Below are positions 1-64,000 of a DNA stretch of 64,000 nucleotides, piece after piece. A program made the translations under genes and the position numbers. This DNA is from Nitrospira sp. (lineage in GTDB: Bacteria; Nitrospirota; Nitrospiria; Nitrospirales; Nitrospiraceae), in NCBI GenBank assembly GCA_005116885.1, contig SWDP01000011.1:12391-76390 (forward strand). The letters are read 5' to 3'. Positions within the stretch are counted from its first letter, which is position 1; each line of letters starts with the position of its first letter. The notes below the pieces were generated by a model. That model was not told the DNA's origin. It saw nothing but the letters and a program-made list of their open reading frames with translations, and did not search any database.

Positions 1-79
1 GTACCCAAGTGGCCAAAGGGGGCAGACTGTAAATCTGTTGCCATCGGCTTCCAAGGTTCGAATCCTTGCCTGCCCACCA
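1..79 (+). tRNA. tRNA-Tyr (GTA), 5' end cut off
   Basis: The anticodon stem 22-26 pairs with 34-38 around loop 27-33, with anticodon GTA at 29-31. The T-arm has stem CAAGG/CCTTG. The 3' acceptor strand CCTGCCC is followed by A and an encoded CCA (77-79). The long variable region after the anticodon stem is typical of class II tRNA-Tyr. The first seven acceptor bases lie before the window. The order Tyr-Gly-Thr-tuf matches the well-known tyrU-glyT-thrT-tufB arrangement. Confidence 0.93.
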
Positions 80-163
80 CATGAAAGATGCAGGTAAATG
101 GCGAGTGCTGAGCGAGCGTATACAGTCAGAACCAAGAAGAACTCAGTACTGAACTCGAGAAGG

Positions 164-238
164 GCGGGCGTAGCTCAGTGGTAGAGTTCCAGCCTTCCAA
201 GCTGGCTGTCGTGGGTTCAAATCCCATCGCCCGCTCCA
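164..238 (+). tRNA. tRNA-Gly (TCC)
   Basis: A complete cloverleaf is visible. Acceptor GCGGGCG pairs with CGCCCGC, the D-arm holds TAGCTCAG, anticodon stem CCAGC/GCTGG encloses anticodon TCC at 196-198, and the T-loop is TTCAAAT. CCA is encoded. It lies 84 bases after tRNA-Tyr and was probably co-transcribed with it. Confidence 0.96.
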
Positions 239-344
239 ATGCGCAGACGTGTGGCGTCAAACGCGAAACGTCGAGGCCATCGCTAGAGATGGTATGTCAG
301 TCCGTCGTTTCACCTTTTGCGATTCACGTTTCACGGAGCGGGAC

Positions 345-420
345 GCCCACGTAGCTCAGTTGGTAGAGCACGTCCTTGGTAAGGACGAGGTCACGCGTTC
401 GATCCGCGTCGTGGGCTCCA
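345..420 (+). tRNA. tRNA-Thr (GGT)
   Basis: A complete cloverleaf is visible. Acceptor GCCCACG pairs with CGTGGGC, anticodon stem CGTCC/GGACG encloses GGT at 378-380, the T-arm is GCG-TTCGATC-CGC type, and CCA is encoded. It is the last tRNA before the tuf start, 67 bases upstream. Confidence 0.96.
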
Positions 421-487
421 TACAGAGCTTGCTCGATCTGCGGGCTCATACAAAGGGCATCGGAGACTTTTAGAAAAGGAGCGAGGC

Positions 488-1180
<693 letters not shown>

Positions 1181-1188
1181 AGGAATGC

Positions 1189-1503
1189 ATGGTTAAGGTT
1201 GAACAAAGAATCAGGATTCGGTTGCGCGGGTTTGATTACCGTGTCTTAGACCAATCTGTGGCAGAAATTGTGGAGACTGTCCGCCGGAGTGGAGCGAAAA
1301 TTGTAGGTCCCATTCCGCTTCCTACTCGCATTGAGAAGTTTACGGTGCAGAGTGCGACACATGCAGATAAGAAGGCTCGCGAGCAGTTCGAAATCAGAAC
1401 GCATAAGCGTTTGATGGACATCATGGACGCAACGCCTGAGACCATGGATTCTCTGATGAAGTTGAACTTGGCCGCCGGCGTGGATGTTGAAATTAAGCTT
1501 TAA
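1189..1503 (+). CDS. rpsJ: 30S ribosomal protein S10
   Basis: The 104 residues are full length for S10/NusE, which sits in the 30S head and also joins transcription antitermination complexes with NusB. The conserved GPIPLPT and the RTHKRLMDI segment are present. It is the first gene of the S10 operon here and is preceded by a GAGGA ribosome binding site directly after the tuf fragment's stop. Its normal upstream neighbour would be a complete tuf. Confidence 0.97.
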
Positions 1504-1532
1504 GGGTCGATGCCTGACAAGGGACATTACGC

Positions 1533-2153
1533 ATGACGAATGGGTTATTGGGTAAAAAACTGGGGATGACCCAGATATTTGACGAGACGCGGTTTACGCC
1601 TGTGACCATTATTGAGGCAGGGCCTTGCCGTGTGGTTACAATCAAGACAAAAGAACGCGATGGCTATGAATCTGTCCAGCTGTCTTTTGGTGAGGTGAAA
1701 GAGCGTAAGCTTTCAAGGGCCGAGTTGGGGCATCTGAAGAAAACAGAGGCTCCAGCCACTCGTGTACTGAGAGAGTTTAAGAAAACCGGCGAGGTGACTG
1801 TAGGGCAGTCCGTCAAAGTCGATATTTTTAAGAAAGGTGACTGGGTTGATGTCACGGGTATTTCGAAGGGAAAGGGATTTCAGGGGGTGGTAAAGCGGCA
1901 TCATTATGCCGGCGGCCCTGAGTCTCACGGATCTATGTTTCATCGTCATCCCGGTTCGATGGGAGCCAGCTCCTATCCTTCTCGTGTCTGGAAAGGGAAG
2001 ACATTGCCTGGGCATATGGGGGCGAAACAAATTACGGCACAGCGATTGAAAGTGATTGAGTCAAGACCTGATGAGAACTTGCTGTTCGTTCGAGGGGCAA
2101 TCCCTGGTGCGGCAAACGGACTAATCATGGTACGAAAGTCGAAGAAGGGGTAA
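1533..2153 (+). CDS. rplC: 50S ribosomal protein L3
   Basis: The 206 residues match bacterial L3, one of the first proteins to bind 23S rRNA. The L3 core signature lies around residues 110-165, with the glycine/histidine-rich loop GGPESHGSMFHRHPGS that reaches toward the peptidyl transferase centre. It follows rpsJ by 29 bases in the S10 operon order. Confidence 0.97.
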   Translation: MTNGLLGKKLGMTQIFDETRFTPVTIIEAGPCRVVTIKTKERDGYESVQLSFGEVKERKLSRAELGHLKKTEAPATRVLREFKKTGEVTVGQSVKVDIFKKGDWVDVTGISKGKGFQGVVKRHHYAGGPESHGSMFHRHPGSMGASSYPSRVWKGKTLPGHMGAKQITAQRLKVIESRPDENLLFVRGAIPGAANGLIMVRKSKKG

Positions 2154-2159
2154 AGGGGC

Positions 2160-2783
2160 ATGCCCACGGTTGATGTCGTTGATTTAAAGAAGCAAAAAGT
2201 TGGTTCTGTCGATCTTCCCGAGGAAGTGTTCGGCTGTAAGCCGCACTCCGCCTTAGTACATGAAGCCGTAGTGATGCAACGTGCCTGTGAACGTCAAGGT
2301 ACAGCGTCGACATTGCGACGAGGAGAAGTGGCAGGGTCTGGGAAAAAGCCATGGAAGCAAAAGCATACTGGGCGGGCTCGAGCAGGGTCGATTCGTTCGC
2401 CGGTATGGCGGCATGGCGGATCGGTGTTTGGACCGAAGCCACGTGATTATTCTTACAGCATGCCGAAGAAGAAGTACCGTGCAGCGCTCCAGAGCGCGTT
2501 GTCGGCAAAGTTGGCTGATGGGCAGGTGGTGATTGTGTCGAATCTGTCGTTGGAACAACCCAAGACGAAACTGTTGGCGCAAGCGTTGACTAACTTGGGA
2601 GGCGACACGTATGCCTTGATTGTGGCAGGTGCCGGACATGCCGGATTGGCTCAAGCTGCAGCGAATCTTCCTAACGTGTGTGTGGTGGGGCCTGAAGGAT
2701 TAAATGTGTATGACATTGTTCGGGCTGAATTGATTTTGATTCTTGAGCGTGAGTTGACGCGGGTGAAAGAGGTCTGGTCATGA
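2160..2783 (+). CDS. rplD: 50S ribosomal protein L4
   Basis: The 207 residues are typical for L4, which lines the exit tunnel and in some bacteria represses its own operon. The tunnel-loop segment with GSGKKPWKQKHTGRARAGS is intact. It starts 6 bases after rplC, and its stop overlaps the rplW start (ATGA), suggesting translational coupling. Confidence 0.97.
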   Translation: MPTVDVVDLKKQKVGSVDLPEEVFGCKPHSALVHEAVVMQRACERQGTASTLRRGEVAGSGKKPWKQKHTGRARAGSIRSPVWRHGGSVFGPKPRDYSYSMPKKKYRAALQSALSAKLADGQVVIVSNLSLEQPKTKLLAQALTNLGGDTYALIVAGAGHAGLAQAAANLPNVCVVGPEGLNVYDIVRAELILILERELTRVKEVWS

Positions 2784-3073
2784 AGGCGGGTCTCCATAAG
2801 ATTCTATTGCAGCCCTTGTTGACGGAAAAAATTACGGCGATGAGAGAAGGTAGCAATACGGTAGGCTTTCTTGTTCACCCCGATTCCAATCGTGTTCAGA
2901 TTAAGCAAGCTGTTGAGACGTTGTTGAAGGTCAAAGTAGAGCGCGTGAATGTGATGAATGTTCGTGGAAAAGTGAAGCGTCTTGGGCGTTTCTCCGGAAA
3001 ACGATCGGATTGGAAGAAGGCTTTCGTCAAGCTTAAGCAAGGCGAAAAGTTAGAGCTGTACGAGAGCGCGTAG
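2780..3073 (+). CDS. rplW: 50S ribosomal protein L23
   Basis: The 97-residue L23 sits at the tunnel exit and is the docking site for trigger factor and SRP. The start [10 protein letters not shown] and the basic segment around [19 protein letters not shown] are typical. Its ATG overlaps the rplD stop by 4 bases. Confidence 0.96.
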
Positions 3074-3122
3074 TAGACATTGCACCGGGCTGACCTCGGT
3101 GTGCTGGAAGGACGACTGTAGC

Positions 3123-3947
3123 ATGGGAATCAGGGTATACAAGCCGAGGACACCGGGACGTCGCGGGATGACTGCGGTGACGACCGAAGAACTATCAAAG
3201 AAGAGGCCGGAGAAGTCACTCACGTCATTCCGACGCAGTACCGGCGCTCGGAACAATGATGGGCGGACGACTGTACGTTTTCGTGGAGGCGGACATAAGC
3301 GGCTCTATCGGAAAATCGATTTCCGGCGTTATAAAACCGGAATTCCGGGGACTATTGCTGCGCTCGAATATGACCCTAATCGGTCAGCCAGAATTGCCTT
3401 GGTACATTATAAGGATGGTGAGAAGCGTTATATTCTGGCTCCGGTCGGCTTGCAGGTCGGACATGTCGTGCAGGCAGGTGTGGGTTCTGAAGTTCGTACG
3501 GGAAATGCGCTGCCCTTATCCAGCATGCCGTTGGGAACGACTATTCATAATGTGGAGTTGAAGCCTGGAAAAGGCGGACAGTTGATTCGTAGTGCTGGTG
3601 GTGCGGCCCAGGTGATGGGACGTGATGGCGACTATGTGCAGGTGCGGCTCAGGTCAGGTGAAATGCGCAGAATCCTTTCAACCTGCATGGCCACCGTTGG
3701 ACAGGTTGGCAATACGGATCATGAGAATATTAATGTAGGGAAAGCGGGCCGGGTTCGTTGGTTAGGCAGACGCCCGAATGTTCGTGGTGTTGTGATGAAT
3801 CCGGTCGACCATCCGCATGGCGGCGGTGAAGGAAAGTCTGGGCAGGGAAATCCCCATCCAGTTTCACCGTGGGGGTTACCGACCAAGGGCTACAAGACCC
3901 GGAACAATAAAGCAACGGACAAGTTCATTATTTCCCGCCGCAAGTAG
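3123..3947 (+). CDS. rplB: 50S ribosomal protein L2
   Basis: The 274 residues are full length. The start [14 protein letters not shown] is preferred over an upstream in-frame start at 3099, because GGAAGGA precedes it and family members begin here. The near-invariant C-terminal [12 protein letters not shown] loop, whose histidine lies near the peptidyl transferase centre, is present. It is followed after 9 bases by rpsS. Confidence 0.97.
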
Positions 3948-3956
3948 GAGTACGCG

Positions 3957-4244
3957 ATGCCGAGGTCAGTAAGTAAAGGCGCATTTGTTGACGACCATCT
4001 GCTGCAAAAAGTTGAGCGGATGAATCAGAATAAAGATCGAAAGATCATTAAAACCTGGTCGCGGCGGTCCACTGTTATTCCAGATATGATCGGACATACG
4101 TTCGCAGTTCATAACGGAAAAAAGTTCATACCTGTCTTTGTGACGGAAAACATGGTCGGGCATAAGTTGGGCGAGTTTGCTCCGACCAGGTTTTTTAAAG
4201 GGCATGGGCATGCCAGGACAGAGAAGTCAGTTGCCCTCAAGTAA
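3957..4244 (+). CDS. rpsS: 30S ribosomal protein S19
   Basis: The 95-residue S19 pairs with S13 in the 30S head near the A site. The central signature from [15 protein letters not shown] to [12 protein letters not shown] is complete. Standard position between rplB and rplV. Confidence 0.97.
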
Positions 4245-4288
4245 GTGACGGGCCGCGGTCTCGGCACATTTGATTGGATGGGAAGGTT

Positions 4289-4642
4289 ATGGCTGAAGCA
4301 CAAGCAGTTCTAAGGTTTGTACGTGTCTCTCCGAGAAAAGCGCGCCCGGTGATCGACTTGATCCGTGGGCAGCAAGTACCAATGGCGTTGGCAATGCTGA
4401 GAAATTTGCCGCGTCATGCATCGAAGGTGGTCGAAAAGATTTTGCGGTCCGCCGTAGCTAATGCAGAGCAAAAGGAAATGGGCGACAGTGAATCGATGGT
4501 GGTGTCAAAGGCATTCGTTGATTGCGGGCCGACGTTGAAGCGGTTTCGGGCTCGATCGCAGGGGCGCGCAAATGCGATTCAAAAGCGTATGAGCCATATT
4601 ACGGTCGTAGTGTCGGCTGCGAGCATGAAGGAAAAGAAGTAG
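4289..4642 (+). CDS. rplV: 50S ribosomal protein L22
   Basis: The 117-residue L22 has a beta-hairpin that lines the exit tunnel. The start at 4289 is chosen because GGGAAGG lies just before it; the frame is open from 4274 without a ribosome binding site. The [16 protein letters not shown] start and the C-terminal [22 protein letters not shown] hairpin region are typical. Confidence 0.95.
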
Positions 4643-4698
4643 GTAGAGACGGCTAAGGTAACAGATTCATTTCTCGTCTGAGTGAGGCATAAGAAGTT

Positions 4699-5370
4699 AT
4701 GGGGCATAAGACACATCCGATCGGATACCGGCTAGGATACAACGTGACGTGGTCTTCTCGATGGTATGCCAGTAAAGACTATGCGAAGCTCCTCCATCAG
4801 GACATTAAGATTCGCAAGATGGTCAAACAGCGTCTCTTTCACGCTGGTGTAGCCAAGGTTGAAATCGAGAGATCGGGAGACCAGACGCGCGTAATTATTC
4901 ACACCGCACGGCCCGGTATCATTATCGGTCGCAAGGGGGCTGAGGTCGATAAGCTCAAGGCGGAGTTGGAGAAGGCGTATTCCGGTCAAGTTTATATTAC
5001 GGTGAAGGAAATTAAGAAGCCGGAACTGGACGCCCAGTTAGTGTGTGAAAACGTCGCAACTCAGTTGGAAAAACGTGTTGCATTTCGCCGGGCGATGAAA
5101 CGCAGCGTGCAGTCCGCACTTCGTCTTGGTGCTCAAGGTATCAAGATTATGGTTGGGGGGCGTCTTGGTGGAGCGGAGATTGCCCGGTCAGAGTGGTATC
5201 GCGAAGGCCGTGTCCCTCTCCATACTCTCAGGGCGGACATCGATTACGGGTTTGCCGAAGCTCATACAACGATGGGCCAAATTGGAATTAAAACTTGGAT
5301 TTATAAGGGTGAAGTACTTCCATTGCAACCCATCAATAAAGAATCAGCCTTTGACCGTAGGCTTGGGTAA
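4699..5370 (+). CDS. rpsC: 30S ribosomal protein S3
   Basis: The 223-residue S3 lies at the mRNA entry site and has helicase-like activity. The N-terminal segment [13 protein letters not shown], the KH-type RNA-binding motif [14 protein letters not shown] (about residues 74-87), and the C-terminal domain with [18 protein letters not shown] are all present. Confidence 0.97.
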
Positions 5371-5384
5371 CTGAAGAGGGTATT

Positions 5385-5798
5385 GTGTTAGCACCAAAGA
5401 AAGTAAAGTTTCGTAAAATGATGAAGGGGCGTATGACCGGTAAGGCCTATCGTGGCGGTCAGATCACTCTTGGAGAGTTTGGCCTCAAGGCGCTTGAGCC
5501 AGGCTGGATTACCAGCAGGCAAATCGAGGCAGCTCGCATCGCGATCACTCGATGTGTGAAGCGTGGTGGCCAGGTGTGGACGAGAATTTTCCCTGATAAA
5601 CCGATTACCAAGAAGCCGGCTGAGACTAGAATGGGTAAGGGAAAGGGCAACCCGGAGTACTGGGTCGCTGTGGTTAAGCCTGGCCGTATTCTCTATGAAA
5701 TGGATGGTGTGACGCCAGAAGTTGCTAAGGAGGCATTCCGTTTAGCATCGCATAAGTTACCCATTGCCACTAAGTGTGTGATCCGTGGTGAGTTTTAG
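5385..5798 (+). CDS. rplP: 50S ribosomal protein L16
   Basis: The 137-residue L16 contacts A-site tRNA. It begins with GTG at 5385 behind GAAGAGGG. The sequence starts [16 protein letters not shown] and contains the [18 protein letters not shown] signature. It follows rpsC by 14 bases. Confidence 0.96.
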
Positions 5799-5838
5799 CA
5801 TTAATTGAACAAGGCGCAGGGGCAAGGAGAGTATTTTC

Positions 5839-6060
5839 ATGGACTTGAAGGAGTTACGCCAGCTTACGGAGCCTGAGTTGGCGGAGAAGGGGCAGCAGCT
5901 CACACAAGAACTTTTCAATCTTCGGTTCCAACTGGGAACAGGGAGGCTGGAAAACCCTATGCAAGTTCGTAAAACGAAGCGGTCCATCGCCAGGATTAAG
6001 ACGCTTCAGCGCGAGCTGGTACAGGCTGGTCCAACTTCCATCACGGCGAAAGGGGCTTGA
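5839..6060 (+). CDS. rpmC: 50S ribosomal protein L29
   Basis: The 73-residue L29 is a two-helix protein near the tunnel exit. [14 protein letters not shown] and the [16 protein letters not shown] helix are typical. AAGGAGAG lies upstream of the ATG. Its stop lies just before the rpsQ start. Confidence 0.95.
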
Positions 6061-6062
6061 GG

Positions 6063-6329
6063 ATGGGCGAATCAGAAAATAAACGGCGTGAGTGGGTTGG
6101 ACGTGTGGTCAGTAATAAGATGAATAAGACCGTGGTTGTTGAAATCGAGCGCTCGGTTATTCATCCACTCTATAGGAAGGTGCTTCGTCGGGTCACTAAA
6201 TTCAAGGCCCATGATGAGGCCAACGTCTGCAAGATTGGTGACCGTGTGCGCATGGTTGAAACAAGGCCGATTAGTAAGGACAAGCATATGCGCGTGATTG
6301 AAGTTGTGGATAAGGGACGTAATGAATAG
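6063..6329 (+). CDS. rpsQ: 30S ribosomal protein S17
   Basis: The 88-residue S17 is an OB-fold primary 16S rRNA binder. [15 protein letters not shown] and the [19 protein letters not shown] segment match the family. The ATG at 6063, 3 bases after the rpmC stop, is preferred over an in-frame TTG at 6057; both are possible. Confidence 0.95.
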
Positions 6330-6367
6330 GTTGTCATTGGGTAAGGGATAGAGGGAAGACTCGAATT

Positions 6368-6736
6368 ATGATTCAAAGCTATACCTACATGGATGTGGCC
6401 GATAACTCGGGCGCCAAGCAGGCCATGTGTTTTCACGTGCTTGGGGGAACCAGGCGTCGGTACGCTTCTCTTGGAGACATTGTTGTTGTCGCTGTCAAGG
6501 AGGCGATTCCTGCAGCCACAGTCAAGAAGGGTGATGTGAGCCGAGCCGTGGTTGTGCGAACAACCAAGGAAGTGCGCCGGGAAGATGGTTCCTATATCAA
6601 GTTTGATCGGAATGCCTGTGTCTTGATCAATAAGGATGGTGATCCGGTTGGAACTCGTATCTTCGGACCAATCGCGCGCGAACTACGATGGAAGAAGTTC
6701 ATGAAGATTATTTCCCTTGCTCCGGAAGTGCTGTAG
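6368..6736 (+). CDS. rplN: 50S ribosomal protein L14
   Basis: The 122-residue L14 is at the subunit interface. The start [18 protein letters not shown] and the C-terminal [23 protein letters not shown] are characteristic. It begins the spc-type gene block, 38 bases after rpsQ with no visible terminator. Confidence 0.97.
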
Positions 6737-6755
6737 CGGGGATGGAGACGGCGAG

Positions 6756-7091
6756 ATGAGTAAGCAGGAGTTAAAAAAGAATCGAATTCGTAAGGGCGAT
6801 GTTGTGGTTGTGATCGCCGGTCGTGATCGTGGTAAATCGGGGAAAGTGCTTTCGGTTGATCCTGGAGCGGGGAAGGTCGTGGTCGAAAAGGTGAATATGA
6901 TCAAGCGCCACACCAAACCGAATCAGAAGGTCAAGCAAGGCGGTATTCTCGAACGAGAAGCCCCTTTTGCCGTCTCAAATGTCATGTATCTGTGTCCTGT
7001 GACGCAGAAGCCGACCCGGCTCGGGGTGCGCACGCTTGATGGTGGCCGGCGGGTCCGGTTCAGTAAAAAATCGAACGACTCAGTCGAGTAG
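6756..7091 (+). CDS. rplX: 50S ribosomal protein L24
   Basis: The 111-residue L24 is an assembly-initiating rRNA binder with a KOW motif, [21 protein letters not shown], near the N terminus. The ATG at 6756 follows GGAGACGGCGAG; longer in-frame extensions into rplN have no family support. Confidence 0.95.
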
Positions 7092-7106
7092 GAGTGAGGA
7101 CGCCGG

Positions 7107-7762
7107 ATGGCGAAGATTGAATCAGGAAAAGGTGGTAAATCGTCAGAGCGCCGTGTACCCAAGAAAAAAGAGGGGTCGTCGGCACCTCAGGCAGTTGACC
7201 AGGGTAGTGATGAGTCGAAGTTCGCTCCGCGGATGCGCGAAACCTATCTGCAGAAGGTTGTTCCTGCGCTCATGAAAGAGTTCGGCTCAAAAACATCATG
7301 CAGGTTCCAAAGCTTGAACGGATCGTGCTGAACGTAGGTATGGGTGAAGCGATTCAGAACGTGAAGCTGCTAGAAAGCGCCGCCGGAGAGCTGGGTGCAA
7401 TTACAGGCCAAAAGCCTCTGATCACAAAGGCTAAGAAGGCTATTGCCTCCTTCAAGCTGCGACAAGGCATGCCGATCGGTACAAAGGTCACGTTGCGGAG
7501 CCGCAGAATGTGGGAGTTCTTTGATCGACTTGTGACACTGTCCTTGCCACGGATTCGTGACTTTAGGGGCGTTTCGCCAAAGTCTTTTGACGGTCGAGGC
7601 AATTACACGCTTGGTCTTAAAGAGCAATTGATTTTTCCGGAGATTAAATACGACGAAGTTGCTTCAATCCACGGAATGGACATTACGATTGTCACGACCG
7701 CGAGGACCAACGATGAAGGACGGGCACTGTTAAAACATTTAGGAATGCCATTTCGGACGTAA
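7107..7762 (+). CDS. rplE: 50S ribosomal protein L5, interrupted by a -1 frameshift
   Basis: L5 binds 5S rRNA and is essential. Two frames cover it. The first (7107 to about 7290) encodes a lysine/serine-rich leader of about 40 residues and the L5 start ([18 protein letters not shown]). The second (from about 7290 to 7762) continues with [22 protein letters not shown] to the end. The break is at a run of five A (7289-7293); one more A, or a -1 slip on AAAAAC, restores [11 protein letters not shown]. The restored protein would be about 218 residues against about 180 in most bacteria; the excess is the basic N-terminal extension. A homopolymer sequencing error is the simplest explanation in an essential gene. 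Confidence 0.9.
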
Positions 7763-7783
7763 TGTCTAGCGAAGGAGTTGCTG

Positions 7784-7969
7784 GTGTCGAGATTAGCGCT
7801 AAGAAATAAGTCAGCTATCAAGGCAAAGTTTCCGGTCAGGGACTATCACCGATGTGAGATTTGCGGGCGTGTGAGAGGGTTCTTGCGTCGGTTTCGCATG
7901 TGTAGAATTTGCTTTCGTTTGCTGAGCCTGAAGGGTGAGATCCCTGGGGTTCGGAAGTCGAGTTGGTAG
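7784..7969 (+). CDS. rpsN: 30S ribosomal protein S14, zinc-type
   Basis: The 61-residue short (type Z) S14 has the CEIC...CRIC zinc ribbon and the terminal [11 protein letters not shown]. It starts at GTG 7784, six bases after AAGGAG; the TTG two codons upstream overlaps that ribosome binding site and is unlikely. Located between rplE and rpsH as usual. Confidence 0.95.
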
Positions 7970-8043
7970 GACATCCATTTTTCGCGCCACCGGGCTGATG
8001 ATGATCATCAGATTATACGGCGAATGTTGGTGAAAGGGTTAGT

Positions 8044-8439
8044 ATGGTTACAGATCCCATTAGTGACCTGTTAGTACGATTACAAAACGGACTTCGGCGG
8101 CGCCACGACACTGTCAGCGTTCCTGCCTCCCGTCTCAAGCGTGAGATCCTTCGAATTCTCCAGCACGAAGGTTATATTCAAGGCGTTCAAGCTGAGGTGG
8201 AGGATGGGCACCCTGTACTGAAAGTGCAACTGCGCTACGTCGTAGAGGGGCAACCTATGGTGACAGGTATGCAGCGGGTGAGCAAGCCTGGTCGTCGTGT
8301 CTATGTAGGGATCAAAGACATTCCACGGGTCAAGAACGGCATTGGCATGGCGATTTTATCAACTTCGAAAGGGCTGATGACAGATCAGGACTCTCGCCGT
8401 GCGGGACTGGGTGGAGAAGTGCTGTGCGCCGTATGGTAA
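8044..8439 (+). CDS. rpsH: 30S ribosomal protein S8
   Basis: The 131-residue S8 is a primary 16S rRNA binder. It begins MVTDPISDLLVRLQNG and ends with the STSKGLMTD...AGLGGEVLCAVW segment typical of S8. It follows rpsN by 74 bases. Confidence 0.97.
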   Translation: MVTDPISDLLVRLQNGLRRRHDTVSVPASRLKREILRILQHEGYIQGVQAEVEDGHPVLKVQLRYVVEGQPMVTGMQRVSKPGRRVYVGIKDIPRVKNGIGMAILSTSKGLMTDQDSRRAGLGGEVLCAVW

Positions 8440-8495
8440 TGAGAAGAGCAAGTTGGATTGTCACTGCGAAAGTTGTCTAGAGGAATGAGGCATCG

Positions 8496-9032
8496 ATGTC
8501 GCGTATAGGAAAGAAGCCAATTGATATTCCATCAGGGGTGGATGTCAAAGTTGCAGGGCCTATCGTGTCTGTAAAGGGGCCGCTCGGGAAGATTGATTGG
8601 TCGTTGTCTTCAGGCCTAGGGGTTTCGATGGCAGGTGGACAGCTTGTGGTAAATCGATCGAATGAGGATCGTCAGGTCCGCGCCATGCATGGATTAACTC
8701 GTGCAGAGCTGAGTAACATTGTTCACGGTGTGACAAAGGGTTACGAGCGTAACTTGGAAATCACTGGGGTTGGATATAAGGTTGCAGTACAGGGTCGAAC
8801 CATGAGCTTCAGTTTGGGCTATATTAATCCAGTTATCTACCCAATTCCAGTTGGAATCGACGTGAAGGTGGACAAGCAAACGCTGATTAATGTGAAGGGC
8901 GCTGACAAGCGATTAGTGGGTCAGGTTGCGGCGAATTTGCGAGCTATCAAGCCTCCGGACGTCTATAAGCAAAAAGGCGTTCGTTATGCCGGGGAAGTGT
9001 TACGCAAGAAAGCCGGAAAGACCGGGAAGTAG
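8496..9032 (+). CDS. rplF: 50S ribosomal protein L6
   Basis: The 178-residue L6 has two repeated domains near the factor-binding site. MSRIGKKPIDIPSGV at the start and PPDVYKQKGVRYAGE near the end are diagnostic. AGAGGAATGAGG precedes the ATG. Confidence 0.97.
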   Translation: MSRIGKKPIDIPSGVDVKVAGPIVSVKGPLGKIDWSLSSGLGVSMAGGQLVVNRSNEDRQVRAMHGLTRAELSNIVHGVTKGYERNLEITGVGYKVAVQGRTMSFSLGYINPVIYPIPVGIDVKVDKQTLINVKGADKRLVGQVAANLRAIKPPDVYKQKGVRYAGEVLRKKAGKTGK

Positions 9033-9040
9033 GGTGATGT

Positions 9041-9406
9041 ATGAATATTTCCGATAAAGCCAGTCAGTTAACCAGGCGGAAGCAACGGGTGCGAAAGCGC
9101 GTGTTTGGAACGGCGGAACGCCCACGGCTCAATGTGTTTCGCAGTCGCTCTCATATCTATGCTCAGATCGTTGATGATCTCAAAGGCGCGACGTTGGTGG
9201 CCGCATCTTCCCTGGATAAGTCTCTGCGCACATCTGTGAAATCTACCGGTAGCATTGATGGCGCAAAGGCTGTCGGAAAGTTATTGGCCGAACGGGCTAA
9301 GGTCGCCAAGGTGCAAGCAGTGGTATTTGATCGTGGTGGTCGGATGTATCATGGGCGAGTCAAAGCATTGGCTGAGGCATCGCGTGAAGGCGGGTTGCAG
9401 TTCTGA
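9041..9406 (+). CDS. rplR: 50S ribosomal protein L18
   Basis: The 121-residue L18 binds 5S rRNA with L5. [23 protein letters not shown] and the C-terminal [24 protein letters not shown] are typical. It starts 8 bases after rplF. Confidence 0.97.
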
Positions 9407-9465
9407 GTCAGACTTCGCTTCCGTTGCGGTATGAGGGCGAGGGGAACAAAGAGGAGAGATGATAG

Positions 9466-9975
9466 GTGCGAGTTAATCCAGATGAACTAAGCCTGAAAGA
9501 CAAGGTTGTATTTATCAACCGGGTCGCGAAAGTCGTAAAGGGCGGAAAACGCTTTAATTTCTGTGCTTTGGTTGTGGTCGGAGATGGACAGGGATGGGTT
9601 GGGATTGGGAAAGGCAAAGCTGCTGAAGTACCTGTCGCAATCTCGAAGGCGGTCGAACAGGCCAAGAAGAACCTGGTGCACGTTGCCCTCACATCCGGGA
9701 CGATTGCGCACGAGGTGCATGGGCTGTTCGGTGCCGAACATGTCCTTCTCAAGCCCGCAAAGAAGGGGGCGGGAATTATTGCCGGAGGCGCTGTCCGTGC
9801 GGTGGTTGAGGTTGCCGGCGTCCATAACATCATTGCGAAGACGCTCGGCCGAGGAAATCCGTTTAATACGGTTCGTGCCACGCTCAACGGTCTTTGCCAG
9901 CTCCGCAATGCTGAAGACGTTCTTCATATGCGCCGTACCGTGGTGGGTGAGGTACAGAATAGGGTGAGAGTCTAA
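9466..9975 (+). CDS. rpsE: 30S ribosomal protein S5
   Basis: The 169-residue S5 affects decoding fidelity and mRNA unwinding. It starts at GTG behind GAGGAGAG. The double-stranded-RNA-binding-like N domain (VVKGGKRFNFCALVVVGD) and the C domain (AGVHNIIAKTLGRGNPFN) are intact. Its stop overlaps the rpmD start (TAATG). Confidence 0.97.
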   Translation: MRVNPDELSLKDKVVFINRVAKVVKGGKRFNFCALVVVGDGQGWVGIGKGKAAEVPVAISKAVEQAKKNLVHVALTSGTIAHEVHGLFGAEHVLLKPAKKGAGIIAGGAVRAVVEVAGVHNIIAKTLGRGNPFNTVRATLNGLCQLRNAEDVLHMRRTVVGEVQNRVRV

Positions 9976-10184
9976 TGTCTACAGTGCAAACCACCGTGGC
10001 TGCCCCGAAGGGGTTTGTGATCACCTTACGGCGAAGCCCGATTGGCACACCGCAGAAACATCGGCTTGTGTTGACTGGCCTTGGCTTGAGGAAGATCAGG
10101 CAGCAGGTGACTCGCCCCAATACTCCACAAGTCAGAGGGATGATTGGTAAAGTCGGATATCTATTGGAAGTGCAGCCACAATGA
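9975..10184 (+). CDS. rpmD: 50S ribosomal protein L30
   Basis: The 69-residue L30 contains [26 protein letters not shown] and a short C-terminal strand. It shares one base with the rpsE stop, and its stop overlaps the rplO start. Confidence 0.95.
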
Positions 10185-10636
10185 ACTTACATGAGCTTGG
10201 TCCTGCAAAAGGATCCAGAAAAAAACGAAAACGGATTGGTCGTGGCCCAGGTTCTGGCCATGGGAAAACATCGGGCAAGGGGCATAAGGGTTTGCTAGCC
10301 AGATCCGGAGGTCGAAGCCGACAGGCCGGAGGGTTTGAGGGTGGACAGATGTCCCTCATTCGTCGAGTACCGAAGCATGGATTCACCAATATATTTCGCA
10401 AAGAATATTCGATTGTCAATGTGAAGAGCTTGGGTGACATGATAGTGTCTGGTACCATCACACCACAAGCATTGGTCGATGCCGGCCTGGTCAAGCGGAA
10501 GTCATTGCCGATCAAGGTTCTAGGAAACGGAGATCTTACCAAGGCGATTGTGGTGCAGGCGCACAAGTTTAGTAAGTCTGCAGAGGCAAAGATTCAAGCA
10601 GCTGGAGGGAGAGTCGAGGTCATTCCCGGTGTTTGA
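10181..10636 (+). CDS. rplO: 50S ribosomal protein L15
   Basis: The 151-residue L15 is a late-assembly 50S protein. [22 protein letters not shown] and the glycine-rich [14 protein letters not shown] segment identify it. It overlaps rpmD by 4 bases and secY by 8. Confidence 0.97.
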
Positions 10637-11948
10637 GAGACTCCTGACCAGTTTTCAGAATATTCTTAAAATTCCCGAGTTACGTACCCGGATCCTCTTT
10701 ACCATGGGGATGCTGGTGGTGTATCGGATCGGGGCGCATATTCCTACGCCTGGGATCAATGGCGAGGCCCTTTCAGAGTTTCTGCAAAAAGAAGGCGGCG
10801 CGCTACTCGGATTTTTAGATATTTTCTCAGGCGGATCGCTTTCACGATTGACGATCTTAGCGCTGGGCATTATGCCGTATATCAGCGCGTCGATTATTCT
10901 TCAGTTGCTCACCGTAGTGGTCCCGCATCTCACGAAGTTAGCCAAAGAGGGCGAGCGCGGTCGGAAAAAAATTATTCAGTACACTCGATTTGGGACCATC
11001 GGTATTGCGCTCATTCAAGGATTCGGGATCGCCATCGGTCTTGAACAAATGAATAACGGCGCATTTGTGATGGATGCCGGGTGGGGATTTCGTCTGATGA
11101 CGGTCATCACTTTGACGGCCGGTACCGGCTTCCTGATGTGGCTCGGTGAGCAGATTACCGAGAGGGGGATCGGAAATGGCATTTCCTTGATTATCTTCGC
11201 GGGGATTGTCGCGCGTCTCCCCTCGGCTGTCGGGCAGACGTACAACCTGTATGAGATCGGTCAGTTGAATGCGTTCTTGCTGATCAGTTTGGCCCTGCTC
11301 ATGGTCGTGGTGGTGGGTGCCATCGTCTTTCTGGAAAGCGGGAGGCGGAAAGTACCGGTTCAGTACGCAAAGCGGGTCATCGGACGCAGGGTGTTCGGCG
11401 GGCAGAGCACGCATATTCCACTGAAAATCAATACAGCAGGGGTGATTCCCCCTATTTTTGCATCGTCCATTATTGCATTTCCTGCGACGATTACCGGGTT
11501 TTTCGAGACGCCATGGATCAAGGATATCGGCGCGCAACTCGCACCTGGATCGCTGCTATACACTCTGATGTATGTAGGCCTTATTCTGTTTTTCTGTTTC
11601 TTTTATACAGCCGTGGTTTTAAACCCAGTGGACATGGCCGACAATATGAAGAAGTACGGTGGATTCATTCCCGGGATTCGCCCTGGGGTACGAACTTCTG
11701 ATTATATTTATAAGGTGCTGACGAGAATTACGTTTGCCGGGTCGATCTACCTTGCGATCGTCTGTGTAATTCCTGAATTATTAATCTATAAGCTAGGTGT
11801 GCCGTTCTATTTCGGCGGTACGTCGCTGCTGATCGTGATCGGGGTCGGTCTCGATACCGCACAACAGATTGAATCCCATATGCTCATGCGGAATTATGAA
11901 GGGTTTCTCGGCAAGGGCATGGCCCCCCTTCGTGGACGGAGCGGGTGA
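10629..11948 (+). CDS. secY: Protein translocase subunit SecY
   Basis: The 439-residue SecY is the inner-membrane channel of the Sec translocon. The GTG start at 10629 overlaps the rplO stop and lies 8 bases after GAGG. The frame is open further upstream inside rplO, but only this start gives the usual length. About ten hydrophobic segments are visible. [21 protein letters not shown] and the cytosolic loop [18 protein letters not shown] are conserved SecY regions, as is the C-terminal segment [14 protein letters not shown]. Confidence 0.96.
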
Positions 11949-11958
11949 CGGGGAATCC

Positions 11959-12615
11959 ATGCGCGTGGTATTTCTTGGCGCACCAGGAGTAGGCAAGGGA
12001 ACTCAGGCTGACCGTATTGCCGCGCAGTACCACGTGGCGAAGATCTCAACAGGTGATCTTCTTCGCGAAGCGGTTCGCACTCGAACCACACTGGGTCTGG
12101 AGGCGAAGAGTTATATGGATCAGGGGGGGTTGGTTCCTGATGCCGTGGTGATAGGGCTGGTACGGGAAAAGTTAGCTGATCCCAGTTGCGCGAATGGTTT
12201 TGTTCTAGATGGTTTTCCCAGGACAGTTCCGCAGGCGGAAGCCTTGGGTACAGTGTTGGTTTCAAAAGGGATCACGCTGGATCGGGTTGTGAATTTTCAG
12301 GTTTCTCGTGAGGATGTTGTGCGGCGATTGAGCGGGCGCCGAAGTTGTCCGAAGTGTCAAGCCACCTTCCATCTAGACTTCGCCCCGTCTAAGATGGATG
12401 GGATATGCGATCGGTGTGGTGAGCCACTCGTGCAGCGCAGCGATGATCGCCGTGAAGCCATTGAGATGCGATTAAAAGTCTATGATGAACAAACTGCGCC
12501 GCTCGTCCGCTATTATGACGAACGACAGTTATTATTTCCGATGGATGCATCGGGCGGAGTGGATGTCGTTTTTGGACATCTTTCACAGGAGCTTGCGCAG
12601 TACCAGGCGATATGA
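11959..12615 (+). CDS. adk: Adenylate kinase
   Basis: Interconverts ATP + AMP and 2 ADP. The 218 residues include P-loop GAPGVGKGTQ at 7-16, the AMP-binding STGDLLREAV and LDGFPRT motifs, and a zinc-type lid with CPKC and CDRC. Long-lid form. The ATG at 11959 is chosen because the upstream open frame lies inside secY. The stop overlaps the map start (ATGA). Confidence 0.97.
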   Translation: MRVVFLGAPGVGKGTQADRIAAQYHVAKISTGDLLREAVRTRTTLGLEAKSYMDQGGLVPDAVVIGLVREKLADPSCANGFVLDGFPRTVPQAEALGTVLVSKGITLDRVVNFQVSREDVVRRLSGRRSCPKCQATFHLDFAPSKMDGICDRCGEPLVQRSDDRREAIEMRLKVYDEQTAPLVRYYDERQLLFPMDASGGVDVVFGHLSQELAQYQAI

Positions 12616-13361
12616 TCATTCTCAAGACGCCGGATGAGATTGCGGTGATGGCTCAGGCGTCAAGAGTAGTGGCAGAGACATTGCTGATATTGCAGAAAGC
12701 TGTTCGACCAGGTATTACGACTGATGAGTTGGACCGTTTAGCCGAGGAAGAGATTCGATCACGTGGAGCGCGGCCAGCGTTTAAAGGGTATCGAAACTAC
12801 CCGAAGACGCTGTGTGCTTCGGTGAATGACCAGGTTGTTCATGGGATTCCCTCCAAGCGAGTGCTGAAAGAGGGAGATATCATCGGTCTCGACCTCGGGG
12901 CGATTGTCGGTGGGTTTTACGGAGATTCGGCGATCACGGTTGCTGTGGGGCAGACAACAGAACGGAATGCACGCTTGGTTCAAATCACCGAAGAAGCCAT
13001 GTATTTAGGAATCAAACAAGCAGTGGTGGGGCAACGGTTGTCTGATATTTCACATGCGATTCAGCAGCACGTGGAATCTTCAGGGTACTCGGTTGTGACG
13101 GAATTTGTCGGTCATGGGATCGGTCGGCAGTTGCATGAAGAGCCGCAGGTGCCGAATTACGGGAAACCTGGGCAAGGGCCTCGGTTGCAGGCAGGGATGG
13201 TTCTTGCCATCGAGCCGATGGTCAATATGGGCGGTGCAGCCGTCAAAGTTCTTGAGGATCGATGGACTGCGGTGACAGTAGATGGGAGTCTCTCGGCGCA
13301 CTTTGAACATACGATAGCAATTACGTCGAGTGGGTCACCCGATATTTTGAGCCAGCTCTGA
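12612..13361 (+). CDS. map: Methionine aminopeptidase, type I
   Basis: Removes N-terminal Met from new proteins using two metal ions. The 249 residues carry the expected ligands: D in GLDLGAIVGGFYGDSA, H in FVGHGIGRQLHEEP, E in AIEPM and E in FEHTIAIT. It overlaps adk by 4 bases. The adk-map-infA order is common. Confidence 0.97.
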   Translation: MIILKTPDEIAVMAQASRVVAETLLILQKAVRPGITTDELDRLAEEEIRSRGARPAFKGYRNYPKTLCASVNDQVVHGIPSKRVLKEGDIIGLDLGAIVGGFYGDSAITVAVGQTTERNARLVQITEEAMYLGIKQAVVGQRLSDISHAIQQHVESSGYSVVTEFVGHGIGRQLHEEPQVPNYGKPGQGPRLQAGMVLAIEPMVNMGGAAVKVLEDRWTAVTVDGSLSAHFEHTIAITSSGSPDILSQL

Positions 13362-13410
13362 AGAAGATGCAAGCGCTGTGACGTGGTGTGGGGAGAAAGG
13401 ATAGAGGTAC

Positions 13411-13629
13411 GTGCCGAAAGAAGATGTTATTGAGATACAAGGCACGGTAAACGAAACGTTGCCGAACGCGATGTTTCGTGTGTCATTGGACAATGGCCAC
13501 AAGATCCTTGCACATATTTCAGGCAAAATGCGTATGCACTTTATCCGTATTCTCCCTGGCGACAAGGTGACGGTGGAGTTATCGCCTTATGATCTGACGC
13601 GCGGTCGGATCACCTATCGGTTTAAGTAG
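13411..13629 (+). CDS. infA: Translation initiation factor IF-1
   Basis: The 72-residue OB-fold protein occupies the 30S A site during initiation. It starts with GTG ([13 protein letters not shown]) and contains the [19 protein letters not shown] segment and the C-terminal [11 protein letters not shown]. Confidence 0.97.
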
Positions 13630-13644
13630 GAGCGTGAACTGAAT

Positions 13645-13758
13645 ATGAAAGTGAGATCGTCAGTCAAGCCAATTTGTGCGAAATGTAAGGTGGTTCGGCG
13701 CAAAGGAGTGGTGCGAATTCTCTGCGAAAATCCGCGCCACAAGCAGCGTCAAGGATAG
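13645..13758 (+). CDS. rpmJ: 50S ribosomal protein L36
   Basis: The 37-codon gene reads [14 protein letters not shown] and ends NPRHKQRQG. Zinc ligands are Cys11, Cys14, Cys27 and His32, so this is the zinc-binding L36 type. It follows infA by 15 bases with AGGAG upstream, the usual infA-rpmJ-rpsM order. Confidence 0.96.
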
Positions 13759-13855
13759 CCGTGCGCTCAAGAGTGGCGGGTGAAATGATCCGAGTCGTCG
13801 ATGTTCACCCAACTCAGGCCGGTGAGTGTACGACAAGAAGAAGGTAGGAGGAACT

Positions 13856-14239
13856 ATGGCGCGTATTTCGGGAGTAGATTTGCCGAGAGAGAAACGGGTG
13901 GACATTGGCCTGACATACGTCTATGGGGTTGGGCGCGCATCGGCACTCTCTATCCTCACCAAGGCTGGGATTGATGGAGCTATTCGTGTTAAGGATCTGA
14001 GCGAAGAGCATATCGTCAAGATTCGAGAAATTATTCAGGAGGGACACCAGGTCGAAGGTGATCTGAGGAAAACCTTCTCGATGAATATCAAACGATTGAT
14101 TGATAGTGGTACATATCGTGGCCTTCGCCATCGCAAGGGGTTACCCGTCCGCGGTCAGCGGACCAAGACGAATGCGCGGACGAGAAAAGGCCGCCGCTCC
14201 GGTGTGGGAAGCAAGCCAAAGCCCCCAGCGCGTTCGTAA
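13856..14239 (+). CDS. rpsM: 30S ribosomal protein S13
   Basis: The 127-residue S13 contacts P-site tRNA and L5. [14 protein letters not shown] is the family start, with TAGGAGG upstream; a longer open frame from 13826 is not supported. The C-terminal [20 protein letters not shown] basic tail is present. Confidence 0.97.
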
Positions 14240-14272
14240 TAACGTACAGCCGATATTTGAGCAGGGAGCCCT

Positions 14273-14656
14273 ATGAGCATTAAAAAAGGAAAGAAGAAAG
14301 AGCGTCGGGTCGTGCAGAGCGGGGTCGCCCACGTCCAGGCGTCATTCAACAACACGATTGTCACGATCACCGACATGAGTGGCAACACAATTGTGTGGGC
14401 AAGTTCGGGAAACCAAGGATTCAAGGGTTCTCGAAAAAGTACGCCATTTGCCGCTCAACGTGCTGGTGAAGCCGCCGCCAGGAAGGCGATGGAGAGTGGA
14501 ATGCGTACGGTGGATGTCTATGTGAATGGTCCAGGGTCTGGTCGTGAATCGGCGATCAGATCTCTTCAGGCTGCCGGATTGAGGATCCATATGATTCGCG
14601 ATGTGACCCCAATTCCACACAACGGATGCCGCCCACCTAAGCGGCGTCGTGTGTAG
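14273..14656 (+). CDS. rpsK: 30S ribosomal protein S11
   Basis: The 127-residue S11 lies in the 30S platform. [19 protein letters not shown] and the C-terminal [18 protein letters not shown] are diagnostic. It follows rpsM by 33 bases. Confidence 0.97.
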
Positions 14657-14737
14657 TTCCGTGTATCGAGAGGTTTGAAGGTACAAGAATTCTTGGGCAC
14701 ACCATCATGGTGATGTCCGGTAACTGGAGGTAGAGCA

Positions 14738-15364
14738 GTGGCAAAGTATCGTGGCCCCGTTTGTCGGTTGTGTCGGCGAGAGGGTGAGAAGTTGTTCTTG
14801 AAAGGCTCACGCTGTATGACAGAAAAATGTGCCATCGAGCGACGAAGCTATCCTCCTGGACAGCATGGTCAAAAACGCCCGAGGAACTCAGAGTACAGCA
14901 CCCAGCTCAGAGAAAAACAAAAGCTACGCAGAATCTATGGCCTCATGGAATGCCAGTTCCGTGGTGTATTTGAACGTGCGGAACGTCAGTCTGGTATTAC
15001 CGGTGAAGTGCTCTTGCGGTTGCTGGAATGCCGGCTGGATAATGTCGCGTACCGACTAGGATTCGGCGCCTCACGCAAAGAAGCCAGACAACTTGTGAGC
15101 CATGGACATTTGACCATGAATGGTCGGAAGATTAATGTGCCCGGTGCGCAGGTGAAGGCAGGAGACGTCATCAGCATTCGTGAGCGAAGTCGCACGCTGA
15201 TTTCGATCCAGGCCGCGTTAGATGCCGTTGACGGTCGAGGCATTCCTGATTGGTTAGAGCTCGACAAGACAGCGTTTAAAGGCATGGTACGTGCGTTGCC
15301 GTCGAAAGACCAGATTTCGCTGCCAGTCAACGAGCAGATGGTGGTGGAGTTGTATTCAAGATAG
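14738..15364 (+). CDS. rpsD: 30S ribosomal protein S4
   Basis: The 208-residue S4 is a primary 16S rRNA binder and assembly initiator. It starts at GTG behind GGAGG. Cys9, Cys12, Cys26 and Cys31 form a zinc site in the N domain. The S4 RNA-binding domain (RLDNVAYRLGFGASRKEARQ) begins near residue 97. Confidence 0.97.
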   Translation: MAKYRGPVCRLCRREGEKLFLKGSRCMTEKCAIERRSYPPGQHGQKRPRNSEYSTQLREKQKLRRIYGLMECQFRGVFERAERQSGITGEVLLRLLECRLDNVAYRLGFGASRKEARQLVSHGHLTMNGRKINVPGAQVKAGDVISIRERSRTLISIQAALDAVDGRGIPDWLELDKTAFKGMVRALPSKDQISLPVNEQMVVELYSR

Positions 15365-15451
15365 AAGCGGACCTGGGGGAAGGGCAGTTAGTCTCTGCGG
15401 CAAACAGATGCAGCTCAGGGGTTGGCTACTCGATGAGATGAAGGGGGAGTC

Positions 15452-16453
15452 ATGATTAAAGCGATGAAAGACTTTCAGATCCCGATGCGGGTGGAGGTCG
15501 ACAAAGATACACAAAACCAAACGTTCGGCAGGTTTACCACAGAGGCCTATGAACGTGGGTTTGGGACGACGGTCGGTAACGCCTTACGGCGTGTGCTGTT
15601 ATCGTCGCTCACGGGTGCGGCAGTGACCACTGTGAAGATCGAAGGCGTCTTGCACGAGTTTTCCACGATTCCAGGCATCACGGAAGATGTCACCTCCATT
15701 ATTTTGAATGTGAAAGGGTTGCGGCTTGCTGTGCATACGGATAAGCCAAAGACGCTCCGTCTCAAAAAGAAGGGGCCTGGTGAAGCCAAGGGGTCCGATA
15801 TTATTCACGATGCCGACGTGACCATTTTGACTCCGAACCTCCATATTGCGACGCTGGACAAGGATACCTCATTCGATATGGAAATGACGGTGAAGCATGG
15901 TCGAGGGTACGTGCCTGCCGAGCGCAACAAAGAGGAGGGGCTTCCGATTGGTGTGATCGCAATCGATTCGGTATTTTCACCCATCAAGCGTGTGAATTTT
16001 CACGTAGAGAATGCCCGTGTCGGTCGCATGACTGACTATGATAAATTGACCTTGGAAATCTGGACCGATGGGACCATCTCGCCTCGAGATGCCTTGTCTA
16101 CGGCAGCCAGCATTATGCGTGATCACATTGATATCTTTATCAATCCCGATGAGCGGGTGGAGGGACGTGCCGATCTCGGGGGTGATGAGGCACAACGTGA
16201 GGTCAATAAACATCTGTTCCGTAGTGTCAACGAACTGGAGTTGTCGGTTCGTGCCGCGAATTGCTTGAAGAATGCGAACATCAAGACTATCGCAGACCTG
16301 GTCCAGAAGACAGAAGGCGAAATGCTGAGGACCAAGAACTTCGGCAAGAAATCGCTCAACGAAATTAAGGAAATCTTGACGGAGATGGGACTGGGGCTTG
16401 GCGTGAAGCTTGATGCTGTGCAGCCGGTTAGTGGAAGTCCGAAGAGCGAGTAA
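15452..16453 (+). CDS. rpoA: RNA polymerase alpha subunit
   Basis: The 333 residues include the N-terminal dimerization domain ([22 protein letters not shown]) that scaffolds beta and beta', and the C-terminal domain ([22 protein letters not shown]...[13 protein letters not shown]) that contacts UP elements and activators. Length is typical. Normal location between rpsD and rplQ. Confidence 0.98.
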
Positions 16454-16471
16454 CGAAACAAGAGGGAACCC

Positions 16472-16894
16472 GTGCGTCATAGAAAAAATGGCAGACAGCT
16501 CGGACGACAGACCAAACATCGATGGGCGCTGTTCAGAAGTCTCGTGACCTCGCTCCTCGAACATGAGCGCATTGAGACAACTGAAGCAAAAGCAAAAGAA
16601 ATTCGAGGATTCACGGACCGAATGATTACACTTGGCAAGGAGGGGACATTGCCGGCTCGGCGTCAAGCCCTTGCATTTATCAGAAGCAAAGAGGTCGTCT
16701 CCAAGCTATTTAGCGACGTGGCAACTCGATTTAAAGATCGCCAGGGTGGCTATACGAGAATGGTGAAAACCAGGCGCCGAATTGGGGATGCGGCAAAGCT
16801 CGTCGCGATTGAACTTGTCACACGGCCGGATACAGTGCACGCAAAGAAATCTGTCCCTGGTGCATCGGCTCCTGCGAGTCCAGCTTCGAGCTAG
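16472..16894 (+). CDS. rplQ: 50S ribosomal protein L17
   Basis: The 140-residue L17 starts at GTG ([21 protein letters not shown]), 18 bases after rpoA. A short alanine/serine-rich tail follows the conserved core. It is the last gene of the ribosomal block. Confidence 0.96.
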
Positions 16895-16982
16895 GCCTTC
16901 TGTTCGTCAGAGCTAGTTGCACGTGTGATGCAGTATCATGTTTATCAGTTCTCTCTTCTTCTTCACTAAGATCTACAGAATG

Positions 16983-17008
16983 CCCCGCTCTTAAGAGCGG
17001 GGTTTTTT
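16983..17008 (+). terminator. Intrinsic terminator of the ribosomal block
   Basis: A perfect 8-bp stem CCCCGCTC/GAGCGGGG with a TTAA loop is followed by six T. It lies 88 bases after rplQ and before lptC. Confidence 0.95.
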
Positions 17009-17127
17009 GACTCCATTGCTAGCGGGTAGACAATATCGGGCTTCCGGTATGCGTTTACTTGATATGGGGCTCATGCTACTATCGTGCCAGTCTGTATCGT
17101 GTTGTTCACTTTGAAAACAGAGGCAAC

Positions 17128-17700
17128 GTGTGGCAACGCTCAGTGCGAGGAGGTTTATTAGCGCTGAGTACGTTGTTAGCCTGTGTTCTTGTCTATTTGC
17201 TCGTGACCAATTCGACAATGGTTCTTGCGCCGACCACGGCTGCGCCAGGCTCCATGGACCCAGCTGATGCGAAGATTTCTCAATTTACATTCACTCAAAC
17301 GAAGGGCGACACAGTTCAATGGAAAGTGCAGGCGCAAGAGGCACGGCTTTTTGAGCGGGATAGGCGGGCGACACTTCAGGTCGTCGCTGTCACGCTGTTC
17401 GGCAAGCAAGGAAAGGATATGACGGTCACTGGAGATGAGGGGACATTGAATACGGAGACGAAGGACTTTGTGCTCGCAAACCGATCAGAGCCTCTTGTCA
17501 TTCGCACCGAGAGTGGGTATGTCATCTATACCAACCATCTTACTTGGACTGATCAGACGAGAGAAATCCGCACACATGATCCTGTCCGTATCGTGGGGCA
17601 CGGATTAGAGGTGACAGGGCGTGGGTTGCTGGGACATTTAGATCGCGAAGAGTTTGAAGTACTTGAGGATGTCCATGTGGATTTGGCTCCTGCTTCTTAA
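17128..17700 (+). CDS. lptC: LPS export protein LptC
   Basis: LptC is the bitopic inner-membrane subunit that passes lipopolysaccharide from LptB2FG to LptA. The 190 residues have one N-terminal membrane segment (about residues 9-27) and an OstA-like beta-jellyroll (ISQFTFTQTKGDTVQWKVQAQEA, then VTGDEGTLNTETKDFVL). The GTG at 17128 is the most plausible start; the frame is open from 17059. It is weakly conserved in sequence, so the call leans on fold pattern and on its neighbours lptA and lptB. Confidence 0.85.
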   Translation: MWQRSVRGGLLALSTLLACVLVYLLVTNSTMVLAPTTAAPGSMDPADAKISQFTFTQTKGDTVQWKVQAQEARLFERDRRATLQVVAVTLFGKQGKDMTVTGDEGTLNTETKDFVLANRSEPLVIRTESGYVIYTNHLTWTDQTREIRTHDPVRIVGHGLEVTGRGLLGHLDREEFEVLEDVHVDLAPAS

Positions 17701-18256
17701 TCTGTTCCCGCTTGGGATGGCTTCATTAAGCGAGTCGGCTGAAGCAGCTATTCCAAAAGCCGGTGCGGATCACACCGTCAGCACCACGATTACGGCCAAG
17801 AAGATGACCGTAAAAAATCAAGATAGCCAAGCTGTTTTTGAGGGTGCCGTCGTATTGACTCGTGGATCGTTACTGGTCTATTCCGATCGCATGGTTGTGA
17901 TGTTCCGCACACAAGAGTTACCCTCTGGTGATAGTCAGAAAGGGCCTGAGGCTGTCAAAGGTGGCATCCCTGCGAGAGGGTCCGATACTGTACCGGCTGT
18001 GTCGAATCGTTCGGTCAACAGGATCGAGGCAACTGGGCGAGTGAGAATTGAGAAGGATTCGGGGAGTGCCACCTGCGACAAAGCCATTTACTACCATGAT
18101 GGCGATAAGATTGTTCTGACCGGTGACCCGGTGGCTTGGGATAAAGGAACAAGGGTCAGCGGCAAACAAATCACGATGTTTTTGGCAGAGGATCGAAGTG
18201 TGGTGGAGGGCGGTTCGCATGTGCGGATCGAACCGGATGGAGGGATGGCGAAGTGA
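17675..18256 (+). CDS. lptA: LPS transport periplasmic protein LptA
   Basis: LptA forms the periplasmic bridge for lipopolysaccharide. The 193 residues begin with a signal peptide (hydrophobic stretch after MWIW) and contain OstA repeats: ITAKKMTVKNQDSQAVFEGAV, VYSDRMVVMF and a second half with ATCDKAIYYHDGDKIVLTGDPV. The ATG at 17675 lies 7 bases after TTGAGG; ATG at 17669 is possible. It overlaps the lptC end by 26 bases and the lptB start by 4, indicating a tight operon. Confidence 0.87.
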   Translation: MWIWLLLLNLFPLGMASLSESAEAAIPKAGADHTVSTTITAKKMTVKNQDSQAVFEGAVVLTRGSLLVYSDRMVVMFRTQELPSGDSQKGPEAVKGGIPARGSDTVPAVSNRSVNRIEATGRVRIEKDSGSATCDKAIYYHDGDKIVLTGDPVAWDKGTRVSGKQITMFLAEDRSVVEGGSHVRIEPDGGMAK

Positions 18257-19035
18257 TCGAGGCTGTTCAGGGAAACGCGCCACCGACCGGCCTCTCGATG
18301 AAAAAGCCGACGGGCGATTGTTTACGTGCAGTAGGATTGGTGAAAAGTTTTCGTGGACGCAAGGTTGTGAAAGGCGTCTCAGTCGAAGTCCATGCCGGTG
18401 AGGTCGTGGGCCTGCTAGGACCCAATGGGGCTGGCAAAACCACCATTTTTGACATGATTGTCGGCCTGTGCCAGCCTGATGAAGGCGCGATCTCGCTCGG
18501 GGAAGAGGCGATCACAGACCTGCCGATGTATAGACGGGCGCGCAAAGGAATTGGGTATCTTCCGCAAGAATCGTCAGTGTTTCGACGGTTGTCCGTTGAG
18601 GATAATATTCTGGCAATTCTTGAGATGCTGGACTACTCTCGGGCAGAGCGTCGCGACCGGGTTGATGCCCTTCTCAAGGAATTGGATCTTAGCCATATTC
18701 GGACAAGCATGGCCTATGCGTTGTCGGGTGGTGAGCGTCGGCGGCTGGAGATTACAAGGGCACTTGCGACGAGCCCTTCGTTCATGTTGCTCGATGAGCC
18801 CTTTGCCGGGATCGACCCGATTGCTGTCGCCGATATCCAACACATCATTATCCGATTGAAGGAGAAAGAGATCGGTATTTTAATTACCGATCACAATGTT
18901 CAGGAGACTTTGTCCATCACAGATCGGGCCTACATCATCAACGAAGGATTGATTCTTGAGGCTGGGTCCCCAGAATCGATCGTCAAGAGTGAGACCGCAC
19001 GTGCGGTCTATTTGGGAGATCGGTTCAAGTTATGA
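18253..19035 (+). CDS. lptB: LPS export ABC transporter ATPase LptB
   Basis: LptB powers lipopolysaccharide extraction from the inner membrane. The 260 residues contain Walker A GPNGAGKTT, Q-loop (YLPQESSVFRRLSVEDNI), signature LSGGERRR, Walker B LLDEPFAGID and the H-loop in LITDHNVQE. It has about 20 extra N-terminal residues; an internal ATG (MKKPTGDCL) may be the true start. It is upstream of rpoN as in many Gram-negative bacteria. Confidence 0.95.
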   Translation: MIEAVQGNAPPTGLSMKKPTGDCLRAVGLVKSFRGRKVVKGVSVEVHAGEVVGLLGPNGAGKTTIFDMIVGLCQPDEGAISLGEEAITDLPMYRRARKGIGYLPQESSVFRRLSVEDNILAILEMLDYSRAERRDRVDALLKELDLSHIRTSMAYALSGGERRRLEITRALATSPSFMLLDEPFAGIDPIAVADIQHIIIRLKEKEIGILITDHNVQETLSITDRAYIINEGLILEAGSPESIVKSETARAVYLGDRFKL

Positions 19036-19054
19036 CTCTTAAGAGTGTGTGCGT

Positions 19055-20563
19055 ATGAAGCTCAGGCTTGACCTTCGGCTCAGTCAAAAACTAATTATGA
19101 CTCCCCAATTGCAGCAGGCGATTAAGCTGTTGCAGCTGTCGAGACTTGAACTCCAGCAGAGCCTCACTCAACATTTGATGGAAAATCCGCTCTTGGAGGA
19201 TCTCCCTGCTGAGGCAGAGGACAGCGAGGCTGAGAGTCCGGAGGAAAAGGCGGAAGACGCGGTGGCGTCGGCAAACAGTGAGCCAACGAATGTGGATGAG
19301 TCCACTCCGGAGGAACGAGACACTCCGGATGAAGCTTCGCTGGGAGGGTGGGAAGAGTACTTTGACAGCGACCGTCGAGGGGGACCTGGGTCTCAGACAC
19401 CTTCGCAGGACGAGTTTCCATCCTATGAACAAACCATGGCGAAAGCCACGTCCTTAGAAGACCATCTTCTTTGGCAGCTGTCGTTTTCAGGTTTATCGGG
19501 TCGTGCAAAGGAAATTGGGCGATTGATCATCGGGAATCTTGACGATGATGGGTATCTGCGCATGTCTCTCGCAGAGATGGTCGGAGGAACCGACTTTACA
19601 GAAACGGAAGCGGAATCAGTCTTAAAGGATATTCAATGCTTTGATCCAACAGGCGTGGCGGCGCGAGATCTTGTGGAATGCCTACTCTTACAAATTGGGC
19701 ATTTAGGGAAGAGTCCCATGGGATCATTAGGGGCTCGGCCGGGCGCTTTAAAAGGATCGATCGTTGAAGCCATTGTCCAACATCATCTGAAAGACTTGGA
19801 GAAAAAACAATATGCAAGGATCGCAAAAGCTTTAGGCGTCACAGTAGAAGAGGTTTTCCAAGCCACAAAGGTCATCGAAGTGCTTGAGCCAAAGCCGGGG
19901 CGACCGTATGCGAATACTCAGAACTATGCGATTGTCCCTGATGTGTTTGTGAAGAAAAATGAAGGGGAGTGGATCGTGCTATTGAATGACGACGGACTGC
20001 CGCGTATGAGAATCAGTCCGTACTATAAACAATTGATGGGGCCTGGAGAGAACGGATCAGCTGAGACCAAGGCCTATCTTGACGAAAAGCTTCGGGCTGC
20101 GCAATGGGTTATTCGCAGCATCGAACAACGGAATAAGACGATTGTCAAGGTGGTGTCGAGTATCGTGAAGTTTCAGGAGCAGTTTTTTGAAAAAGGTGTG
20201 CAGCACCTAAAGCCGTTAGTCCTTAAACAGGTGGCTGAAGATATAGGGATGCATGAATCGACCATTAGTCGTGTGACGGCAAACAAATATATGTATTGTC
20301 CGCAGGGAATGTTGGAATTGAAATTCTTCTTTAACGCCGGCCTGCAACGAGCAGATCAGCCTTCCGACATGATGTCGTCCGTGACAGTGCGAGAGATGAT
20401 TCGGAAAATGGTGGCGGAGGAGGATGCGAGCCACCCTCTAAAAGATGAAGAGATTGCTGCACGGCTGCTCTCACAGCAGGTTGTGATTGCCCGTCGAACC
20501 GTGGCGAAATATCGGGCGGAAGAACATATTCCCTCTGCCACTCAGCGGAGACGATTTTTTTAA
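19055..20563 (+). CDS. rpoN: RNA polymerase sigma-54 factor
   Basis: RpoN directs polymerase to -24/-12 promoters that need AAA+ activators, often for nitrogen genes. The 502 residues have the Q-rich activator-interacting region (MTPQLQQAIKLLQLSRLEL), an acidic stretch (about 50-110), the core-binding and HTH regions, and the C-terminal RpoN box ARRTVAKYR. The ATG at 19055 gives the family start MKLRLDLRLSQKL; GTG at 19049 is an alternative. No convincing -24/-12 site was found upstream of the nitrogen genes in this window. Confidence 0.97.
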   Translation: MKLRLDLRLSQKLIMTPQLQQAIKLLQLSRLELQQSLTQHLMENPLLEDLPAEAEDSEAESPEEKAEDAVASANSEPTNVDESTPEERDTPDEASLGGWEEYFDSDRRGGPGSQTPSQDEFPSYEQTMAKATSLEDHLLWQLSFSGLSGRAKEIGRLIIGNLDDDGYLRMSLAEMVGGTDFTETEAESVLKDIQCFDPTGVAARDLVECLLLQIGHLGKSPMGSLGARPGALKGSIVEAIVQHHLKDLEKKQYARIAKALGVTVEEVFQATKVIEVLEPKPGRPYANTQNYAIVPDVFVKKNEGEWIVLLNDDGLPRMRISPYYKQLMGPGENGSAETKAYLDEKLRAAQWVIRSIEQRNKTIVKVVSSIVKFQEQFFEKGVQHLKPLVLKQVAEDIGMHESTISRVTANKYMYCPQGMLELKFFFNAGLQRADQPSDMMSSVTVREMIRKMVAEEDASHPLKDEEIAARLLSQQVVIARRTVAKYRAEEHIPSATQRRRFF

Positions 20564-20853
20564 AGGGTGCAGAAATAATTTCAAGCCAGCCTTCTTCATG
20601 TGGCGCACCGGTCGGCTGGTTGCAGAGAGGTTCTGGTAGGTGAGCAGATCACTGCGACAGGATATGGCTCACCTCCTTGAATCGTGGACGTGTTGAGGTG
20701 CCCCATAGTTTTCTTGACCGTGCGAGATCTTCCCTCTCCAGCTGCGTGTGTCGTAGGTTCGTATCATAGGTCTCCTCTAGTGTTGTGATGCGTAGATTTA
20801 ACAATCATAGCTGAATAGCAGAAGGGCTGAGAGGGCTCGGCTAGAAAGGATAC
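20564..20853. other. Intergenic region before hpf
   Basis: 290 bases without a convincing gene. It holds an 8-bp inverted repeat (AGGTGAGC at 20638-20645 with GCTCACCT at 20667-20674) around a 21-base loop. A weak -24/-12-like GG-N10-GC pattern occurs near 20610-20625 but matches only the core dinucleotides. No clear terminator follows rpoN. Confidence 0.5.
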
Positions 20854-21375
20854 ATGTCGATAAAAATTACCGGACGTCACCTCGTAATTACGTCGGCACT
20901 CAGACAGCATGTAGAAAGTCGGTTCGAGCGGCTTGTACGGTACGACGTGAAGCTGACCCACCTGGAAGTAATTTTGGGTGTGAACAAACTTCAGCATCAT
21001 GCGGAGGTTGTGTGTACGATGCAGAGGAGACGGATTCAGGCTAAAGCCTCGACGCAGGAAATGTACACGACGATCGACCAGCTTGTGGATCGACTGGCCA
21101 CCCAGATACGAAAGTATAAGAAACGCAAGACCGACAATAAAGAACCGGTGAAGAGATTGGCTCGTAAGGCTCTAAGCCCAGTTGCTCGTAAGGAAGATGA
21201 TGAGGAGATGATCGAAGTCATTTGCCCCCCCAAGGTGATGTTGACTTTGGAGGATGCGAAACGCCGGCTCGACTCTCTGCCTGGTTCACTGGTGGTCTTC
21301 ACGGCACGGTCTTCTGGGAAATTGCAAATTCTACAACGGCTCGATCGTAATCGAGTCGTCCTGATCGATCCGTAA
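20854..21375 (+). CDS. hpf: Ribosome hibernation promoting factor, long form
   Basis: The 173 residues contain the N-terminal S30AE ribosome-binding domain (MSIKITGRHLVITSALRQHVESRFERL) and a C-terminal dimerization domain (LEDAKRRLDSLPGSLVVFTARSSGKLQILQR) that makes 100S dimers in the long form. AAAGGA precedes the ATG. The rpoN-hpf-rapZ order is common, often with PTS genes between; none are here. Confidence 0.93.
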   Translation: MSIKITGRHLVITSALRQHVESRFERLVRYDVKLTHLEVILGVNKLQHHAEVVCTMQRRRIQAKASTQEMYTTIDQLVDRLATQIRKYKKRKTDNKEPVKRLARKALSPVARKEDDEEMIEVICPPKVMLTLEDAKRRLDSLPGSLVVFTARSSGKLQILQRLDRNRVVLIDP

Positions 21376-21388
21376 AGGGTAGGCGGGC

Positions 21389-22255
21389 ATGGCTGCGCTC
21401 AAGCTGGTCGTCATCAGCGGTCTTTCCGGCTCAGGGACGTCGCATGCGCTCAAGTGCTTTGAAGATGCCGGGTATTTCTGCATCGACAATTTGCCTCCCG
21501 CTATTCTGCCGACCTTTGTTGAGCTGTGTCATCAGCAAGGAGGGGAGATTAAGAATGTCGCGCTTGGAATCGATGTCAGGGAGCGCGTGTTCTTTTCCGA
21601 CCTCGTAGGGGTTCTTGAGCGTGTGAAAGCGCTTGGGCATGCGGTTGAGTTGATATTCTTCGAGGCTCGCGAAGAGGTGCTGGTTCGCCGATTCTCGGAA
21701 TCCAGGAGGCCTCACCCGCTTCTCCCGCATCTTCCGGTACTGGAGGGAGTACGAGTCGAAAGGGAGCGTCTCGCCGACTTGCGGTGCCACGCCGACCGGA
21801 TTATTGATACATCCGATCTCACGGTGCATGAGTTGCGGGAGTTATTGAGCCGGCAGTTTAGAGAGGAGGGGGCACCGCGTCGATTAACCATTTCTCTCGT
21901 AACCTTCGGCTATAAGTTTGGTGTGCCGTACGACATTGATCTTCTGTTCGATGTCAGATTTCTGCGGAACCCGTTCTTTATTCCTGACCTGAAACCATTG
22001 ACTGGGGAAGACTCACGGGTGAGGGCCTATGTGTTGGCTGATCCGGACGCCGTTGCGTTCGTTGGGCAACTAGAAGGCTTCTTCAAATTTCTCATTCCAC
22101 TCTTTGAGCGAGAGCGTCGCAGTTATGTAAATGTTGGAATCGGTTGCACCGGAGGGCGGCATCGGTCCGTGGCAATTGCCGGCCGACTCCAGGAAAGTTT
22201 TTCAGTGCTCGGATACCAAGCGACGGTGACTCATCGCGATCTCAACAGGCAATAA
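21389..22255 (+). CDS. rapZ: RapZ-type nucleotide-binding protein with altered P-loop
   Basis: RapZ is an RNA adaptor and nucleotide-binding protein that in enterobacteria tunes GlmS levels. The 288 residues carry DNLPP, the VTFGYKFGVPYDIDLLFDVRFLRNPF segment and the C-terminal IGCTGGRHRSVAIA motif. The P-loop reads GLSGSGTSHAL (residues 11-21), with Thr17 where the catalytic Lys of GxxGxGK[ST] is expected (codon ACG versus AAG). It starts 13 bases after hpf. Confidence 0.93.
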   Translation: MAALKLVVISGLSGSGTSHALKCFEDAGYFCIDNLPPAILPTFVELCHQQGGEIKNVALGIDVRERVFFSDLVGVLERVKALGHAVELIFFEAREEVLVRRFSESRRPHPLLPHLPVLEGVRVERERLADLRCHADRIIDTSDLTVHELRELLSRQFREEGAPRRLTISLVTFGYKFGVPYDIDLLFDVRFLRNPFFIPDLKPLTGEDSRVRAYVLADPDAVAFVGQLEGFFKFLIPLFERERRSYVNVGIGCTGGRHRSVAIAGRLQESFSVLGYQATVTHRDLNRQ

Positions 22256-22335
22256 CACCTAGGCCTGCTCCGTACATCTCCCCGCACACTACTCCTCGAT
22301 TTCATCTCTCTGCCTGTGCGCGAAAAGCGATTTGC

Positions 22336-22363
22336 TTGACAGGTAGAGTGTATGGACTATAGT
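22336..22363 (+). promoter_or_regulatory. Sigma-70-type promoter for the pil operon
   Basis: TTGACA at 22336-22341 and TATAGT at 22358-22363 are separated by 16 bases, 209 bases before pilM. The 22256-22571 gap otherwise has no gene I can support. The long 5' leader has no obvious structure to my eye. Confidence 0.75.
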
Positions 22364-22571
22364 TAGCATGTGTAATGCAGGTCTGCACAAACACTTACAG
22401 TGGAGTACAGAATGGAAATCAGGACGCCGATGAATGGCAGGAAATCTTCCGTTAGTCATTCATTCTTCAGTGCAAATACGAAGGTGGGGGTGCGGGCGTG
22501 AATTGCAATCCGCGCAGAATTTACAGAAAAACTTGTCTTGTGCGGATAGTCATGTACAGTCAGAGGCACAT

Positions 22572-23681
22572 ATGCTGAGCTCATTTAAAAGTCTCTCCGA
22601 AACCGACCTGTTCTCGATGTTCACCCCAAAACGGCAGCTCGTCGGGTTGGATATTGGGTCGAGCGGGATCAAGCTTGTCCAGCTGAAGGAAAACCGAGGC
22701 CGGTACGTTCTCCAGAAGTTTGGCTTTAAACCACTCGAACCGGAAGTCATCGTCGATGGTACGGTGATGGATGAGGGACGTGTGGTATCGGCGATCAAGG
22801 AATTGTTCGAAGAAACAAAGATCAAGGTAAAACAGGTGGCTGTATCGATTTCTGGCCATGCGGTCATCATTAAGAAGATTAGCTTGCCTCCGATGCCTGA
22901 TGAGGAGTTGGAGGGGCAGGTACGGCTGGCTGCGGAGCAGTACATCCCCTTCGATATTAATGAAGTGAACATTGATTTCAGTGTGTTGCCATCCTCTGAA
23001 GCGGCTGGTGGTGCACAGGGAGAGATGTCGATCATTCTGGTCGCGGCCAAAAAAGACAAGATTAATGAGCTGACTGAGCTCGTCAAAGGCGCGGGGCTGT
23101 TTCCGATCGTCATGGATGTTGATGCATTTGCGATCGAGAATATGCACGCAATCAACTATCCTGCCGCGCAAGAAGAGACGACCGCCCTCGTGAATATTGG
23201 CGCCAGTGTTATGAATATCAACATTATTCGAGGCGGCACTTCCCTGTTCACACGTGACATTCCGATCGGGGGGAACCGTTATACAGAAGCCATTCAGCGT
23301 GAAATGAGCATGTCCTACGAAGAGGCGGAAGAAACCAAAAAGAGTGAGCGCTCGGCAGGGAGCAATCAGGCCGCGTTAACCACAGTTGTCGATAGCGTCA
23401 ATGCCGAGGTTGCCTCAGAGATCGCACGGACCATCGATTATTTTAAATCCACGATGCCGGAGGCCGATGTTCAGCAAGTTCTCTTGTGCGGAGGGGGGGC
23501 GCAGGTCAAAGGCTTAGTTCCACAACTGAAAGATCGAATGCAGGCAGTGGTCGAGGTCGCGAACCCATTTGGTGAAATTGACACCTCGGGGAGCGGTTTG
23601 GATCAGGACACGTTGGCTGAACTGGCTCCGCTGGCCGCCGTCGGTGTTGGATTGGCACTGAGAACGGTAGGGGATCGATGA
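22572..23681 (+). CDS. pilM: Type IV pilus assembly protein PilM
   Basis: PilM is an actin-like cytoplasmic ATPase that binds the PilN N terminus. The 369 residues include GLDIGSSGIKLVQLKENRG (ATPase fold phosphate 1), LVNIGASVMNINIIRGG and LCGGGAQVKGLVPQL. The start at 22572 (MLSSFKSLSE) follows AGAGG; the frame is open upstream from 22434 without support. Its last 4 bases overlap pilN. Confidence 0.93.
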   Translation: MLSSFKSLSETDLFSMFTPKRQLVGLDIGSSGIKLVQLKENRGRYVLQKFGFKPLEPEVIVDGTVMDEGRVVSAIKELFEETKIKVKQVAVSISGHAVIIKKISLPPMPDEELEGQVRLAAEQYIPFDINEVNIDFSVLPSSEAAGGAQGEMSIILVAAKKDKINELTELVKGAGLFPIVMDVDAFAIENMHAINYPAAQEETTALVNIGASVMNINIIRGGTSLFTRDIPIGGNRYTEAIQREMSMSYEEAEETKKSERSAGSNQAALTTVVDSVNAEVASEIARTIDYFKSTMPEADVQQVLLCGGGAQVKGLVPQLKDRMQAVVEVANPFGEIDTSGSGLDQDTLAELAPLAAVGVGLALRTVGDR

Positions 23682-24229
23682 TTCGCATTAACTTATTACC
23701 GGGCCCCAAGGGGCACAAAGCGAAGCCCCAGTATGATGTCAGGGCGCAAGCTCTGTTAGGTGTGGGGATACTGTTCATTACCCTGGCAGGGTGTTGGTGG
23801 TACTCGGCCTCGCTCGACGAAGAGATCGCTGCACGAGAGACTGAAAAAATTGACAAGGAGAAGCAGGTCGCGCAGTTAAAAGAACAAGTGAAGAAGGTCT
23901 CCGATTTTGAGAGCCGAAAGAAGGTACTAGAGGATAAGAATCGTATTATTGATGAATTGGAAAAGTCACGTGTCGGCCCCGTGAAGGTACTCGACCATGT
24001 CAGTCACAGCTTGGAACCGTTGAAAGTGTGGCTCATCAGAGTCGCCGTCACGGGGAAAGACATCGATCTTGAAGGTCGTGCTGCGACCAACGACGACGTG
24101 GTGGAATTCGTGAACAACCTGCGTCGTACCGATTATTTTTCGAATATCAATCTTCAAGAAAGTCGGGCGGCAGTGGAGAATCAACTCAATATCTACCAGT
24201 TTAAACTTGGTTTCCGTCTCAAAGGGTAA
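23678..24229 (+). CDS. pilN: Type IV pilus assembly protein PilN
   Basis: PilN is a bitopic inner-membrane protein of the alignment complex. The conserved N-terminal MIRINLLPG, which docks on PilM, is intact. It is followed by one membrane segment (about residues 28-46), a coiled coil (ARETEKIDKEKQVAQLKEQVKKV) and a periplasmic ferredoxin-like domain. 183 residues. Confidence 0.92.
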   Translation: MIRINLLPGPKGHKAKPQYDVRAQALLGVGILFITLAGCWWYSASLDEEIAARETEKIDKEKQVAQLKEQVKKVSDFESRKKVLEDKNRIIDELEKSRVGPVKVLDHVSHSLEPLKVWLIRVAVTGKDIDLEGRAATNDDVVEFVNNLRRTDYFSNINLQESRAAVENQLNIYQFKLGFRLKG

Positions 24230-24231
24230 GA

Positions 24232-24861
24232 ATGATGAAGCTGCCTTCCATGAATCTTGAGCTATTGCGGTCGGTCCCCTTGGTCCAGAAACTGGGGCTT
24301 CTCGTGATGGTTCTTGCCGGGATTATTGTCGGGTTCTATTACTATGTTGCTGAACCAAAATCTATGGAGATTGCAGGGCTCCAGGGAGCGATCGGCACGC
24401 TCGACAGTGAGATTCAAACGTTGACGATTAAAGTTAAACATCTTGATGAGCTTATTGCGGCCAGTAAGCAACTCGAGATTGAGCTTGCCAAAAAGCAAGA
24501 ACGGCTGCCGCCTGAAGGGGAAGCCGTTATGCTGCTCAAGCAGGTATCAGACTTAGGGATTCGCCTTGGGCTCGACATTAAGCTGTGGAAACCGAGTCCT
24601 AAGAGCGAAGATCCATCGAAGCTCTTTGTGCGGATGCCGGTGAATGTGGAGGTGTCGGGAGGGTACCATACCGCCGCGTTATTTTTTGATCGAATCAACG
24701 CGATGCCTCGGATTGTGACTGTGTCAGGCCTCAAGATGGGCGCTCCAAAGTTTGAGAAGGGGCGTGTCGTCACACAGACGGTGTTCGATCTTGTCGCCTA
24801 TGCAGCAACGGATGAGACCAAGTTGGTTGCAGCGGCCCCAGCAATTTCACAGAAGAAATAG
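24232..24861 (+). CDS. pilO: Type IV pilus assembly protein PilO
   Basis: PilO pairs with PilN in the inner membrane. The 209 residues have a membrane segment (about 20-40), a coiled coil (IGTLDSEIQTLTIKVKHLDELI) and a C-terminal ferredoxin-like domain (RMPVNVEVSGGYHTAALFFDRINAMPRIV). It starts 2 bases after the pilN stop. Confidence 0.92.
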   Translation: MMKLPSMNLELLRSVPLVQKLGLLVMVLAGIIVGFYYYVAEPKSMEIAGLQGAIGTLDSEIQTLTIKVKHLDELIAASKQLEIELAKKQERLPPEGEAVMLLKQVSDLGIRLGLDIKLWKPSPKSEDPSKLFVRMPVNVEVSGGYHTAALFFDRINAMPRIVTVSGLKMGAPKFEKGRVVTQTVFDLVAYAATDETKLVAAAPAISQKK

Positions 24862-24930
24862 GGCGCAAAGTCTTGGATGTGTGTGAGGCCATGAACAGTG
24901 AATGCCATCTGTGAGAACCGGCGGTCAACC

Positions 24931-25524
24931 ATGAAGACAACAAGCATAATTCTGATTGGATGTGCTGCACTGCTCGTGGCAGCTGGCCCGGGCTTTCCTG
25001 AGACAAGTATGAGCGGCCACCTTCGACAGATTAGCCCAATGCGGCAGGACTCCCTCAAAGTCCCTTCTCTCAACGATGTGCCGAGGCACGCGTCGTCTCC
25101 AGCTCCAACCGTGGCAGCCGGCGATGGGGATGTCCAACCAGTCGACCCCAATTCAATATTGGAGTCGGTGGGTGTTCGCTCCTATGACCCTTCTGGCCGA
25201 CGCGATCCGTTCGCCCCGGTGCTGCAATTGTTGGGACTTGGACCTATTGATCCCACATTACCTCCGCTCCAACGTGTCGGACTTACGGAGATGAACTTGA
25301 TCGCCGTGATATGGGGGGCCTACGGCTATACGGCTATGGTTCAGACTCCAGATGGAAACGGGTATACGGTGCGTCGGGGAACGCGAATCGGTCCCAACAA
25401 TGGCGTGGTGAGCGCTGTGACGGAGAAGGGTATTGTGGTGCAAGAACGGTTTACAGATGTGTATGGGAGCAAACAGGAGCGGGAATATGTCAAGCTCCTT
25501 CACCCGAAAGAGGGCCTAGAATGA
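24931..25524 (+). CDS. pilP: Type IV pilus assembly protein PilP
   Basis: PilP links PilNO to the PilQ secretin. The 197 residues have an N-terminal hydrophobic signal (MKTTSIILIGCAALLVAAG; a Cys at residue 11 might be lipidated, but its position is early) and the C-terminal HR domain with SYDPSGRRDPFAPVL and VQTPDGNGYTVRRGTRIGPNNG. The ATG at 24931 is preferred over an upstream GTG at 24898. It overlaps pilQ by 4 bases. Confidence 0.92.
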   Translation: MKTTSIILIGCAALLVAAGPGFPETSMSGHLRQISPMRQDSLKVPSLNDVPRHASSPAPTVAAGDGDVQPVDPNSILESVGVRSYDPSGRRDPFAPVLQLLGLGPIDPTLPPLQRVGLTEMNLIAVIWGAYGYTAMVQTPDGNGYTVRRGTRIGPNNGVVSAVTEKGIVVQERFTDVYGSKQEREYVKLLHPKEGLE

Positions 25525-27464
25525 CACCTAAGCTGAACACGACAACGACAACATTTATTGGCGTACTCTCGGCGGTGGGAGCGCTCAGTGTCCCGATAGC
25601 CATACCGCCGATAGAGGCGTCGACCGACGTCCCAGCTGTCGATTCAGTCTCGCCCTCGATCATTGAAGGAGATCTGGCGCAGACCTTGACTCGCCTCGAT
25701 GTTCAACGGGGTACGAACGACATCCGGGTCATTATTTCAGGGGATGGAAGGCTGGCCCATGAGGTGGTACGTCTTGATGAGCGACGCCTCATGATCGATA
25801 TTCCAGGAGTGGCTTCTGCCGTACATAAGCCGGTCATATCGGTGAATCACCAAATATTGAAGCAAGTGCGTCTAGGTTATCATGCTGATAGAGTACGAGT
25901 GGTATTGGATCTTACCGGTGCAGCAACATACTCGGTTGAATCGCAAGGTGCGAGTCTTATTGTAACGCTTCGAGAAGGTGCCAGTACGGATATAGGCGCA
26001 AATGATGGCGCTTACCGCAGTGAAACCGCCAAAGACACAAGGCCAGAGAATCCTATGCTGCTGCCGATTCAGGCGGATGTCGCTTCTCCGGTGGCCCATC
26101 GGGCAATGGCTGCGGTTCAGCGGTCTTCGACGAAGTTTCATGTGCGGCCTGTCCAGATGACGTCCGATCCAGATAGCAGTGAGAAAAGCACGCCAAAGGA
26201 AGATTTGGTCGTTGGAGAAACCCGTTATGTCGGTCGGCGTATTTCGCTCGATTTTCAGCAGGCCGACATCAGTAACGTGCTACGCCTCATTGCTGAGGTC
26301 AGTGGCTTTAACATGGTGGTCGGTGAAGGGGTTAAGAGCAAGGTGACGATGAAGCTCGTGAGTGTGCCATGGGATCAGGCACTCGATATGATTTTAAAAA
26401 TGAATGGGCTAGGCAAGATCAGGCAGAGCAATATCTTGTGGATCGATACGCTGACGAACATCGCCAAACAGCAAAATGAAGAGGCACAGGCGAAGGATGC
26501 CAAGGTAAAAGCGGAAGAACTGGTTGATAGAGTATTCTATATTAGGAATCTGCAAGCGCAGGAACTCATGACTTCTCTTCGGCAGTATTTGAGCCCGAGA
26601 GGGTTGATGCAAATGAGCTTGGGCTCCAATGCCTTAATTGTCAGAGACACAGAAAGCAAGATTGGAGTGATGAAACAGCTGGTTGACGGGCTGGATCTTG
26701 AAGTGCCGCAAGTCCAAATCGAAGCGAGGATCGTGCAGGCTGATACGACCTATTCCCGTTCGCTGGGAGTTCAGTGGGGTATCCAAAATCTGAACCAGCT
26801 CGGGTCTAATGCTGTGGCGAACTTTCGGACGGGTAATACCGGAGCGTTTGGGGGGCAAACATCGAATTTTCTGGTCAATCTTCCCGCCACAGTCGGTGGT
26901 TTGGTGGCAACTCCTGGTGTCGGGTTCACGATTGGGAAAACCGATGGAGCGTTGTTGGACGTGCGGTTGTCGGCAGGTGAGTTGCTTGGACTGAGTAAAG
27001 TCATTGCCGCACCGAAAGTCACGACCTTGGACAAGCGGGAGGCCAAGATCTCACAGGGAGAATCGATCCCGTTCCAGACCACCTCTCTCCAGGGAACACA
27101 GACGACCTTTGTGGATGCGAATTTGGAACTGAATGTGACTCCTCAGATTACTTCGCGGGATCCCAAGGAAGTCGGCAAGCAGATCATGATGAAGGTTCGC
27201 GCCACGAGAAACGCTGTCGGCGCACGAAGCAATCCGGCCGGGCCCAGTATCGACCGACGCGAAGCCAATACCCAGGTCATCATCCGCGACGGTGAGACCA
27301 TGGTGATCGGCGGGGTGTTTATCGATACGCAGAGCAACAGCGTGTCTGGTATTCCCTATCTCTCACGCGTGCCTGTTTTGGGATGGCTTTTCAAACAAAA
27401 GACCGAGGCTGTCGCGAAGCAAGAGCTGCTCATCTTCTTGACACCCAGTATCGTCAAAAGCTAG
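25521..27464 (+). CDS. pilQ: Type IV pilus secretin PilQ
   Basis: PilQ forms the outer-membrane gate for the pilus. The 647 residues contain a signal-like N terminus, an AMIN domain (about 55-150, cell-wall binding), a secretin/TonB short domain (ISLDFQQADISNVLRLIAEVSGFN), an N1 domain (FYIRNLQAQELMTSLRQYLSPRG) and the secretin domain ending VPVLGWLFKQKTEAVAKQELLIFLTPSIV. The ATG at 25521 overlaps the pilP stop; the upstream open frame is spurious. Confidence 0.95.
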   Translation: MTPKLNTTTTTFIGVLSAVGALSVPIAIPPIEASTDVPAVDSVSPSIIEGDLAQTLTRLDVQRGTNDIRVIISGDGRLAHEVVRLDERRLMIDIPGVASAVHKPVISVNHQILKQVRLGYHADRVRVVLDLTGAATYSVESQGASLIVTLREGASTDIGANDGAYRSETAKDTRPENPMLLPIQADVASPVAHRAMAAVQRSSTKFHVRPVQMTSDPDSSEKSTPKEDLVVGETRYVGRRISLDFQQADISNVLRLIAEVSGFNMVVGEGVKSKVTMKLVSVPWDQALDMILKMNGLGKIRQSNILWIDTLTNIAKQQNEEAQAKDAKVKAEELVDRVFYIRNLQAQELMTSLRQYLSPRGLMQMSLGSNALIVRDTESKIGVMKQLVDGLDLEVPQVQIEARIVQADTTYSRSLGVQWGIQNLNQLGSNAVANFRTGNTGAFGGQTSNFLVNLPATVGGLVATPGVGFTIGKTDGALLDVRLSAGELLGLSKVIAAPKVTTLDKREAKISQGESIPFQTTSLQGTQTTFVDANLELNVTPQITSRDPKEVGKQIMMKVRATRNAVGARSNPAGPSIDRREANTQVIIRDGETMVIGGVFIDTQSNSVSGIPYLSRVPVLGWLFKQKTEAVAKQELLIFLTPSIVKS

Positions 27465-28094
27465 CAGGATGTAGGAACAGTCAGCCGGCATAGACAATAC
27501 ACAGTCCCTTGTCTGGGTGGGTGAGTGTATCGCCTGAGCGAAACTCACTGGAACACGAGTTCACCAGTTAAACCCACACAGACCAGACTAACCAGATGCT
27601 CTATACAGACGGGGTCGGTCTCCAACGTACCAGCCAATAACAGTTGGCATACCCACGCAGTTTTTAAAGCCTGCTAGGAACCGACATTCGAGTTCTCCAT
27701 GGATGGGGAACTTACGAGTGGTGGGCCTTCTAGATTTGTGCGTCATCTCAATCTTCCGGTGCATTCTCCAGTCCTCCGCCTATATCTCGCATCATCGGTG
27801 TGTAATATCTCAACGATCTTGTGCTTCGAGGCTAGATAAAGACTTCAGCGGGCCTGGCTTCTCAAGAAGATGCAGCAGGCCTAGTGAGGGTACATCTGAG
27901 CTGTCATATGCGACTATTCGCCATGGAGCGGCCCTGAAAACCTTCTAGTTTCCAGGCCGTTGTGATACCATTCCCCCCGTTGTCGCCGATCGCAATTCAT
28001 CATCACCATCGGCAAAGTAGGCCATGAATCTGAGCGTTTCTAGACACAAAGAGTCAGATGTGGAGCTAGTGTATCGAGTAAGGAGAGGCGATCT
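27465..28094. other. 630-bp gap between pilQ and aroB
   Basis: No gene I can support. Short inverted repeats occur: GTGAGT...ACTCAC near 27521-27548 and GCCAA...TTGGC near 27630-27645. An imperfect hairpin near 27928-27958 (GGCC...GGCC arms) could act as a weak terminator but lacks a T run. An 81-codon open frame at 27703-27948 has atypical composition and no family resemblance I recognise. Confidence 0.5.
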
Positions 28095-29276
28095 TTGAGC
28101 AGGGCTGGAATAGCAGAACAGATTGTGCCGGTGGTCTTGGGGCCACGAAGCTATGACATCGTCCTCCATCCTGGCTTACTTTCGACAGTGGGCGACAGGC
28201 TGCATACCCTTACGACCTCTCCGAAGATCGCCGTTGTGACAGATAGGCATGTGGCAAGCCATTATCTTCACAAGACGCTCCGATCGCTTCGCAAGGCAGG
28301 ATACGACCCGACGGAAATTATCTTGCCTCCGGGAGAGCAAACGAAGACGCTTGGAACAGTCGCCAAGGTTCTCGACGCGTTGGCCAAGCATAAGTTCGAA
28401 CGCCAATCACTGTTGTTGGCCCTCGGTGGTGGAGTGATTGGCGATGTGACAGGTTTTGCTGCCGCGATTTATCAGCGAGGAATTCCGTTCGTGCAAGTGC
28501 CGACCACGCTTGTGGCTCAAGTGGATTCCAGTGTGGGGGGCAAAACCGGTGTGGACCATCGGTTGGGGAAAAATCTCATCGGAGCGTTTTATCAGCCACG
28601 TGCAGTATTGATCGATCCGCTCACGCTGCGCACTCTGCCAGGCCGCGAATGGATTGCCGGTTTGGCTGAAGTGATCAAATACGGCATTATCGCCGACGAA
28701 GGGTTCTTCGCGTTTTTGGAACGAGAGATTTCCGGGCTGTTGAAATTGGAAAAAGAGCCGGTTCTCCACGTGATTAAACGATCGTGCGAGATCAAGGCGG
28801 AAGTAGTTGCCGCTGACGAGCGGGAGTCGAACCGTCGGCGCGTTCTCAATTATGGTCACACGATCGGACATGCCCTTGAGGCACTCTCAGGCTATCGTGG
28901 GTTGGTTCATGGTGAAGCGGTGGGGATTGGGTTAGTGCAAGAAGCGGATTTGGCTTGCCATATGGGTCTCTGCGGGCGCGACGTGGTTGAACGGATCAGA
29001 ACCCTGGTGCAGCGTGCCGGGCTGTCCGATCACGTTTCACCGTCATCTTTTTCTCGCCTTTGGAGTGCCATGCAGCATGACAAAAAAGTGGTTGGGGGGC
29101 AGGTCGTCGGAGTGTGGCCGGTCAAGATTGGGGAAGTGGTGATTCGACCAATCGAGGAGCAGGTGTGTGCCGAGTGGTTTCGGTGCATGCATGGCCGTGG
29201 GAACCGCGTATCGAACGGCCATCGGCCAGGCAGGCTATCCGGCGAAAGAGTCGCACGCAAAGGTACATCTCAATGA
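28095..29276 (+). CDS. aroB: 3-dehydroquinate synthase
   Basis: Converts DAHP to 3-dehydroquinate in the shikimate pathway, using NAD and a divalent metal. The 393 residues contain the NAD site GGGVIGDVTGFAAA, VPTTLVAQVDSSVGGKTG and the metal ligands in LAEVIKYG, NYGHTIGHALE and LVHGEAVGIG. A TTG start lies 6 bases after AAGGAGAGG. About 30 extra C-terminal residues, basic and low in family similarity, run into the next gene, which overlaps by 4 bases (ATGA). Confidence 0.95.
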   Translation: MSRAGIAEQIVPVVLGPRSYDIVLHPGLLSTVGDRLHTLTTSPKIAVVTDRHVASHYLHKTLRSLRKAGYDPTEIILPPGEQTKTLGTVAKVLDALAKHKFERQSLLLALGGGVIGDVTGFAAAIYQRGIPFVQVPTTLVAQVDSSVGGKTGVDHRLGKNLIGAFYQPRAVLIDPLTLRTLPGREWIAGLAEVIKYGIIADEGFFAFLEREISGLLKLEKEPVLHVIKRSCEIKAEVVAADERESNRRRVLNYGHTIGHALEALSGYRGLVHGEAVGIGLVQEADLACHMGLCGRDVVERIRTLVQRAGLSDHVSPSSFSRLWSAMQHDKKVVGGQVVGVWPVKIGEVVIRPIEEQVCAEWFRCMHGRGNRVSNGHRPGRLSGERVARKGTSQ

Positions 29277-30538
29277 CGATGAAACGCACGCCATCTGTGG
29301 CGTATCTGCAACAGGCATTGCGGGAAAAAACACGCGAAGTCGATGTCCTCCATCGGATCTCTGCGTCGATCAGCAATCAATTGGATCTCGAAGCCATTCT
29401 CAAACATATCGTCGACGTCGTCGTAGAAGTCACGAAGGCGGATGCCTGCCTCCTCTATCTATTGTCGGACAGTCAAGATGAACTCATTCTTCGCGCATCG
29501 AAAAATCCTCATCCCAAACTGATCGGTCGCATCACAATTGGATTAGGCGAGGGCATCACCGGGTGGGTGGCGCAGGAACGGACGCGCGTTGTGATTCCGA
29601 GTAATGCGAACGACGATCCACGGTTCAAGTTTTTTCATAACCTTCCGGAAGACCGCTATCAAGCATTTGTCTCTGTTCCGATCATGGCCAAAAAGGAAGT
29701 GGTCGGCGTCATCAATGTCCAACATAAGCGCCCCAGGCGCTATCAACCTGATGAGATCGCGCTCCTTTCGACGATCGCCACTCAAGTTGGAGGAGCGATT
29801 GAAAATGCGCGGCTGTACGATCAAATGCAACGCAAAGCATTACAGGTAGAGACACTGTCGCAGGTCTCGGAAACAGTGGCATCCAATCGATTGATCAAGG
29901 ATGTCCTCCAGCTTCTTGTGACGATGACGGCGCAGATGATGAACTCGAAGATCTGCTCGATCATGCTGTTGGACGAAGCCAGCGGGGAATTGCGGATTGC
30001 GGCAACACAAAGCCTCAGCGAGCAGTATCGCCGGAAGCCCAATCTTAAGATCGGGCAAGGCATTAGCGGGCGTGCAGTGAAAGACCGACGGTCGATCATT
30101 GTGCTCGATGTGTCCACTGAGCGGGACTATATGTATCCGGATATGGCCAAGAAGGAGGGGCTGTGCTCTTTGCTTTCAGTCCCGATGATGGTGCGTGATA
30201 AGGCCTTGGGCGTGATCAATAGCTACACGTCCGTTCCGCATGTATTCACCGGCGAAGAGGTCAAATTGCTTCAGGCCATTGCCAATCAGGCTGCCGTGGC
30301 TATCGAGCATACGACCCTGATTGAGAAGTCGCATGAGATGCAGGAAGCCCTGGCGGTTCGGAAGCTTATGGAGCGGGCCAAAGGCTACCTGATGCGTTCG
30401 AAGAAGCTGACCGAAGAAGAGGCTTTCAAACTCATTCAACGGCAAAGTATGGATTTTAGAAAGTCGATGCGCGAGATTGCTGAGGCGGTGCTTCTCGCTG
30501 GAGAACTCGATCAACGGGTTGAGAAGCAGCGTGGATAG
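29273..30538 (+). CDS. GAF-GAF-ANTAR putative antitermination regulator
   Basis: The 421 residues contain a short coiled start, GAF domain 1 (about 38-185, IGLGEGITGWVAQERTRVVI), a linker helix, GAF domain 2 (about 205-355, IGQGISGRAVKDRRSIIVLD) and a C-terminal ANTAR domain (about 365-415, RKLMERAKGYLMRSKKLTEEEA...SMREIAEAVLL). ANTAR domains bind paired RNA hairpins with hexanucleotide loops and prevent termination, as in NasR and AmiR. GAF domains usually sense small ligands. The ligand is unknown. The ATG overlaps the aroB stop, with AAAGG upstream. Candidate RNA targets lie at 31644-31716, 35029-35062, 52415-52498 and 53685-53899. Confidence 0.92.
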   Translation: MTMKRTPSVAYLQQALREKTREVDVLHRISASISNQLDLEAILKHIVDVVVEVTKADACLLYLLSDSQDELILRASKNPHPKLIGRITIGLGEGITGWVAQERTRVVIPSNANDDPRFKFFHNLPEDRYQAFVSVPIMAKKEVVGVINVQHKRPRRYQPDEIALLSTIATQVGGAIENARLYDQMQRKALQVETLSQVSETVASNRLIKDVLQLLVTMTAQMMNSKICSIMLLDEASGELRIAATQSLSEQYRRKPNLKIGQGISGRAVKDRRSIIVLDVSTERDYMYPDMAKKEGLCSLLSVPMMVRDKALGVINSYTSVPHVFTGEEVKLLQAIANQAAVAIEHTTLIEKSHEMQEALAVRKLMERAKGYLMRSKKLTEEEAFKLIQRQSMDFRKSMREIAEAVLLAGELDQRVEKQRG

Positions 30539-30590
30539 GTGTTATCAGCCAGGGACGTCCTCGGGCGTGGCAGGCTAAGGGATTGAGGCG

Positions 30591-31502
30591 TCACTTTGGA
30601 GAGGTCGAGGGGGGCTGACGTGTCCGTTCCGTTTCTTGTTCCGCCAGTTTCTTTTTGATTTCCTTCAGCTCCTTCCGTAACTCGTCTAGATCGGTATCTC
30701 TCTGAGCAGAGTCTTCTTTCACAGGCCTCGGTGATTGAACGGCAGTCGATCGTATGTCCGATGCCGTGGGCATTGTGGCAAGCAGGTTGTAGTCGATGAC
30801 GAGAGTGGTGTTGGTTGAACGGGCCGTCCGATAACTATCGGGGCGCTTGGCGGATTCTGGAACGAAGTGTACTGTGCGATTGGCCAATCCTGTCGGATTG
30901 AATGGATGCCGATCGGCTATGGTATTCGCGTCGGTCCGTTCTGTCCGTTGACGATACCCGGTCAAGGTCAGATACAGCGACCGTTCATAACTGTAGAGGG
31001 AGCCTCCCGTTGCTTCTACGGATGCCCCTCTTCCCACCTGCTCTGACTCACACACGCCGGGGAAACGGACGTCCGACAAGCAAAAGACCGCTCCGGCAGA
31101 TGGCGGTTGGACCGGCATGCTGTGTTTGACGATATGAAAGCCGACCTGCTGGTCCGACGCAGCTCTGGTGAGCCCTTCGACGAGGAGTGGCGCCAGGTAC
31201 TCAACGTCGTCATCCCCAAACACTCGAATGGTCTCAGTCTTGTCTGAGGCAAGGTTTCCTAATACGCCTCGGCCGTCCTTGAGAATCACGCCGCGAAGCA
31301 TTCGAGCCATCGTATCCACCTGTAGCGTTAAGGGATGGGTGGCTTGAAAAGACCGATCGGGAATACGTTCCACATACACTGCGCCGCGTTCGGACTGATG
31401 GATTGTGATATCCAGATCAGGCTTGGTCGCACAGGCAGACACGACCAGTGTCATCCCGGTGAGAAGAAGCAGGGCGAGTTGGGGACGATGAGACAACGGC
31501 AA
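30591..31502 (-). CDS. Putative lipoprotein, paralogue of the gene at 50228-51154
   Basis: The 303 residues have a signal peptide ending in a lipobox (VSAC, Cys at 24), then a conserved domain (SFQATHPLTLQVDTMARMLRGV, DDVEYLAPLLVEGLTRA, YSYERSLYLTLTGYR, VIDYNLLAT) and a C-terminal coiled coil (LDELRKELKEIKKKLAEQETER). The 50228-51154 product shares the same blocks in the same order (QATHPITL, LAPLLAEGLR, YAYGRQLYVILSQYR, IDYQLL, LRKELKSVQQQL). Function unknown. It is convergent with the ANTAR gene and divergent from the kinase operon. Confidence 0.75.
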   Translation of the reverse strand: MPLSHRPQLALLLLTGMTLVVSACATKPDLDITIHQSERGAVYVERIPDRSFQATHPLTLQVDTMARMLRGVILKDGRGVLGNLASDKTETIRVFGDDDVEYLAPLLVEGLTRAASDQQVGFHIVKHSMPVQPPSAGAVFCLSDVRFPGVCESEQVGRGASVEATGGSLYSYERSLYLTLTGYRQRTERTDANTIADRHPFNPTGLANRTVHFVPESAKRPDSYRTARSTNTTLVIDYNLLATMPTASDIRSTAVQSPRPVKEDSAQRDTDLDELRKELKEIKKKLAEQETERTRQPPSTSPK

Positions 31503-31593
31503 TTCTCAAAGTGAATAGAAGTCGTGAGTCTAGCATAGTCAGACAGGACGAGGACACTGGTAACATTCTTCAGATGCTGAGAGAGAGTTCTAC

Positions 31594-31623
31594 TTGACAG
31601 GAGGACAAGAGACTCCGAATATA
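31594..31623 (+). promoter_or_regulatory. Candidate promoter of the kinase operon leader
   Basis: TTGACA at 31594-31599 is followed after 18 bases by AATATA (31618-31623); other registers of the -10 (GAATAT, TATAGG) overlap. It lies about 20 bases before the first leader hairpin. Confidence 0.6.
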
Positions 31624-31643
31624 GGCCCACATAACGGTATGGA

Positions 31644-31716
31644 CTGAATATTGGACAACGATGTCCGACGATTCAGCCGGATTGTACGAAGTGTAAGAAA
31701 AGGACAATGGCGTCCT
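31644..31716 (+). promoter_or_regulatory. ANTAR-type dual-hairpin leader of the kinase operon
   Basis: Hairpin 1 has a 6-bp stem TTGGAC/GTCCGA around loop AACGAT (31657-31662), extended by an outer 6-bp stem CTGAAT (31644-31649) / ATTCAG (31671-31676). Hairpin 2 has a 5-bp stem AGGAC/GTCCT around loop AATGGC (31706-31711). Both loops are six bases with A at 1 and G at 4, the known ANTAR-RNA rule. Downstream, CTGTC/GACAG (about 31715-31730) can form a competing hairpin, but the terminator is not clear-cut. About 200 bases remain before the kinase ATG, with no gene. Confidence 0.7.
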
Positions 31717-31918
31717 GTCGGGATTGACAGAATGACCGGAAGGGCCTTTTCCTCTGCCACAGCATAGCCCTCCGCGGTCGTTCACGCATATCGAAACGAG
31801 CAGTAGTCACCGGCATGAGCAGGACCATTCCCGTCGCCTGTTACGGGGAGCGTCACGTGAGCGAGTGAACGTCCCGGTCGTAACGTAATGAGTGCGGTGC
31901 AGTAACGAGGCGAAAAGG

Positions 31919-34156
31919 ATGAATGACCATCCTGAGTCCAGAGATCCCAGGCCCTATTCTTGGCTGCCGATCCTTCTCGGTGTGCTGACGATCGCCACGC
32001 TGAGCATCGGCACAATCGCATTCCGCTACATCGAAACACGCATGGTTGCGACAGCAGGCGAAACCCTGGCCCAGACAGCCGCCGAAGTTTCGGACAAACT
32101 AGACCGATTTCTCTTTGAACGGCATGGCGATGTGTTGATGATGGCGAGGACATTCAGCGTGCAGTCATACAATCAGGAATTTCAGTCGGCCTATGTCGCG
32201 GGGCTGAGGACCGCGTATCCGGATTACTTGTGGATCGGCGCCACTGACGAACGAGGAAAGATTGTCGTAGCAACCGACCCGTCCACGGTAGGGCGTGATT
32301 ACAGCGCCGAACCCTGGTTTCAGGCCGTGCGTGACGGGCAAGGGGTCCATATGGGGGACGTGGAGCCATTCGCTGTGATGGGCGGTCCTGACGCCATAGC
32401 CGTGACAGCTCCCATCGCCGGACCGCGCGGAGAATTTTTGGGGGTCGTGACAACACGAGTGGAAATTCCTGGCCTTGAAGACGTCATGACGAGAACCCTA
32501 CTGGCATTCCGGCAGCGAGAGGGAATTTGGGGAGGGCTGGAGTATCAGTTCCTGTCCGAGAAAGGAGTGGCCTTCATCGATTCGGATCTTGAGCATAAGG
32601 GCCATGTCAATCTCAAACAACTCGGACTCCCGTCGGCGCTGTTACGAGAAGGCGCCTTGTCCGGTTACATTGAAGAGGAACACGAACATCGCCATGTTCC
32701 TGTTGTGACCGGGTATGCCAGGACTCAAGGCTTAGGTGATTATAAGGGTTTACATTGGACGGTGCTGATGCGTATGGATCGGCGCGATGTTCTGACGCCG
32801 ATTCGGGAAGTTCTCTGGAATCTTGGCTTGGCAGGGAGTGTCGTGGTGGTTCCGACGTTTGCGCTCCTGGTATGGACCGTCACACGTGTGAGAAGGGAAT
32901 ATCGGCGCGCGCAACAGGAGCGCGGGCTCGCCAGGGACGCTGAAGCGTCGCTGCGAAAGAGCGAGGCGCATACGCGGAGTATCGTCGATCTGGCGCTCGA
33001 TGGCTTCATCGGGATGGATACAGCGGGAATGATCACCGACTGGAACTTCCAAGCCGAAGAGATATTCGGCTGGTCCCGGCAAGAGGCAGTTGGGCGGCTC
33101 CTTGCAGCCACCATCATTCCGGCACAACATCGGGACGCCCACGAACAGGGATTGCGTCGTTTTCTTGCAACCGGCGTAGGACCGATGCTGAACACCAGGA
33201 TTGAGATCACTGGTGTCCATCGTGACGGACACGAGATTCCGATTGAACTAGCGATTTCGCCGTCCTTGGGACAGGGAGGCATCTACACGTTCAGTGCCTT
33301 CGTGCGTGATATTTCGGCACGAAAGCAGACGGAGTGGCAGAGCCGCATGCATGAAGAGGAACTGCAACGACTCAACGAGGCCTTGGACAGGCGTGTGCAG
33401 GCCCGCACGCAAGAGTTGGCTGCCGTCAACGATTCATTGGTTGCAGAAGTGACTGAACGGATGCAGACCGCGGCGTCTCTTGAACAGAGCCGGCAGGCAC
33501 TGCAAAAGTTGGCGTTTCAGTTGTTACGCGTGCAGGAGGAAGAGCGGCGTCGTATCTCGCGCGATCTGCATGACGACATCAATCAACGGCTTGCGTTGCT
33601 TGCCATGGATATCGAAGCGGTAGGACGGAAGCTCGATTCACCCGCAGATCATGTGGGACGGGCTGTGAGAGAAATACAAGAGCGGGTGGTGGAGTTGTCC
33701 GATGTGGTGCGGCACCTGGCCTATCAGCTTCATCCATCTATTCTCGATGATCTCGGGCTTCCGATTGCATTGCAGCGGCTCGTGGAAGATTTCACCGCTC
33801 GAAGCCATATCCGGGGGAGTTTTGAGCATAAGAATATCCCCGCAGCGGTCCCTCAGGAGATCGCGACCTGTCTCTATCGCATTACCCAGGAAAGTCTCAA
33901 CAACGTGGTTCGCCATGCAGAGGCGTCTCAAGTCGATGTGGACCTGACCGGGGCTCAATCGGAGCTGGTGGTGACGATTACAGATAATGGAGTAGGATTT
34001 GACTCCGAACAACTCCGGAACGGATCGCATGGACTGGGGCTGCTCGGCATGAAAGAGCGAGTCGCTTTGGTTCACGGGAACTTACACGTCGTGTCTGCAG
34101 TGGGGAAGGGAACGAGGGTACAGGTGGTGGTGCTCGTTCCAGCGGAGGTCGCATGA
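31919..34156 (+). CDS. Membrane histidine kinase with periplasmic sensor and PAS
   Basis: The 745 residues are arranged as: membrane segment near 15-37, periplasmic Cache-like sensor (about 40-280, YLWIGATDERGKIVVATDPSTVGRDYS), second membrane segment near 293-312, PAS (about 345-460, FIGMDTAGMITDWNFQAEEIFG), coiled coil, HisKA_3 with the phosphoacceptor in RRRISRDLHDDINQRLALL, and HATPase (LYRITQESLNNVVRHAEA, DNGVGFD, GLGLLGMKERV). It is NarX/DegS-like. It overlaps the regulator gene by 4 bases. Its signal is unknown; the periplasmic sensor type often binds small metabolites. Confidence 0.92.
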   Translation: MNDHPESRDPRPYSWLPILLGVLTIATLSIGTIAFRYIETRMVATAGETLAQTAAEVSDKLDRFLFERHGDVLMMARTFSVQSYNQEFQSAYVAGLRTAYPDYLWIGATDERGKIVVATDPSTVGRDYSAEPWFQAVRDGQGVHMGDVEPFAVMGGPDAIAVTAPIAGPRGEFLGVVTTRVEIPGLEDVMTRTLLAFRQREGIWGGLEYQFLSEKGVAFIDSDLEHKGHVNLKQLGLPSALLREGALSGYIEEEHEHRHVPVVTGYARTQGLGDYKGLHWTVLMRMDRRDVLTPIREVLWNLGLAGSVVVVPTFALLVWTVTRVRREYRRAQQERGLARDAEASLRKSEAHTRSIVDLALDGFIGMDTAGMITDWNFQAEEIFGWSRQEAVGRLLAATIIPAQHRDAHEQGLRRFLATGVGPMLNTRIEITGVHRDGHEIPIELAISPSLGQGGIYTFSAFVRDISARKQTEWQSRMHEEELQRLNEALDRRVQARTQELAAVNDSLVAEVTERMQTAASLEQSRQALQKLAFQLLRVQEEERRRISRDLHDDINQRLALLAMDIEAVGRKLDSPADHVGRAVREIQERVVELSDVVRHLAYQLHPSILDDLGLPIALQRLVEDFTARSHIRGSFEHKNIPAAVPQEIATCLYRITQESLNNVVRHAEASQVDVDLTGAQSELVVTITDNGVGFDSEQLRNGSHGLGLLGMKERVALVHGNLHVVSAVGKGTRVQVVVLVPAEVA

Positions 34157-34797
34157 GTAAGCCTCGGGTCCTGTTGGGTGACGACCATACCCTGGTGTTG
34201 GAAGGATTTCGGAAACTGTTGGAGGATCGGTGCGAGATCGTCGGGGTGGCGGAGGATGGCCGTACACTGCTTCGAAAGGCCTACGAGTTGAAGCCTGACA
34301 TTATCACGCTCGATATCTCGATGCCGGAACTCAACGGGGTCGATGCGGCCAGGAAGTTAAAGAAGATTCTGCCTGACACCAGGCTGATCTTTGTGACGAT
34401 GCACGCGGATCAGGCCTATGTGAATGAAGCCTTCAAGGCCGGCGCTTCCGGCTATCTACTCAAACGATCCGCCGGGACAGAATTGCTTCAAGCCGTTCAA
34501 TCGGTCATGGATGGACAATGTTATGTCACTCCCTTGGTCGCAAAAGGTCTGGTGGAGTCGGCCATCACAAGAAAGATGCCTGCGGTTCTGAGTGACAAAC
34601 CCTTAACTGGGCGCCAACGCGAAGTGTTGCAACTCGTGGCCGAGGGAAAGACGGTGAAGGAGATTGCGTCGGCTCTCACGCTCTCGCCGAAGACGGTCGA
34701 ATTTCATAAATCGCAGATTATGACGCTCCTCGATCTTCACACGACGGCGGAGCTTACAAAATACGCCCTCGTCCACGGCCTCCTCACATCAGACTAG
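34153..34797 (+). CDS. NarL/FixJ-family response regulator
   Basis: The 214 residues have a receiver domain with Asp10/Asp11, phosphoacceptor Asp54, Thr82 and Lys104, and a LuxR-type HTH (LTGRQREVLQLVAEGKTVKEIASALTLSPKTVEFHKSQI). It is co-translated with the kinase through the ATGA overlap, so the pair should be cognate. It lies immediately upstream of a porin gene and the urea operon, which are possible targets. Confidence 0.95.
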   Translation: MSKPRVLLGDDHTLVLEGFRKLLEDRCEIVGVAEDGRTLLRKAYELKPDIITLDISMPELNGVDAARKLKKILPDTRLIFVTMHADQAYVNEAFKAGASGYLLKRSAGTELLQAVQSVMDGQCYVTPLVAKGLVESAITRKMPAVLSDKPLTGRQREVLQLVAEGKTVKEIASALTLSPKTVEFHKSQIMTLLDLHTTAELTKYALVHGLLTSD

Positions 34798-34861
34798 TTT
34801 TGTGCCTCTCGCCTGAACATCCGCACCCGTAGTAGAAAGGGCCATAAAATAGGGGCTGGCT

Positions 34862-34893
34862 TCCCTAGGGATATTGTTTCATGTTCCTAGGGA
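34862..34893. repeat. Inverted repeat after the response regulator
   Basis: TCCCTAGG (34862-34869) and CCTAGGGA (34886-34893) form an 8-bp stem with a 16-base loop, 65 bases after the regulator stop. No T run follows, so it is a weak terminator candidate or an mRNA 3' end. The rest of the 34798-35125 gap has no gene. Confidence 0.5.
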
Positions 34894-35028
34894 GATGCCT
34901 AGTGTGTTTGTTCTGCTTCTCGGCGTATAGATACCGGCCATGGATCTGGTGATGGTTCGGTCCCTCTGCTCTCAATCAATCAAGGTGTGGGACGGTGCGC
35001 GATACATGGGTGGCAAAGGGCTGGGTGT

Positions 35029-35062
35029 GCGCACAATGGCGTGCGTCGCGACGATGTCGTCG
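35029..35062 (+). promoter_or_regulatory. ANTAR-like hairpin pair before porin gene
   Basis: Hairpin 1 has stem GCGCAC/GTGCGT around loop AATGGC (35035-35040). Two bases later, hairpin 2 has stem CGAC/GTCG around GATGTC (G instead of A at loop position 1). A close copy of the whole segment precedes the second porin at 53865-53899, with an extra pair of compensatory differences in stem 1. No terminator is visible nearby. It ends 63 bases before the porin ATG. Confidence 0.5.
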
Positions 35063-35125
35063 AGATGAGGAAGCCCAAGATGCGTGAGTACTAGAATCTC
35101 AACAGGGCATGGGAGGCTGTGACTT

Positions 35126-36394
35126 ATGAAGATAGATCTAAAGAGACAGTGGAAAATGTGTGTGGTGACCGGGGTCGCCATGGCACTGGTGGCTGGGATG
35201 GCATCCACGGTCCCGAGCGCCTACGCCGGTGGCACGATCAAGGTTGACGACGACAAGTATATTTCCGTCGGAATGGGCATCCGTCAAAGTTTCAATATGG
35301 TAGAAGATGGGTCGGCGAGCGGGTCACAGTGGAGCAACAGCTTCGCGATCGACAACGCTCGTATCTATATCAACGGAGGGATTCATAAGTACGTCAAGTT
35401 TGCGTTCAACACCGAATGTTTTAGCTGTAATAATACTGTCGCCGCCGCAACAGGTGGTTCAGGTACGGTAGGCTTACTTGATGCGATCGGGCAGTTCGAG
35501 TTTACTGAGACAGTGAATTTCTGGATCGGGCGCACCCTGGTGCCGACAGAGCGTGGCGAACTGAACGGCCCCTTCTATCACGCGGTCTTCGACGGCTTTA
35601 GGACTCCATTTAATCCAGCCGATTTGAGCGCGGGATTCGGCGCAGGTGGGGCTGGTAAATATGGCCGTGACAATGGCGCGGTCTTCTTCGGGAAAGTCCA
35701 TCCAGGGGGGACTCATCTGCAATACGTCGCGTCGGTGTTCCAGGGGCTGCGGTCAAGTGCGACGGCAGGACCAAATCAAAGAGACAGTCTGAAGTACGCC
35801 GGGCGTCTCACGTGGAACTTGCTGAACGACGAGTCGAATCCCGGGTACTACACCAGCGGGACCTACTACGGGACAGCCGGGGATATTCTCGCGCTCGCGG
35901 TCGGGGGAGAATATCAGAACGCCGGCGCTGGTTCACTTGCAAATAAAAGCGCTTTTGGGAGTTTTGTCGGCGATGTTCTGTTTGAGAAAGTGCTCGATAA
36001 CAACAATGGCAAGACCAATGGCGTGTTCACGGCCAACGCTGAATACAAACGGTACTGGGCACAGGACCTAGCTGCCGCTGGGAATGCAGATTGTTTCTGC
36101 GTGTTTAGCGGAACGTCAGTCACCGCGTACGCCTTGTATCTGTTTCCACAGGAGGTAGGGATCGGGAGATTCCAGCCCTATGGGAGATATACCTTCGTGA
36201 ACAGTGTGCACACCAGCGCACTCGATGAATTTGAGTTTGGCACGAACTACGTCATTAGCGGTCACAATGCACGCATCTCGGCATTCTGGCGGACGGGCAA
36301 TCTGGCCCCCACGGGTGGGCCTGCGACGCTCGGCGCCAATCTGGGAGGTCGGCATCAAGATTCTGTCCATCTGGCCTTACAGTTGCAGTATTAA
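35126..36394 (+). CDS. Outer-membrane porin-like beta-barrel protein
   Basis: The 422 residues begin with a basic start, a hydrophobic signal and a cleavage site after SAYA (about residue 35). The rest alternates in short amphipathic strands rich in Gly, Asn and Tyr and ends in a terminal aromatic (LALQLQY), typical of outer-membrane barrels. Position just upstream of urtA suggests uptake of urea or small amides, as proposed for FmdC-type porins in other urea clusters; I infer this from context, not from sequence identity. Confidence 0.75.
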   Translation: MKIDLKRQWKMCVVTGVAMALVAGMASTVPSAYAGGTIKVDDDKYISVGMGIRQSFNMVEDGSASGSQWSNSFAIDNARIYINGGIHKYVKFAFNTECFSCNNTVAAATGGSGTVGLLDAIGQFEFTETVNFWIGRTLVPTERGELNGPFYHAVFDGFRTPFNPADLSAGFGAGGAGKYGRDNGAVFFGKVHPGGTHLQYVASVFQGLRSSATAGPNQRDSLKYAGRLTWNLLNDESNPGYYTSGTYYGTAGDILALAVGGEYQNAGAGSLANKSAFGSFVGDVLFEKVLDNNNGKTNGVFTANAEYKRYWAQDLAAAGNADCFCVFSGTSVTAYALYLFPQEVGIGRFQPYGRYTFVNSVHTSALDEFEFGTNYVISGHNARISAFWRTGNLAPTGGPATLGANLGGRHQDSVHLALQLQY

Positions 36395-36411
36395 AGGCAG
36401 TGGGTGGTTGT

Positions 36412-36501
36412 GATACGTCGCGGGAGCGGAGCCATCTGATGATGATGGGGAGAGGCTGCGGTGGCACAAGGTGGTTCAGAAAAATGCTCGTGCGACGTAT
36501 C
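36412..36501. repeat. Long inverted repeat between porin and urtA
   Basis: The 16-base arm 36412-36427 (GATACGTCGCGGGAGC) pairs with 36486-36501 at 14 of 16 positions; the outer 10 are perfect (GATACGTCGC/GCGACGTATC). The 58-base loop contains GATGATGATG. No T run follows. It could protect the porin mRNA end or act on urtA, whose start is 51 bases downstream. Confidence 0.7.
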
Positions 36502-36551
36502 CTTCTGCCGATCTGACCTAACATCTATGTGTGAGTGAAAGGAGACAGACT

Positions 36552-37919
36552 ATGGCAACGGATGAACCTAATGAGGCAAGCCCGGTTGAACCGGGCGGTA
36601 CTGCAGAGAGCGAGGCTGGCCCTTCGCGGCGTGAGCTTCTGGTTAAGGGAGGCAAGGTCGTAGCCGGCATTGGGGTTGCCGCCCTGCTCGGCAACTTGGG
36701 CAACTGGGCCTTGTCCTATGCGGCGGACAAGGAACCGATCAAGATCGGTATCCTGCATTCGCTCAGCGGCACGATGGCGATCAGCGAAGTGTCGTTGCGG
36801 GACACCGTGATGATGGCCGTCGAAGAAATCAACGCGAAGGGTGGGGTGATGGGCCGGATGATCAAGCCGGTCATCGTCGATCCGGCCTCGAACTGGGATC
36901 TCTTTGCCGAAAAGGCCAAGCAACTGTTGTTCCAGGATAAGGTCTCGGTCACCTTCGGCTGTTGGACCTCGGTCAGCCGCAAATCGGTGTTGCCAGTCTT
37001 TGAGAAGAACAACGGTCTGCTGTTCTATCCCGTGCAGTACGAGGGAGAAGAATGTTCGCGCAATGTCTTCTACACCGGCGCCGCCCCGAATCAGCAAGCC
37101 GTGCCGGCGGTGGATTATCTGATGAGCAAAGAAGGCGGCGGATTCACGAAGTTCTATCTGCTCGGCACCGATTACGTGTATCCCCGCACCACCAATAAAA
37201 TCCTGCGGGCGATGCTGTTGGCGAAGAAAGTCCCGGCAGACAAGATCATGGAAGAATACACGCCGTTCCACCATCAGGACTACCAAACCATCGTCGGCAA
37301 ACTGAAGAAATTTGCCGCCGGCGGTGGAGCTGCCGTGATCAGCACGATCAACGGCGACAGCAATGTGCCGTTCTACAAGGAGTTTGCGAACCAAGGCTTG
37401 CGGGCCGAAGATGCTCCGATCATGGCCTTCAGCGTGGCGGAAGACGAGCTGCGCGGGATGGACACGTCCGCGCTGGTCGGGCACCTGGCGGCGTGGAATT
37501 ATTATCAAAGCGTCGATACGCCGCAGAACAAGCAGTTCGTGGCGAATTTCAAGGCCTACTGCAAGAAGAACAACCTGCCGGACGGCGACAAGCGGGTCAC
37601 AGACGATCCGATCGAAGCCGCCTATTTCGGCGTGTATATCTGGAAGCAAGCCGTCGAGAAGGCCGGAGGAACTGAGGTCGACAAGGTCAGAAAAGCGGTC
37701 TATGGCAGCAAGTTCATGGCGCCGGGCGGCGAGATTATGATGGATGCCGCCAATCACCACACCTACAGACCGGTGCTTATCGGTGAGATCCTGGCGGACG
37801 GGCAGTTCAAGGTGGTCTCCCGTTCACCGGGGCTAGTGAAACCGGAACCCTGGAGTGAATTTACAAATCCGGACAAGGGCTGCGACTGGGTCGGGCATCA
37901 AGGCACCTATCAAAAATAG
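36552..37919 (+). CDS. urtA: Urea ABC transporter substrate-binding protein
   Basis: UrtA binds urea or short amides in the periplasm. The 455 residues have a Tat-like leader (SRRELLVKGGKVVAGIGVAALLGNLG) and a mature domain starting near EPIKIGILHSLSGTMAISE. The blocks TFGCWTSVSRKSVLPVFEKNNGLLFYPVQYEG and FYLLGTDYVYPRTTNKI are characteristic of UrtA/FmdD. The ATG at 36552 follows AAAGGAG. First gene of urtABCDE. Confidence 0.95.
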   Translation: MATDEPNEASPVEPGGTAESEAGPSRRELLVKGGKVVAGIGVAALLGNLGNWALSYAADKEPIKIGILHSLSGTMAISEVSLRDTVMMAVEEINAKGGVMGRMIKPVIVDPASNWDLFAEKAKQLLFQDKVSVTFGCWTSVSRKSVLPVFEKNNGLLFYPVQYEGEECSRNVFYTGAAPNQQAVPAVDYLMSKEGGGFTKFYLLGTDYVYPRTTNKILRAMLLAKKVPADKIMEEYTPFHHQDYQTIVGKLKKFAAGGGAAVISTINGDSNVPFYKEFANQGLRAEDAPIMAFSVAEDELRGMDTSALVGHLAAWNYYQSVDTPQNKQFVANFKAYCKKNNLPDGDKRVTDDPIEAAYFGVYIWKQAVEKAGGTEVDKVRKAVYGSKFMAPGGEIMMDAANHHTYRPVLIGEILADGQFKVVSRSPGLVKPEPWSEFTNPDKGCDWVGHQGTYQK

Positions 37920-37923
37920 TCCG

Positions 37924-37964
37924 TCACGTGAGAGGGAGCGACTGATGCGCCCCCTCTCACGTGA
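37924..37964. repeat. Perfect hairpin between urtA and urtB
   Basis: The 13-base arm TCACGTGAGAGGG (37924-37936) is perfectly complementary to 37952-37964 across a 15-base loop, starting 5 bases after the urtA stop. There is no T run. Such hairpins after a binding-protein gene often stabilise its mRNA relative to the permease genes. Confidence 0.8.
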
Positions 37965-38036
37965 GTGAGAAATGCGGGTGACGGGACGAGAGGTCTACGT
38001 TATTCGTGTGTCTTGTTGAGGGGGTACTTCACCATT

Positions 38037-39590
38037 ATGATGATTTCTCTGAGGCATACTGTTGCCACGTTAGGTATCGTGGGACTGTTCCTGTTGTTCG
38101 GACCAAGCCGGGCGATCGCGGCGGATGGCCCTGTTACCGCTCCTTCGACTTCTTCTATAGAGCAAGCCCTCACCCAATTGACCAGCGAAGACGAATCCAT
38201 TCGCGACGCAGCCATTCGCGTGTTGATTTCACAGGGCGATGCCGGCCTGGTTCCTCGACTGGAGGGGATACGCGCCAGTGCAAGCCGGAGCATCCGGCAG
38301 GCCATCAAGCCGCTCATGGATCTCCTCAAGAATCGAGCGAAACTCGCCAGCCCGGATAGCGATGCCCGTCGGTCGGCGGCGACAGATCTCGGCTCATCCG
38401 GTAATCCTTCGGCGATTCCGTGGCTGGATGCCGCCAAGGTGAATGAGTCGAACAAGTGGGTGCGCTATACGATGGAAGAGTCTTCAGCGCTGATCAAACT
38501 CGCATCGGACGATCCATCGACCAAACTCGCGGCGGCCGAGAAGCTCGGTGAACTTCGCAGTGGAAATGCGGTGCCGGCCCTGAAAGCGCTGGTCGAGGCC
38601 GGCGCCGTCGCTGAGGCGACTGAACAGCAGAAGGTACTGGCGAAAGTTGCCGAGGCCGCGATTGACCGGATTGAAACATGGGGCGATTGGGCGAATGCGA
38701 TTGAAACGATCTTCCGCGGAATCAGTCTCAGTTCAATCCTTTTGATTATGTCGTTGGGCCTGGCAATTGTGTTCGGTTTGATGGGCGTCATCAATATGGC
38801 TCATGGCGAGTTGATGATGGTCGGCGCCTACGCCACATTTGTCACGCAGCAATGTTTCACGGCCTGGTTTCCGCCAGATGTGTTCGACTGGTATTTTCCC
38901 GTGGCATTGCCGGTCGCGTTCCTTGCGGCCGCCGGCTCAGGATTCCTGCTGGAGGCGACGGTCATCCGGTTTCTCTATGGGCGGCCACTCGAAACGATGT
39001 TGGCGACTTGGGGCGTGAGCTTGGTTCTCATGCAGGCGGCCCGGGTCTATTTCGGTGACCTCACCGCCGTGGTTGCGCCAGGGCCGCTCAGAGGCGGCGC
39101 GCAAGTGTTGGTGGGGGTCTACCTGCCGTATAACCGCATATTCATCATCGCGCTCTCGATCGTCTGCGTGCTGGGGATTTACTTCGCGCTCTTTAAATCG
39201 AATCTCGGATTGCGCGTGCGGGCGGTGACGCAAAATCGAAATATGAGCGCCTGTCTCGGCATTCCTACCAGAAAAGTCGACTCCTATACCTTTGCCTTCG
39301 GGTCGGGGTTGGCGGGCATCGCGGGCTGGGTCCTTACGATGGTCGGGAACGTCGATCCGGGCCTCGGTCAGAACTATATCGTGGATGCTTTCATGGTGGT
39401 GGTCACCGGAGGGGTTGGGAAACTGGCCGGTACGATCGTGGCCTCGTTGGGAATCGGCGGGTTGAACAAACTGATCGAGCCGGGGTTAGGCGCTGTGTAC
39501 GGCAAGGTTTTCATCCTCGTGATGGTGATTTTATTCTTGCAGTGGCGGCCGTCCGGACTGTTTGCGATGAAGGGGCGAGATGCCGATTGA
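38037..39590 (+). CDS. urtB: Urea ABC transporter permease UrtB
   Basis: UrtB is a LivH-like permease. The 517 residues start with a signal-like segment and a periplasmic, alanine-rich helical-repeat region (about 30-210) that UrtB proteins carry, followed by about eight membrane segments (LSSILLIMSLGLAIVFGLMGVINMAHGELMMVGAYATF; GVGKLAGTIVASLGIGGLNKLIEP). The ATG at 38037 follows GAGGGG; a second ATG at 38040 is equivalent. It overlaps nothing; urtC starts 14 bases later. Confidence 0.94.
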   Translation: MMISLRHTVATLGIVGLFLLFGPSRAIAADGPVTAPSTSSIEQALTQLTSEDESIRDAAIRVLISQGDAGLVPRLEGIRASASRSIRQAIKPLMDLLKNRAKLASPDSDARRSAATDLGSSGNPSAIPWLDAAKVNESNKWVRYTMEESSALIKLASDDPSTKLAAAEKLGELRSGNAVPALKALVEAGAVAEATEQQKVLAKVAEAAIDRIETWGDWANAIETIFRGISLSSILLIMSLGLAIVFGLMGVINMAHGELMMVGAYATFVTQQCFTAWFPPDVFDWYFPVALPVAFLAAAGSGFLLEATVIRFLYGRPLETMLATWGVSLVLMQAARVYFGDLTAVVAPGPLRGGAQVLVGVYLPYNRIFIIALSIVCVLGIYFALFKSNLGLRVRAVTQNRNMSACLGIPTRKVDSYTFAFGSGLAGIAGWVLTMVGNVDPGLGQNYIVDAFMVVVTGGVGKLAGTIVASLGIGGLNKLIEPGLGAVYGKVFILVMVILFLQWRPSGLFAMKGRDAD

Positions 39591-39604
39591 GAATAGGGAA
39601 TACG

Positions 39605-40762
39605 ATGAGTGACGGAACAACAGACACGAATCGCAGTGGAGGTTTAGGCTTCGCGGTCGTAGGCGCCATTTTGCTCGTGGTCATGCCGCTCTTGAACCTC
39701 TTGCCGCCGGAAGATTCCTGGTTTCACCTCTCCGATTTCAGTCTGAACCGGTTCGGGAAATTCCTCGCTTTTGCGATTCTGGCTCTCGGGCTCGATCTCA
39801 TCTGGGGCTACACCGGCATCTTGAGCTTGGGGCAAGGGGTATTTTTCGGATTAGGCGCCTATTGCATGGGCATGCACATGATGCTCACGATCGGAAAAGA
39901 GAGCGTCTATGGAAGCGATATGCCGGACTTCATGGTGTGGAACCAGGTGAAAGAGCTGCCGTTCTTCTGGAAGCCGTTCTATAGTTTTCCAGCTGCGGTC
40001 ATTGGAGCACTCCTAGTGCCGATGGCATTTGCGTTAGTGTTCGGATTTTTCGCTTTCCGAAGCCGCATCAAAGGCGTCTATTTTGCGATCATCACGCAGG
40101 CGCTGGCTCTCGCCGCCTGGCTGGTCTTCAACCGGAACGATACAAATCTCGGCGGCACGAACGGATTGACCGATTTTAAGCAGGTGCTTGGGTATCGGCT
40201 CTCCGAACCCGGTACGCAGCGGGCGTTGTATGTTATTACCGTGCTCTGTCTCGGCGCGACGTATCTCTTATGCCGGTGGATCATTCGTTCACGGGCCGGA
40301 CGGGTGCTGGTCGCCGTGCGGGACAGCGAGAAGCGCGTGGTCTTTTCCGGGTATACCCCGGCCAACTACAAGCTGTTCGTCTTTGTCGTATCTGCGGGCT
40401 TGGCTGGATTAGCAGGGTTGCTGTATGCCCCTCAGGTCGGCATCATCACACCGGCGCAGATCGGGGTTCTGCCGTCGCTTGAAATGGTCATTTGGGTGGC
40501 GGTGGGTGGCCGCGGTAGTCTGGCGGGGGCTGTATTGGGGGCTGTGAGCGTGAATTACGGCCGTAGCGTGCTCACGAATTATTTTCCTGAACTCTGGCCC
40601 TTCATCCTCGGCGGACTCTTCGTGCTGGTGGTGCTGTTGTTTCCAGATGGGATGGTCGGCATGATTCGAAAAGGGAAGAGCCTCCTGACACAACGGAAAG
40701 CCGCTGAGGAAAAACCGGCTGTGCCGGATCGGAAAGTGGCCGTATCGGAGGGGAAGCGCTAG
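39605..40762 (+). CDS. urtC: Urea ABC transporter permease UrtC
   Basis: The LivM-like second permease. The 385 residues include DLIWGYTGILSLGQGVFFGLGAYCMGMHMM, FGFFAFRSRIKGVYFAIITQALALAAWL and the EAA-like loop (VRDSEKRVVFSGYTPANYKLFVFVVSAGLAGLAGLLY). The start MSDGTTDTN is preferred over an upstream frame in urtB. It ends 1 base before urtD. Confidence 0.94.
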   Translation: MSDGTTDTNRSGGLGFAVVGAILLVVMPLLNLLPPEDSWFHLSDFSLNRFGKFLAFAILALGLDLIWGYTGILSLGQGVFFGLGAYCMGMHMMLTIGKESVYGSDMPDFMVWNQVKELPFFWKPFYSFPAAVIGALLVPMAFALVFGFFAFRSRIKGVYFAIITQALALAAWLVFNRNDTNLGGTNGLTDFKQVLGYRLSEPGTQRALYVITVLCLGATYLLCRWIIRSRAGRVLVAVRDSEKRVVFSGYTPANYKLFVFVVSAGLAGLAGLLYAPQVGIITPAQIGVLPSLEMVIWVAVGGRGSLAGAVLGAVSVNYGRSVLTNYFPELWPFILGGLFVLVVLLFPDGMVGMIRKGKSLLTQRKAAEEKPAVPDRKVAVSEGKR

Positions 40763-40763
40763 A

Positions 40764-41435
40764 ATGGCCGAGCCAAGTTCCTTTCAAAATTCCATCATCT
40801 ATCTCGATGGCGTGACCGTCGATTACGATGGCTTCAAGGCGTTGAACAACTTGACCTTCATGGTCGACTACCAAGACAAGGAACTGACCGGGAAACATGC
40901 GGATGAAATCGTGAAGCTCGGTATCGGGCGAAAGTTCCAAGCGCCGTCCATCTATGGAAATCTGACCGTCTGGGAAAACCTCGACTTGTCGTTGAAACGG
41001 AGCAGCAAAGGCGTCTTCCCGACGTTGTTCGGGAAGTCGACGGCGGAGGAACGGGCAAGGATCGAGAAAAATCTCGAAACGATCGGCCTGAAAGATTATG
41101 CGCATACCAGAGCCGGGTCGCTGTCGCACGGTCAGAAGCAGTGGCTCGAAATCGGCATGGTGATTTTGCAAGATCCTTCGTTGCTCCTCGTCGACGAGCC
41201 GGTCGCGGGGATGACGGACAAGGAAACGGAGCAGACGGGACAATTGCTCCAATCGTTGGCGGAGAAGCACGCGATCATCGTCATCGAGCACGACATGGAG
41301 TTTGTCCGGCAAATCGCCCGCATCGTGACGGTCTTGCACGAAGGCACCGTCATTTGTGAAGGCACCGTCGAGAAGGTGCAGGCAGACGATCGGGTCAGGG
41401 AAATATATCTGGGCCGTCAAAAAGTGGCTCACTAA
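40764..41435 (+). CDS. urtD: Urea ABC transporter ATPase UrtD lacking Walker A
   Basis: UrtD is one of two ATPases of the urea importer. The 223 residues have the normal start (IIYLDGVTVDYDGFKALNNLTF), Q-loop Gln59 (GRKFQAPSIY), signature LSHGQ (120-124), Walker B LLLVDE (140-145) and H-loop His176. Between residues 37 and 40 the segment carrying GPNGAGKTT, normally about 30 residues here, is missing, without loss of frame; usual length is about 250. The subunit could not bind ATP in the normal way. It is a real in-frame deletion or an assembly error. Confidence 0.93.
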   Translation: MAEPSSFQNSIIYLDGVTVDYDGFKALNNLTFMVDYQDKELTGKHADEIVKLGIGRKFQAPSIYGNLTVWENLDLSLKRSSKGVFPTLFGKSTAEERARIEKNLETIGLKDYAHTRAGSLSHGQKQWLEIGMVILQDPSLLLVDEPVAGMTDKETEQTGQLLQSLAEKHAIIVIEHDMEFVRQIARIVTVLHEGTVICEGTVEKVQADDRVREIYLGRQKVAH

Positions 41436-41559
41436 CAGGATGTTGAAACGTGCTCCCAACTTTGTTCTCGGCTCGACAAGATCCTCAACGTAGCCCAGAG
41501 GCTACGCCTCCGGTCTTCTCTCGCCTGCGGCCTTGCTGGAAGCCCATTTGAACATCCTG
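41436..41559. repeat. Covarying hairpin repeat, copy 1 (urtD/urtE)
   Basis: A 124-bp imperfect palindrome starts right after the urtD stop. Terminal arms CAGGATGTT/AACATCCTG pair, a middle stem AAGA...TCTT pairs, and the apical hairpin is CGTAGC-CCAGAG-GCTACG. Its stems differ from those of copies 2-6 by paired changes. It lies within the 197-base gap between urtD and urtE. Confidence 0.88.
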
Positions 41560-41632
41560 CAAGAGTGTTCTTTCGTTGGGCCACGCGGGCATATCATCAG
41601 ATCAACAGACGTCGAGGCTTTTTAGTTACACC

Positions 41633-42343
41633 ATGCTTCAGCTTGATAAGATCAATGCCTACTACGGTGAAAGTCACATTCTTCGGGATGTGTCCTTTAC
41701 CATCGACTCGGGTGAGGTTGTGTGTCTCATGGGTCGGAACGGTGTCGGCAAGACGACCACGCTGAAAGTATTGACCGGCCTCCTGCCTGCGAGATCGGGG
41801 CGGATGATGTTCGATGGGAAGGATGTCACAAAGGCGCCGACCGATCAGAGAGCGCGTAGCGGGTTGGCTTGCGTGCCGCAGGGCCGGGAGATTCTTCCTC
41901 ACTTGACGGTTCGTGAGAATTTGTTGCTCGGCTTCTGGGCCAGGTCGGACAAGCCGAATGGGACGGTCGAAAAGACCGCGTTCGACGAAGTCTACCACCT
42001 CTTTCCCAAGCTCACACAAATTCTCAATCGCCCGGGCGGTGTCTTGAGCGGCGGCGAGCAGCAGCAGTTGGCGATCGGTCGCGCAATCCTGTCGAATCCT
42101 AAACTGCTCTTGCTCGATGAGCCGACTGAAGGTATTCAACCTTCGATCGTAGACCAAATTGAAGACGTGATCATTGGATTCAAACAGCAGCGCCGGTTCG
42201 CCATCTTGTTGGTCGAGCAGGGGCTTCACTTTGCCGCCCGTTTGGCGGAGAAATATGTGGTGATGGCCAAAGGGGCGGTGGTGGTGGCGGGAAAAAGTAC
42301 TGAGTTGACCGCGGAGCAGGTGAAGCAGTATTTGACGGTATAG
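41633..42343 (+). CDS. urtE: Urea ABC transporter ATPase UrtE
   Basis: The LivF-like second ATPase. The 236 residues contain Walker A GRNGVGKTT, Q-loop (CVPQGREILPHLTVRENL), signature LSGGEQQQ, Walker B LLLLDEPTEGIQ and the H-loop position replaced by Gln in LLVEQGLHFA, as is usual in LivF/UrtE. The start MLQLDKINAYYGESH is the family start; no strong ribosome binding site is visible. Unlike UrtD, all ATP-binding motifs are present. Confidence 0.94.
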   Translation: MLQLDKINAYYGESHILRDVSFTIDSGEVVCLMGRNGVGKTTTLKVLTGLLPARSGRMMFDGKDVTKAPTDQRARSGLACVPQGREILPHLTVRENLLLGFWARSDKPNGTVEKTAFDEVYHLFPKLTQILNRPGGVLSGGEQQQLAIGRAILSNPKLLLLDEPTEGIQPSIVDQIEDVIIGFKQQRRFAILLVEQGLHFAARLAEKYVVMAKGAVVVAGKSTELTAEQVKQYLTV

Positions 42344-42349
42344 TAGAAG

Positions 42350-42449
42350 GCGTGGGACAGCTAGGTGGGCTCCTTGCTCGCGGAACGTGCACGCTCAGAA
42401 GGTGCTCGTTCGACGCGCGCAAGTAGAGCCCAACCTAGCCGTCCCGCGC
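42350..42449. repeat. 100-bp imperfect palindrome between urtE and ureA
   Basis: The arm 42350-42372 (GCGTGGGACAGCTAGGTGGG...) pairs with 42426-42449 with two mismatches and one bulge, starting 7 bases after urtE. A degenerate sequence resembling its loop (ACGTGCTCGCTCGATGGGCGCA) recurs near 42536-42557. No gene is seen in 42344-42625. It is a possible terminator or processing site; no T run. Confidence 0.7.
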
Positions 42450-42625
42450 ATACCACTTTCCCGTTCTTTTGAGGGAGTAAAAAAGAGAAAAGGGTGATCA
42501 GGATGACTTCTCTGCTCCCAGAGCGCGCAATAAAAACGTGCTCGCTCGATGGGCGCAGTTGAAGTCGGCCTAACCACCCCGTTAATATTTCTCCCATCTC
42601 TGACTGGAACCGGAGTAAGGACGCT

Positions 42626-42928
42626 ATGCATCTGACACCACGGGAACAAGAAAAGCTGTTGATCTATGTCGCGGCGAATTTGGCCAAGGAACGGAAGGCG
42701 CGTGGATTGAAGTTGAATCATCCTGAATCGGTCGCATTTATCACCGCCGCGATTCTGGAAGGTATCCGCGACGGACGTTCTGTGTCGGACCTCATGAGCT
42801 ATGGCGCCACACTCCTCAAGAAGAAGGATGTCATGCCGGGAATCGCGGAGATGATTCACGAATTGCAAGTCGAGGGCACATTCCCGGATGGGACGAAACT
42901 TGTCACAGTTCATGAACCGATTCGATAG
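42626..42928 (+). CDS. ureA: Urease gamma subunit
   Basis: The 100-residue gamma subunit of the nickel enzyme that splits urea to ammonia and carbamate. [39 protein letters not shown] and GRSVSDLM are typical. GTAAGGA precedes the ATG. Separate gamma and beta genes, as in most bacteria. Confidence 0.97.
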
Positions 42929-43052
42929 CAGGAGGCTGAAAAAGTCCGCCAGCAGCGTTCTCGCATCGTTCAGATCCTCAACGTACCCCAGAGGGTACGC
43001 CTCCGGTCTTCACTCGCTGCGGCCTTGCTGGACGGCCTTTTTGAGCCTCCTG
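42929..43052. repeat. Covarying hairpin repeat, copy 2 (ureA/ureB)
   Basis: A 124-bp palindrome begins right after the ureA stop. Terminal arms CAGGAGGCT/AGCCTCCTG, then AAAAAGTCCGCCAGC facing GCTGGACGGCCTTTTT, and apical CGTACC/GGTACG. The terminal arms differ from copies 5 and 6 by compensatory changes. Confidence 0.9.
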
Positions 43053-43141
43053 GGTGATGTACGACTGTTTTTCCTGACGTGCAGATCAGCGGCATTCTGG
43101 CAAGTCCACGGAGTTTTTCCGTAGCCTGATTAGGTGAATCG

Positions 43142-43603
43142 ATGAAAAAGAAGACCAATACTAAGAAAAAAGTGACGAAGCAGAGGGCCAAGACTCGTGA
43201 TGTGCAGAAGGATTCAGTTCAGTCTGCCTCTGTTATTCCTGGTGAAATTATCCTCGGTGAAGGCGGCATAGTTGCGTTCAATGGTCGTCAGACGGTTGAG
43301 TGTATCGTCGCCAATACCGGCGATCGGCCGATTCAGGTCGGGTCGCATTGTCATTTCTTCGAGGCAAATCGCGCGCTGCGGTTCGATCGTGAGAAGGCTT
43401 ATGGGTATCGGTTGCAAGTTCCGGCTGGAACGGCAGTACGGTTCGAGCCAGGCGAGGACAAGCGGGTGACGCTGGTTTCGATAGGAGGCAATCGGGTGGC
43501 CTATGGGATCAATGGATTAGTGAACGGTCGTCTCGACGATCCAACCGTGAAAGCCAAAGCTATGGTTGCTGCCCGTGAGCAGAGATTCATCTCGAAAAAA
43601 TAG
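43142..43603 (+). CDS. ureB: Urease beta subunit with basic N-terminal extension
   Basis: The beta subunit core ([49 protein letters not shown]) begins near residue 31. The protein is 153 residues against about 101-110 usually; about 30 extra residues are rich in Lys and Gln ([14 protein letters not shown]). An internal start at the core is not obvious, so the extension seems real. Flanked by repeat copies 2 and 3. Confidence 0.95.
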
Positions 43604-43632
43604 GTTGGACGAATTGAAAGAGAAAGGGGAAA

Positions 43633-43753
43633 GGCTGTTCAAAACGTTGTCTAGCAAGGCCGCAGCCGACGAACGCACCGGAGGCGTGCCCTCTGGGGTA
43701 CGTTGAGGATGCGTTCAAGGCGAGAACGAAGCTGGGCGACGTTTTCAAGAGCC
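43633..43753. repeat. Covarying hairpin repeat, copy 3 (ureB/ureC), inverted
   Basis: The same element in reverse orientation, 121 bp. On the minus strand the ends read GGCTCTTGAAAACGT and ACGTTTTGAACAGCC, the middle stem GAACGCA/TGCGTTC, and the apical region CGTACCCCAGAGGGCACG. Its edge is 8 bases before the ureC ATG, so the ureC ribosome binding region is adjacent to or inside the hairpin foot. Confidence 0.85.
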
Positions 43754-43761
43754 GACAAGTC

Positions 43762-45489
43762 ATGAAGATTCCTCGGCGACAATACAACGACCTCTACGGA
43801 CCGACGGCAGGGGATCGTATTCGCCTGGCCGATACGGAGTTGTTGATCGAGATCACACGCGATCTGACAGTGCCTGGGGAAGAGGCTAAGTTCGGTGGCG
43901 GCAAGGTCATCCGAGACGGCATGGGCCAGTCGCCTTCGGCCACCCGTGCACGAGGTGCGCTCGATCTTGTGATTACCAACGCGATCATTGTCGATTGGTG
44001 GGGGATCGTGAAGGCGGATATCGGCATCCGGGATGGCCGTATTGTGGGCATCGGCAAGGCCGGCAATCCCGACATGATGGAAGGCGTGACGAAGGGGATG
44101 GAGATCGGGGCTTGCACCGAAGTGCTTTCCGCTGAAGGCAAGATCATTACAGCGGGTGGAATCGATACGCACATTCATTTCATCTGTCCGCAGATTATTA
44201 ATGAGGCGTTGGCGAACGGGCTCACGACGTTGATCGGTGGCGGCACCGGTCCGGCAACCGGGACGAATGCGACGACCTGTACTCCCGGCGCCTGGAATAT
44301 CCATCGGATGCTGGAAGCCGCGGAAGGATTCCCGGTTAACCTAGGTTTTCTTGGGAAAGGCAATTCATCGTTGCCGGATGGTTTGCGCGAGCAGGTCGAA
44401 GCCGGGGCGATCGGACTCAAGTTGCACGAAGACTGGGGCACGACTCCGGCGGCGATTTCGACTTGCCTCGATGTTGCGGAAGAATTCGATATTCAGGTTG
44501 CGATCCACACGGATACGATAAACGAAGCCGGTTTTGTCGAAGATACGATTAAGGCGTTCAAAGGGAGGACGATTCACTCATTCCACACGGAAGGCGCCGG
44601 TGGTGGCCATGCTCCAGACATCATTAAGGTCTGTGGTGAGGCCAATGTCTTGCCCTCGTCCACGAATCCGACGATGCCGTTTACGGTGAATACGATGGAC
44701 GAGCATCTCGACATGCTGATGGTCTGCCACCATTTGAATCCGCGTGTGCCGGAGGATATCGCGTTTGCGGAATCGCGCATCCGGCGGGAAACGATTGCTG
44801 CTGAAGATATCCTGCACGATATGGGGGCCATTAGTATTATGTCGTCTGACTCGCAGGCGATGGGGCGTGTGGGGGAAGTTATTATTCGCACCTGGCAGAC
44901 GGCGCACAAGATGAAAGTGCAGCGGGGACATCTCTCTCAAACGGCGGCCGATAAGCTGGCCGGTTCCAACGATAACTTTCGTGTGCGGCGGTATATCTCG
45001 AAGTACACCATCAATCCAGCGATTGCGCACGGGATTGGGCATGAAGTCGGCTCAGTCGAAGTCGGCAAGTTGGCGGATCTTGTGCTGTGGAAGCCGGCAT
45101 TCTTCGGTGTGAAGCCTGAAATCGTGTTGAAGGGCGGGTTCCCCATGTCCGCTGCCATGGGAGATCCCAATGCGTCCATCCCCACACCGCAGCCGGTCCT
45201 CACCAGGCCCATGTTCGGGAGCTTTGGCCGCGCCTTGTTTTCCACCAGCTTGACCTTTCTATCCAAGGCCGCAATCGACCACGAAGTGCACAAGTCGCTC
45301 GGCTTGCAGAAGCGTGTCGCGGCGGTGAAGCAATGTCGCAACATCGGCAAGCGCGACATGAAGCTGAACGATGCGTTACCGCACATCGAGGTAGACCCAG
45401 AAACCTATGTGGTGAAGGCTGACGGGCAAATTCTCACATGCGATCCGATGGCGGTGTTACCAATGGCCCAACGCTATTTTCTATTCTGA
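43762..45489 (+). CDS. ureC: Urease alpha subunit
   Basis: The 575-residue catalytic subunit. Nickel ligands His137, His139, carbamylated Lys220, His249, His275 and Asp363 are all present, as are the flap Cys322 and His323. The start [25 protein letters not shown] is standard. The ribosome binding site is weak (AAGAG within the end of repeat copy 3). The gene looks fully functional. Confidence 0.98.
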
Positions 45490-45490
45490 C

Positions 45491-45610
45491 GGCTGCTGAA
45501 AACGCTGCCCAGCTTCGTTCTCGCCTCGAAAGCCTCCTCAACGTACCCCAGAGGGTACGCCTCCGGGGCTTTCTTCGGCTCGGCCTTGCTGGACAACGTT
45601 TTGAGCAGCC
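45491..45610. repeat. Covarying hairpin repeat, copy 4 (ureC/ureF)
   Basis: A 120-bp palindrome starting 2 bases after the ureC stop. Terminal GGCTGCT/AGCAGCC, then AAAACG/CGTTTT, middle GAAAGCC/GGGCTTTC and apical CGTACC/GGTACG. Confidence 0.9.
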
Positions 45611-45656
45611 TCGCGGTTAGGGATAATCTGCGGAGAGTGACCATCCGAGTAATACG

Positions 45657-46343
45657 ATGAATACTTTTTCGCTTCTGAAAGGTCTTCGATTCGTCGATAG
45701 TTTCTTTCCTTCAGGCGGGTATGCTTTTTCATCAGGGCTGGAGGCGGCGGTGCAGGGTGGGGCGGTTCGGAATGCGGAAGAGTTGTCACGCTACGTGGTT
45801 GAATCGCTCACGACTGGAATGGGGGAACGTGAAGCCGTGACAGTAGGAATAGCGCATGAGGCCTATGTCTCCGGCGTCCTGGAAACGGCATTCAATGCTG
45901 ATCGAGAACTGGAAGCGATGAAACTTGGCCGTGAATCACGGGCCGCCAGTCGGCAGATGGGTCGCCAGATTATTCGGTTGGCCGCTGATCAACATACCAG
46001 GCAATCACTGATCGAAGACTATCTTGCGGCGGTTGAAGCTGAACAGACGCCTGGACATCTAGCCGTGACGGTCGGCCTCACGCTGGCAGCAGCGGGTTGG
46101 TCGAAGGAAGATACCATTGCCGCGTTTCTCTACCAAACAGCGACAGGTTTTGTCGCGGCAGCGATGAAGCTGCTGCCGCTCGGTCAGCGTGAGGGGCAGA
46201 GGCTCTTGGAGAGTTGGCTTGAGGTAATCGAACCAATCAGTCACAAAGCCGCACACCAACAAGTACTTCAGTCTTGGTCGCCAATCCAGGACATTTACGC
46301 CATGAGGCATAGCCGGTTGGAATCGCGGCTCTTCCGGTCTTAA
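45657..46343 (+). CDS. ureF: Urease accessory protein UreF
   Basis: UreF bridges UreD and UreG during nickel loading. The 228 residues contain [20 protein letters not shown], the family N-terminal signature, and [16 protein letters not shown]. It starts 46 bases after repeat copy 4 and is followed by ureG after 7 bases. Confidence 0.94.
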
Positions 46344-46350
46344 GAACATT

Positions 46351-47022
46351 ATGCATAGAGCCGATGAACATTTTTCAGGTAACGGGCGCGTCACGGCGGC
46401 GCGGGCTGGTCATATTCCTGTGATTGGTGTAGGTGGGCCGGTGGGGTCTGGAAAGACCGCACTTGTCGAAGCCCTTTGTCTCCGTCTGCGCGATCAGGTG
46501 AGTTTGGCGGTGGTCACCAACGACATCTTCACCAAGGAGGATGCCGAGTTTCTCACGCGCCGAGGAGCGCTGCCTCAAGACCGCATTCTAGGGGTAGAAA
46601 CCGGCGGTTGTCCCCATACGGCAATCCGTGAAGACGCCTCACACAATCAGGAAGCGTTGGACGATTTGCTCAAGCGCCATCCCGACGTCGAATTGATGTT
46701 CGTCGAGAGCGGCGGTGACAATTTAGCCGCGACATTCAGCCCTGAACTTGCGGACAAAGTGATCTACGTGATCGATGTAGCAGCCGGCGATAAAATTCCA
46801 CGCAAAGGTGGTCCTGGGATCACCCGCTCTGACTTGCTGGTGATCAACAAGATCGATCTCGCGCCGCATGTCGGAGCCGATTTGTCCGTCATGGATCGGG
46901 ACAGCAAGCGAATGAGAGGTGACTTGCCCTACCTCTTTACGAACCTCAAAACAGGACAGGGCCTCGATCAGGTGAGCGCGTGGGTTACGCAGCTCTTGCC
47001 GCAGCACGCGCGTCGCCCTTAG
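46351..47022 (+). CDS. ureG: Urease accessory GTPase UreG
   Basis: UreG hydrolyses GTP to drive nickel delivery. The 223 residues contain P-loop [14 protein letters not shown], the metal-binding CPH in [16 protein letters not shown], and [13 protein letters not shown] for guanine binding. The N terminus has only three His residues, not the His-rich tail of some UreG. No ureE is seen in the window. Confidence 0.96.
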
Positions 47023-47149
47023 CAGGATGCTGAAAAAGTCCGCCAGCGTCGTTCTCACCTCGAAAGCCTCCTCAACGTACCCCAGAGGGTACGCCTCCGG
47101 AGCTTTCTTCGGCTGCGGCCTTGCTGGACGGCCTTTTTGAGCATCCTGC
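47022..47149. repeat. Covarying hairpin repeat, copy 5 (ureG/ureD)
   Basis: A 128-bp palindrome overlapping the last base of the ureG stop. Terminal GCAGGATGCT/AGCATCCTGC, then AAAAAGTCCGCCAGC facing GCTGGACGGCCTTTTT, middle GAAAGC/GCTTTC, apical CGTACC/GGTACG. Confidence 0.92.
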
Positions 47150-47242
47150 ACAGTGGTCTATTCGTGTCATTGACTTGCATGCCGTCGAGGTTCCGCCGGG
47201 CTGAAATGGTTTTACCACAGCCCGTTACGTGAAAGGTGTTCT

Positions 47243-48112
47243 GTGAATTTCCCAATGAGCGATTCTTCTGTCATCGATACCGTTGGTCGGCGAGGGGCCT
47301 TAGCGTATGAGTTCGAAGGGTCAAGCTCACGCACGGTGCTCACGCGCTCGTCTTGCACCAGCCCCTGGCATCACTTTCCTCCTTCGTATCTCGATGACAG
47401 CGGATGCGCCTTTACCTGGCTTGTGAACCCATCCGGCGGCTTGGTCGGTGGCGATCATCTGTCGGTCGAGGCGCAGCTTCATGCCAGGACGCATGTGTTC
47501 ATGACGAGTCCCTCTGCCAATCGTGTCTACCGAAGCCTGTCTGAGCCGGTACTACAAGAAATTCGTCTTTCAGTCGGTGCTGATGCTCGATTGGAATGGG
47601 TCCCTGAGATCACGATCCCATTTGCCGGTTCTCGGTTTCGCCAATCGATCCATGTCGATCTTGCACCAGGTGCGACGGTAGTCCTGTGGGATGCCATGGC
47701 CTCTGGTCGGGTCGCCAGGCACGAGCGCTGGGCGTTTGCTTCGCTTGAAAATGAGATCTGCATCAGCGGGTCTCTAGGGAAGTCGGTTGCTGAACGGTAC
47801 CGGCTGGTCCCCGGCCTATTGCCTGAATCGGTAGGCCTCGTCGGGAGCTGGGACTATGTGGCGTCGCTCTTCATCATTGGCGATGCGGTCGAGACCGAGG
47901 TTTGGGAACGTCTCGACGAAATGCTCGCGACTATTCTGGAGCAGCGCCCCGGCTTGGTGTTGGGAGCGGTCTCCACTCCTGCCCTGTCTGGTTTGGTGGT
48001 TAAATTGGTCGCTCGATCTGCGCCAGACCTCACAGCGGTGCAGGAGGCCATGTGGACGGCGATAAGGAAAGAGCTGTGGGGCCTTCCGGCTCCAAACTTG
48101 CGAAGGTATTGA
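47243..48112 (+). CDS. ureD: Urease accessory protein UreD (UreH)
   Basis: UreD scaffolds the UreFG complex on apo-urease. The 289 residues have the family blocks FTWLVNPSGGLVGGDHLSVEAQLHARTHVFMTSPSANRVYRS and WVPEITIPFAGSRFRQSIHVDL. A GTG start lies 6 bases after GAAAGG; an internal ATG at codon 5 is an alternative. It is the last urease gene of the cluster. Confidence 0.93.
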   Translation: MNFPMSDSSVIDTVGRRGALAYEFEGSSSRTVLTRSSCTSPWHHFPPSYLDDSGCAFTWLVNPSGGLVGGDHLSVEAQLHARTHVFMTSPSANRVYRSLSEPVLQEIRLSVGADARLEWVPEITIPFAGSRFRQSIHVDLAPGATVVLWDAMASGRVARHERWAFASLENEICISGSLGKSVAERYRLVPGLLPESVGLVGSWDYVASLFIIGDAVETEVWERLDEMLATILEQRPGLVLGAVSTPALSGLVVKLVARSAPDLTAVQEAMWTAIRKELWGLPAPNLRRY

Positions 48113-48206
48113 GGCTGAAGGGGTTCAGGCTGAAGGTTCGGACTCTGAACTACGGTTCGCGAGCTCTGGACTTTCTTCAAGCCTTCAGCCTGAACCCCTT
48201 CAGCCT
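48112..48206. repeat. Perfect 25-bp inverted repeat between ureD and nadE
   Basis: The arm 48112-48136 is exactly complementary to 48182-48206, across a 45-base loop. Each arm contains AGGCTGAAGG twice in near-direct repeat. It starts on the last base of the ureD stop. A related, less regular element lies at 50145-50222. Confidence 0.88.
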
Positions 48207-48228
48207 AGGCTTTATGGTATAAAGCCGC

Positions 48229-50004
48229 ATGCGTACTTTTCGTATCGCCATGGTGCAGATGAATTCGACGGTCGGAGATCTGGATGGGAATGTCCGCCTG
48301 ATCACGGCCTGGCTGCGCGAGGCCAAGAAAGCGAAGGCTGATCTCGTCGCGTTCCCGGAATTGGCCATCACCGGCTATCCGCCAGAAGATCTTTTGCTCA
48401 AGCCACGGTTTATCGCAGACAACCGCCGTGCCCTTCAGGAAGTCGTCCGTCACTGTCGTGGCATTGCAGCAGTCGTGGGTTATGTCAGTCAGAGCGATGG
48501 CGTCGACCCCAAGCCGGCTCGCTCATCGGTGGTGCAGGCCGGGTTACATGAACTCTACAATGCGGCGGCGGTCATTGCCGATCAGAAACTCATCACGACC
48601 TATTGTAAGTGGTATTTGCCGAACTACGGCGTGTTCGACGAGAGCCGCTATTTTCATCCGGGCCGTCGGCTCCCGCTTATTCGTGTACGCGGTGTGGTGG
48701 TGGGTGTCAATATTTGTGAGGATATCTGGCTTCCGGAAGGTCCGACCGGTTTCCAGGCAGCGGCAGGCGCCGAAGTGATCGTGAATATCAACGCCTCGCC
48801 GTTTCATCTGGGGAAAAGCCGGGTCCGTGAGCAGATGCTGGCGACCCGCGCGCGGGAACATGGAGTGGTGTTGACGTACACCAACGCGGTCGGCGCTCAG
48901 GATGAATTGGTGTTCGATGGAAATAGCGTGATCCTCGATCACCAGGGTGAGGTCATCTCACGGGGAAAAGCCTTTGAAGAAGACTTGATCGTCGCCGACC
49001 TCAATATGGAGGCTGTTGCGCGGGCGAGACGAACCGGGCGGAAAAAGATCTTGCCGAAGCGTATAGCGGCTGCGGTGGAGCTGTGTGCCGCTCCGCTCCC
49101 ATCTGTCCGCAACGCTGGATCGCGCGTAGTTGGGGCTGTTGCTGCCACCGTAGATCCATTGGAGGAAGTGTATCGGGCGCTCACCTTGGGGGTGCGCGAT
49201 TATGTGAAGAAAAATGGATTTACGCGCGCCGTGATCGGCCTGAGCGGCGGAGTAGACTCGGCGCTGACTGCTGTGCTCGCCGTCGATGCGCTCGGTTCTG
49301 AAAACGTGTGGGGCCTGTTCATGCCGTCGCTCTATACGTCACAAGATAGTCACGACGATGTCGCCGAATTGGGGGCACGGCTTGCGATCTCCGTGCATAC
49401 GATTCCCATTACGGAGTTGTTCAACACCTATCGGCGCGAGCTCGCGGCCACGTTCGAGGGGCGTGCACCCGATACGACGGAAGAGAATCTCCAAGCCCGC
49501 ATCCGGGGCAATCTCCTCATGGCTTTCTCCAATAAGTTCGGCCACCTGGTGCTCACGACGGGAAATAAGAGCGAAATGAGTGTGGGGTATGCCACGTTGT
49601 ATGGGGACATGGCCGGCGGTTTCGCCGTGATCAAAGATGTACCCAAGACGATGGTGTATGACTTGGCGAGGCTCCGCAACTTCCGCGGCACAACCCCGGT
49701 GATTCCCAAACGGACGTTAGATCGGCCACCGACTGCTGAACTGAGGCCAAACCAAAAGGATGAAGATTCGTTGCCGCCTTACGAGATCCTTGATCCTATT
49801 CTCCAAGCCTATGTGGAAGAAGACCGGTCTCTCGATGAAATCATCGAGGCAGGATTCGACCGCGCGACGGTGGCGCGTGTGATGACGATGGTGGATGGCA
49901 GTGAGTATAAGCGCCGTCAAGCACCGATCGGGATCAAGATTACGCATCGGGCCTTGGGGAAAGATCGGCGGATGCCGATTACGAACGGCTACCGAAATTC
50001 ATAG
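48229..50004 (+). CDS. nadE: Glutamine-dependent NAD+ synthetase
   Basis: Makes NAD from nicotinate adenine dinucleotide using glutamine amide nitrogen. The 591 residues have an N-terminal nitrilase-type glutaminase (Glu in FPELAITGYPPEDLLLKP, Lys in KWYLPNYGVFDE, Cys in NICEDIWLPEG) and a C-terminal synthetase with the ATP loop LSGGVDSALT and LVLTTGNKSEMSVGYATLYGDMAGGFA. It starts 22 bases after the inverted repeat. Confidence 0.96.
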   Translation: MRTFRIAMVQMNSTVGDLDGNVRLITAWLREAKKAKADLVAFPELAITGYPPEDLLLKPRFIADNRRALQEVVRHCRGIAAVVGYVSQSDGVDPKPARSSVVQAGLHELYNAAAVIADQKLITTYCKWYLPNYGVFDESRYFHPGRRLPLIRVRGVVVGVNICEDIWLPEGPTGFQAAAGAEVIVNINASPFHLGKSRVREQMLATRAREHGVVLTYTNAVGAQDELVFDGNSVILDHQGEVISRGKAFEEDLIVADLNMEAVARARRTGRKKILPKRIAAAVELCAAPLPSVRNAGSRVVGAVAATVDPLEEVYRALTLGVRDYVKKNGFTRAVIGLSGGVDSALTAVLAVDALGSENVWGLFMPSLYTSQDSHDDVAELGARLAISVHTIPITELFNTYRRELAATFEGRAPDTTEENLQARIRGNLLMAFSNKFGHLVLTTGNKSEMSVGYATLYGDMAGGFAVIKDVPKTMVYDLARLRNFRGTTPVIPKRTLDRPPTAELRPNQKDEDSLPPYEILDPILQAYVEEDRSLDEIIEAGFDRATVARVMTMVDGSEYKRRQAPIGIKITHRALGKDRRMPITNGYRNS

Positions 50005-50130
50005 CAGGCTGCTGAAAAAGTCCGCCAGCGGCGTTCTCAGCTCATCGAAATCCTCAACATACCCGAGAGGGTACGCTTCCGGTTTCGATTCGCCTGCGGC
50101 CTTGCTGGACGGCCTTTTTGAGCAGCCTGC
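50004..50130. repeat. Covarying hairpin repeat, copy 6 (after nadE)
   Basis: A 127-bp palindrome overlapping the last base of the nadE stop. Terminal GCAGGCTGCT/AGCAGCCTGC, then AAAAAGTCCGCCAGC facing GCTGGACGGCCTTTTT, and middle TCGAAA/TTTCGA. The T5 on the + side makes it a plausible terminator, between convergent genes. Confidence 0.92.
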
Positions 50131-50144
50131 TGGGATGTGCGGGA

Positions 50145-50222
50145 AAGGCTGAAGGTTAATAGGTCGGAGTTCGGGAGCCGAGGTCCCTAAAGCTTCAGCT
50201 CTCAGCCTCGAAACCTTCAAGC
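50145..50222. repeat. Second, degenerate AGGCTGAAGG element
   Basis: TGAAGGTT (50150-50157) pairs with AACCTTCA (50212-50219); the interior includes TTCGGGAGC, resembling the loop of the 48112-48206 repeat. It lies between convergent nadE and the lipoprotein gene. Confidence 0.5.
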
Positions 50223-50227
50223 TTCCT

Positions 50228-51154
50228 TCATTTTTTCTGTGGTGTTATTTTCCGCTTCGGGCTGTCGGGGTTGGCAGGCTGATTACCGAGTTGTTGTTGA
50301 ACGGATTTGAGTTCTTTCCTGAGAGTTTCCACTTCCTGAGCGAGAGCCTCTGTCGTATGAGCTGGAGCCTCAGATATGCCGGTTCCGGTTGAGGTCTCGC
50401 GAACTGGCGAAGTCCTGCCCGCCTGAGGCGCAGATTGCCCGATAGCTGCTGCTGCTGGCTCCTGTTGCAGCAGCTGATAATCGATGGCAAGAAATCTATC
50501 GGTTGGCTTTTCCCCTGCCGGCTGGTCGAAGGGGTCGGATCGTTGAGCAGCCCTCGGCGTGAACACAAGAATTCGATTCCGGAGGCCTGAATAGTCGAGG
50601 GGGCGCGATCGATTTGCCATGTCGCCGATATCCAGGTTTGTACGCATCGGCGAATATCGATATTGGGAAAGAATCACGTACAGCTGCCGGCCATACGCGT
50701 AGAAGGATCCCGTGGTGGTTTCCGTGGTTGAAGATTCCAGGAAGGAACCTTTGTGTGTGGTCTCGACACGATAGCCGATACGCTGATCCGGCGTTGCCGT
50801 GCGTAACCCTTCTGCCAGTAACGGAGCGAGAAACTGGATGTGATCGTCCGAGAATACGGGAGTAGGCGCCGACGTGCCTCCGAGTATTTTCTGAAGGCCA
50901 CGTTCCTGATCTTGGACCTCGATGCCTTTCAATATCTGTGCAAGAAGGAGAGGGTCCAGCGTGATCGGATGTGTGGCCTGAACCGACTGATCGGGCATGG
51001 TCTGAAGAGACACGGTCCCGCGCGGATCCTCAAACAGAATCTTGTCATTCCGGTCGGTCGTACTGCAGGCGGTGCCGAGAAGACAGAGGAGGGCGAATGC
51101 CGCTGTAGTGACGCGAGATCGTTGTCGTGCCCAAGCCGGTGGTACGAAAGCCAT
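50228..51154 (-). CDS. Putative lipoprotein, paralogue of the gene at 30591-31502
   Basis: The 308 residues have a signal peptide with lipobox GTAC, an alpha/beta domain sharing ordered blocks with the 30591-31502 product (QATHPITLDPLLLAQILKGI, DDHIQFLAPLLAEGLRTA, YAYGRQLYVILSQYRY, IDYQLLQQE), a Pro/Ala/Ser-rich linker and a C-terminal coiled coil (ALAQEVETLRKELKSVQQQL). The ATG at 51154 is favoured; an upstream GTG at 51175 is possible. Neither start has a clear ribosome binding site. Function unknown. Confidence 0.75.
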   Translation of the reverse strand: MAFVPPAWARQRSRVTTAAFALLCLLGTACSTTDRNDKILFEDPRGTVSLQTMPDQSVQATHPITLDPLLLAQILKGIEVQDQERGLQKILGGTSAPTPVFSDDHIQFLAPLLAEGLRTATPDQRIGYRVETTHKGSFLESSTTETTTGSFYAYGRQLYVILSQYRYSPMRTNLDIGDMANRSRPLDYSGLRNRILVFTPRAAQRSDPFDQPAGEKPTDRFLAIDYQLLQQEPAAAAIGQSAPQAGRTSPVRETSTGTGISEAPAHTTEALAQEVETLRKELKSVQQQLGNQPANPDSPKRKITPQKK

Positions 51155-51271
51155 AGGTGGCAGCGAATCTAGCACAGACGATCAGTCATTGCCAGAAGCC
51201 TGCCAGACTGAAACTCAGAGAGAGACGCGTCCTCACTGGTCATGGCCTCATCGCGTAGCCACCGTCGATCG

Positions 51272-52129
51272 TCATCTCGTCACCACTTCTTCCGCAATGG
51301 CATCGGTCGCGGTCACGCGATGGTGTATGGGTTGCACCGGTCGATTGTTTCCCTTGATGATTGCGTTGAACGCCCGGATCTGCTCCTTGGACAGATGGAT
51401 GGGCGATTTCATGACGATCCACTTGACTCCCTCCGAACAAGGCGGAGTCGTCAACGAGCCGTCGTAACGGTAGCTTTTGTGGCTGTGTGGGAGGAGGTTG
51501 TCCACATCGACATGCACATGCTCGAAGTGCGATTCCACCCCCTTCTGCTTCGGAAGGTTTTCCCAGATCGGGTCAAAGGCTTTATTATGCACCCCTTGCT
51601 CGATGAACACGCCGACAACCGCCAGGGTGCCTGACGGGGATTTGTGCACGAAATGCATTTCCATCGGGTAATGCTTGCCATGGACAGTGTGCTCACTCGG
51701 GCTATGGAAGTGGAACTGGATCAGCTCGTAGTTGGTGTCTCCGATGGTGAGGGTGTCACCTTCCGTATAGTTGATCTGGATGGTATGGCCGTTATTGATT
51801 TCGTCGGCGACATGCTCGTGATGCACGATCTGCAGCTTTGCCGGGCTGAAATCGGATCGGAGTTTCGGGAGCGTTGCGGGAGCAGTTTTTTCGATATCGA
51901 TGGGCGACTGGTTCTGGCCGTTTTCACAAAGCGAAAAGTCTGGATCGATCTTGCCCCAGAACCGAGGCCCCTTTTCTCCTTCGTAGGTCCAGTGAGGCGT
52001 GTCGGAAGGAGGCGGCACTGCACGCGTCGTGATTTGTGGAACTGGGGGAGGGGCATCTTGTGCCCAAGCTAGAGGACTCAGAACTGTGACCATTGTCAAT
52101 CCGACCGTGCATGTAATCAGCTTCCTCAC
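51272..52129 (-). CDS. Periplasmic alpha-class carbonic anhydrase
   Basis: Catalyses CO2 hydration. The 285 residues have a signal peptide cleaved after AWA (residue 23), then HWTYEGEKGPRFWGK, NQSPIDI, zinc ligands His140 and His142 in QFHFHSPSEH, His159 in MEMHFVH, and YDGSLTTPPCSEGVKWIV. A GTG start lies 7 bases after AAAGGAG. Its transcript carries a long leader with paired ANTAR-type hairpins and a terminator (52415-52498). It may recycle CO2 from urease or feed bicarbonate to autotrophic metabolism; this is inference. Confidence 0.95.
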   Translation of the reverse strand: MRKLITCTVGLTMVTVLSPLAWAQDAPPPVPQITTRAVPPPSDTPHWTYEGEKGPRFWGKIDPDFSLCENGQNQSPIDIEKTAPATLPKLRSDFSPAKLQIVHHEHVADEINNGHTIQINYTEGDTLTIGDTNYELIQFHFHSPSEHTVHGKHYPMEMHFVHKSPSGTLAVVGVFIEQGVHNKAFDPIWENLPKQKGVESHFEHVHVDVDNLLPHSHKSYRYDGSLTTPPCSEGVKWIVMKSPIHLSKEQIRAFNAIIKGNNRPVQPIHHRVTATDAIAEEVVTR

Positions 52130-52352
52130 GACATGTCTCCTTTATACATTATCGAGTGGCTCAGTTGTTCCAAACACATCGACTTTCACTGTGAATGATC
52201 TTTTCCTTAGCGGTTCTTGTCCTCGCTCGCGTGAGCCACTCTATCGAACTGACTGACTATCTCTCCGGCCATTCATTATATAATATATCTGCCGCTAGGC
52301 CTTTACCACGTTGCCTATGGTAATTTCCCAAGATGAACTGAGCATGAATGGA

Positions 52353-52372
52353 TGATGAAGAATTCTTCATCA
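52353..52372. repeat. 20-bp perfect palindrome in carbonic anhydrase leader
   Basis: TGATGAAGAA and its exact complement TTCTTCATCA adjoin without spacer. It lies in the carbonic anhydrase leader after the terminator, about 225 bases before the start codon. A dimeric regulator site is possible. Confidence 0.55.
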
Positions 52373-52414
52373 AACACGGCCACGTCACACTTCATACTGC
52401 CTGATTGCGAGCAT

Positions 52415-52451
52415 AAAAAACGTCCTCAAGCCCGCTGGGGCTGGAGGACGT
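52415..52451 (-). terminator. Leader terminator before carbonic anhydrase
   Basis: Minus-strand 8-bp stem ACGTCCTC/GAGGACGT, internal loop CA/TT, 4-bp stem GCCC/GGGC with loop CAGC, then six T. It lies 285 bases before the coding start, so it must be read through for expression. Confidence 0.88.
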
Positions 52452-52498
52452 CATTGTCCATACCATTTTTGAGGCCGGTTGGAAACGCCATTGTTTCC
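52415..52498 (-). promoter_or_regulatory. ANTAR-type dual-hairpin leader with terminator (carbonic anhydrase)
   Basis: Read on the minus strand. Hairpin 1 is GGAAAC-AATGGC-GTTTCC (52498 to 52481). After 21 bases, hairpin 2 is GGAC-AATGAC-GTCC (52459 to 52446). The 3' arm of hairpin 2 is also the 5' arm of an intrinsic terminator: ACGTCCTC...GAGGACGT with inner GCCC/GGGC, followed by six T (52420 to 52415). Hairpin 2 and the terminator therefore exclude each other. Loops obey A1/G4. This is the textbook layout for ANTAR antitermination. The rest of 52130-52414 holds a palindrome but no gene. Confidence 0.82.
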
Positions 52499-52516
52499 CC
52501 TGTTCTCTGGCCGCTC

Positions 52517-52545
52517 TTATAACATGGCACAGAAAAATTCGTCAA
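52517..52545 (-). promoter_or_regulatory. Sigma-70-type promoter of carbonic anhydrase
   Basis: On the minus strand, TTGACG (52545-52540), a 17-base spacer and TTATAA (52522-52517). Transcription would start about 10 bases before the first leader hairpin. Confidence 0.8.
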
Positions 52546-52647
52546 TGCCCTGCTGTCATCCGATAGACGACAAATGAACTGCACATATTTTTCTAGTCCG
52601 TGCGAATTGCGAGGGTGTGCCTTATCAGCTTCTTAAGCCCAGTCCTT

Positions 52648-53406
52648 TCAAAAGTCGAGAAACAGATTCAGCGAGAGAATGTGATTCATGCGATCGGTGT
52701 TGGTGGTATTGACAAATTGATTGATATAGCCGATTTCAGTCAGAATGTGTGATTGCCAACGATATCCGATCCCTGCAAATCCACGGTTTTGATCGAACCC
52801 TTGCCGCGCGCCCCAGTCCGTCGTATTCAGATGCACGAACATCTCGTCCCACGCCACGAAGCTGGCTGCCGGGTGAAACGAAAACGGCCAGTTGAATTTG
52901 AACATTTGACGAAACCGCCCTCCGGTATCGTCTCCGTTATCTTGCCAACGCTGTTCCATCCTGGTTCGGCTGGTGAAGGCGCCGAGAGGTGTCGGTCCTG
53001 ACCACTGATATTGCTGCCACATTCTATTTTCGTGGATTGTGTCGCCGGCAACCGGGTAGTTGGTGACGTGGGCATACCCGATCCACACCGTGGAATGGTC
53101 AGTGAGCGCATAGCCGATTCCTGGGCGAATTAACAGTTGGTCCATTTCCTTGCCCGATTCTCGCGAACGCGGCTGGACTTCCATCCACCAGCGCCAGCGT
53201 TTGAGGCCCGGATCGACAAACCCGAAATTTCCTCGTGCTGTCACGTTTCCCCATATCCGAAAATCCTCCGCATCATCGGCCCAAGCAGTCGGCGAAGCGA
53301 AGGGCATCAGAGAGCATGCGACCATAGCGATGATGAGATACAGCGCTGGGAAGAGCGATCGAGCAGATCGTATGATCGAACCGTGACAGATCATCTGCAT
53401 AGTCAT
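52648..53406 (-). CDS. DUF2490-like outer-membrane protein
   Basis: The 252 residues start MTMQMICHGS, with a long hydrophobic signal ending SPTAWA (about residue 36). The mature part resembles DUF2490 barrels: WGNVTARGNFGF, RWRWWMEVQPRSRES, RPGIGYALTDHSTVWIGYAHV, RMEQRW, GIGYRWQSHILTEIGYINQFV, terminal LNLFLDF. Function unknown. The frame is open upstream to 53550, but the signal peptide marks this start. It lies between two ANTAR-type leaders, divergent from one. Confidence 0.7.
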   Translation of the reverse strand: MTMQMICHGSIIRSARSLFPALYLIIAMVACSLMPFASPTAWADDAEDFRIWGNVTARGNFGFVDPGLKRWRWWMEVQPRSRESGKEMDQLLIRPGIGYALTDHSTVWIGYAHVTNYPVAGDTIHENRMWQQYQWSGPTPLGAFTSRTRMEQRWQDNGDDTGGRFRQMFKFNWPFSFHPAASFVAWDEMFVHLNTTDWGARQGFDQNRGFAGIGYRWQSHILTEIGYINQFVNTTNTDRMNHILSLNLFLDF

Positions 53407-53608
53407 TATGAGAATTCCTCTGCTAGGGGTCGGGTCGTCACAGAGAGAGTGTCGTCCATAGCCGGGAACTACTCCCACGATCCTCCGCGTTGCTGGAAAT
53501 CGCCGGCAGGACCCTAACATAAACGCCCTTCGCCGCGCCATCGCTTGCACCTCACCCTTCAGGCCGGCTCGCTCAGCGATCTGTGACAGCGATACACAGA
53601 GAAAGGCA

Positions 53609-53637
53609 TTGACAGATTATGGTGAGACAGGTATAAG
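53609..53637 (+). promoter_or_regulatory. Sigma-70-type promoter of the second porin
   Basis: TTGACA (53609-53614), 17-base spacer, TATAAG (53632-53637). The leader that follows is about 310 bases and starts just before the hairpins. Confidence 0.85.
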
Positions 53638-53684
53638 GGCGCGCAGGATAAGGGCCTCAAGGGGTTCTCATTCGAGGGAATGAG

Positions 53685-53781
53685 GGGGAACAATGGCGTT
53701 TCCCACAGGCCTCAAGAAAGAACATCAGTACGGTTTGGACAATGGCGTCCTCCGGTCCCAACGGGCTAGAGGACGTTTTTT
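53685..53781 (+). promoter_or_regulatory. ANTAR-type dual-hairpin leader with terminator (porin 2)
   Basis: Hairpin 1 has a 7-bp stem (53685-53691 with 53698-53704, one G-T pair) around loop AATGGC. After 32 bases, hairpin 2 is GGAC-AATGGC-GTCC (53737-53750), whose 3' arm is part of the terminator stem at 53746-53775. It aligns closely with the carbonic anhydrase leader on the other strand, including GGCCTCAA in the linker. Just upstream, CTCATTC-GAGG-GAATGAG (53667-53684) forms another perfect hairpin. Confidence 0.83.
53746..53781 (+). terminator. Leader terminator before porin 2
   Basis: Stem CGTCCTC (53746-53752) / GAGGACG (53769-53775) with inner CCC/GGG, followed by six T (53776-53781). 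It is 175 bases before the porin start and overlaps hairpin 2 of the leader. Confidence 0.9.
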
Positions 53782-53864
53782 ATTGGCTGGATTGTGCGTG
53801 GTAAGGGTCGGTGGGAATCGACAGGAACGTGAAAAGGCGAGTGGGCAGATAGGGTCTTGCGGTG

Positions 53865-53899
53865 TGCGCACAATGGCGTGCGCGGCGACAACGACGTCG
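53865..53899 (+). promoter_or_regulatory. Second ANTAR-like hairpin pair before porin 2
   Basis: Hairpin 1 has a 7-bp stem TGCGCAC/GTGCGCG around AATGGC (53872-53877); hairpin 2 is CGAC-AACGAC-GTCG. Both loops obey A1/G4. Nearly the same segment precedes the first porin (35029-35062). No terminator follows; the ATG is 57 bases away. Confidence 0.6.
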
Positions 53900-53955
53900 A
53901 GGTTGAGAGGCAAGGGAGCTAACCGAATCATCAATCGGATCAGGGAGGATGAATT

Positions 53956-55329
53956 ATGTCAGCACGCAGTCGTATTGGTCTAGGAATAGGCATGTGTGCC
54001 ATGGTCTCGCTGCTGGGCAGCAATGCTGTTTCGGCTGCGGATGCCGAAACCACCTGGAAGGAATTGGGCTTTAAGTTTTCCGGAGCGGCGGAAGCCTCCT
54101 ATACACAGAATTTCAATAATCCCAACACCAACCTCAATCAACTGAGGATCTTCGATACGCAGGCGAACTCATTCGTGCCGCAGGTGGCGCAGTTCATGGC
54201 GGAACGGCCTGCCACGGCAGGCAGTGCCACGGATCGGATCGGCTTTCGCGCGCGGGTCAATTTTGGGGCCCAATCCAGGTACTCTCGGGCCCGCACGAAT
54301 TACCAACCTGGCGCGGACAGCACCGAGCTGGATATCCATGAACTCTATGCCGAGTACATCGTCCCGATCGGCAACGGCCTGAAGATTCAAGCCGGAAAAA
54401 TCAATACTTTGATTGGGCTCGAGGTGATCAACAGTTGGGAGAATCCGAACTTCTCCCGCAGCTTTACGTTCGGCCTGGCGCAAGCCTTTACGGAGACCGG
54501 TATCCGGTTCACCTATCCGTTTACGTCATGGGCGACCGCGGCAGTCGGGCTCGTCAATGGGTGGGACAACATTGAGGATAACAACCGGGGCAAAACAGTC
54601 ACGTGGAACCTGGCCCTGACACCGCACGAGAAGTTCGGGGTAAGCTTTTACGGGTCCTACGGATCCGAACAGTCGAATGGCAATGCTCAGTTTGGTAATG
54701 CAGCCACCGGCGTCTGTGCGAACGGTAGCACCCAGTGCGATCCTGATGCCAAGCGGACGGTGGTGGGCGCGCTCATCACCATCAAGCCGACCGACAAGGA
54801 TACCCTCATCATTGAGCCCTATTACGGGAACGAAGCCAATGCCAGCTTTGCCAGAGGGGGAAGCACAACGGCGGGGGGTAACACTGGGCCAGCCAACGCT
54901 CGCTGGAATGCGATCCTTGCCTATTACACACATGACTTCAACGATCAAACGCAGCCCCATGCGTTCAGCATGCGGGTTCGTGGAGAGCTCTTCGAGGATG
55001 CCGGTGGAGCCCGTACCTGTATCGGAGGCAATAATTTCAACGGCGGCACAAATGTTTGTGCTGGTCAGATAAACGCCACTGGTTTTACACCTGGTGTTCC
55101 TGGTGCTCTTGGTTCTGGTGTTGGTGCTGGGTTTAATACGGCAACCGGCGGCGGACTTGAACAGACCCTCCAGTCGTACACCTTTACGCTTCAGTACAAG
55201 CCGGCGCCTTCGCTGCTTACGCGGGCGGAATTCCGGCATGACATCTCCAATAAGGACGCGTTCCTGTACGGCACTCGAGCAGTGGACAATCAGTCAACTC
55301 TGGGATTCTCAGTGGTCTACCTCTTCTAA
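53956..55329 (+). CDS. Outer-membrane porin, BBP2/OmpL-like
   Basis: The 457 residues have a signal peptide (cleavage after VSAADA, about 28-30) and a barrel with alternating strands, ending STLGFSVVYLF with terminal Phe. LQIAGKINTLIGLEVINS-type and NPNFSRSFTFGLAQAFTETGIRFTYPF blocks resemble the putative beta-barrel porin-2 family. A Gly/Val-rich loop near residues 375-395 has locally different base composition. GGGAGG precedes the ATG. Substrate unknown; position before amtB suggests a small nitrogen compound. Confidence 0.8.
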   Translation: MSARSRIGLGIGMCAMVSLLGSNAVSAADAETTWKELGFKFSGAAEASYTQNFNNPNTNLNQLRIFDTQANSFVPQVAQFMAERPATAGSATDRIGFRARVNFGAQSRYSRARTNYQPGADSTELDIHELYAEYIVPIGNGLKIQAGKINTLIGLEVINSWENPNFSRSFTFGLAQAFTETGIRFTYPFTSWATAAVGLVNGWDNIEDNNRGKTVTWNLALTPHEKFGVSFYGSYGSEQSNGNAQFGNAATGVCANGSTQCDPDAKRTVVGALITIKPTDKDTLIIEPYYGNEANASFARGGSTTAGGNTGPANARWNAILAYYTHDFNDQTQPHAFSMRVRGELFEDAGGARTCIGGNNFNGGTNVCAGQINATGFTPGVPGALGSGVGAGFNTATGGGLEQTLQSYTFTLQYKPAPSLLTRAEFRHDISNKDAFLYGTRAVDNQSTLGFSVVYLF

Positions 55330-55365
55330 CGAGGTAAGACAGTTATCGGTTGAATGGTGAGATGC

Positions 55366-55419
55366 CGCTCCCTTCGTGGACCAGTCCACGAAGGGAGCGC
55401 TTACTAGAAGCGCTGCTGG
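55366..55419. repeat. Strong hairpins after porin 2
   Basis: A 16-base arm (55366-55381) is perfectly complementary to 55384-55399, so the foot of the stem is very stable. An overlapping second hairpin, AGCGCTT-ACTAG-AAGCGCT, begins within its 3' arm. The two cannot form fully together. No T run follows, so it is a weak terminator candidate. The remaining gap to amtB (55420-55683) has no gene. It contains two copies of ATTCCAACGAA (about 55555 and 55627) and a REP-like CCTGAGCGTAGTCGAAGG stretch near 55573. Confidence 0.75.
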
Positions 55420-55683
55420 CCGTGTCGGCTCCGGCGCATGGCTGGTAGGCCGCGAGGGTTATGGTCGATTATTGCGAGTGGTGCAACAAGCAGTCAAGCC
55501 GTGAAGGGCTGAGTCTACGCGCTCAGCTCTGGCTCGGGCAGGCGCCGCAGTTTATTCCAACGAAGAAATGTGCCCTGAGCGTAGTCGAAGGGGGAGCGTG
55601 AGACAACCAGGGGGGCCGCTCAGAACATTCCAACGAACGTATTGTCAACCTCGTCCTGAACCAGGGGATGAAAGGATACACAT

Positions 55684-57045
55684 ATGTCATCGCATATGAT
55701 GAGCAGTATGAAGAAGATTCTGCCGGTCCTCCTGATCTGCTGTACCGTCATGTTGGTGGGAGGACTGGCTTTCAATGTGCAGGATGTCGCCGCAGAAGAT
55801 GCCGCTCCAGCTGCGTTAAAGGTCGATACGGGTGACACTGCGTGGATCCTTGCCTCCTCGGCGCTGGTGATGATGATGACGCTGCCGGGGCTGGCGCTGT
55901 TCTACGGAGGACTCACCAGGCAAAAGAATATCCTGAGTACGGTCTTGCATAGCTTTATCTGTCTCTGTCTCGCCAGCATAGCCTGGGTGTTGTTCGGATA
56001 CAGCCTTTCGTTTGGTCCAGACGTCGGTGGGTTCATCGGGAACTTCGATTGGGCAGGATTGCGTGGGATAGGAGCCGATCCCCATCCGGTCTATGGTCCC
56101 ACCATTCCCCACGAAGTCTTTATGATGTATCAGATGATGTTCGCCGCCATCACTCCGGCGCTCATGACCGGAGCCATTGCGGAGCGCATTCGATTCTCCT
56201 CGATGTTGTGGTTTCTCGGCATCTGGTCGGTCGTGGTGTACTATCCCGTCTGCCATTGGATTTGGGGAGGCGGATGGTTGGCGCAGATGGGCGCCTTAGA
56301 CTTTGCCGGTGGCGCAGTCGTGCACGTCAGTTCCGCCACGTCCGCCTTGGTTGCCTGCATTATGCTCGGAAAGCGCATGGGCTATCCAAATACGCCGATG
56401 CCTCCGCATAATCTGCCCATCATGCTATTGGGCGCGGGTCTGCTCTGGTTTGGCTGGTTCGGGTTCAACGCGGGCAGTGCGTTGGGTGCGAATGGGCTGG
56501 CGGCCAGCGCGTTCGTGGCGACACACATCGCAGCCTGTGTTGCGACGGTGGTGTGGATGCTGATCGAGTGGATGCACCGTGGGAAGCCCACCGCGCTCGG
56601 TTGCGCGACCGGGGCGATTGCTGGTCTGGCCACCATTACCCCTGCTGCCGGGTTTGTCGGATTGTTCGGGGCGATCATGATTGGTCTCGCTGCTGGAATT
56701 GTCTGCTATATCTGTGTCAGTCTCCTGAAGCCGGCCCTGGGTTTCGACGATTCGCTCGATGTGGTGGGGGTTCACGGTGTGGGTGGAGCGCTCGGTCTCG
56801 TTGGGGCAGGCTTATTTGCCTCGAAGGCGATCAATGCTGCCGGGAACGACGGACTGTTCTTTGGCAATCCAAAACTCCTCATGGTTCAGCTCATCATGAT
56901 CGGCGCGGTGGCGGGATTTTCCATGATCTGCACCTGGATTATTCTTAAAATAATCGACGTGGTCATGGGTCTGCGTGTGACGCAAGATGAAGAGCAAGAA
57001 GGCTTGGATATCAGTCAGCACGGTGAAAAGGCCTATCACGTGTAA
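55684..57045 (+). CDS. amtB: Ammonium transporter AmtB
   Basis: AmtB conducts ammonium across the inner membrane and is blocked by PII proteins. The 453 residues have a cleavable signal-like N terminus (hydrophobic to about residue 37), eleven membrane segments, and the twin-His pair (GGAVVHVSSATSAL and GVHGVGGALGLV). It is MEP/Amt type rather than Rh type. The next gene encodes PII, the usual amtB-glnK pairing. Confidence 0.96.
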   Translation: MSSHMMSSMKKILPVLLICCTVMLVGGLAFNVQDVAAEDAAPAALKVDTGDTAWILASSALVMMMTLPGLALFYGGLTRQKNILSTVLHSFICLCLASIAWVLFGYSLSFGPDVGGFIGNFDWAGLRGIGADPHPVYGPTIPHEVFMMYQMMFAAITPALMTGAIAERIRFSSMLWFLGIWSVVVYYPVCHWIWGGGWLAQMGALDFAGGAVVHVSSATSALVACIMLGKRMGYPNTPMPPHNLPIMLLGAGLLWFGWFGFNAGSALGANGLAASAFVATHIAACVATVVWMLIEWMHRGKPTALGCATGAIAGLATITPAAGFVGLFGAIMIGLAAGIVCYICVSLLKPALGFDDSLDVVGVHGVGGALGLVGAGLFASKAINAAGNDGLFFGNPKLLMVQLIMIGAVAGFSMICTWIILKIIDVVMGLRVTQDEEQEGLDISQHGEKAYHV

Positions 57046-57059
57046 TACCGGGCCTATGA

Positions 57060-60238
<3,179 letters not shown>

Positions 60239-60263
60239 ATTGGGCGTATTAAGGAGGACTGGA

Positions 60264-61673
60264 ATGAATCCCCGCGAGGCACTGGAGTTTGCGAAGAAGC
60301 ACAAGATACAGATCGTCGACTTGAAGTTTGTGGATCTGATCGGCACCTGGCAACACTTTTCCATTCCTGTGGAAGAACTGACTGAAGGACTCTTCAAGGA
60401 TGGGTCTGGGCTAGATGGTTCATCGATCCGAGGCTGGAAGGCGATCAACGACAGCGATCTGCTGATGATTCCCGATCCCACCACAGCCTGTCTGGATCCG
60501 TTCTGTGCCGTGCCGACGATGAGCCTTGTCGGTAATGTCGTCGATCCGATTACACGCGAGCCGTACGACCGCGATCCGCGATTTGTGGCGCAGAAGGCGG
60601 AAAAATATCTCCAGAGTACGAAGATCGGTGACACATCCTATTGGGGACCAGAGGCAGAGTTCTTCATCTTCGATCAGGTCCGATACGATCAGACGGGCCA
60701 CAGCGGATTTTACTTTATCGATTCCGAAGAAGGCGCGTGGAACATCGGACAGGAAGGCCATAACTTGGGCGGGAAAATCCGCCACAAGGAAGGCTATTTC
60801 CCCGTGCCTCCGACCGACACACAACAGGACATCCGCAGCGAGATGGTCCTGGAGATGCAAAAGGCCGGGATTTCCATTGAGAAGCATCACCACGAGACGG
60901 CGACGGCAGGCCAGGCGGAAATCGACATCCGCTTCGGTCCACTGGTTAAAACGGCAGACACTTTGATGATGTACAAGTACATCGTCAAGAACGTTGCCCG
61001 GCGCCATGGCAAAACCGCGACCTTTATGCCCAAGCCGATTTTCGGGGACAACGGGACCGGTATGCATACGCATCAGAGCATCTGGAAAGACGGGAAGCCT
61101 CTGTTTGCGGGGAAGGAATATGCCGGCATCTCGCAACTCTGTCTCTATTATATCGGAGGTATCCTGAAGCATGCCCCGGCCTTGGCGGCATTTACGAATC
61201 CAACGACAAACTCCTATAAGCGGCTGACCCCAGGGTATGAGGCGCCGGTTCTGCTGGCCTATTCCAGCCGGAATCGGTCGGCGGGCATCAGAATTCCCAT
61301 GTACTCACCGAGCCCGAAAGCCAAGCGGATCGAGGTGCGCTTCCCAGATCCGACTGCAAATCCCTACTTGGCATTTTCGGCCATGCTCATGGCTGGGTTG
61401 GACGGGATCGAGAATAAGATCAATCCAGGCGAGCCGGCTGAGAAGGATCTGTACGACCTGGAGCCTGAGGAAGCGGCGGCCATCCGCACAATGCCGGGCA
61501 GTCTCGACGAAGCGTTACGCAATCTTGAGCAGGACCATCAGTTCCTTCTCAAGGGCGGGGTGTTCAGCAAGGATCTGATCGAAGGCTGGATCAGCTATAA
61601 ACGAGCCAAAGAAGTCGACCCCATGCGGTTGCGCCCGCATCCGTACGAGTATGTGCTGTATTACGACGTGTAG
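60264..61673 (+). CDS. glnA: Glutamine synthetase type I
   Basis: Joins ammonium to glutamate with ATP. The 469 residues carry [26 protein letters not shown], and NRSAGIRIP. The adenylylation loop has Tyr in [12 protein letters not shown], so this is the GlnE-regulated subtype. AAGGAGG precedes the ATG at 60264. It follows glnD by 25 bases and is closed by a strong terminator. Confidence 0.97.
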
Positions 61674-61701
61674 AAAACTACGGAAAATTCTGTCGAAATA
61701 T

Positions 61702-61741
61702 CGGCGTCCGTCTCCTGAGACCGGGAGGCGGACGCCGTTTT
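61702..61741 (+). terminator. Intrinsic terminator after glnA
   Basis: A 14-bp stem (61702-61715 with 61724-61737, one T-G pair) with an 8-base loop, followed by four T. Very stable. Confidence 0.93.
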
Positions 61742-61770
61742 ATTTCTCGTTTATTCTCCTTCGCCGAAAA

Positions 61771-61879
61771 CCCCGTAGCTTGCTACGGGGATGAAGGCGA
61801 GGAGAACCCTCCGTAGCCTTGCGAAGGGGGGTAATGGCTTCGGAGAATTTCACAAGATACCCCGCAGCTTGCTGCGGGG
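61771..61879. repeat. Two related hairpins with a compensatory difference
   Basis: CCCCGTAGC-TT-GCTACGGGG (61771-61790) and CCCCGCAGC-TT-GCTGCGGGG (61860-61879) are the same hairpin with T-A replaced by C-G. The first is enclosed by a CTCCTTCGCC/GGCGAGGAG outer stem. They lie after glnA and close to the glnE end. Confidence 0.75.
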
Positions 61880-61906
61880 AGCTTCATTGTGGGGCGACAA
61901 ATCCTA

Positions 61907-64000
61907 TTATAAGGCTCCGAACGTCCGTTCGTAGAAAGTCTTGGTGAGTGTCATGTGCTGTTGGATATCAGACTGTAATTCTCGTGCGCCGGCTCGCCAG
62001 TCGTCTCGTGTATAGCCGATGCGGCGAGCAAGGCTGACGAACTCTTCTGAATCCGGAGGAGGGAGGACAAGGTCCTTGGTGTTTCCTCTGACCATGCGTA
62101 ATCCGTCGACTAGAATCCGAAAGAAGATATAGGCTTTTCGAAGACCGGCTCCATCGGTGCGTGCGATCAACCCCGCATTCACTAGTGCAGCGAGTGCCTG
62201 CAGGGTATTGGGCGTATGCAGGCCTGGGTGCTTATGGCCATGCATGACTTGCAGATATTGCGCGGCGTATTCGATGTCGATGAGTCCTCCCGCACTATAC
62301 TTCACGTTGACTTTTCCTGGGGCGACGAGCTGCTTAAGCTGTTGTCTCCGGAGCTCCAATGCTGTGGGACTGTCCCAGGGGGCGTCTCCGTAGACGAAAG
62401 AGTCTCGGTGAGCTTCCAGTTTGTGGCCTAGTGCGGAGTTCCCGGCGATATGTCGTAACTTGATCAGGGCTTGCCGCTCGAATGGCGCGGCTAGGCCAGC
62501 TGGACTGTAATATCGGCAGATCTCCTCGAATGCATTGGCCAATGCACCCTTGCCCCCGTGCGGTCGAAGTCGGACATCGATGCGAAAGATGCCTTCCTGC
62601 TTGGCTTCGATCCATCCCAGGAGTTCTTGTGCCAGCCGTTCGAAGTATTCGCTATTCTCAATTTCATTCTTGCCATTGGTGTCGCCGGATCCACCGTAGA
62701 CGAACAGGACTTCGATGTCTGAGGCGTAGCCGAGTTCCCGCCCTCCGAATTTTCCCAGTCCCATGATGGCGATGGGGCAGGGTTTTCCGTTGGCAAGCCG
62801 TGGGACTCCATACGATTTTTCCAGCTTAGCGCTGCAGTCTGAGAGGCTTCGTTCCATGATGACCTCCGCCAGTTCCGTGAGTGCCAGCGAAAAGTCAGGG
62901 AAATTGCTTGAAGGTTCGACGATGTGCTTGATGTCGATCCGGAACATCTCACGGTCTTTAAACCGGTTCAAGGCATCTTTTCGCGCTTCGTCTGTTTTGG
63001 CGCGGGCGACCAGACGTCCGAGCTCTTTCCGGAGGGTGGCCTGAGGCTTGATCAGGGGGGCATCCCGGTATTCCGTGAGCAGCGGTAGGAGGTTGTCATG
63101 CTGGCGTCGGAGAAAATCCTCCCAGAGGAAGTCACTGGCGCCGAGCAGTTGTGCGAGCAGCGGAAAAGTTTTTTTGTCGCTGACGAAGTCGAGTGCCTGG
63201 TTCTTGCTCTTCTTCCCTTGGTCTTTCACGATGAGATCCAGGAACTGGTCGAAGGATGCCAGCGCCTTCGCCGGGTCGGACGCCCAAGTCAAGGCATGTG
63301 TGAATTGTTTAATGAGCACAGCGGTCAGTCGTAGTTGCTGTTGATCGGCAGAGTCGGTCAGCTTCTGCCCATCGCGATTCCTGACGAAGAAACGATCGTG
63401 CAGCTTGGCGCCGTCGCATTCGATTTGGGCCTTGGTGATATAGATGTTGCGCATGGCCAGGGCATTTGCCAGCGCATAGAGGAAGGCCGGCGTATCATCC
63501 GATTGGATGTCCATGATCGTGTCAGTCGGTGACTGACTGTTGTCGAAGGTAATCTGCACCGTATCCAGCAGGCCGGTAAAGGCGCTTCGCTGCTTGTCCA
63601 ATCGTTCAACGAGACGGCGGTTGACATATTGACGCGTCTCTTCGTACTGACCGGTGTCCAGCAGTTGAACAACCTCGCTGATTGTCTGTCGGAGGGTATG
63701 ATGTTGCGGTAAGGGAAAGCCCGCGCGCTCTATGGGATGGACCAGGAAGACATCGACGATTTTCTTGCGGCTGAGGCCTGGCCGGCCTTTCGGTCGGCTG
63801 GCCGTTGAGGGAGGGGGCGTGGCCCCCATAAACGTATAGATCCGTCCTTCTTCAATATTGAGTCCAAAGGCCGAGAGCACCCCGCAGATGGCGGCGAATT
63901 CTGAGAAATAATCGTAGGCGACGATGCTGATTTCTGATTGCCCTGCTTGTTTGTCGAGGATCGATAATTCGCAGGGGTGCTCAGGAGTAAGCCGGCTGGC
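61907..64000 (-). CDS. glnE: GlnE-like adenylyltransferase with ACT domains, partial
   Basis: Its N terminus is beyond the window; at least 697 residues are visible. On the minus strand the visible order is: ACT domain (SIVAYDYFSEFAAICGVLSAFGLNIEEGRIY...VDVFLVHP), a second ACT domain (VQITFDNSQSPTDTIMDI...NIYITKAQIECDGAKLHDRFFV), a helical linker, one nucleotidyltransferase domain (GLGKFGGRELGYASDIEVLFVY; FRIDVRLRPHGGKGALA) and the GlnE-type helical end (KYSAGGLIDIEYAAQYLQ). Canonical GlnE has two nucleotidyltransferase domains and no ACT domains; GlnD has ACT domains. The product could adenylylate or deadenylylate GlnA, sensing glutamine itself. It is convergent with glnA. Confidence 0.85.
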   Translation of the reverse strand, partial: ASRLTPEHPCELSILDKQAGQSEISIVAYDYFSEFAAICGVLSAFGLNIEEGRIYTFMGATPPPSTASRPKGRPGLSRKKIVDVFLVHPIERAGFPLPQHHTLRQTISEVVQLLDTGQYEETRQYVNRRLVERLDKQRSAFTGLLDTVQITFDNSQSPTDTIMDIQSDDTPAFLYALANALAMRNIYITKAQIECDGAKLHDRFFVRNRDGQKLTDSADQQQLRLTAVLIKQFTHALTWASDPAKALASFDQFLDLIVKDQGKKSKNQALDFVSDKKTFPLLAQLLGASDFLWEDFLRRQHDNLLPLLTEYRDAPLIKPQATLRKELGRLVARAKTDEARKDALNRFKDREMFRIDIKHIVEPSSNFPDFSLALTELAEVIMERSLSDCSAKLEKSYGVPRLANGKPCPIAIMGLGKFGGRELGYASDIEVLFVYGGSGDTNGKNEIENSEYFERLAQELLGWIEAKQEGIFRIDVRLRPHGGKGALANAFEEICRYYSPAGLAAPFERQALIKLRHIAGNSALGHKLEAHRDSFVYGDAPWDSPTALELRRQQLKQLVAPGKVNVKYSAGGLIDIEYAAQYLQVMHGHKHPGLHTPNTLQALAALVNAGLIARTDGAGLRKAYIFFRILVDGLRMVRGNTKDLVLPPPDSEEFVSLARRIGYTRDDWRAGARELQSDIQQHMTLTKTFYERTFGAL

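Follow-up and report, generated by a model that had tools for sequence, protein, structure and literature searches.

A probable urea-uptake leader as a candidate ANTAR target RNA upstream of a two-component system in Nitrospira

Dual-hexaloop leaders of the ANTAR type are already known, nitrogen-related examples included (PMC3369931, cited here and below in part; PMC7496416). In the eut system of Enterococcus faecalis (EutV/EutW), one regulator serves several leaders, each with two hexaloop hairpins whose loops have A as first and G as fourth base, and the second hairpin (P2) overlaps an arm of the terminator; the linkers between the hairpins are 5-12 nt, and longer ones abolish activity (PMC3369931, in part; PMC8934654). 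The NasR-nasF system of Klebsiella oxytoca has a dual-hairpin leader, nitrogen-related targets and a one-component ANTAR protein that senses nitrate/nitrite via a NIT domain (PMC7496416). A survey of actinobacterial ANTAR RNAs found linkers of 2-25 nt and sites acting mostly near the ribosome binding site, and transcription factor genes are among its reported targets (PMC8164766). Multi-operon ANTAR nitrogen regulons were predicted in 2012, with glutamate synthase genes in Desulfotomaculum reducens and nitrogenase units in Pelobacter carbinolicus (PMC3369931, in part).

Here we analysed a leader with two such hairpins in a 64,000-nt stretch of DNA from Nitrospira sp. (the window), where it precedes genes for a histidine kinase and a response regulator. 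We consider it probable (about 0.72) that this element serves as target RNA for an ANTAR regulator, which would act by antitermination into the kinase/regulator genes, and that it is an inherited urea-uptake leader. The features on which this reading draws are as follows.

29273..30538, plus strand: GAF-GAF-ANTAR protein, presumed regulator (profile match; no other ANTAR gene was found in this genome)
31594-31599 (TTGACA) and 31618-31625 (-10 region AATATA/TATAGG), plus strand: promoter (conserved in homologous leaders)
31644..31676, plus strand: outer stem enclosing hairpin 1 (sequence, aligned leaders)
31651..31668, plus strand: hairpin 1 (P1), loop AACGAT (sequence, aligned leaders, covariation)
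31701..31716, plus strand: hairpin 2 (P2), loop AATGGC (sequence, aligned leaders)
31712..31752, plus strand: weak candidate intrinsic terminator GTCCTGTCGG / CCGGAAGGGC, tail CTTTTCC (folding, alignment to urtA leaders)
31919..34156, plus strand: histidine kinase (dCache-PAS-HisKA_3); ORF open from 31892, likely start ATG 31919
34153..34797, plus strand: NarL-type response regulator (domain match)
35126..42343, plus strand: genes for an ExtI-like porin and a urea ABC transporter (urtABCDE), which readthrough might reach
52422..52498, minus strand: sister leader, hairpin pair with overlapping terminator, upstream of carbonic anhydrase (51272-52129) (motif, folding, covariance model)
53685..53784, plus strand: sister leader, hairpin pair with overlapping terminator, upstream of BBP2 porin-amt-PII-glnD-glnA (motif, folding, covariance model)

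The hairpins of the kinase leader were found where a preliminary description, made from the sequence alone, had placed them: P1 (TTGGAC-AACGAT-GTCCGA) within the outer stem CTGAAT (31644-31649)/ATTCAG (31671-31676), and P2 (AGGAC-AATGGC-GTCCT). Both hexaloops have A1 and G4, as had also been proposed, and these two positions are invariant in 12/12 aligned homologous leaders, a set from 11 genomes in which one genome (G005) is represented twice, once by a copy before its porin. A scan of the window for C[A..G..]G hairpin pairs (stem length 4 bp or more, gap up to 40) found four, whereas 200 first-order Markov resamples gave 0.045 on average and never more than one. Six distinct places in the genome have the exact sequence GGACANNGNNGTCC, four of them in the window; the other two, the hairpin-like sites L002 and L003, are inside coding genes and were set aside as chance matches. 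The whole-leader folding energy is ordinary (z -1.27), and we have therefore built our case on motif, conservation and context rather than on stability. The same ordinary energy is what would be expected of chance hairpins with no function, an explanation to which the excess of pairs, the gap in whole-genome scores and the genus-wide conservation described below leave next to no probability. None of the Rfam 15 covariance models matched at the kinase leader.

The promoter proposed just upstream of the hairpins could be recognized by its conservation. Most of the 12 homologous leaders share it (TTGACAGGAG-N5-AGACTCCGAATATA) along with P1, the outer stem and P2, and the candidate is kept in relatives that include three without the hairpins. 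A plain consensus scan of 30500-33500 returned no promoter and no plus-strand terminator; the promoter is missed because its -10 region is weak. Between TTGACA and the -10 region (31594-31625) lies a conserved inverted repeat, GGAG-N9-CTCC, and the long spacing of 18-20 bases is reminiscent of MerR-type promoters.

The distance between P1 and P2 is 32 nt, which exceeds both the eut range and that of the actinobacterial survey; beyond the outer stem it is 22 nt. Linkers of the pairs described here are mostly 14-36 nt, in contrast to the short ones on which eut activity depends. We regard the long linker as a difference and not as an exclusion, because the 2012 definition permits a linker of variable length (PMC3369931, in part). 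The outer stem may serve to shorten the free linker, which beyond this stem is about 13 nt in another leader (L105) and 22 nt in the window.

The presumed regulator is encoded by a gene that ends 1.1 kb upstream of the hairpin pair and whose start codon was chosen by the length of its relatives (421-423 aa). Its ANTAR domain matches PF03861 with 66-71 bits (cut-off 27.3), and the nearest solved structure is Rv1626, followed by EutV and NasR. Based on the list of RNA-contacting EutV residues in PMC8934654 and our own mapping, six of the 11 are identical (Arg142, Lys143, Lys149, Glu160, Met172 and Arg175), two are conservatively changed (Lys147 to Arg, Tyr164 to Phe) and Arg168, Asn173 and Arg177 differ. 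The residues coordinating G4 in EutV are thereby retained as Arg142, Lys149 and Glu160, with Phe for Tyr164. Like NasR, the Nitrospira protein appears to be a one-component regulator of nitrogen-related targets; however, it has a GAF-GAF region instead of the NIT domain of NasR, or of the receiver domain found in both EutV and Rv1626 (PMC8164766), and its target set is much broader than that of NasR. Among the nearest solved GAF domains are those of EI-Ntr (PtsP) and NifA-type (nlh1) proteins, a resemblance that hints at a nitrogen-status signal. The genome has an amoA-type gene and so probably comes from a comammox Nitrospira. Among the named loci, that of Nitrospira sp. CG24A has the most similar ANTAR protein. 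In Nitrospira sp. RSF11 (locus L210, genome G009) the ANTAR gene, around 10001-11677, is seemingly interrupted by an ExtI-porin-like stretch between two pieces, which could reflect assembly or real decay; the kinase-leader hairpins of this genome are also damaged.

A covariance model built from 34 leaders, with no kinase leader and not the window's own leader among them, gave three strong sites when the 3.19-Mb genome was searched (55.8, 55.4 and 38.3 bits, the last being the kinase leader), the next score being 19.5. None of the three is more than 24 kb from the sole ANTAR gene, and each has nitrogen-acquisition genes beside it. The terminators of the two sister leaders are strong (-20.5 and -17.8 kcal/mol, each with a T6 tail) and both use the 3' arm of P2. 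The A1/G4 hexaloop pair, the overlap of P2 with a terminator arm, which is clear here in the sister leaders, and the service of several leaders by one regulator are all shared with eut, while the intrinsic terminators set the sister leaders apart from the actinobacterial sites near ribosome binding sites.

Two further observations concern the same part of the genome. A single, conserved hexaloop hairpin, GCGCAC-AATGGC-GTGCGY, occurs at 53865-53899 and 35029-35062 of the window and also in other loci (L098:4134, L107:4131 and L133:4316). It is followed within a few bases by CGAC-N6-GTCG, a second loop often without A1, and it lies shortly upstream of the start codons of the BBP2 and ExtI-like porins with no terminator; possibly this is an ANTAR site with one hexaloop, close to the start codon. 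In addition, Rfam reports 5_ureB_sRNA (95.5 bits) at 43908-44203 of the window on the minus strand, antisense to ureC, a match that may be due simply to the urease coding sequence being conserved.

The pairs are conserved well beyond this genome. In 32 genus genomes we counted the core GGACAAYGRCGTCC 88 times, compared with 7 times for the reversed pattern. Elsewhere in the genus, pairs are also located ahead of a nitrate/cyanate-type ABC transporter with cyanase and ahead of a nirC-nirA unit, and N. defluvii has them before nadE and amt. Across the order (147 genomes, our own tally), pairs were found in 83 of the 111 genomes with an ANTAR gene and in one of the 36 without; in genus g2 the corresponding figures are 9/9 and one of at least 20. 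Part of this co-occurrence is due to shared ancestry, and there is an exception, genome G115, which has a pair but no detected ANTAR gene. The pair in this genome (L225, G115:C17:157109-157169) has a terminator and lies downstream of ureD.

Conservation also bears on whether the element acts as RNA. In 44 aligned pairs the P1 helix has 64 double-changed cells, compared with 13.8 in shuffles; in the homologous leaders of the kinase set it is paired in 93.8% of cells. The scanner required 4-bp stems, which biases the inner 4 bp of P1; the outer two pairs are nearly unbiased and also covary, and P1 covaries partly within the kinase leaders alone. P2 is nearly invariant and so is uninformative in this respect. 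Since its inner arms are also palindromic, P2 would suit a different explanation, in which a transcription factor, for example the neighbouring NarL-type regulator, would use the GGAC-N6-GTCC repeats as its DNA operator. We consider this very improbable, as the P1 arms vary while pairing is maintained and the conserved loop, AAYGRC, is not palindromic. Moreover, the pairs are oriented to the downstream gene, lie 3' of promoters and share sequence with terminators. Their distribution follows that of the ANTAR gene, and they are also present in genomes without this kinase/regulator pair at the site. The ANTAR-type reading of the preliminary description is thus upheld by the single ANTAR gene nearby, the overlapping terminators of the sister leaders, the covariation of P1 and the order-wide co-occurrence.

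The kinase leader's own terminator had been called unclear, an apt judgement given that we found just one weak candidate. Its arms, GTCCTGTCGG and CCGGAAGGGC, span 31712-31745 with one G.A mismatch, the 5' arm shares bases with the 3' arm of P2, and the fold (-11.4 kcal/mol) is followed by CUUUUCC without a long U tract. With P2 held folded, P2 and its downstream folds together reach -11.0 kcal/mol, and the two states are therefore balanced. No covariation of the candidate terminator helix was seen in the aligned leaders. Because this terminator is weak, antitermination at the window's leader is put forward as a putative step. By comparison, the urtA leaders of relatives have a strong terminator (GTCCTTTTGGTCC-N-GGACCGGAAGGGC-GTTTTTTTT in L157, L158, L167 and L173), to which P2 and the candidate's 3' arm can be aligned.

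These properties would also fit a genuine ANTAR site at which the switch has decayed or works in another mode (mRNA stability, pausing or Rho), with the ancestral terminator eroded and the kinase nearly constitutive. Consistent with such decay, the terminator has a weak energy, a short U run and a helix without covariation where the aligned urtA terminator is strong; both stems are damaged in G009, although its kinase is 93% identical, and the hairpin block is missing from the kinase leaders of three relatives (G002, G003 and G015). However, most aligned leaders keep both hairpins and the 3' arm of the terminator, and one genome (G021) retains a strong version of the terminator (TTTTTT) before its kinase gene. 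On balance we regard loss or change of the switch as possible but unlikely. The points against our main reading are the weak terminator, its lack of covariation, linkers longer than EutV tolerates, the leaders of the four relatives just named (G009, G002, G003 and G015) and the pair in G115.

The alignment with urtA leaders is also informative about the origin of the element. We consider it an inherited urea-uptake leader because relatives with no kinase at the site (L157, L158, L167 and L173) carry the homologous leader directly before urtA. Other genomes show further arrangements: in L145 and L151 a porin-start-like sequence lies between leader and kinase (our own comparison with the L101 porin), G005 has one copy of the leader before the kinase and another before the porin-urtA genes, and G003 and G015 retain the pair before urtA, though it is absent before the kinase. 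Judging from these sequences, it is simplest to suppose that an old urea-uptake leader became separated from its operon by the kinase/regulator genes, and that the terminator weakened later, in the lineage of the window.

The hairpins, their conservation, the regulon, the co-occurrence with ANTAR genes and the homology to urtA leaders are read directly from the sequences, and from them we infer ANTAR binding, its signal and antitermination at the kinase leader. The GAF-GAF-ANTAR protein from the adjoining gene probably senses nitrogen status and, when active, would bind the P1 and P2 hexaloops on the nascent transcript. P2 would then be kept folded, tying up the 5' arm of the terminator hairpin with which it overlaps, and RNA polymerase would proceed into the kinase and response regulator genes and possibly reach those for the porin and urea transporter. 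If not, some transcripts would end near 31750. With the two-component genes between leader and urea operon, a second sensor would sit below the RNA switch. The preliminary description had proposed such a cascade, of which the anatomy of genes and leader is borne out and the cascade itself is a prediction. A two-component system as the downstream target is a further difference from EutV.

Several related nitrogen operons under one ANTAR system were also predicted in 2012 (PMC3369931, in part); the Nitrospira regulon belongs to another phylum and comprises other genes (urea, ammonium, PII, glutamine synthetase, cyanate and nitrite). A literature search for ANTAR with Nitrospira, covering the 2012 survey apart from its supplementary tables, returned incidental co-mentions only and no example from Nitrospirota. 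As far as the literature so searched goes, this Nitrospirales nitrogen regulon, with its unusual linkers and a two-component system as a downstream target, has no earlier report. With the curated NtrC cut-off, no protein passed in the 32 genus genomes, which have many NtrC-like proteins.

Nitrospira includes nitrite oxidisers and complete ammonia oxidisers, and how these bacteria choose among ammonium, urea, cyanate and nitrite has not been worked out, as far as we found. We suggest tentatively, at even odds, that Nitrospirales, comammox members included, have one order-wide ANTAR RNA regulon for nitrogen acquisition (urea, ammonium, PII, glutamine synthetase, cyanate, nitrite assimilation and carbonic anhydrase), with unusually long linkers, and that capture of a two-component system by the urea leader has produced a cascade from switch to phosphorelay. 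A single RNA-binding regulator with a readable, countable target motif would make for a directly testable regulon, and the apparent relocation of the two-component system under an existing leader illustrates one way in which a second layer of sensing could be added to an RNA switch.
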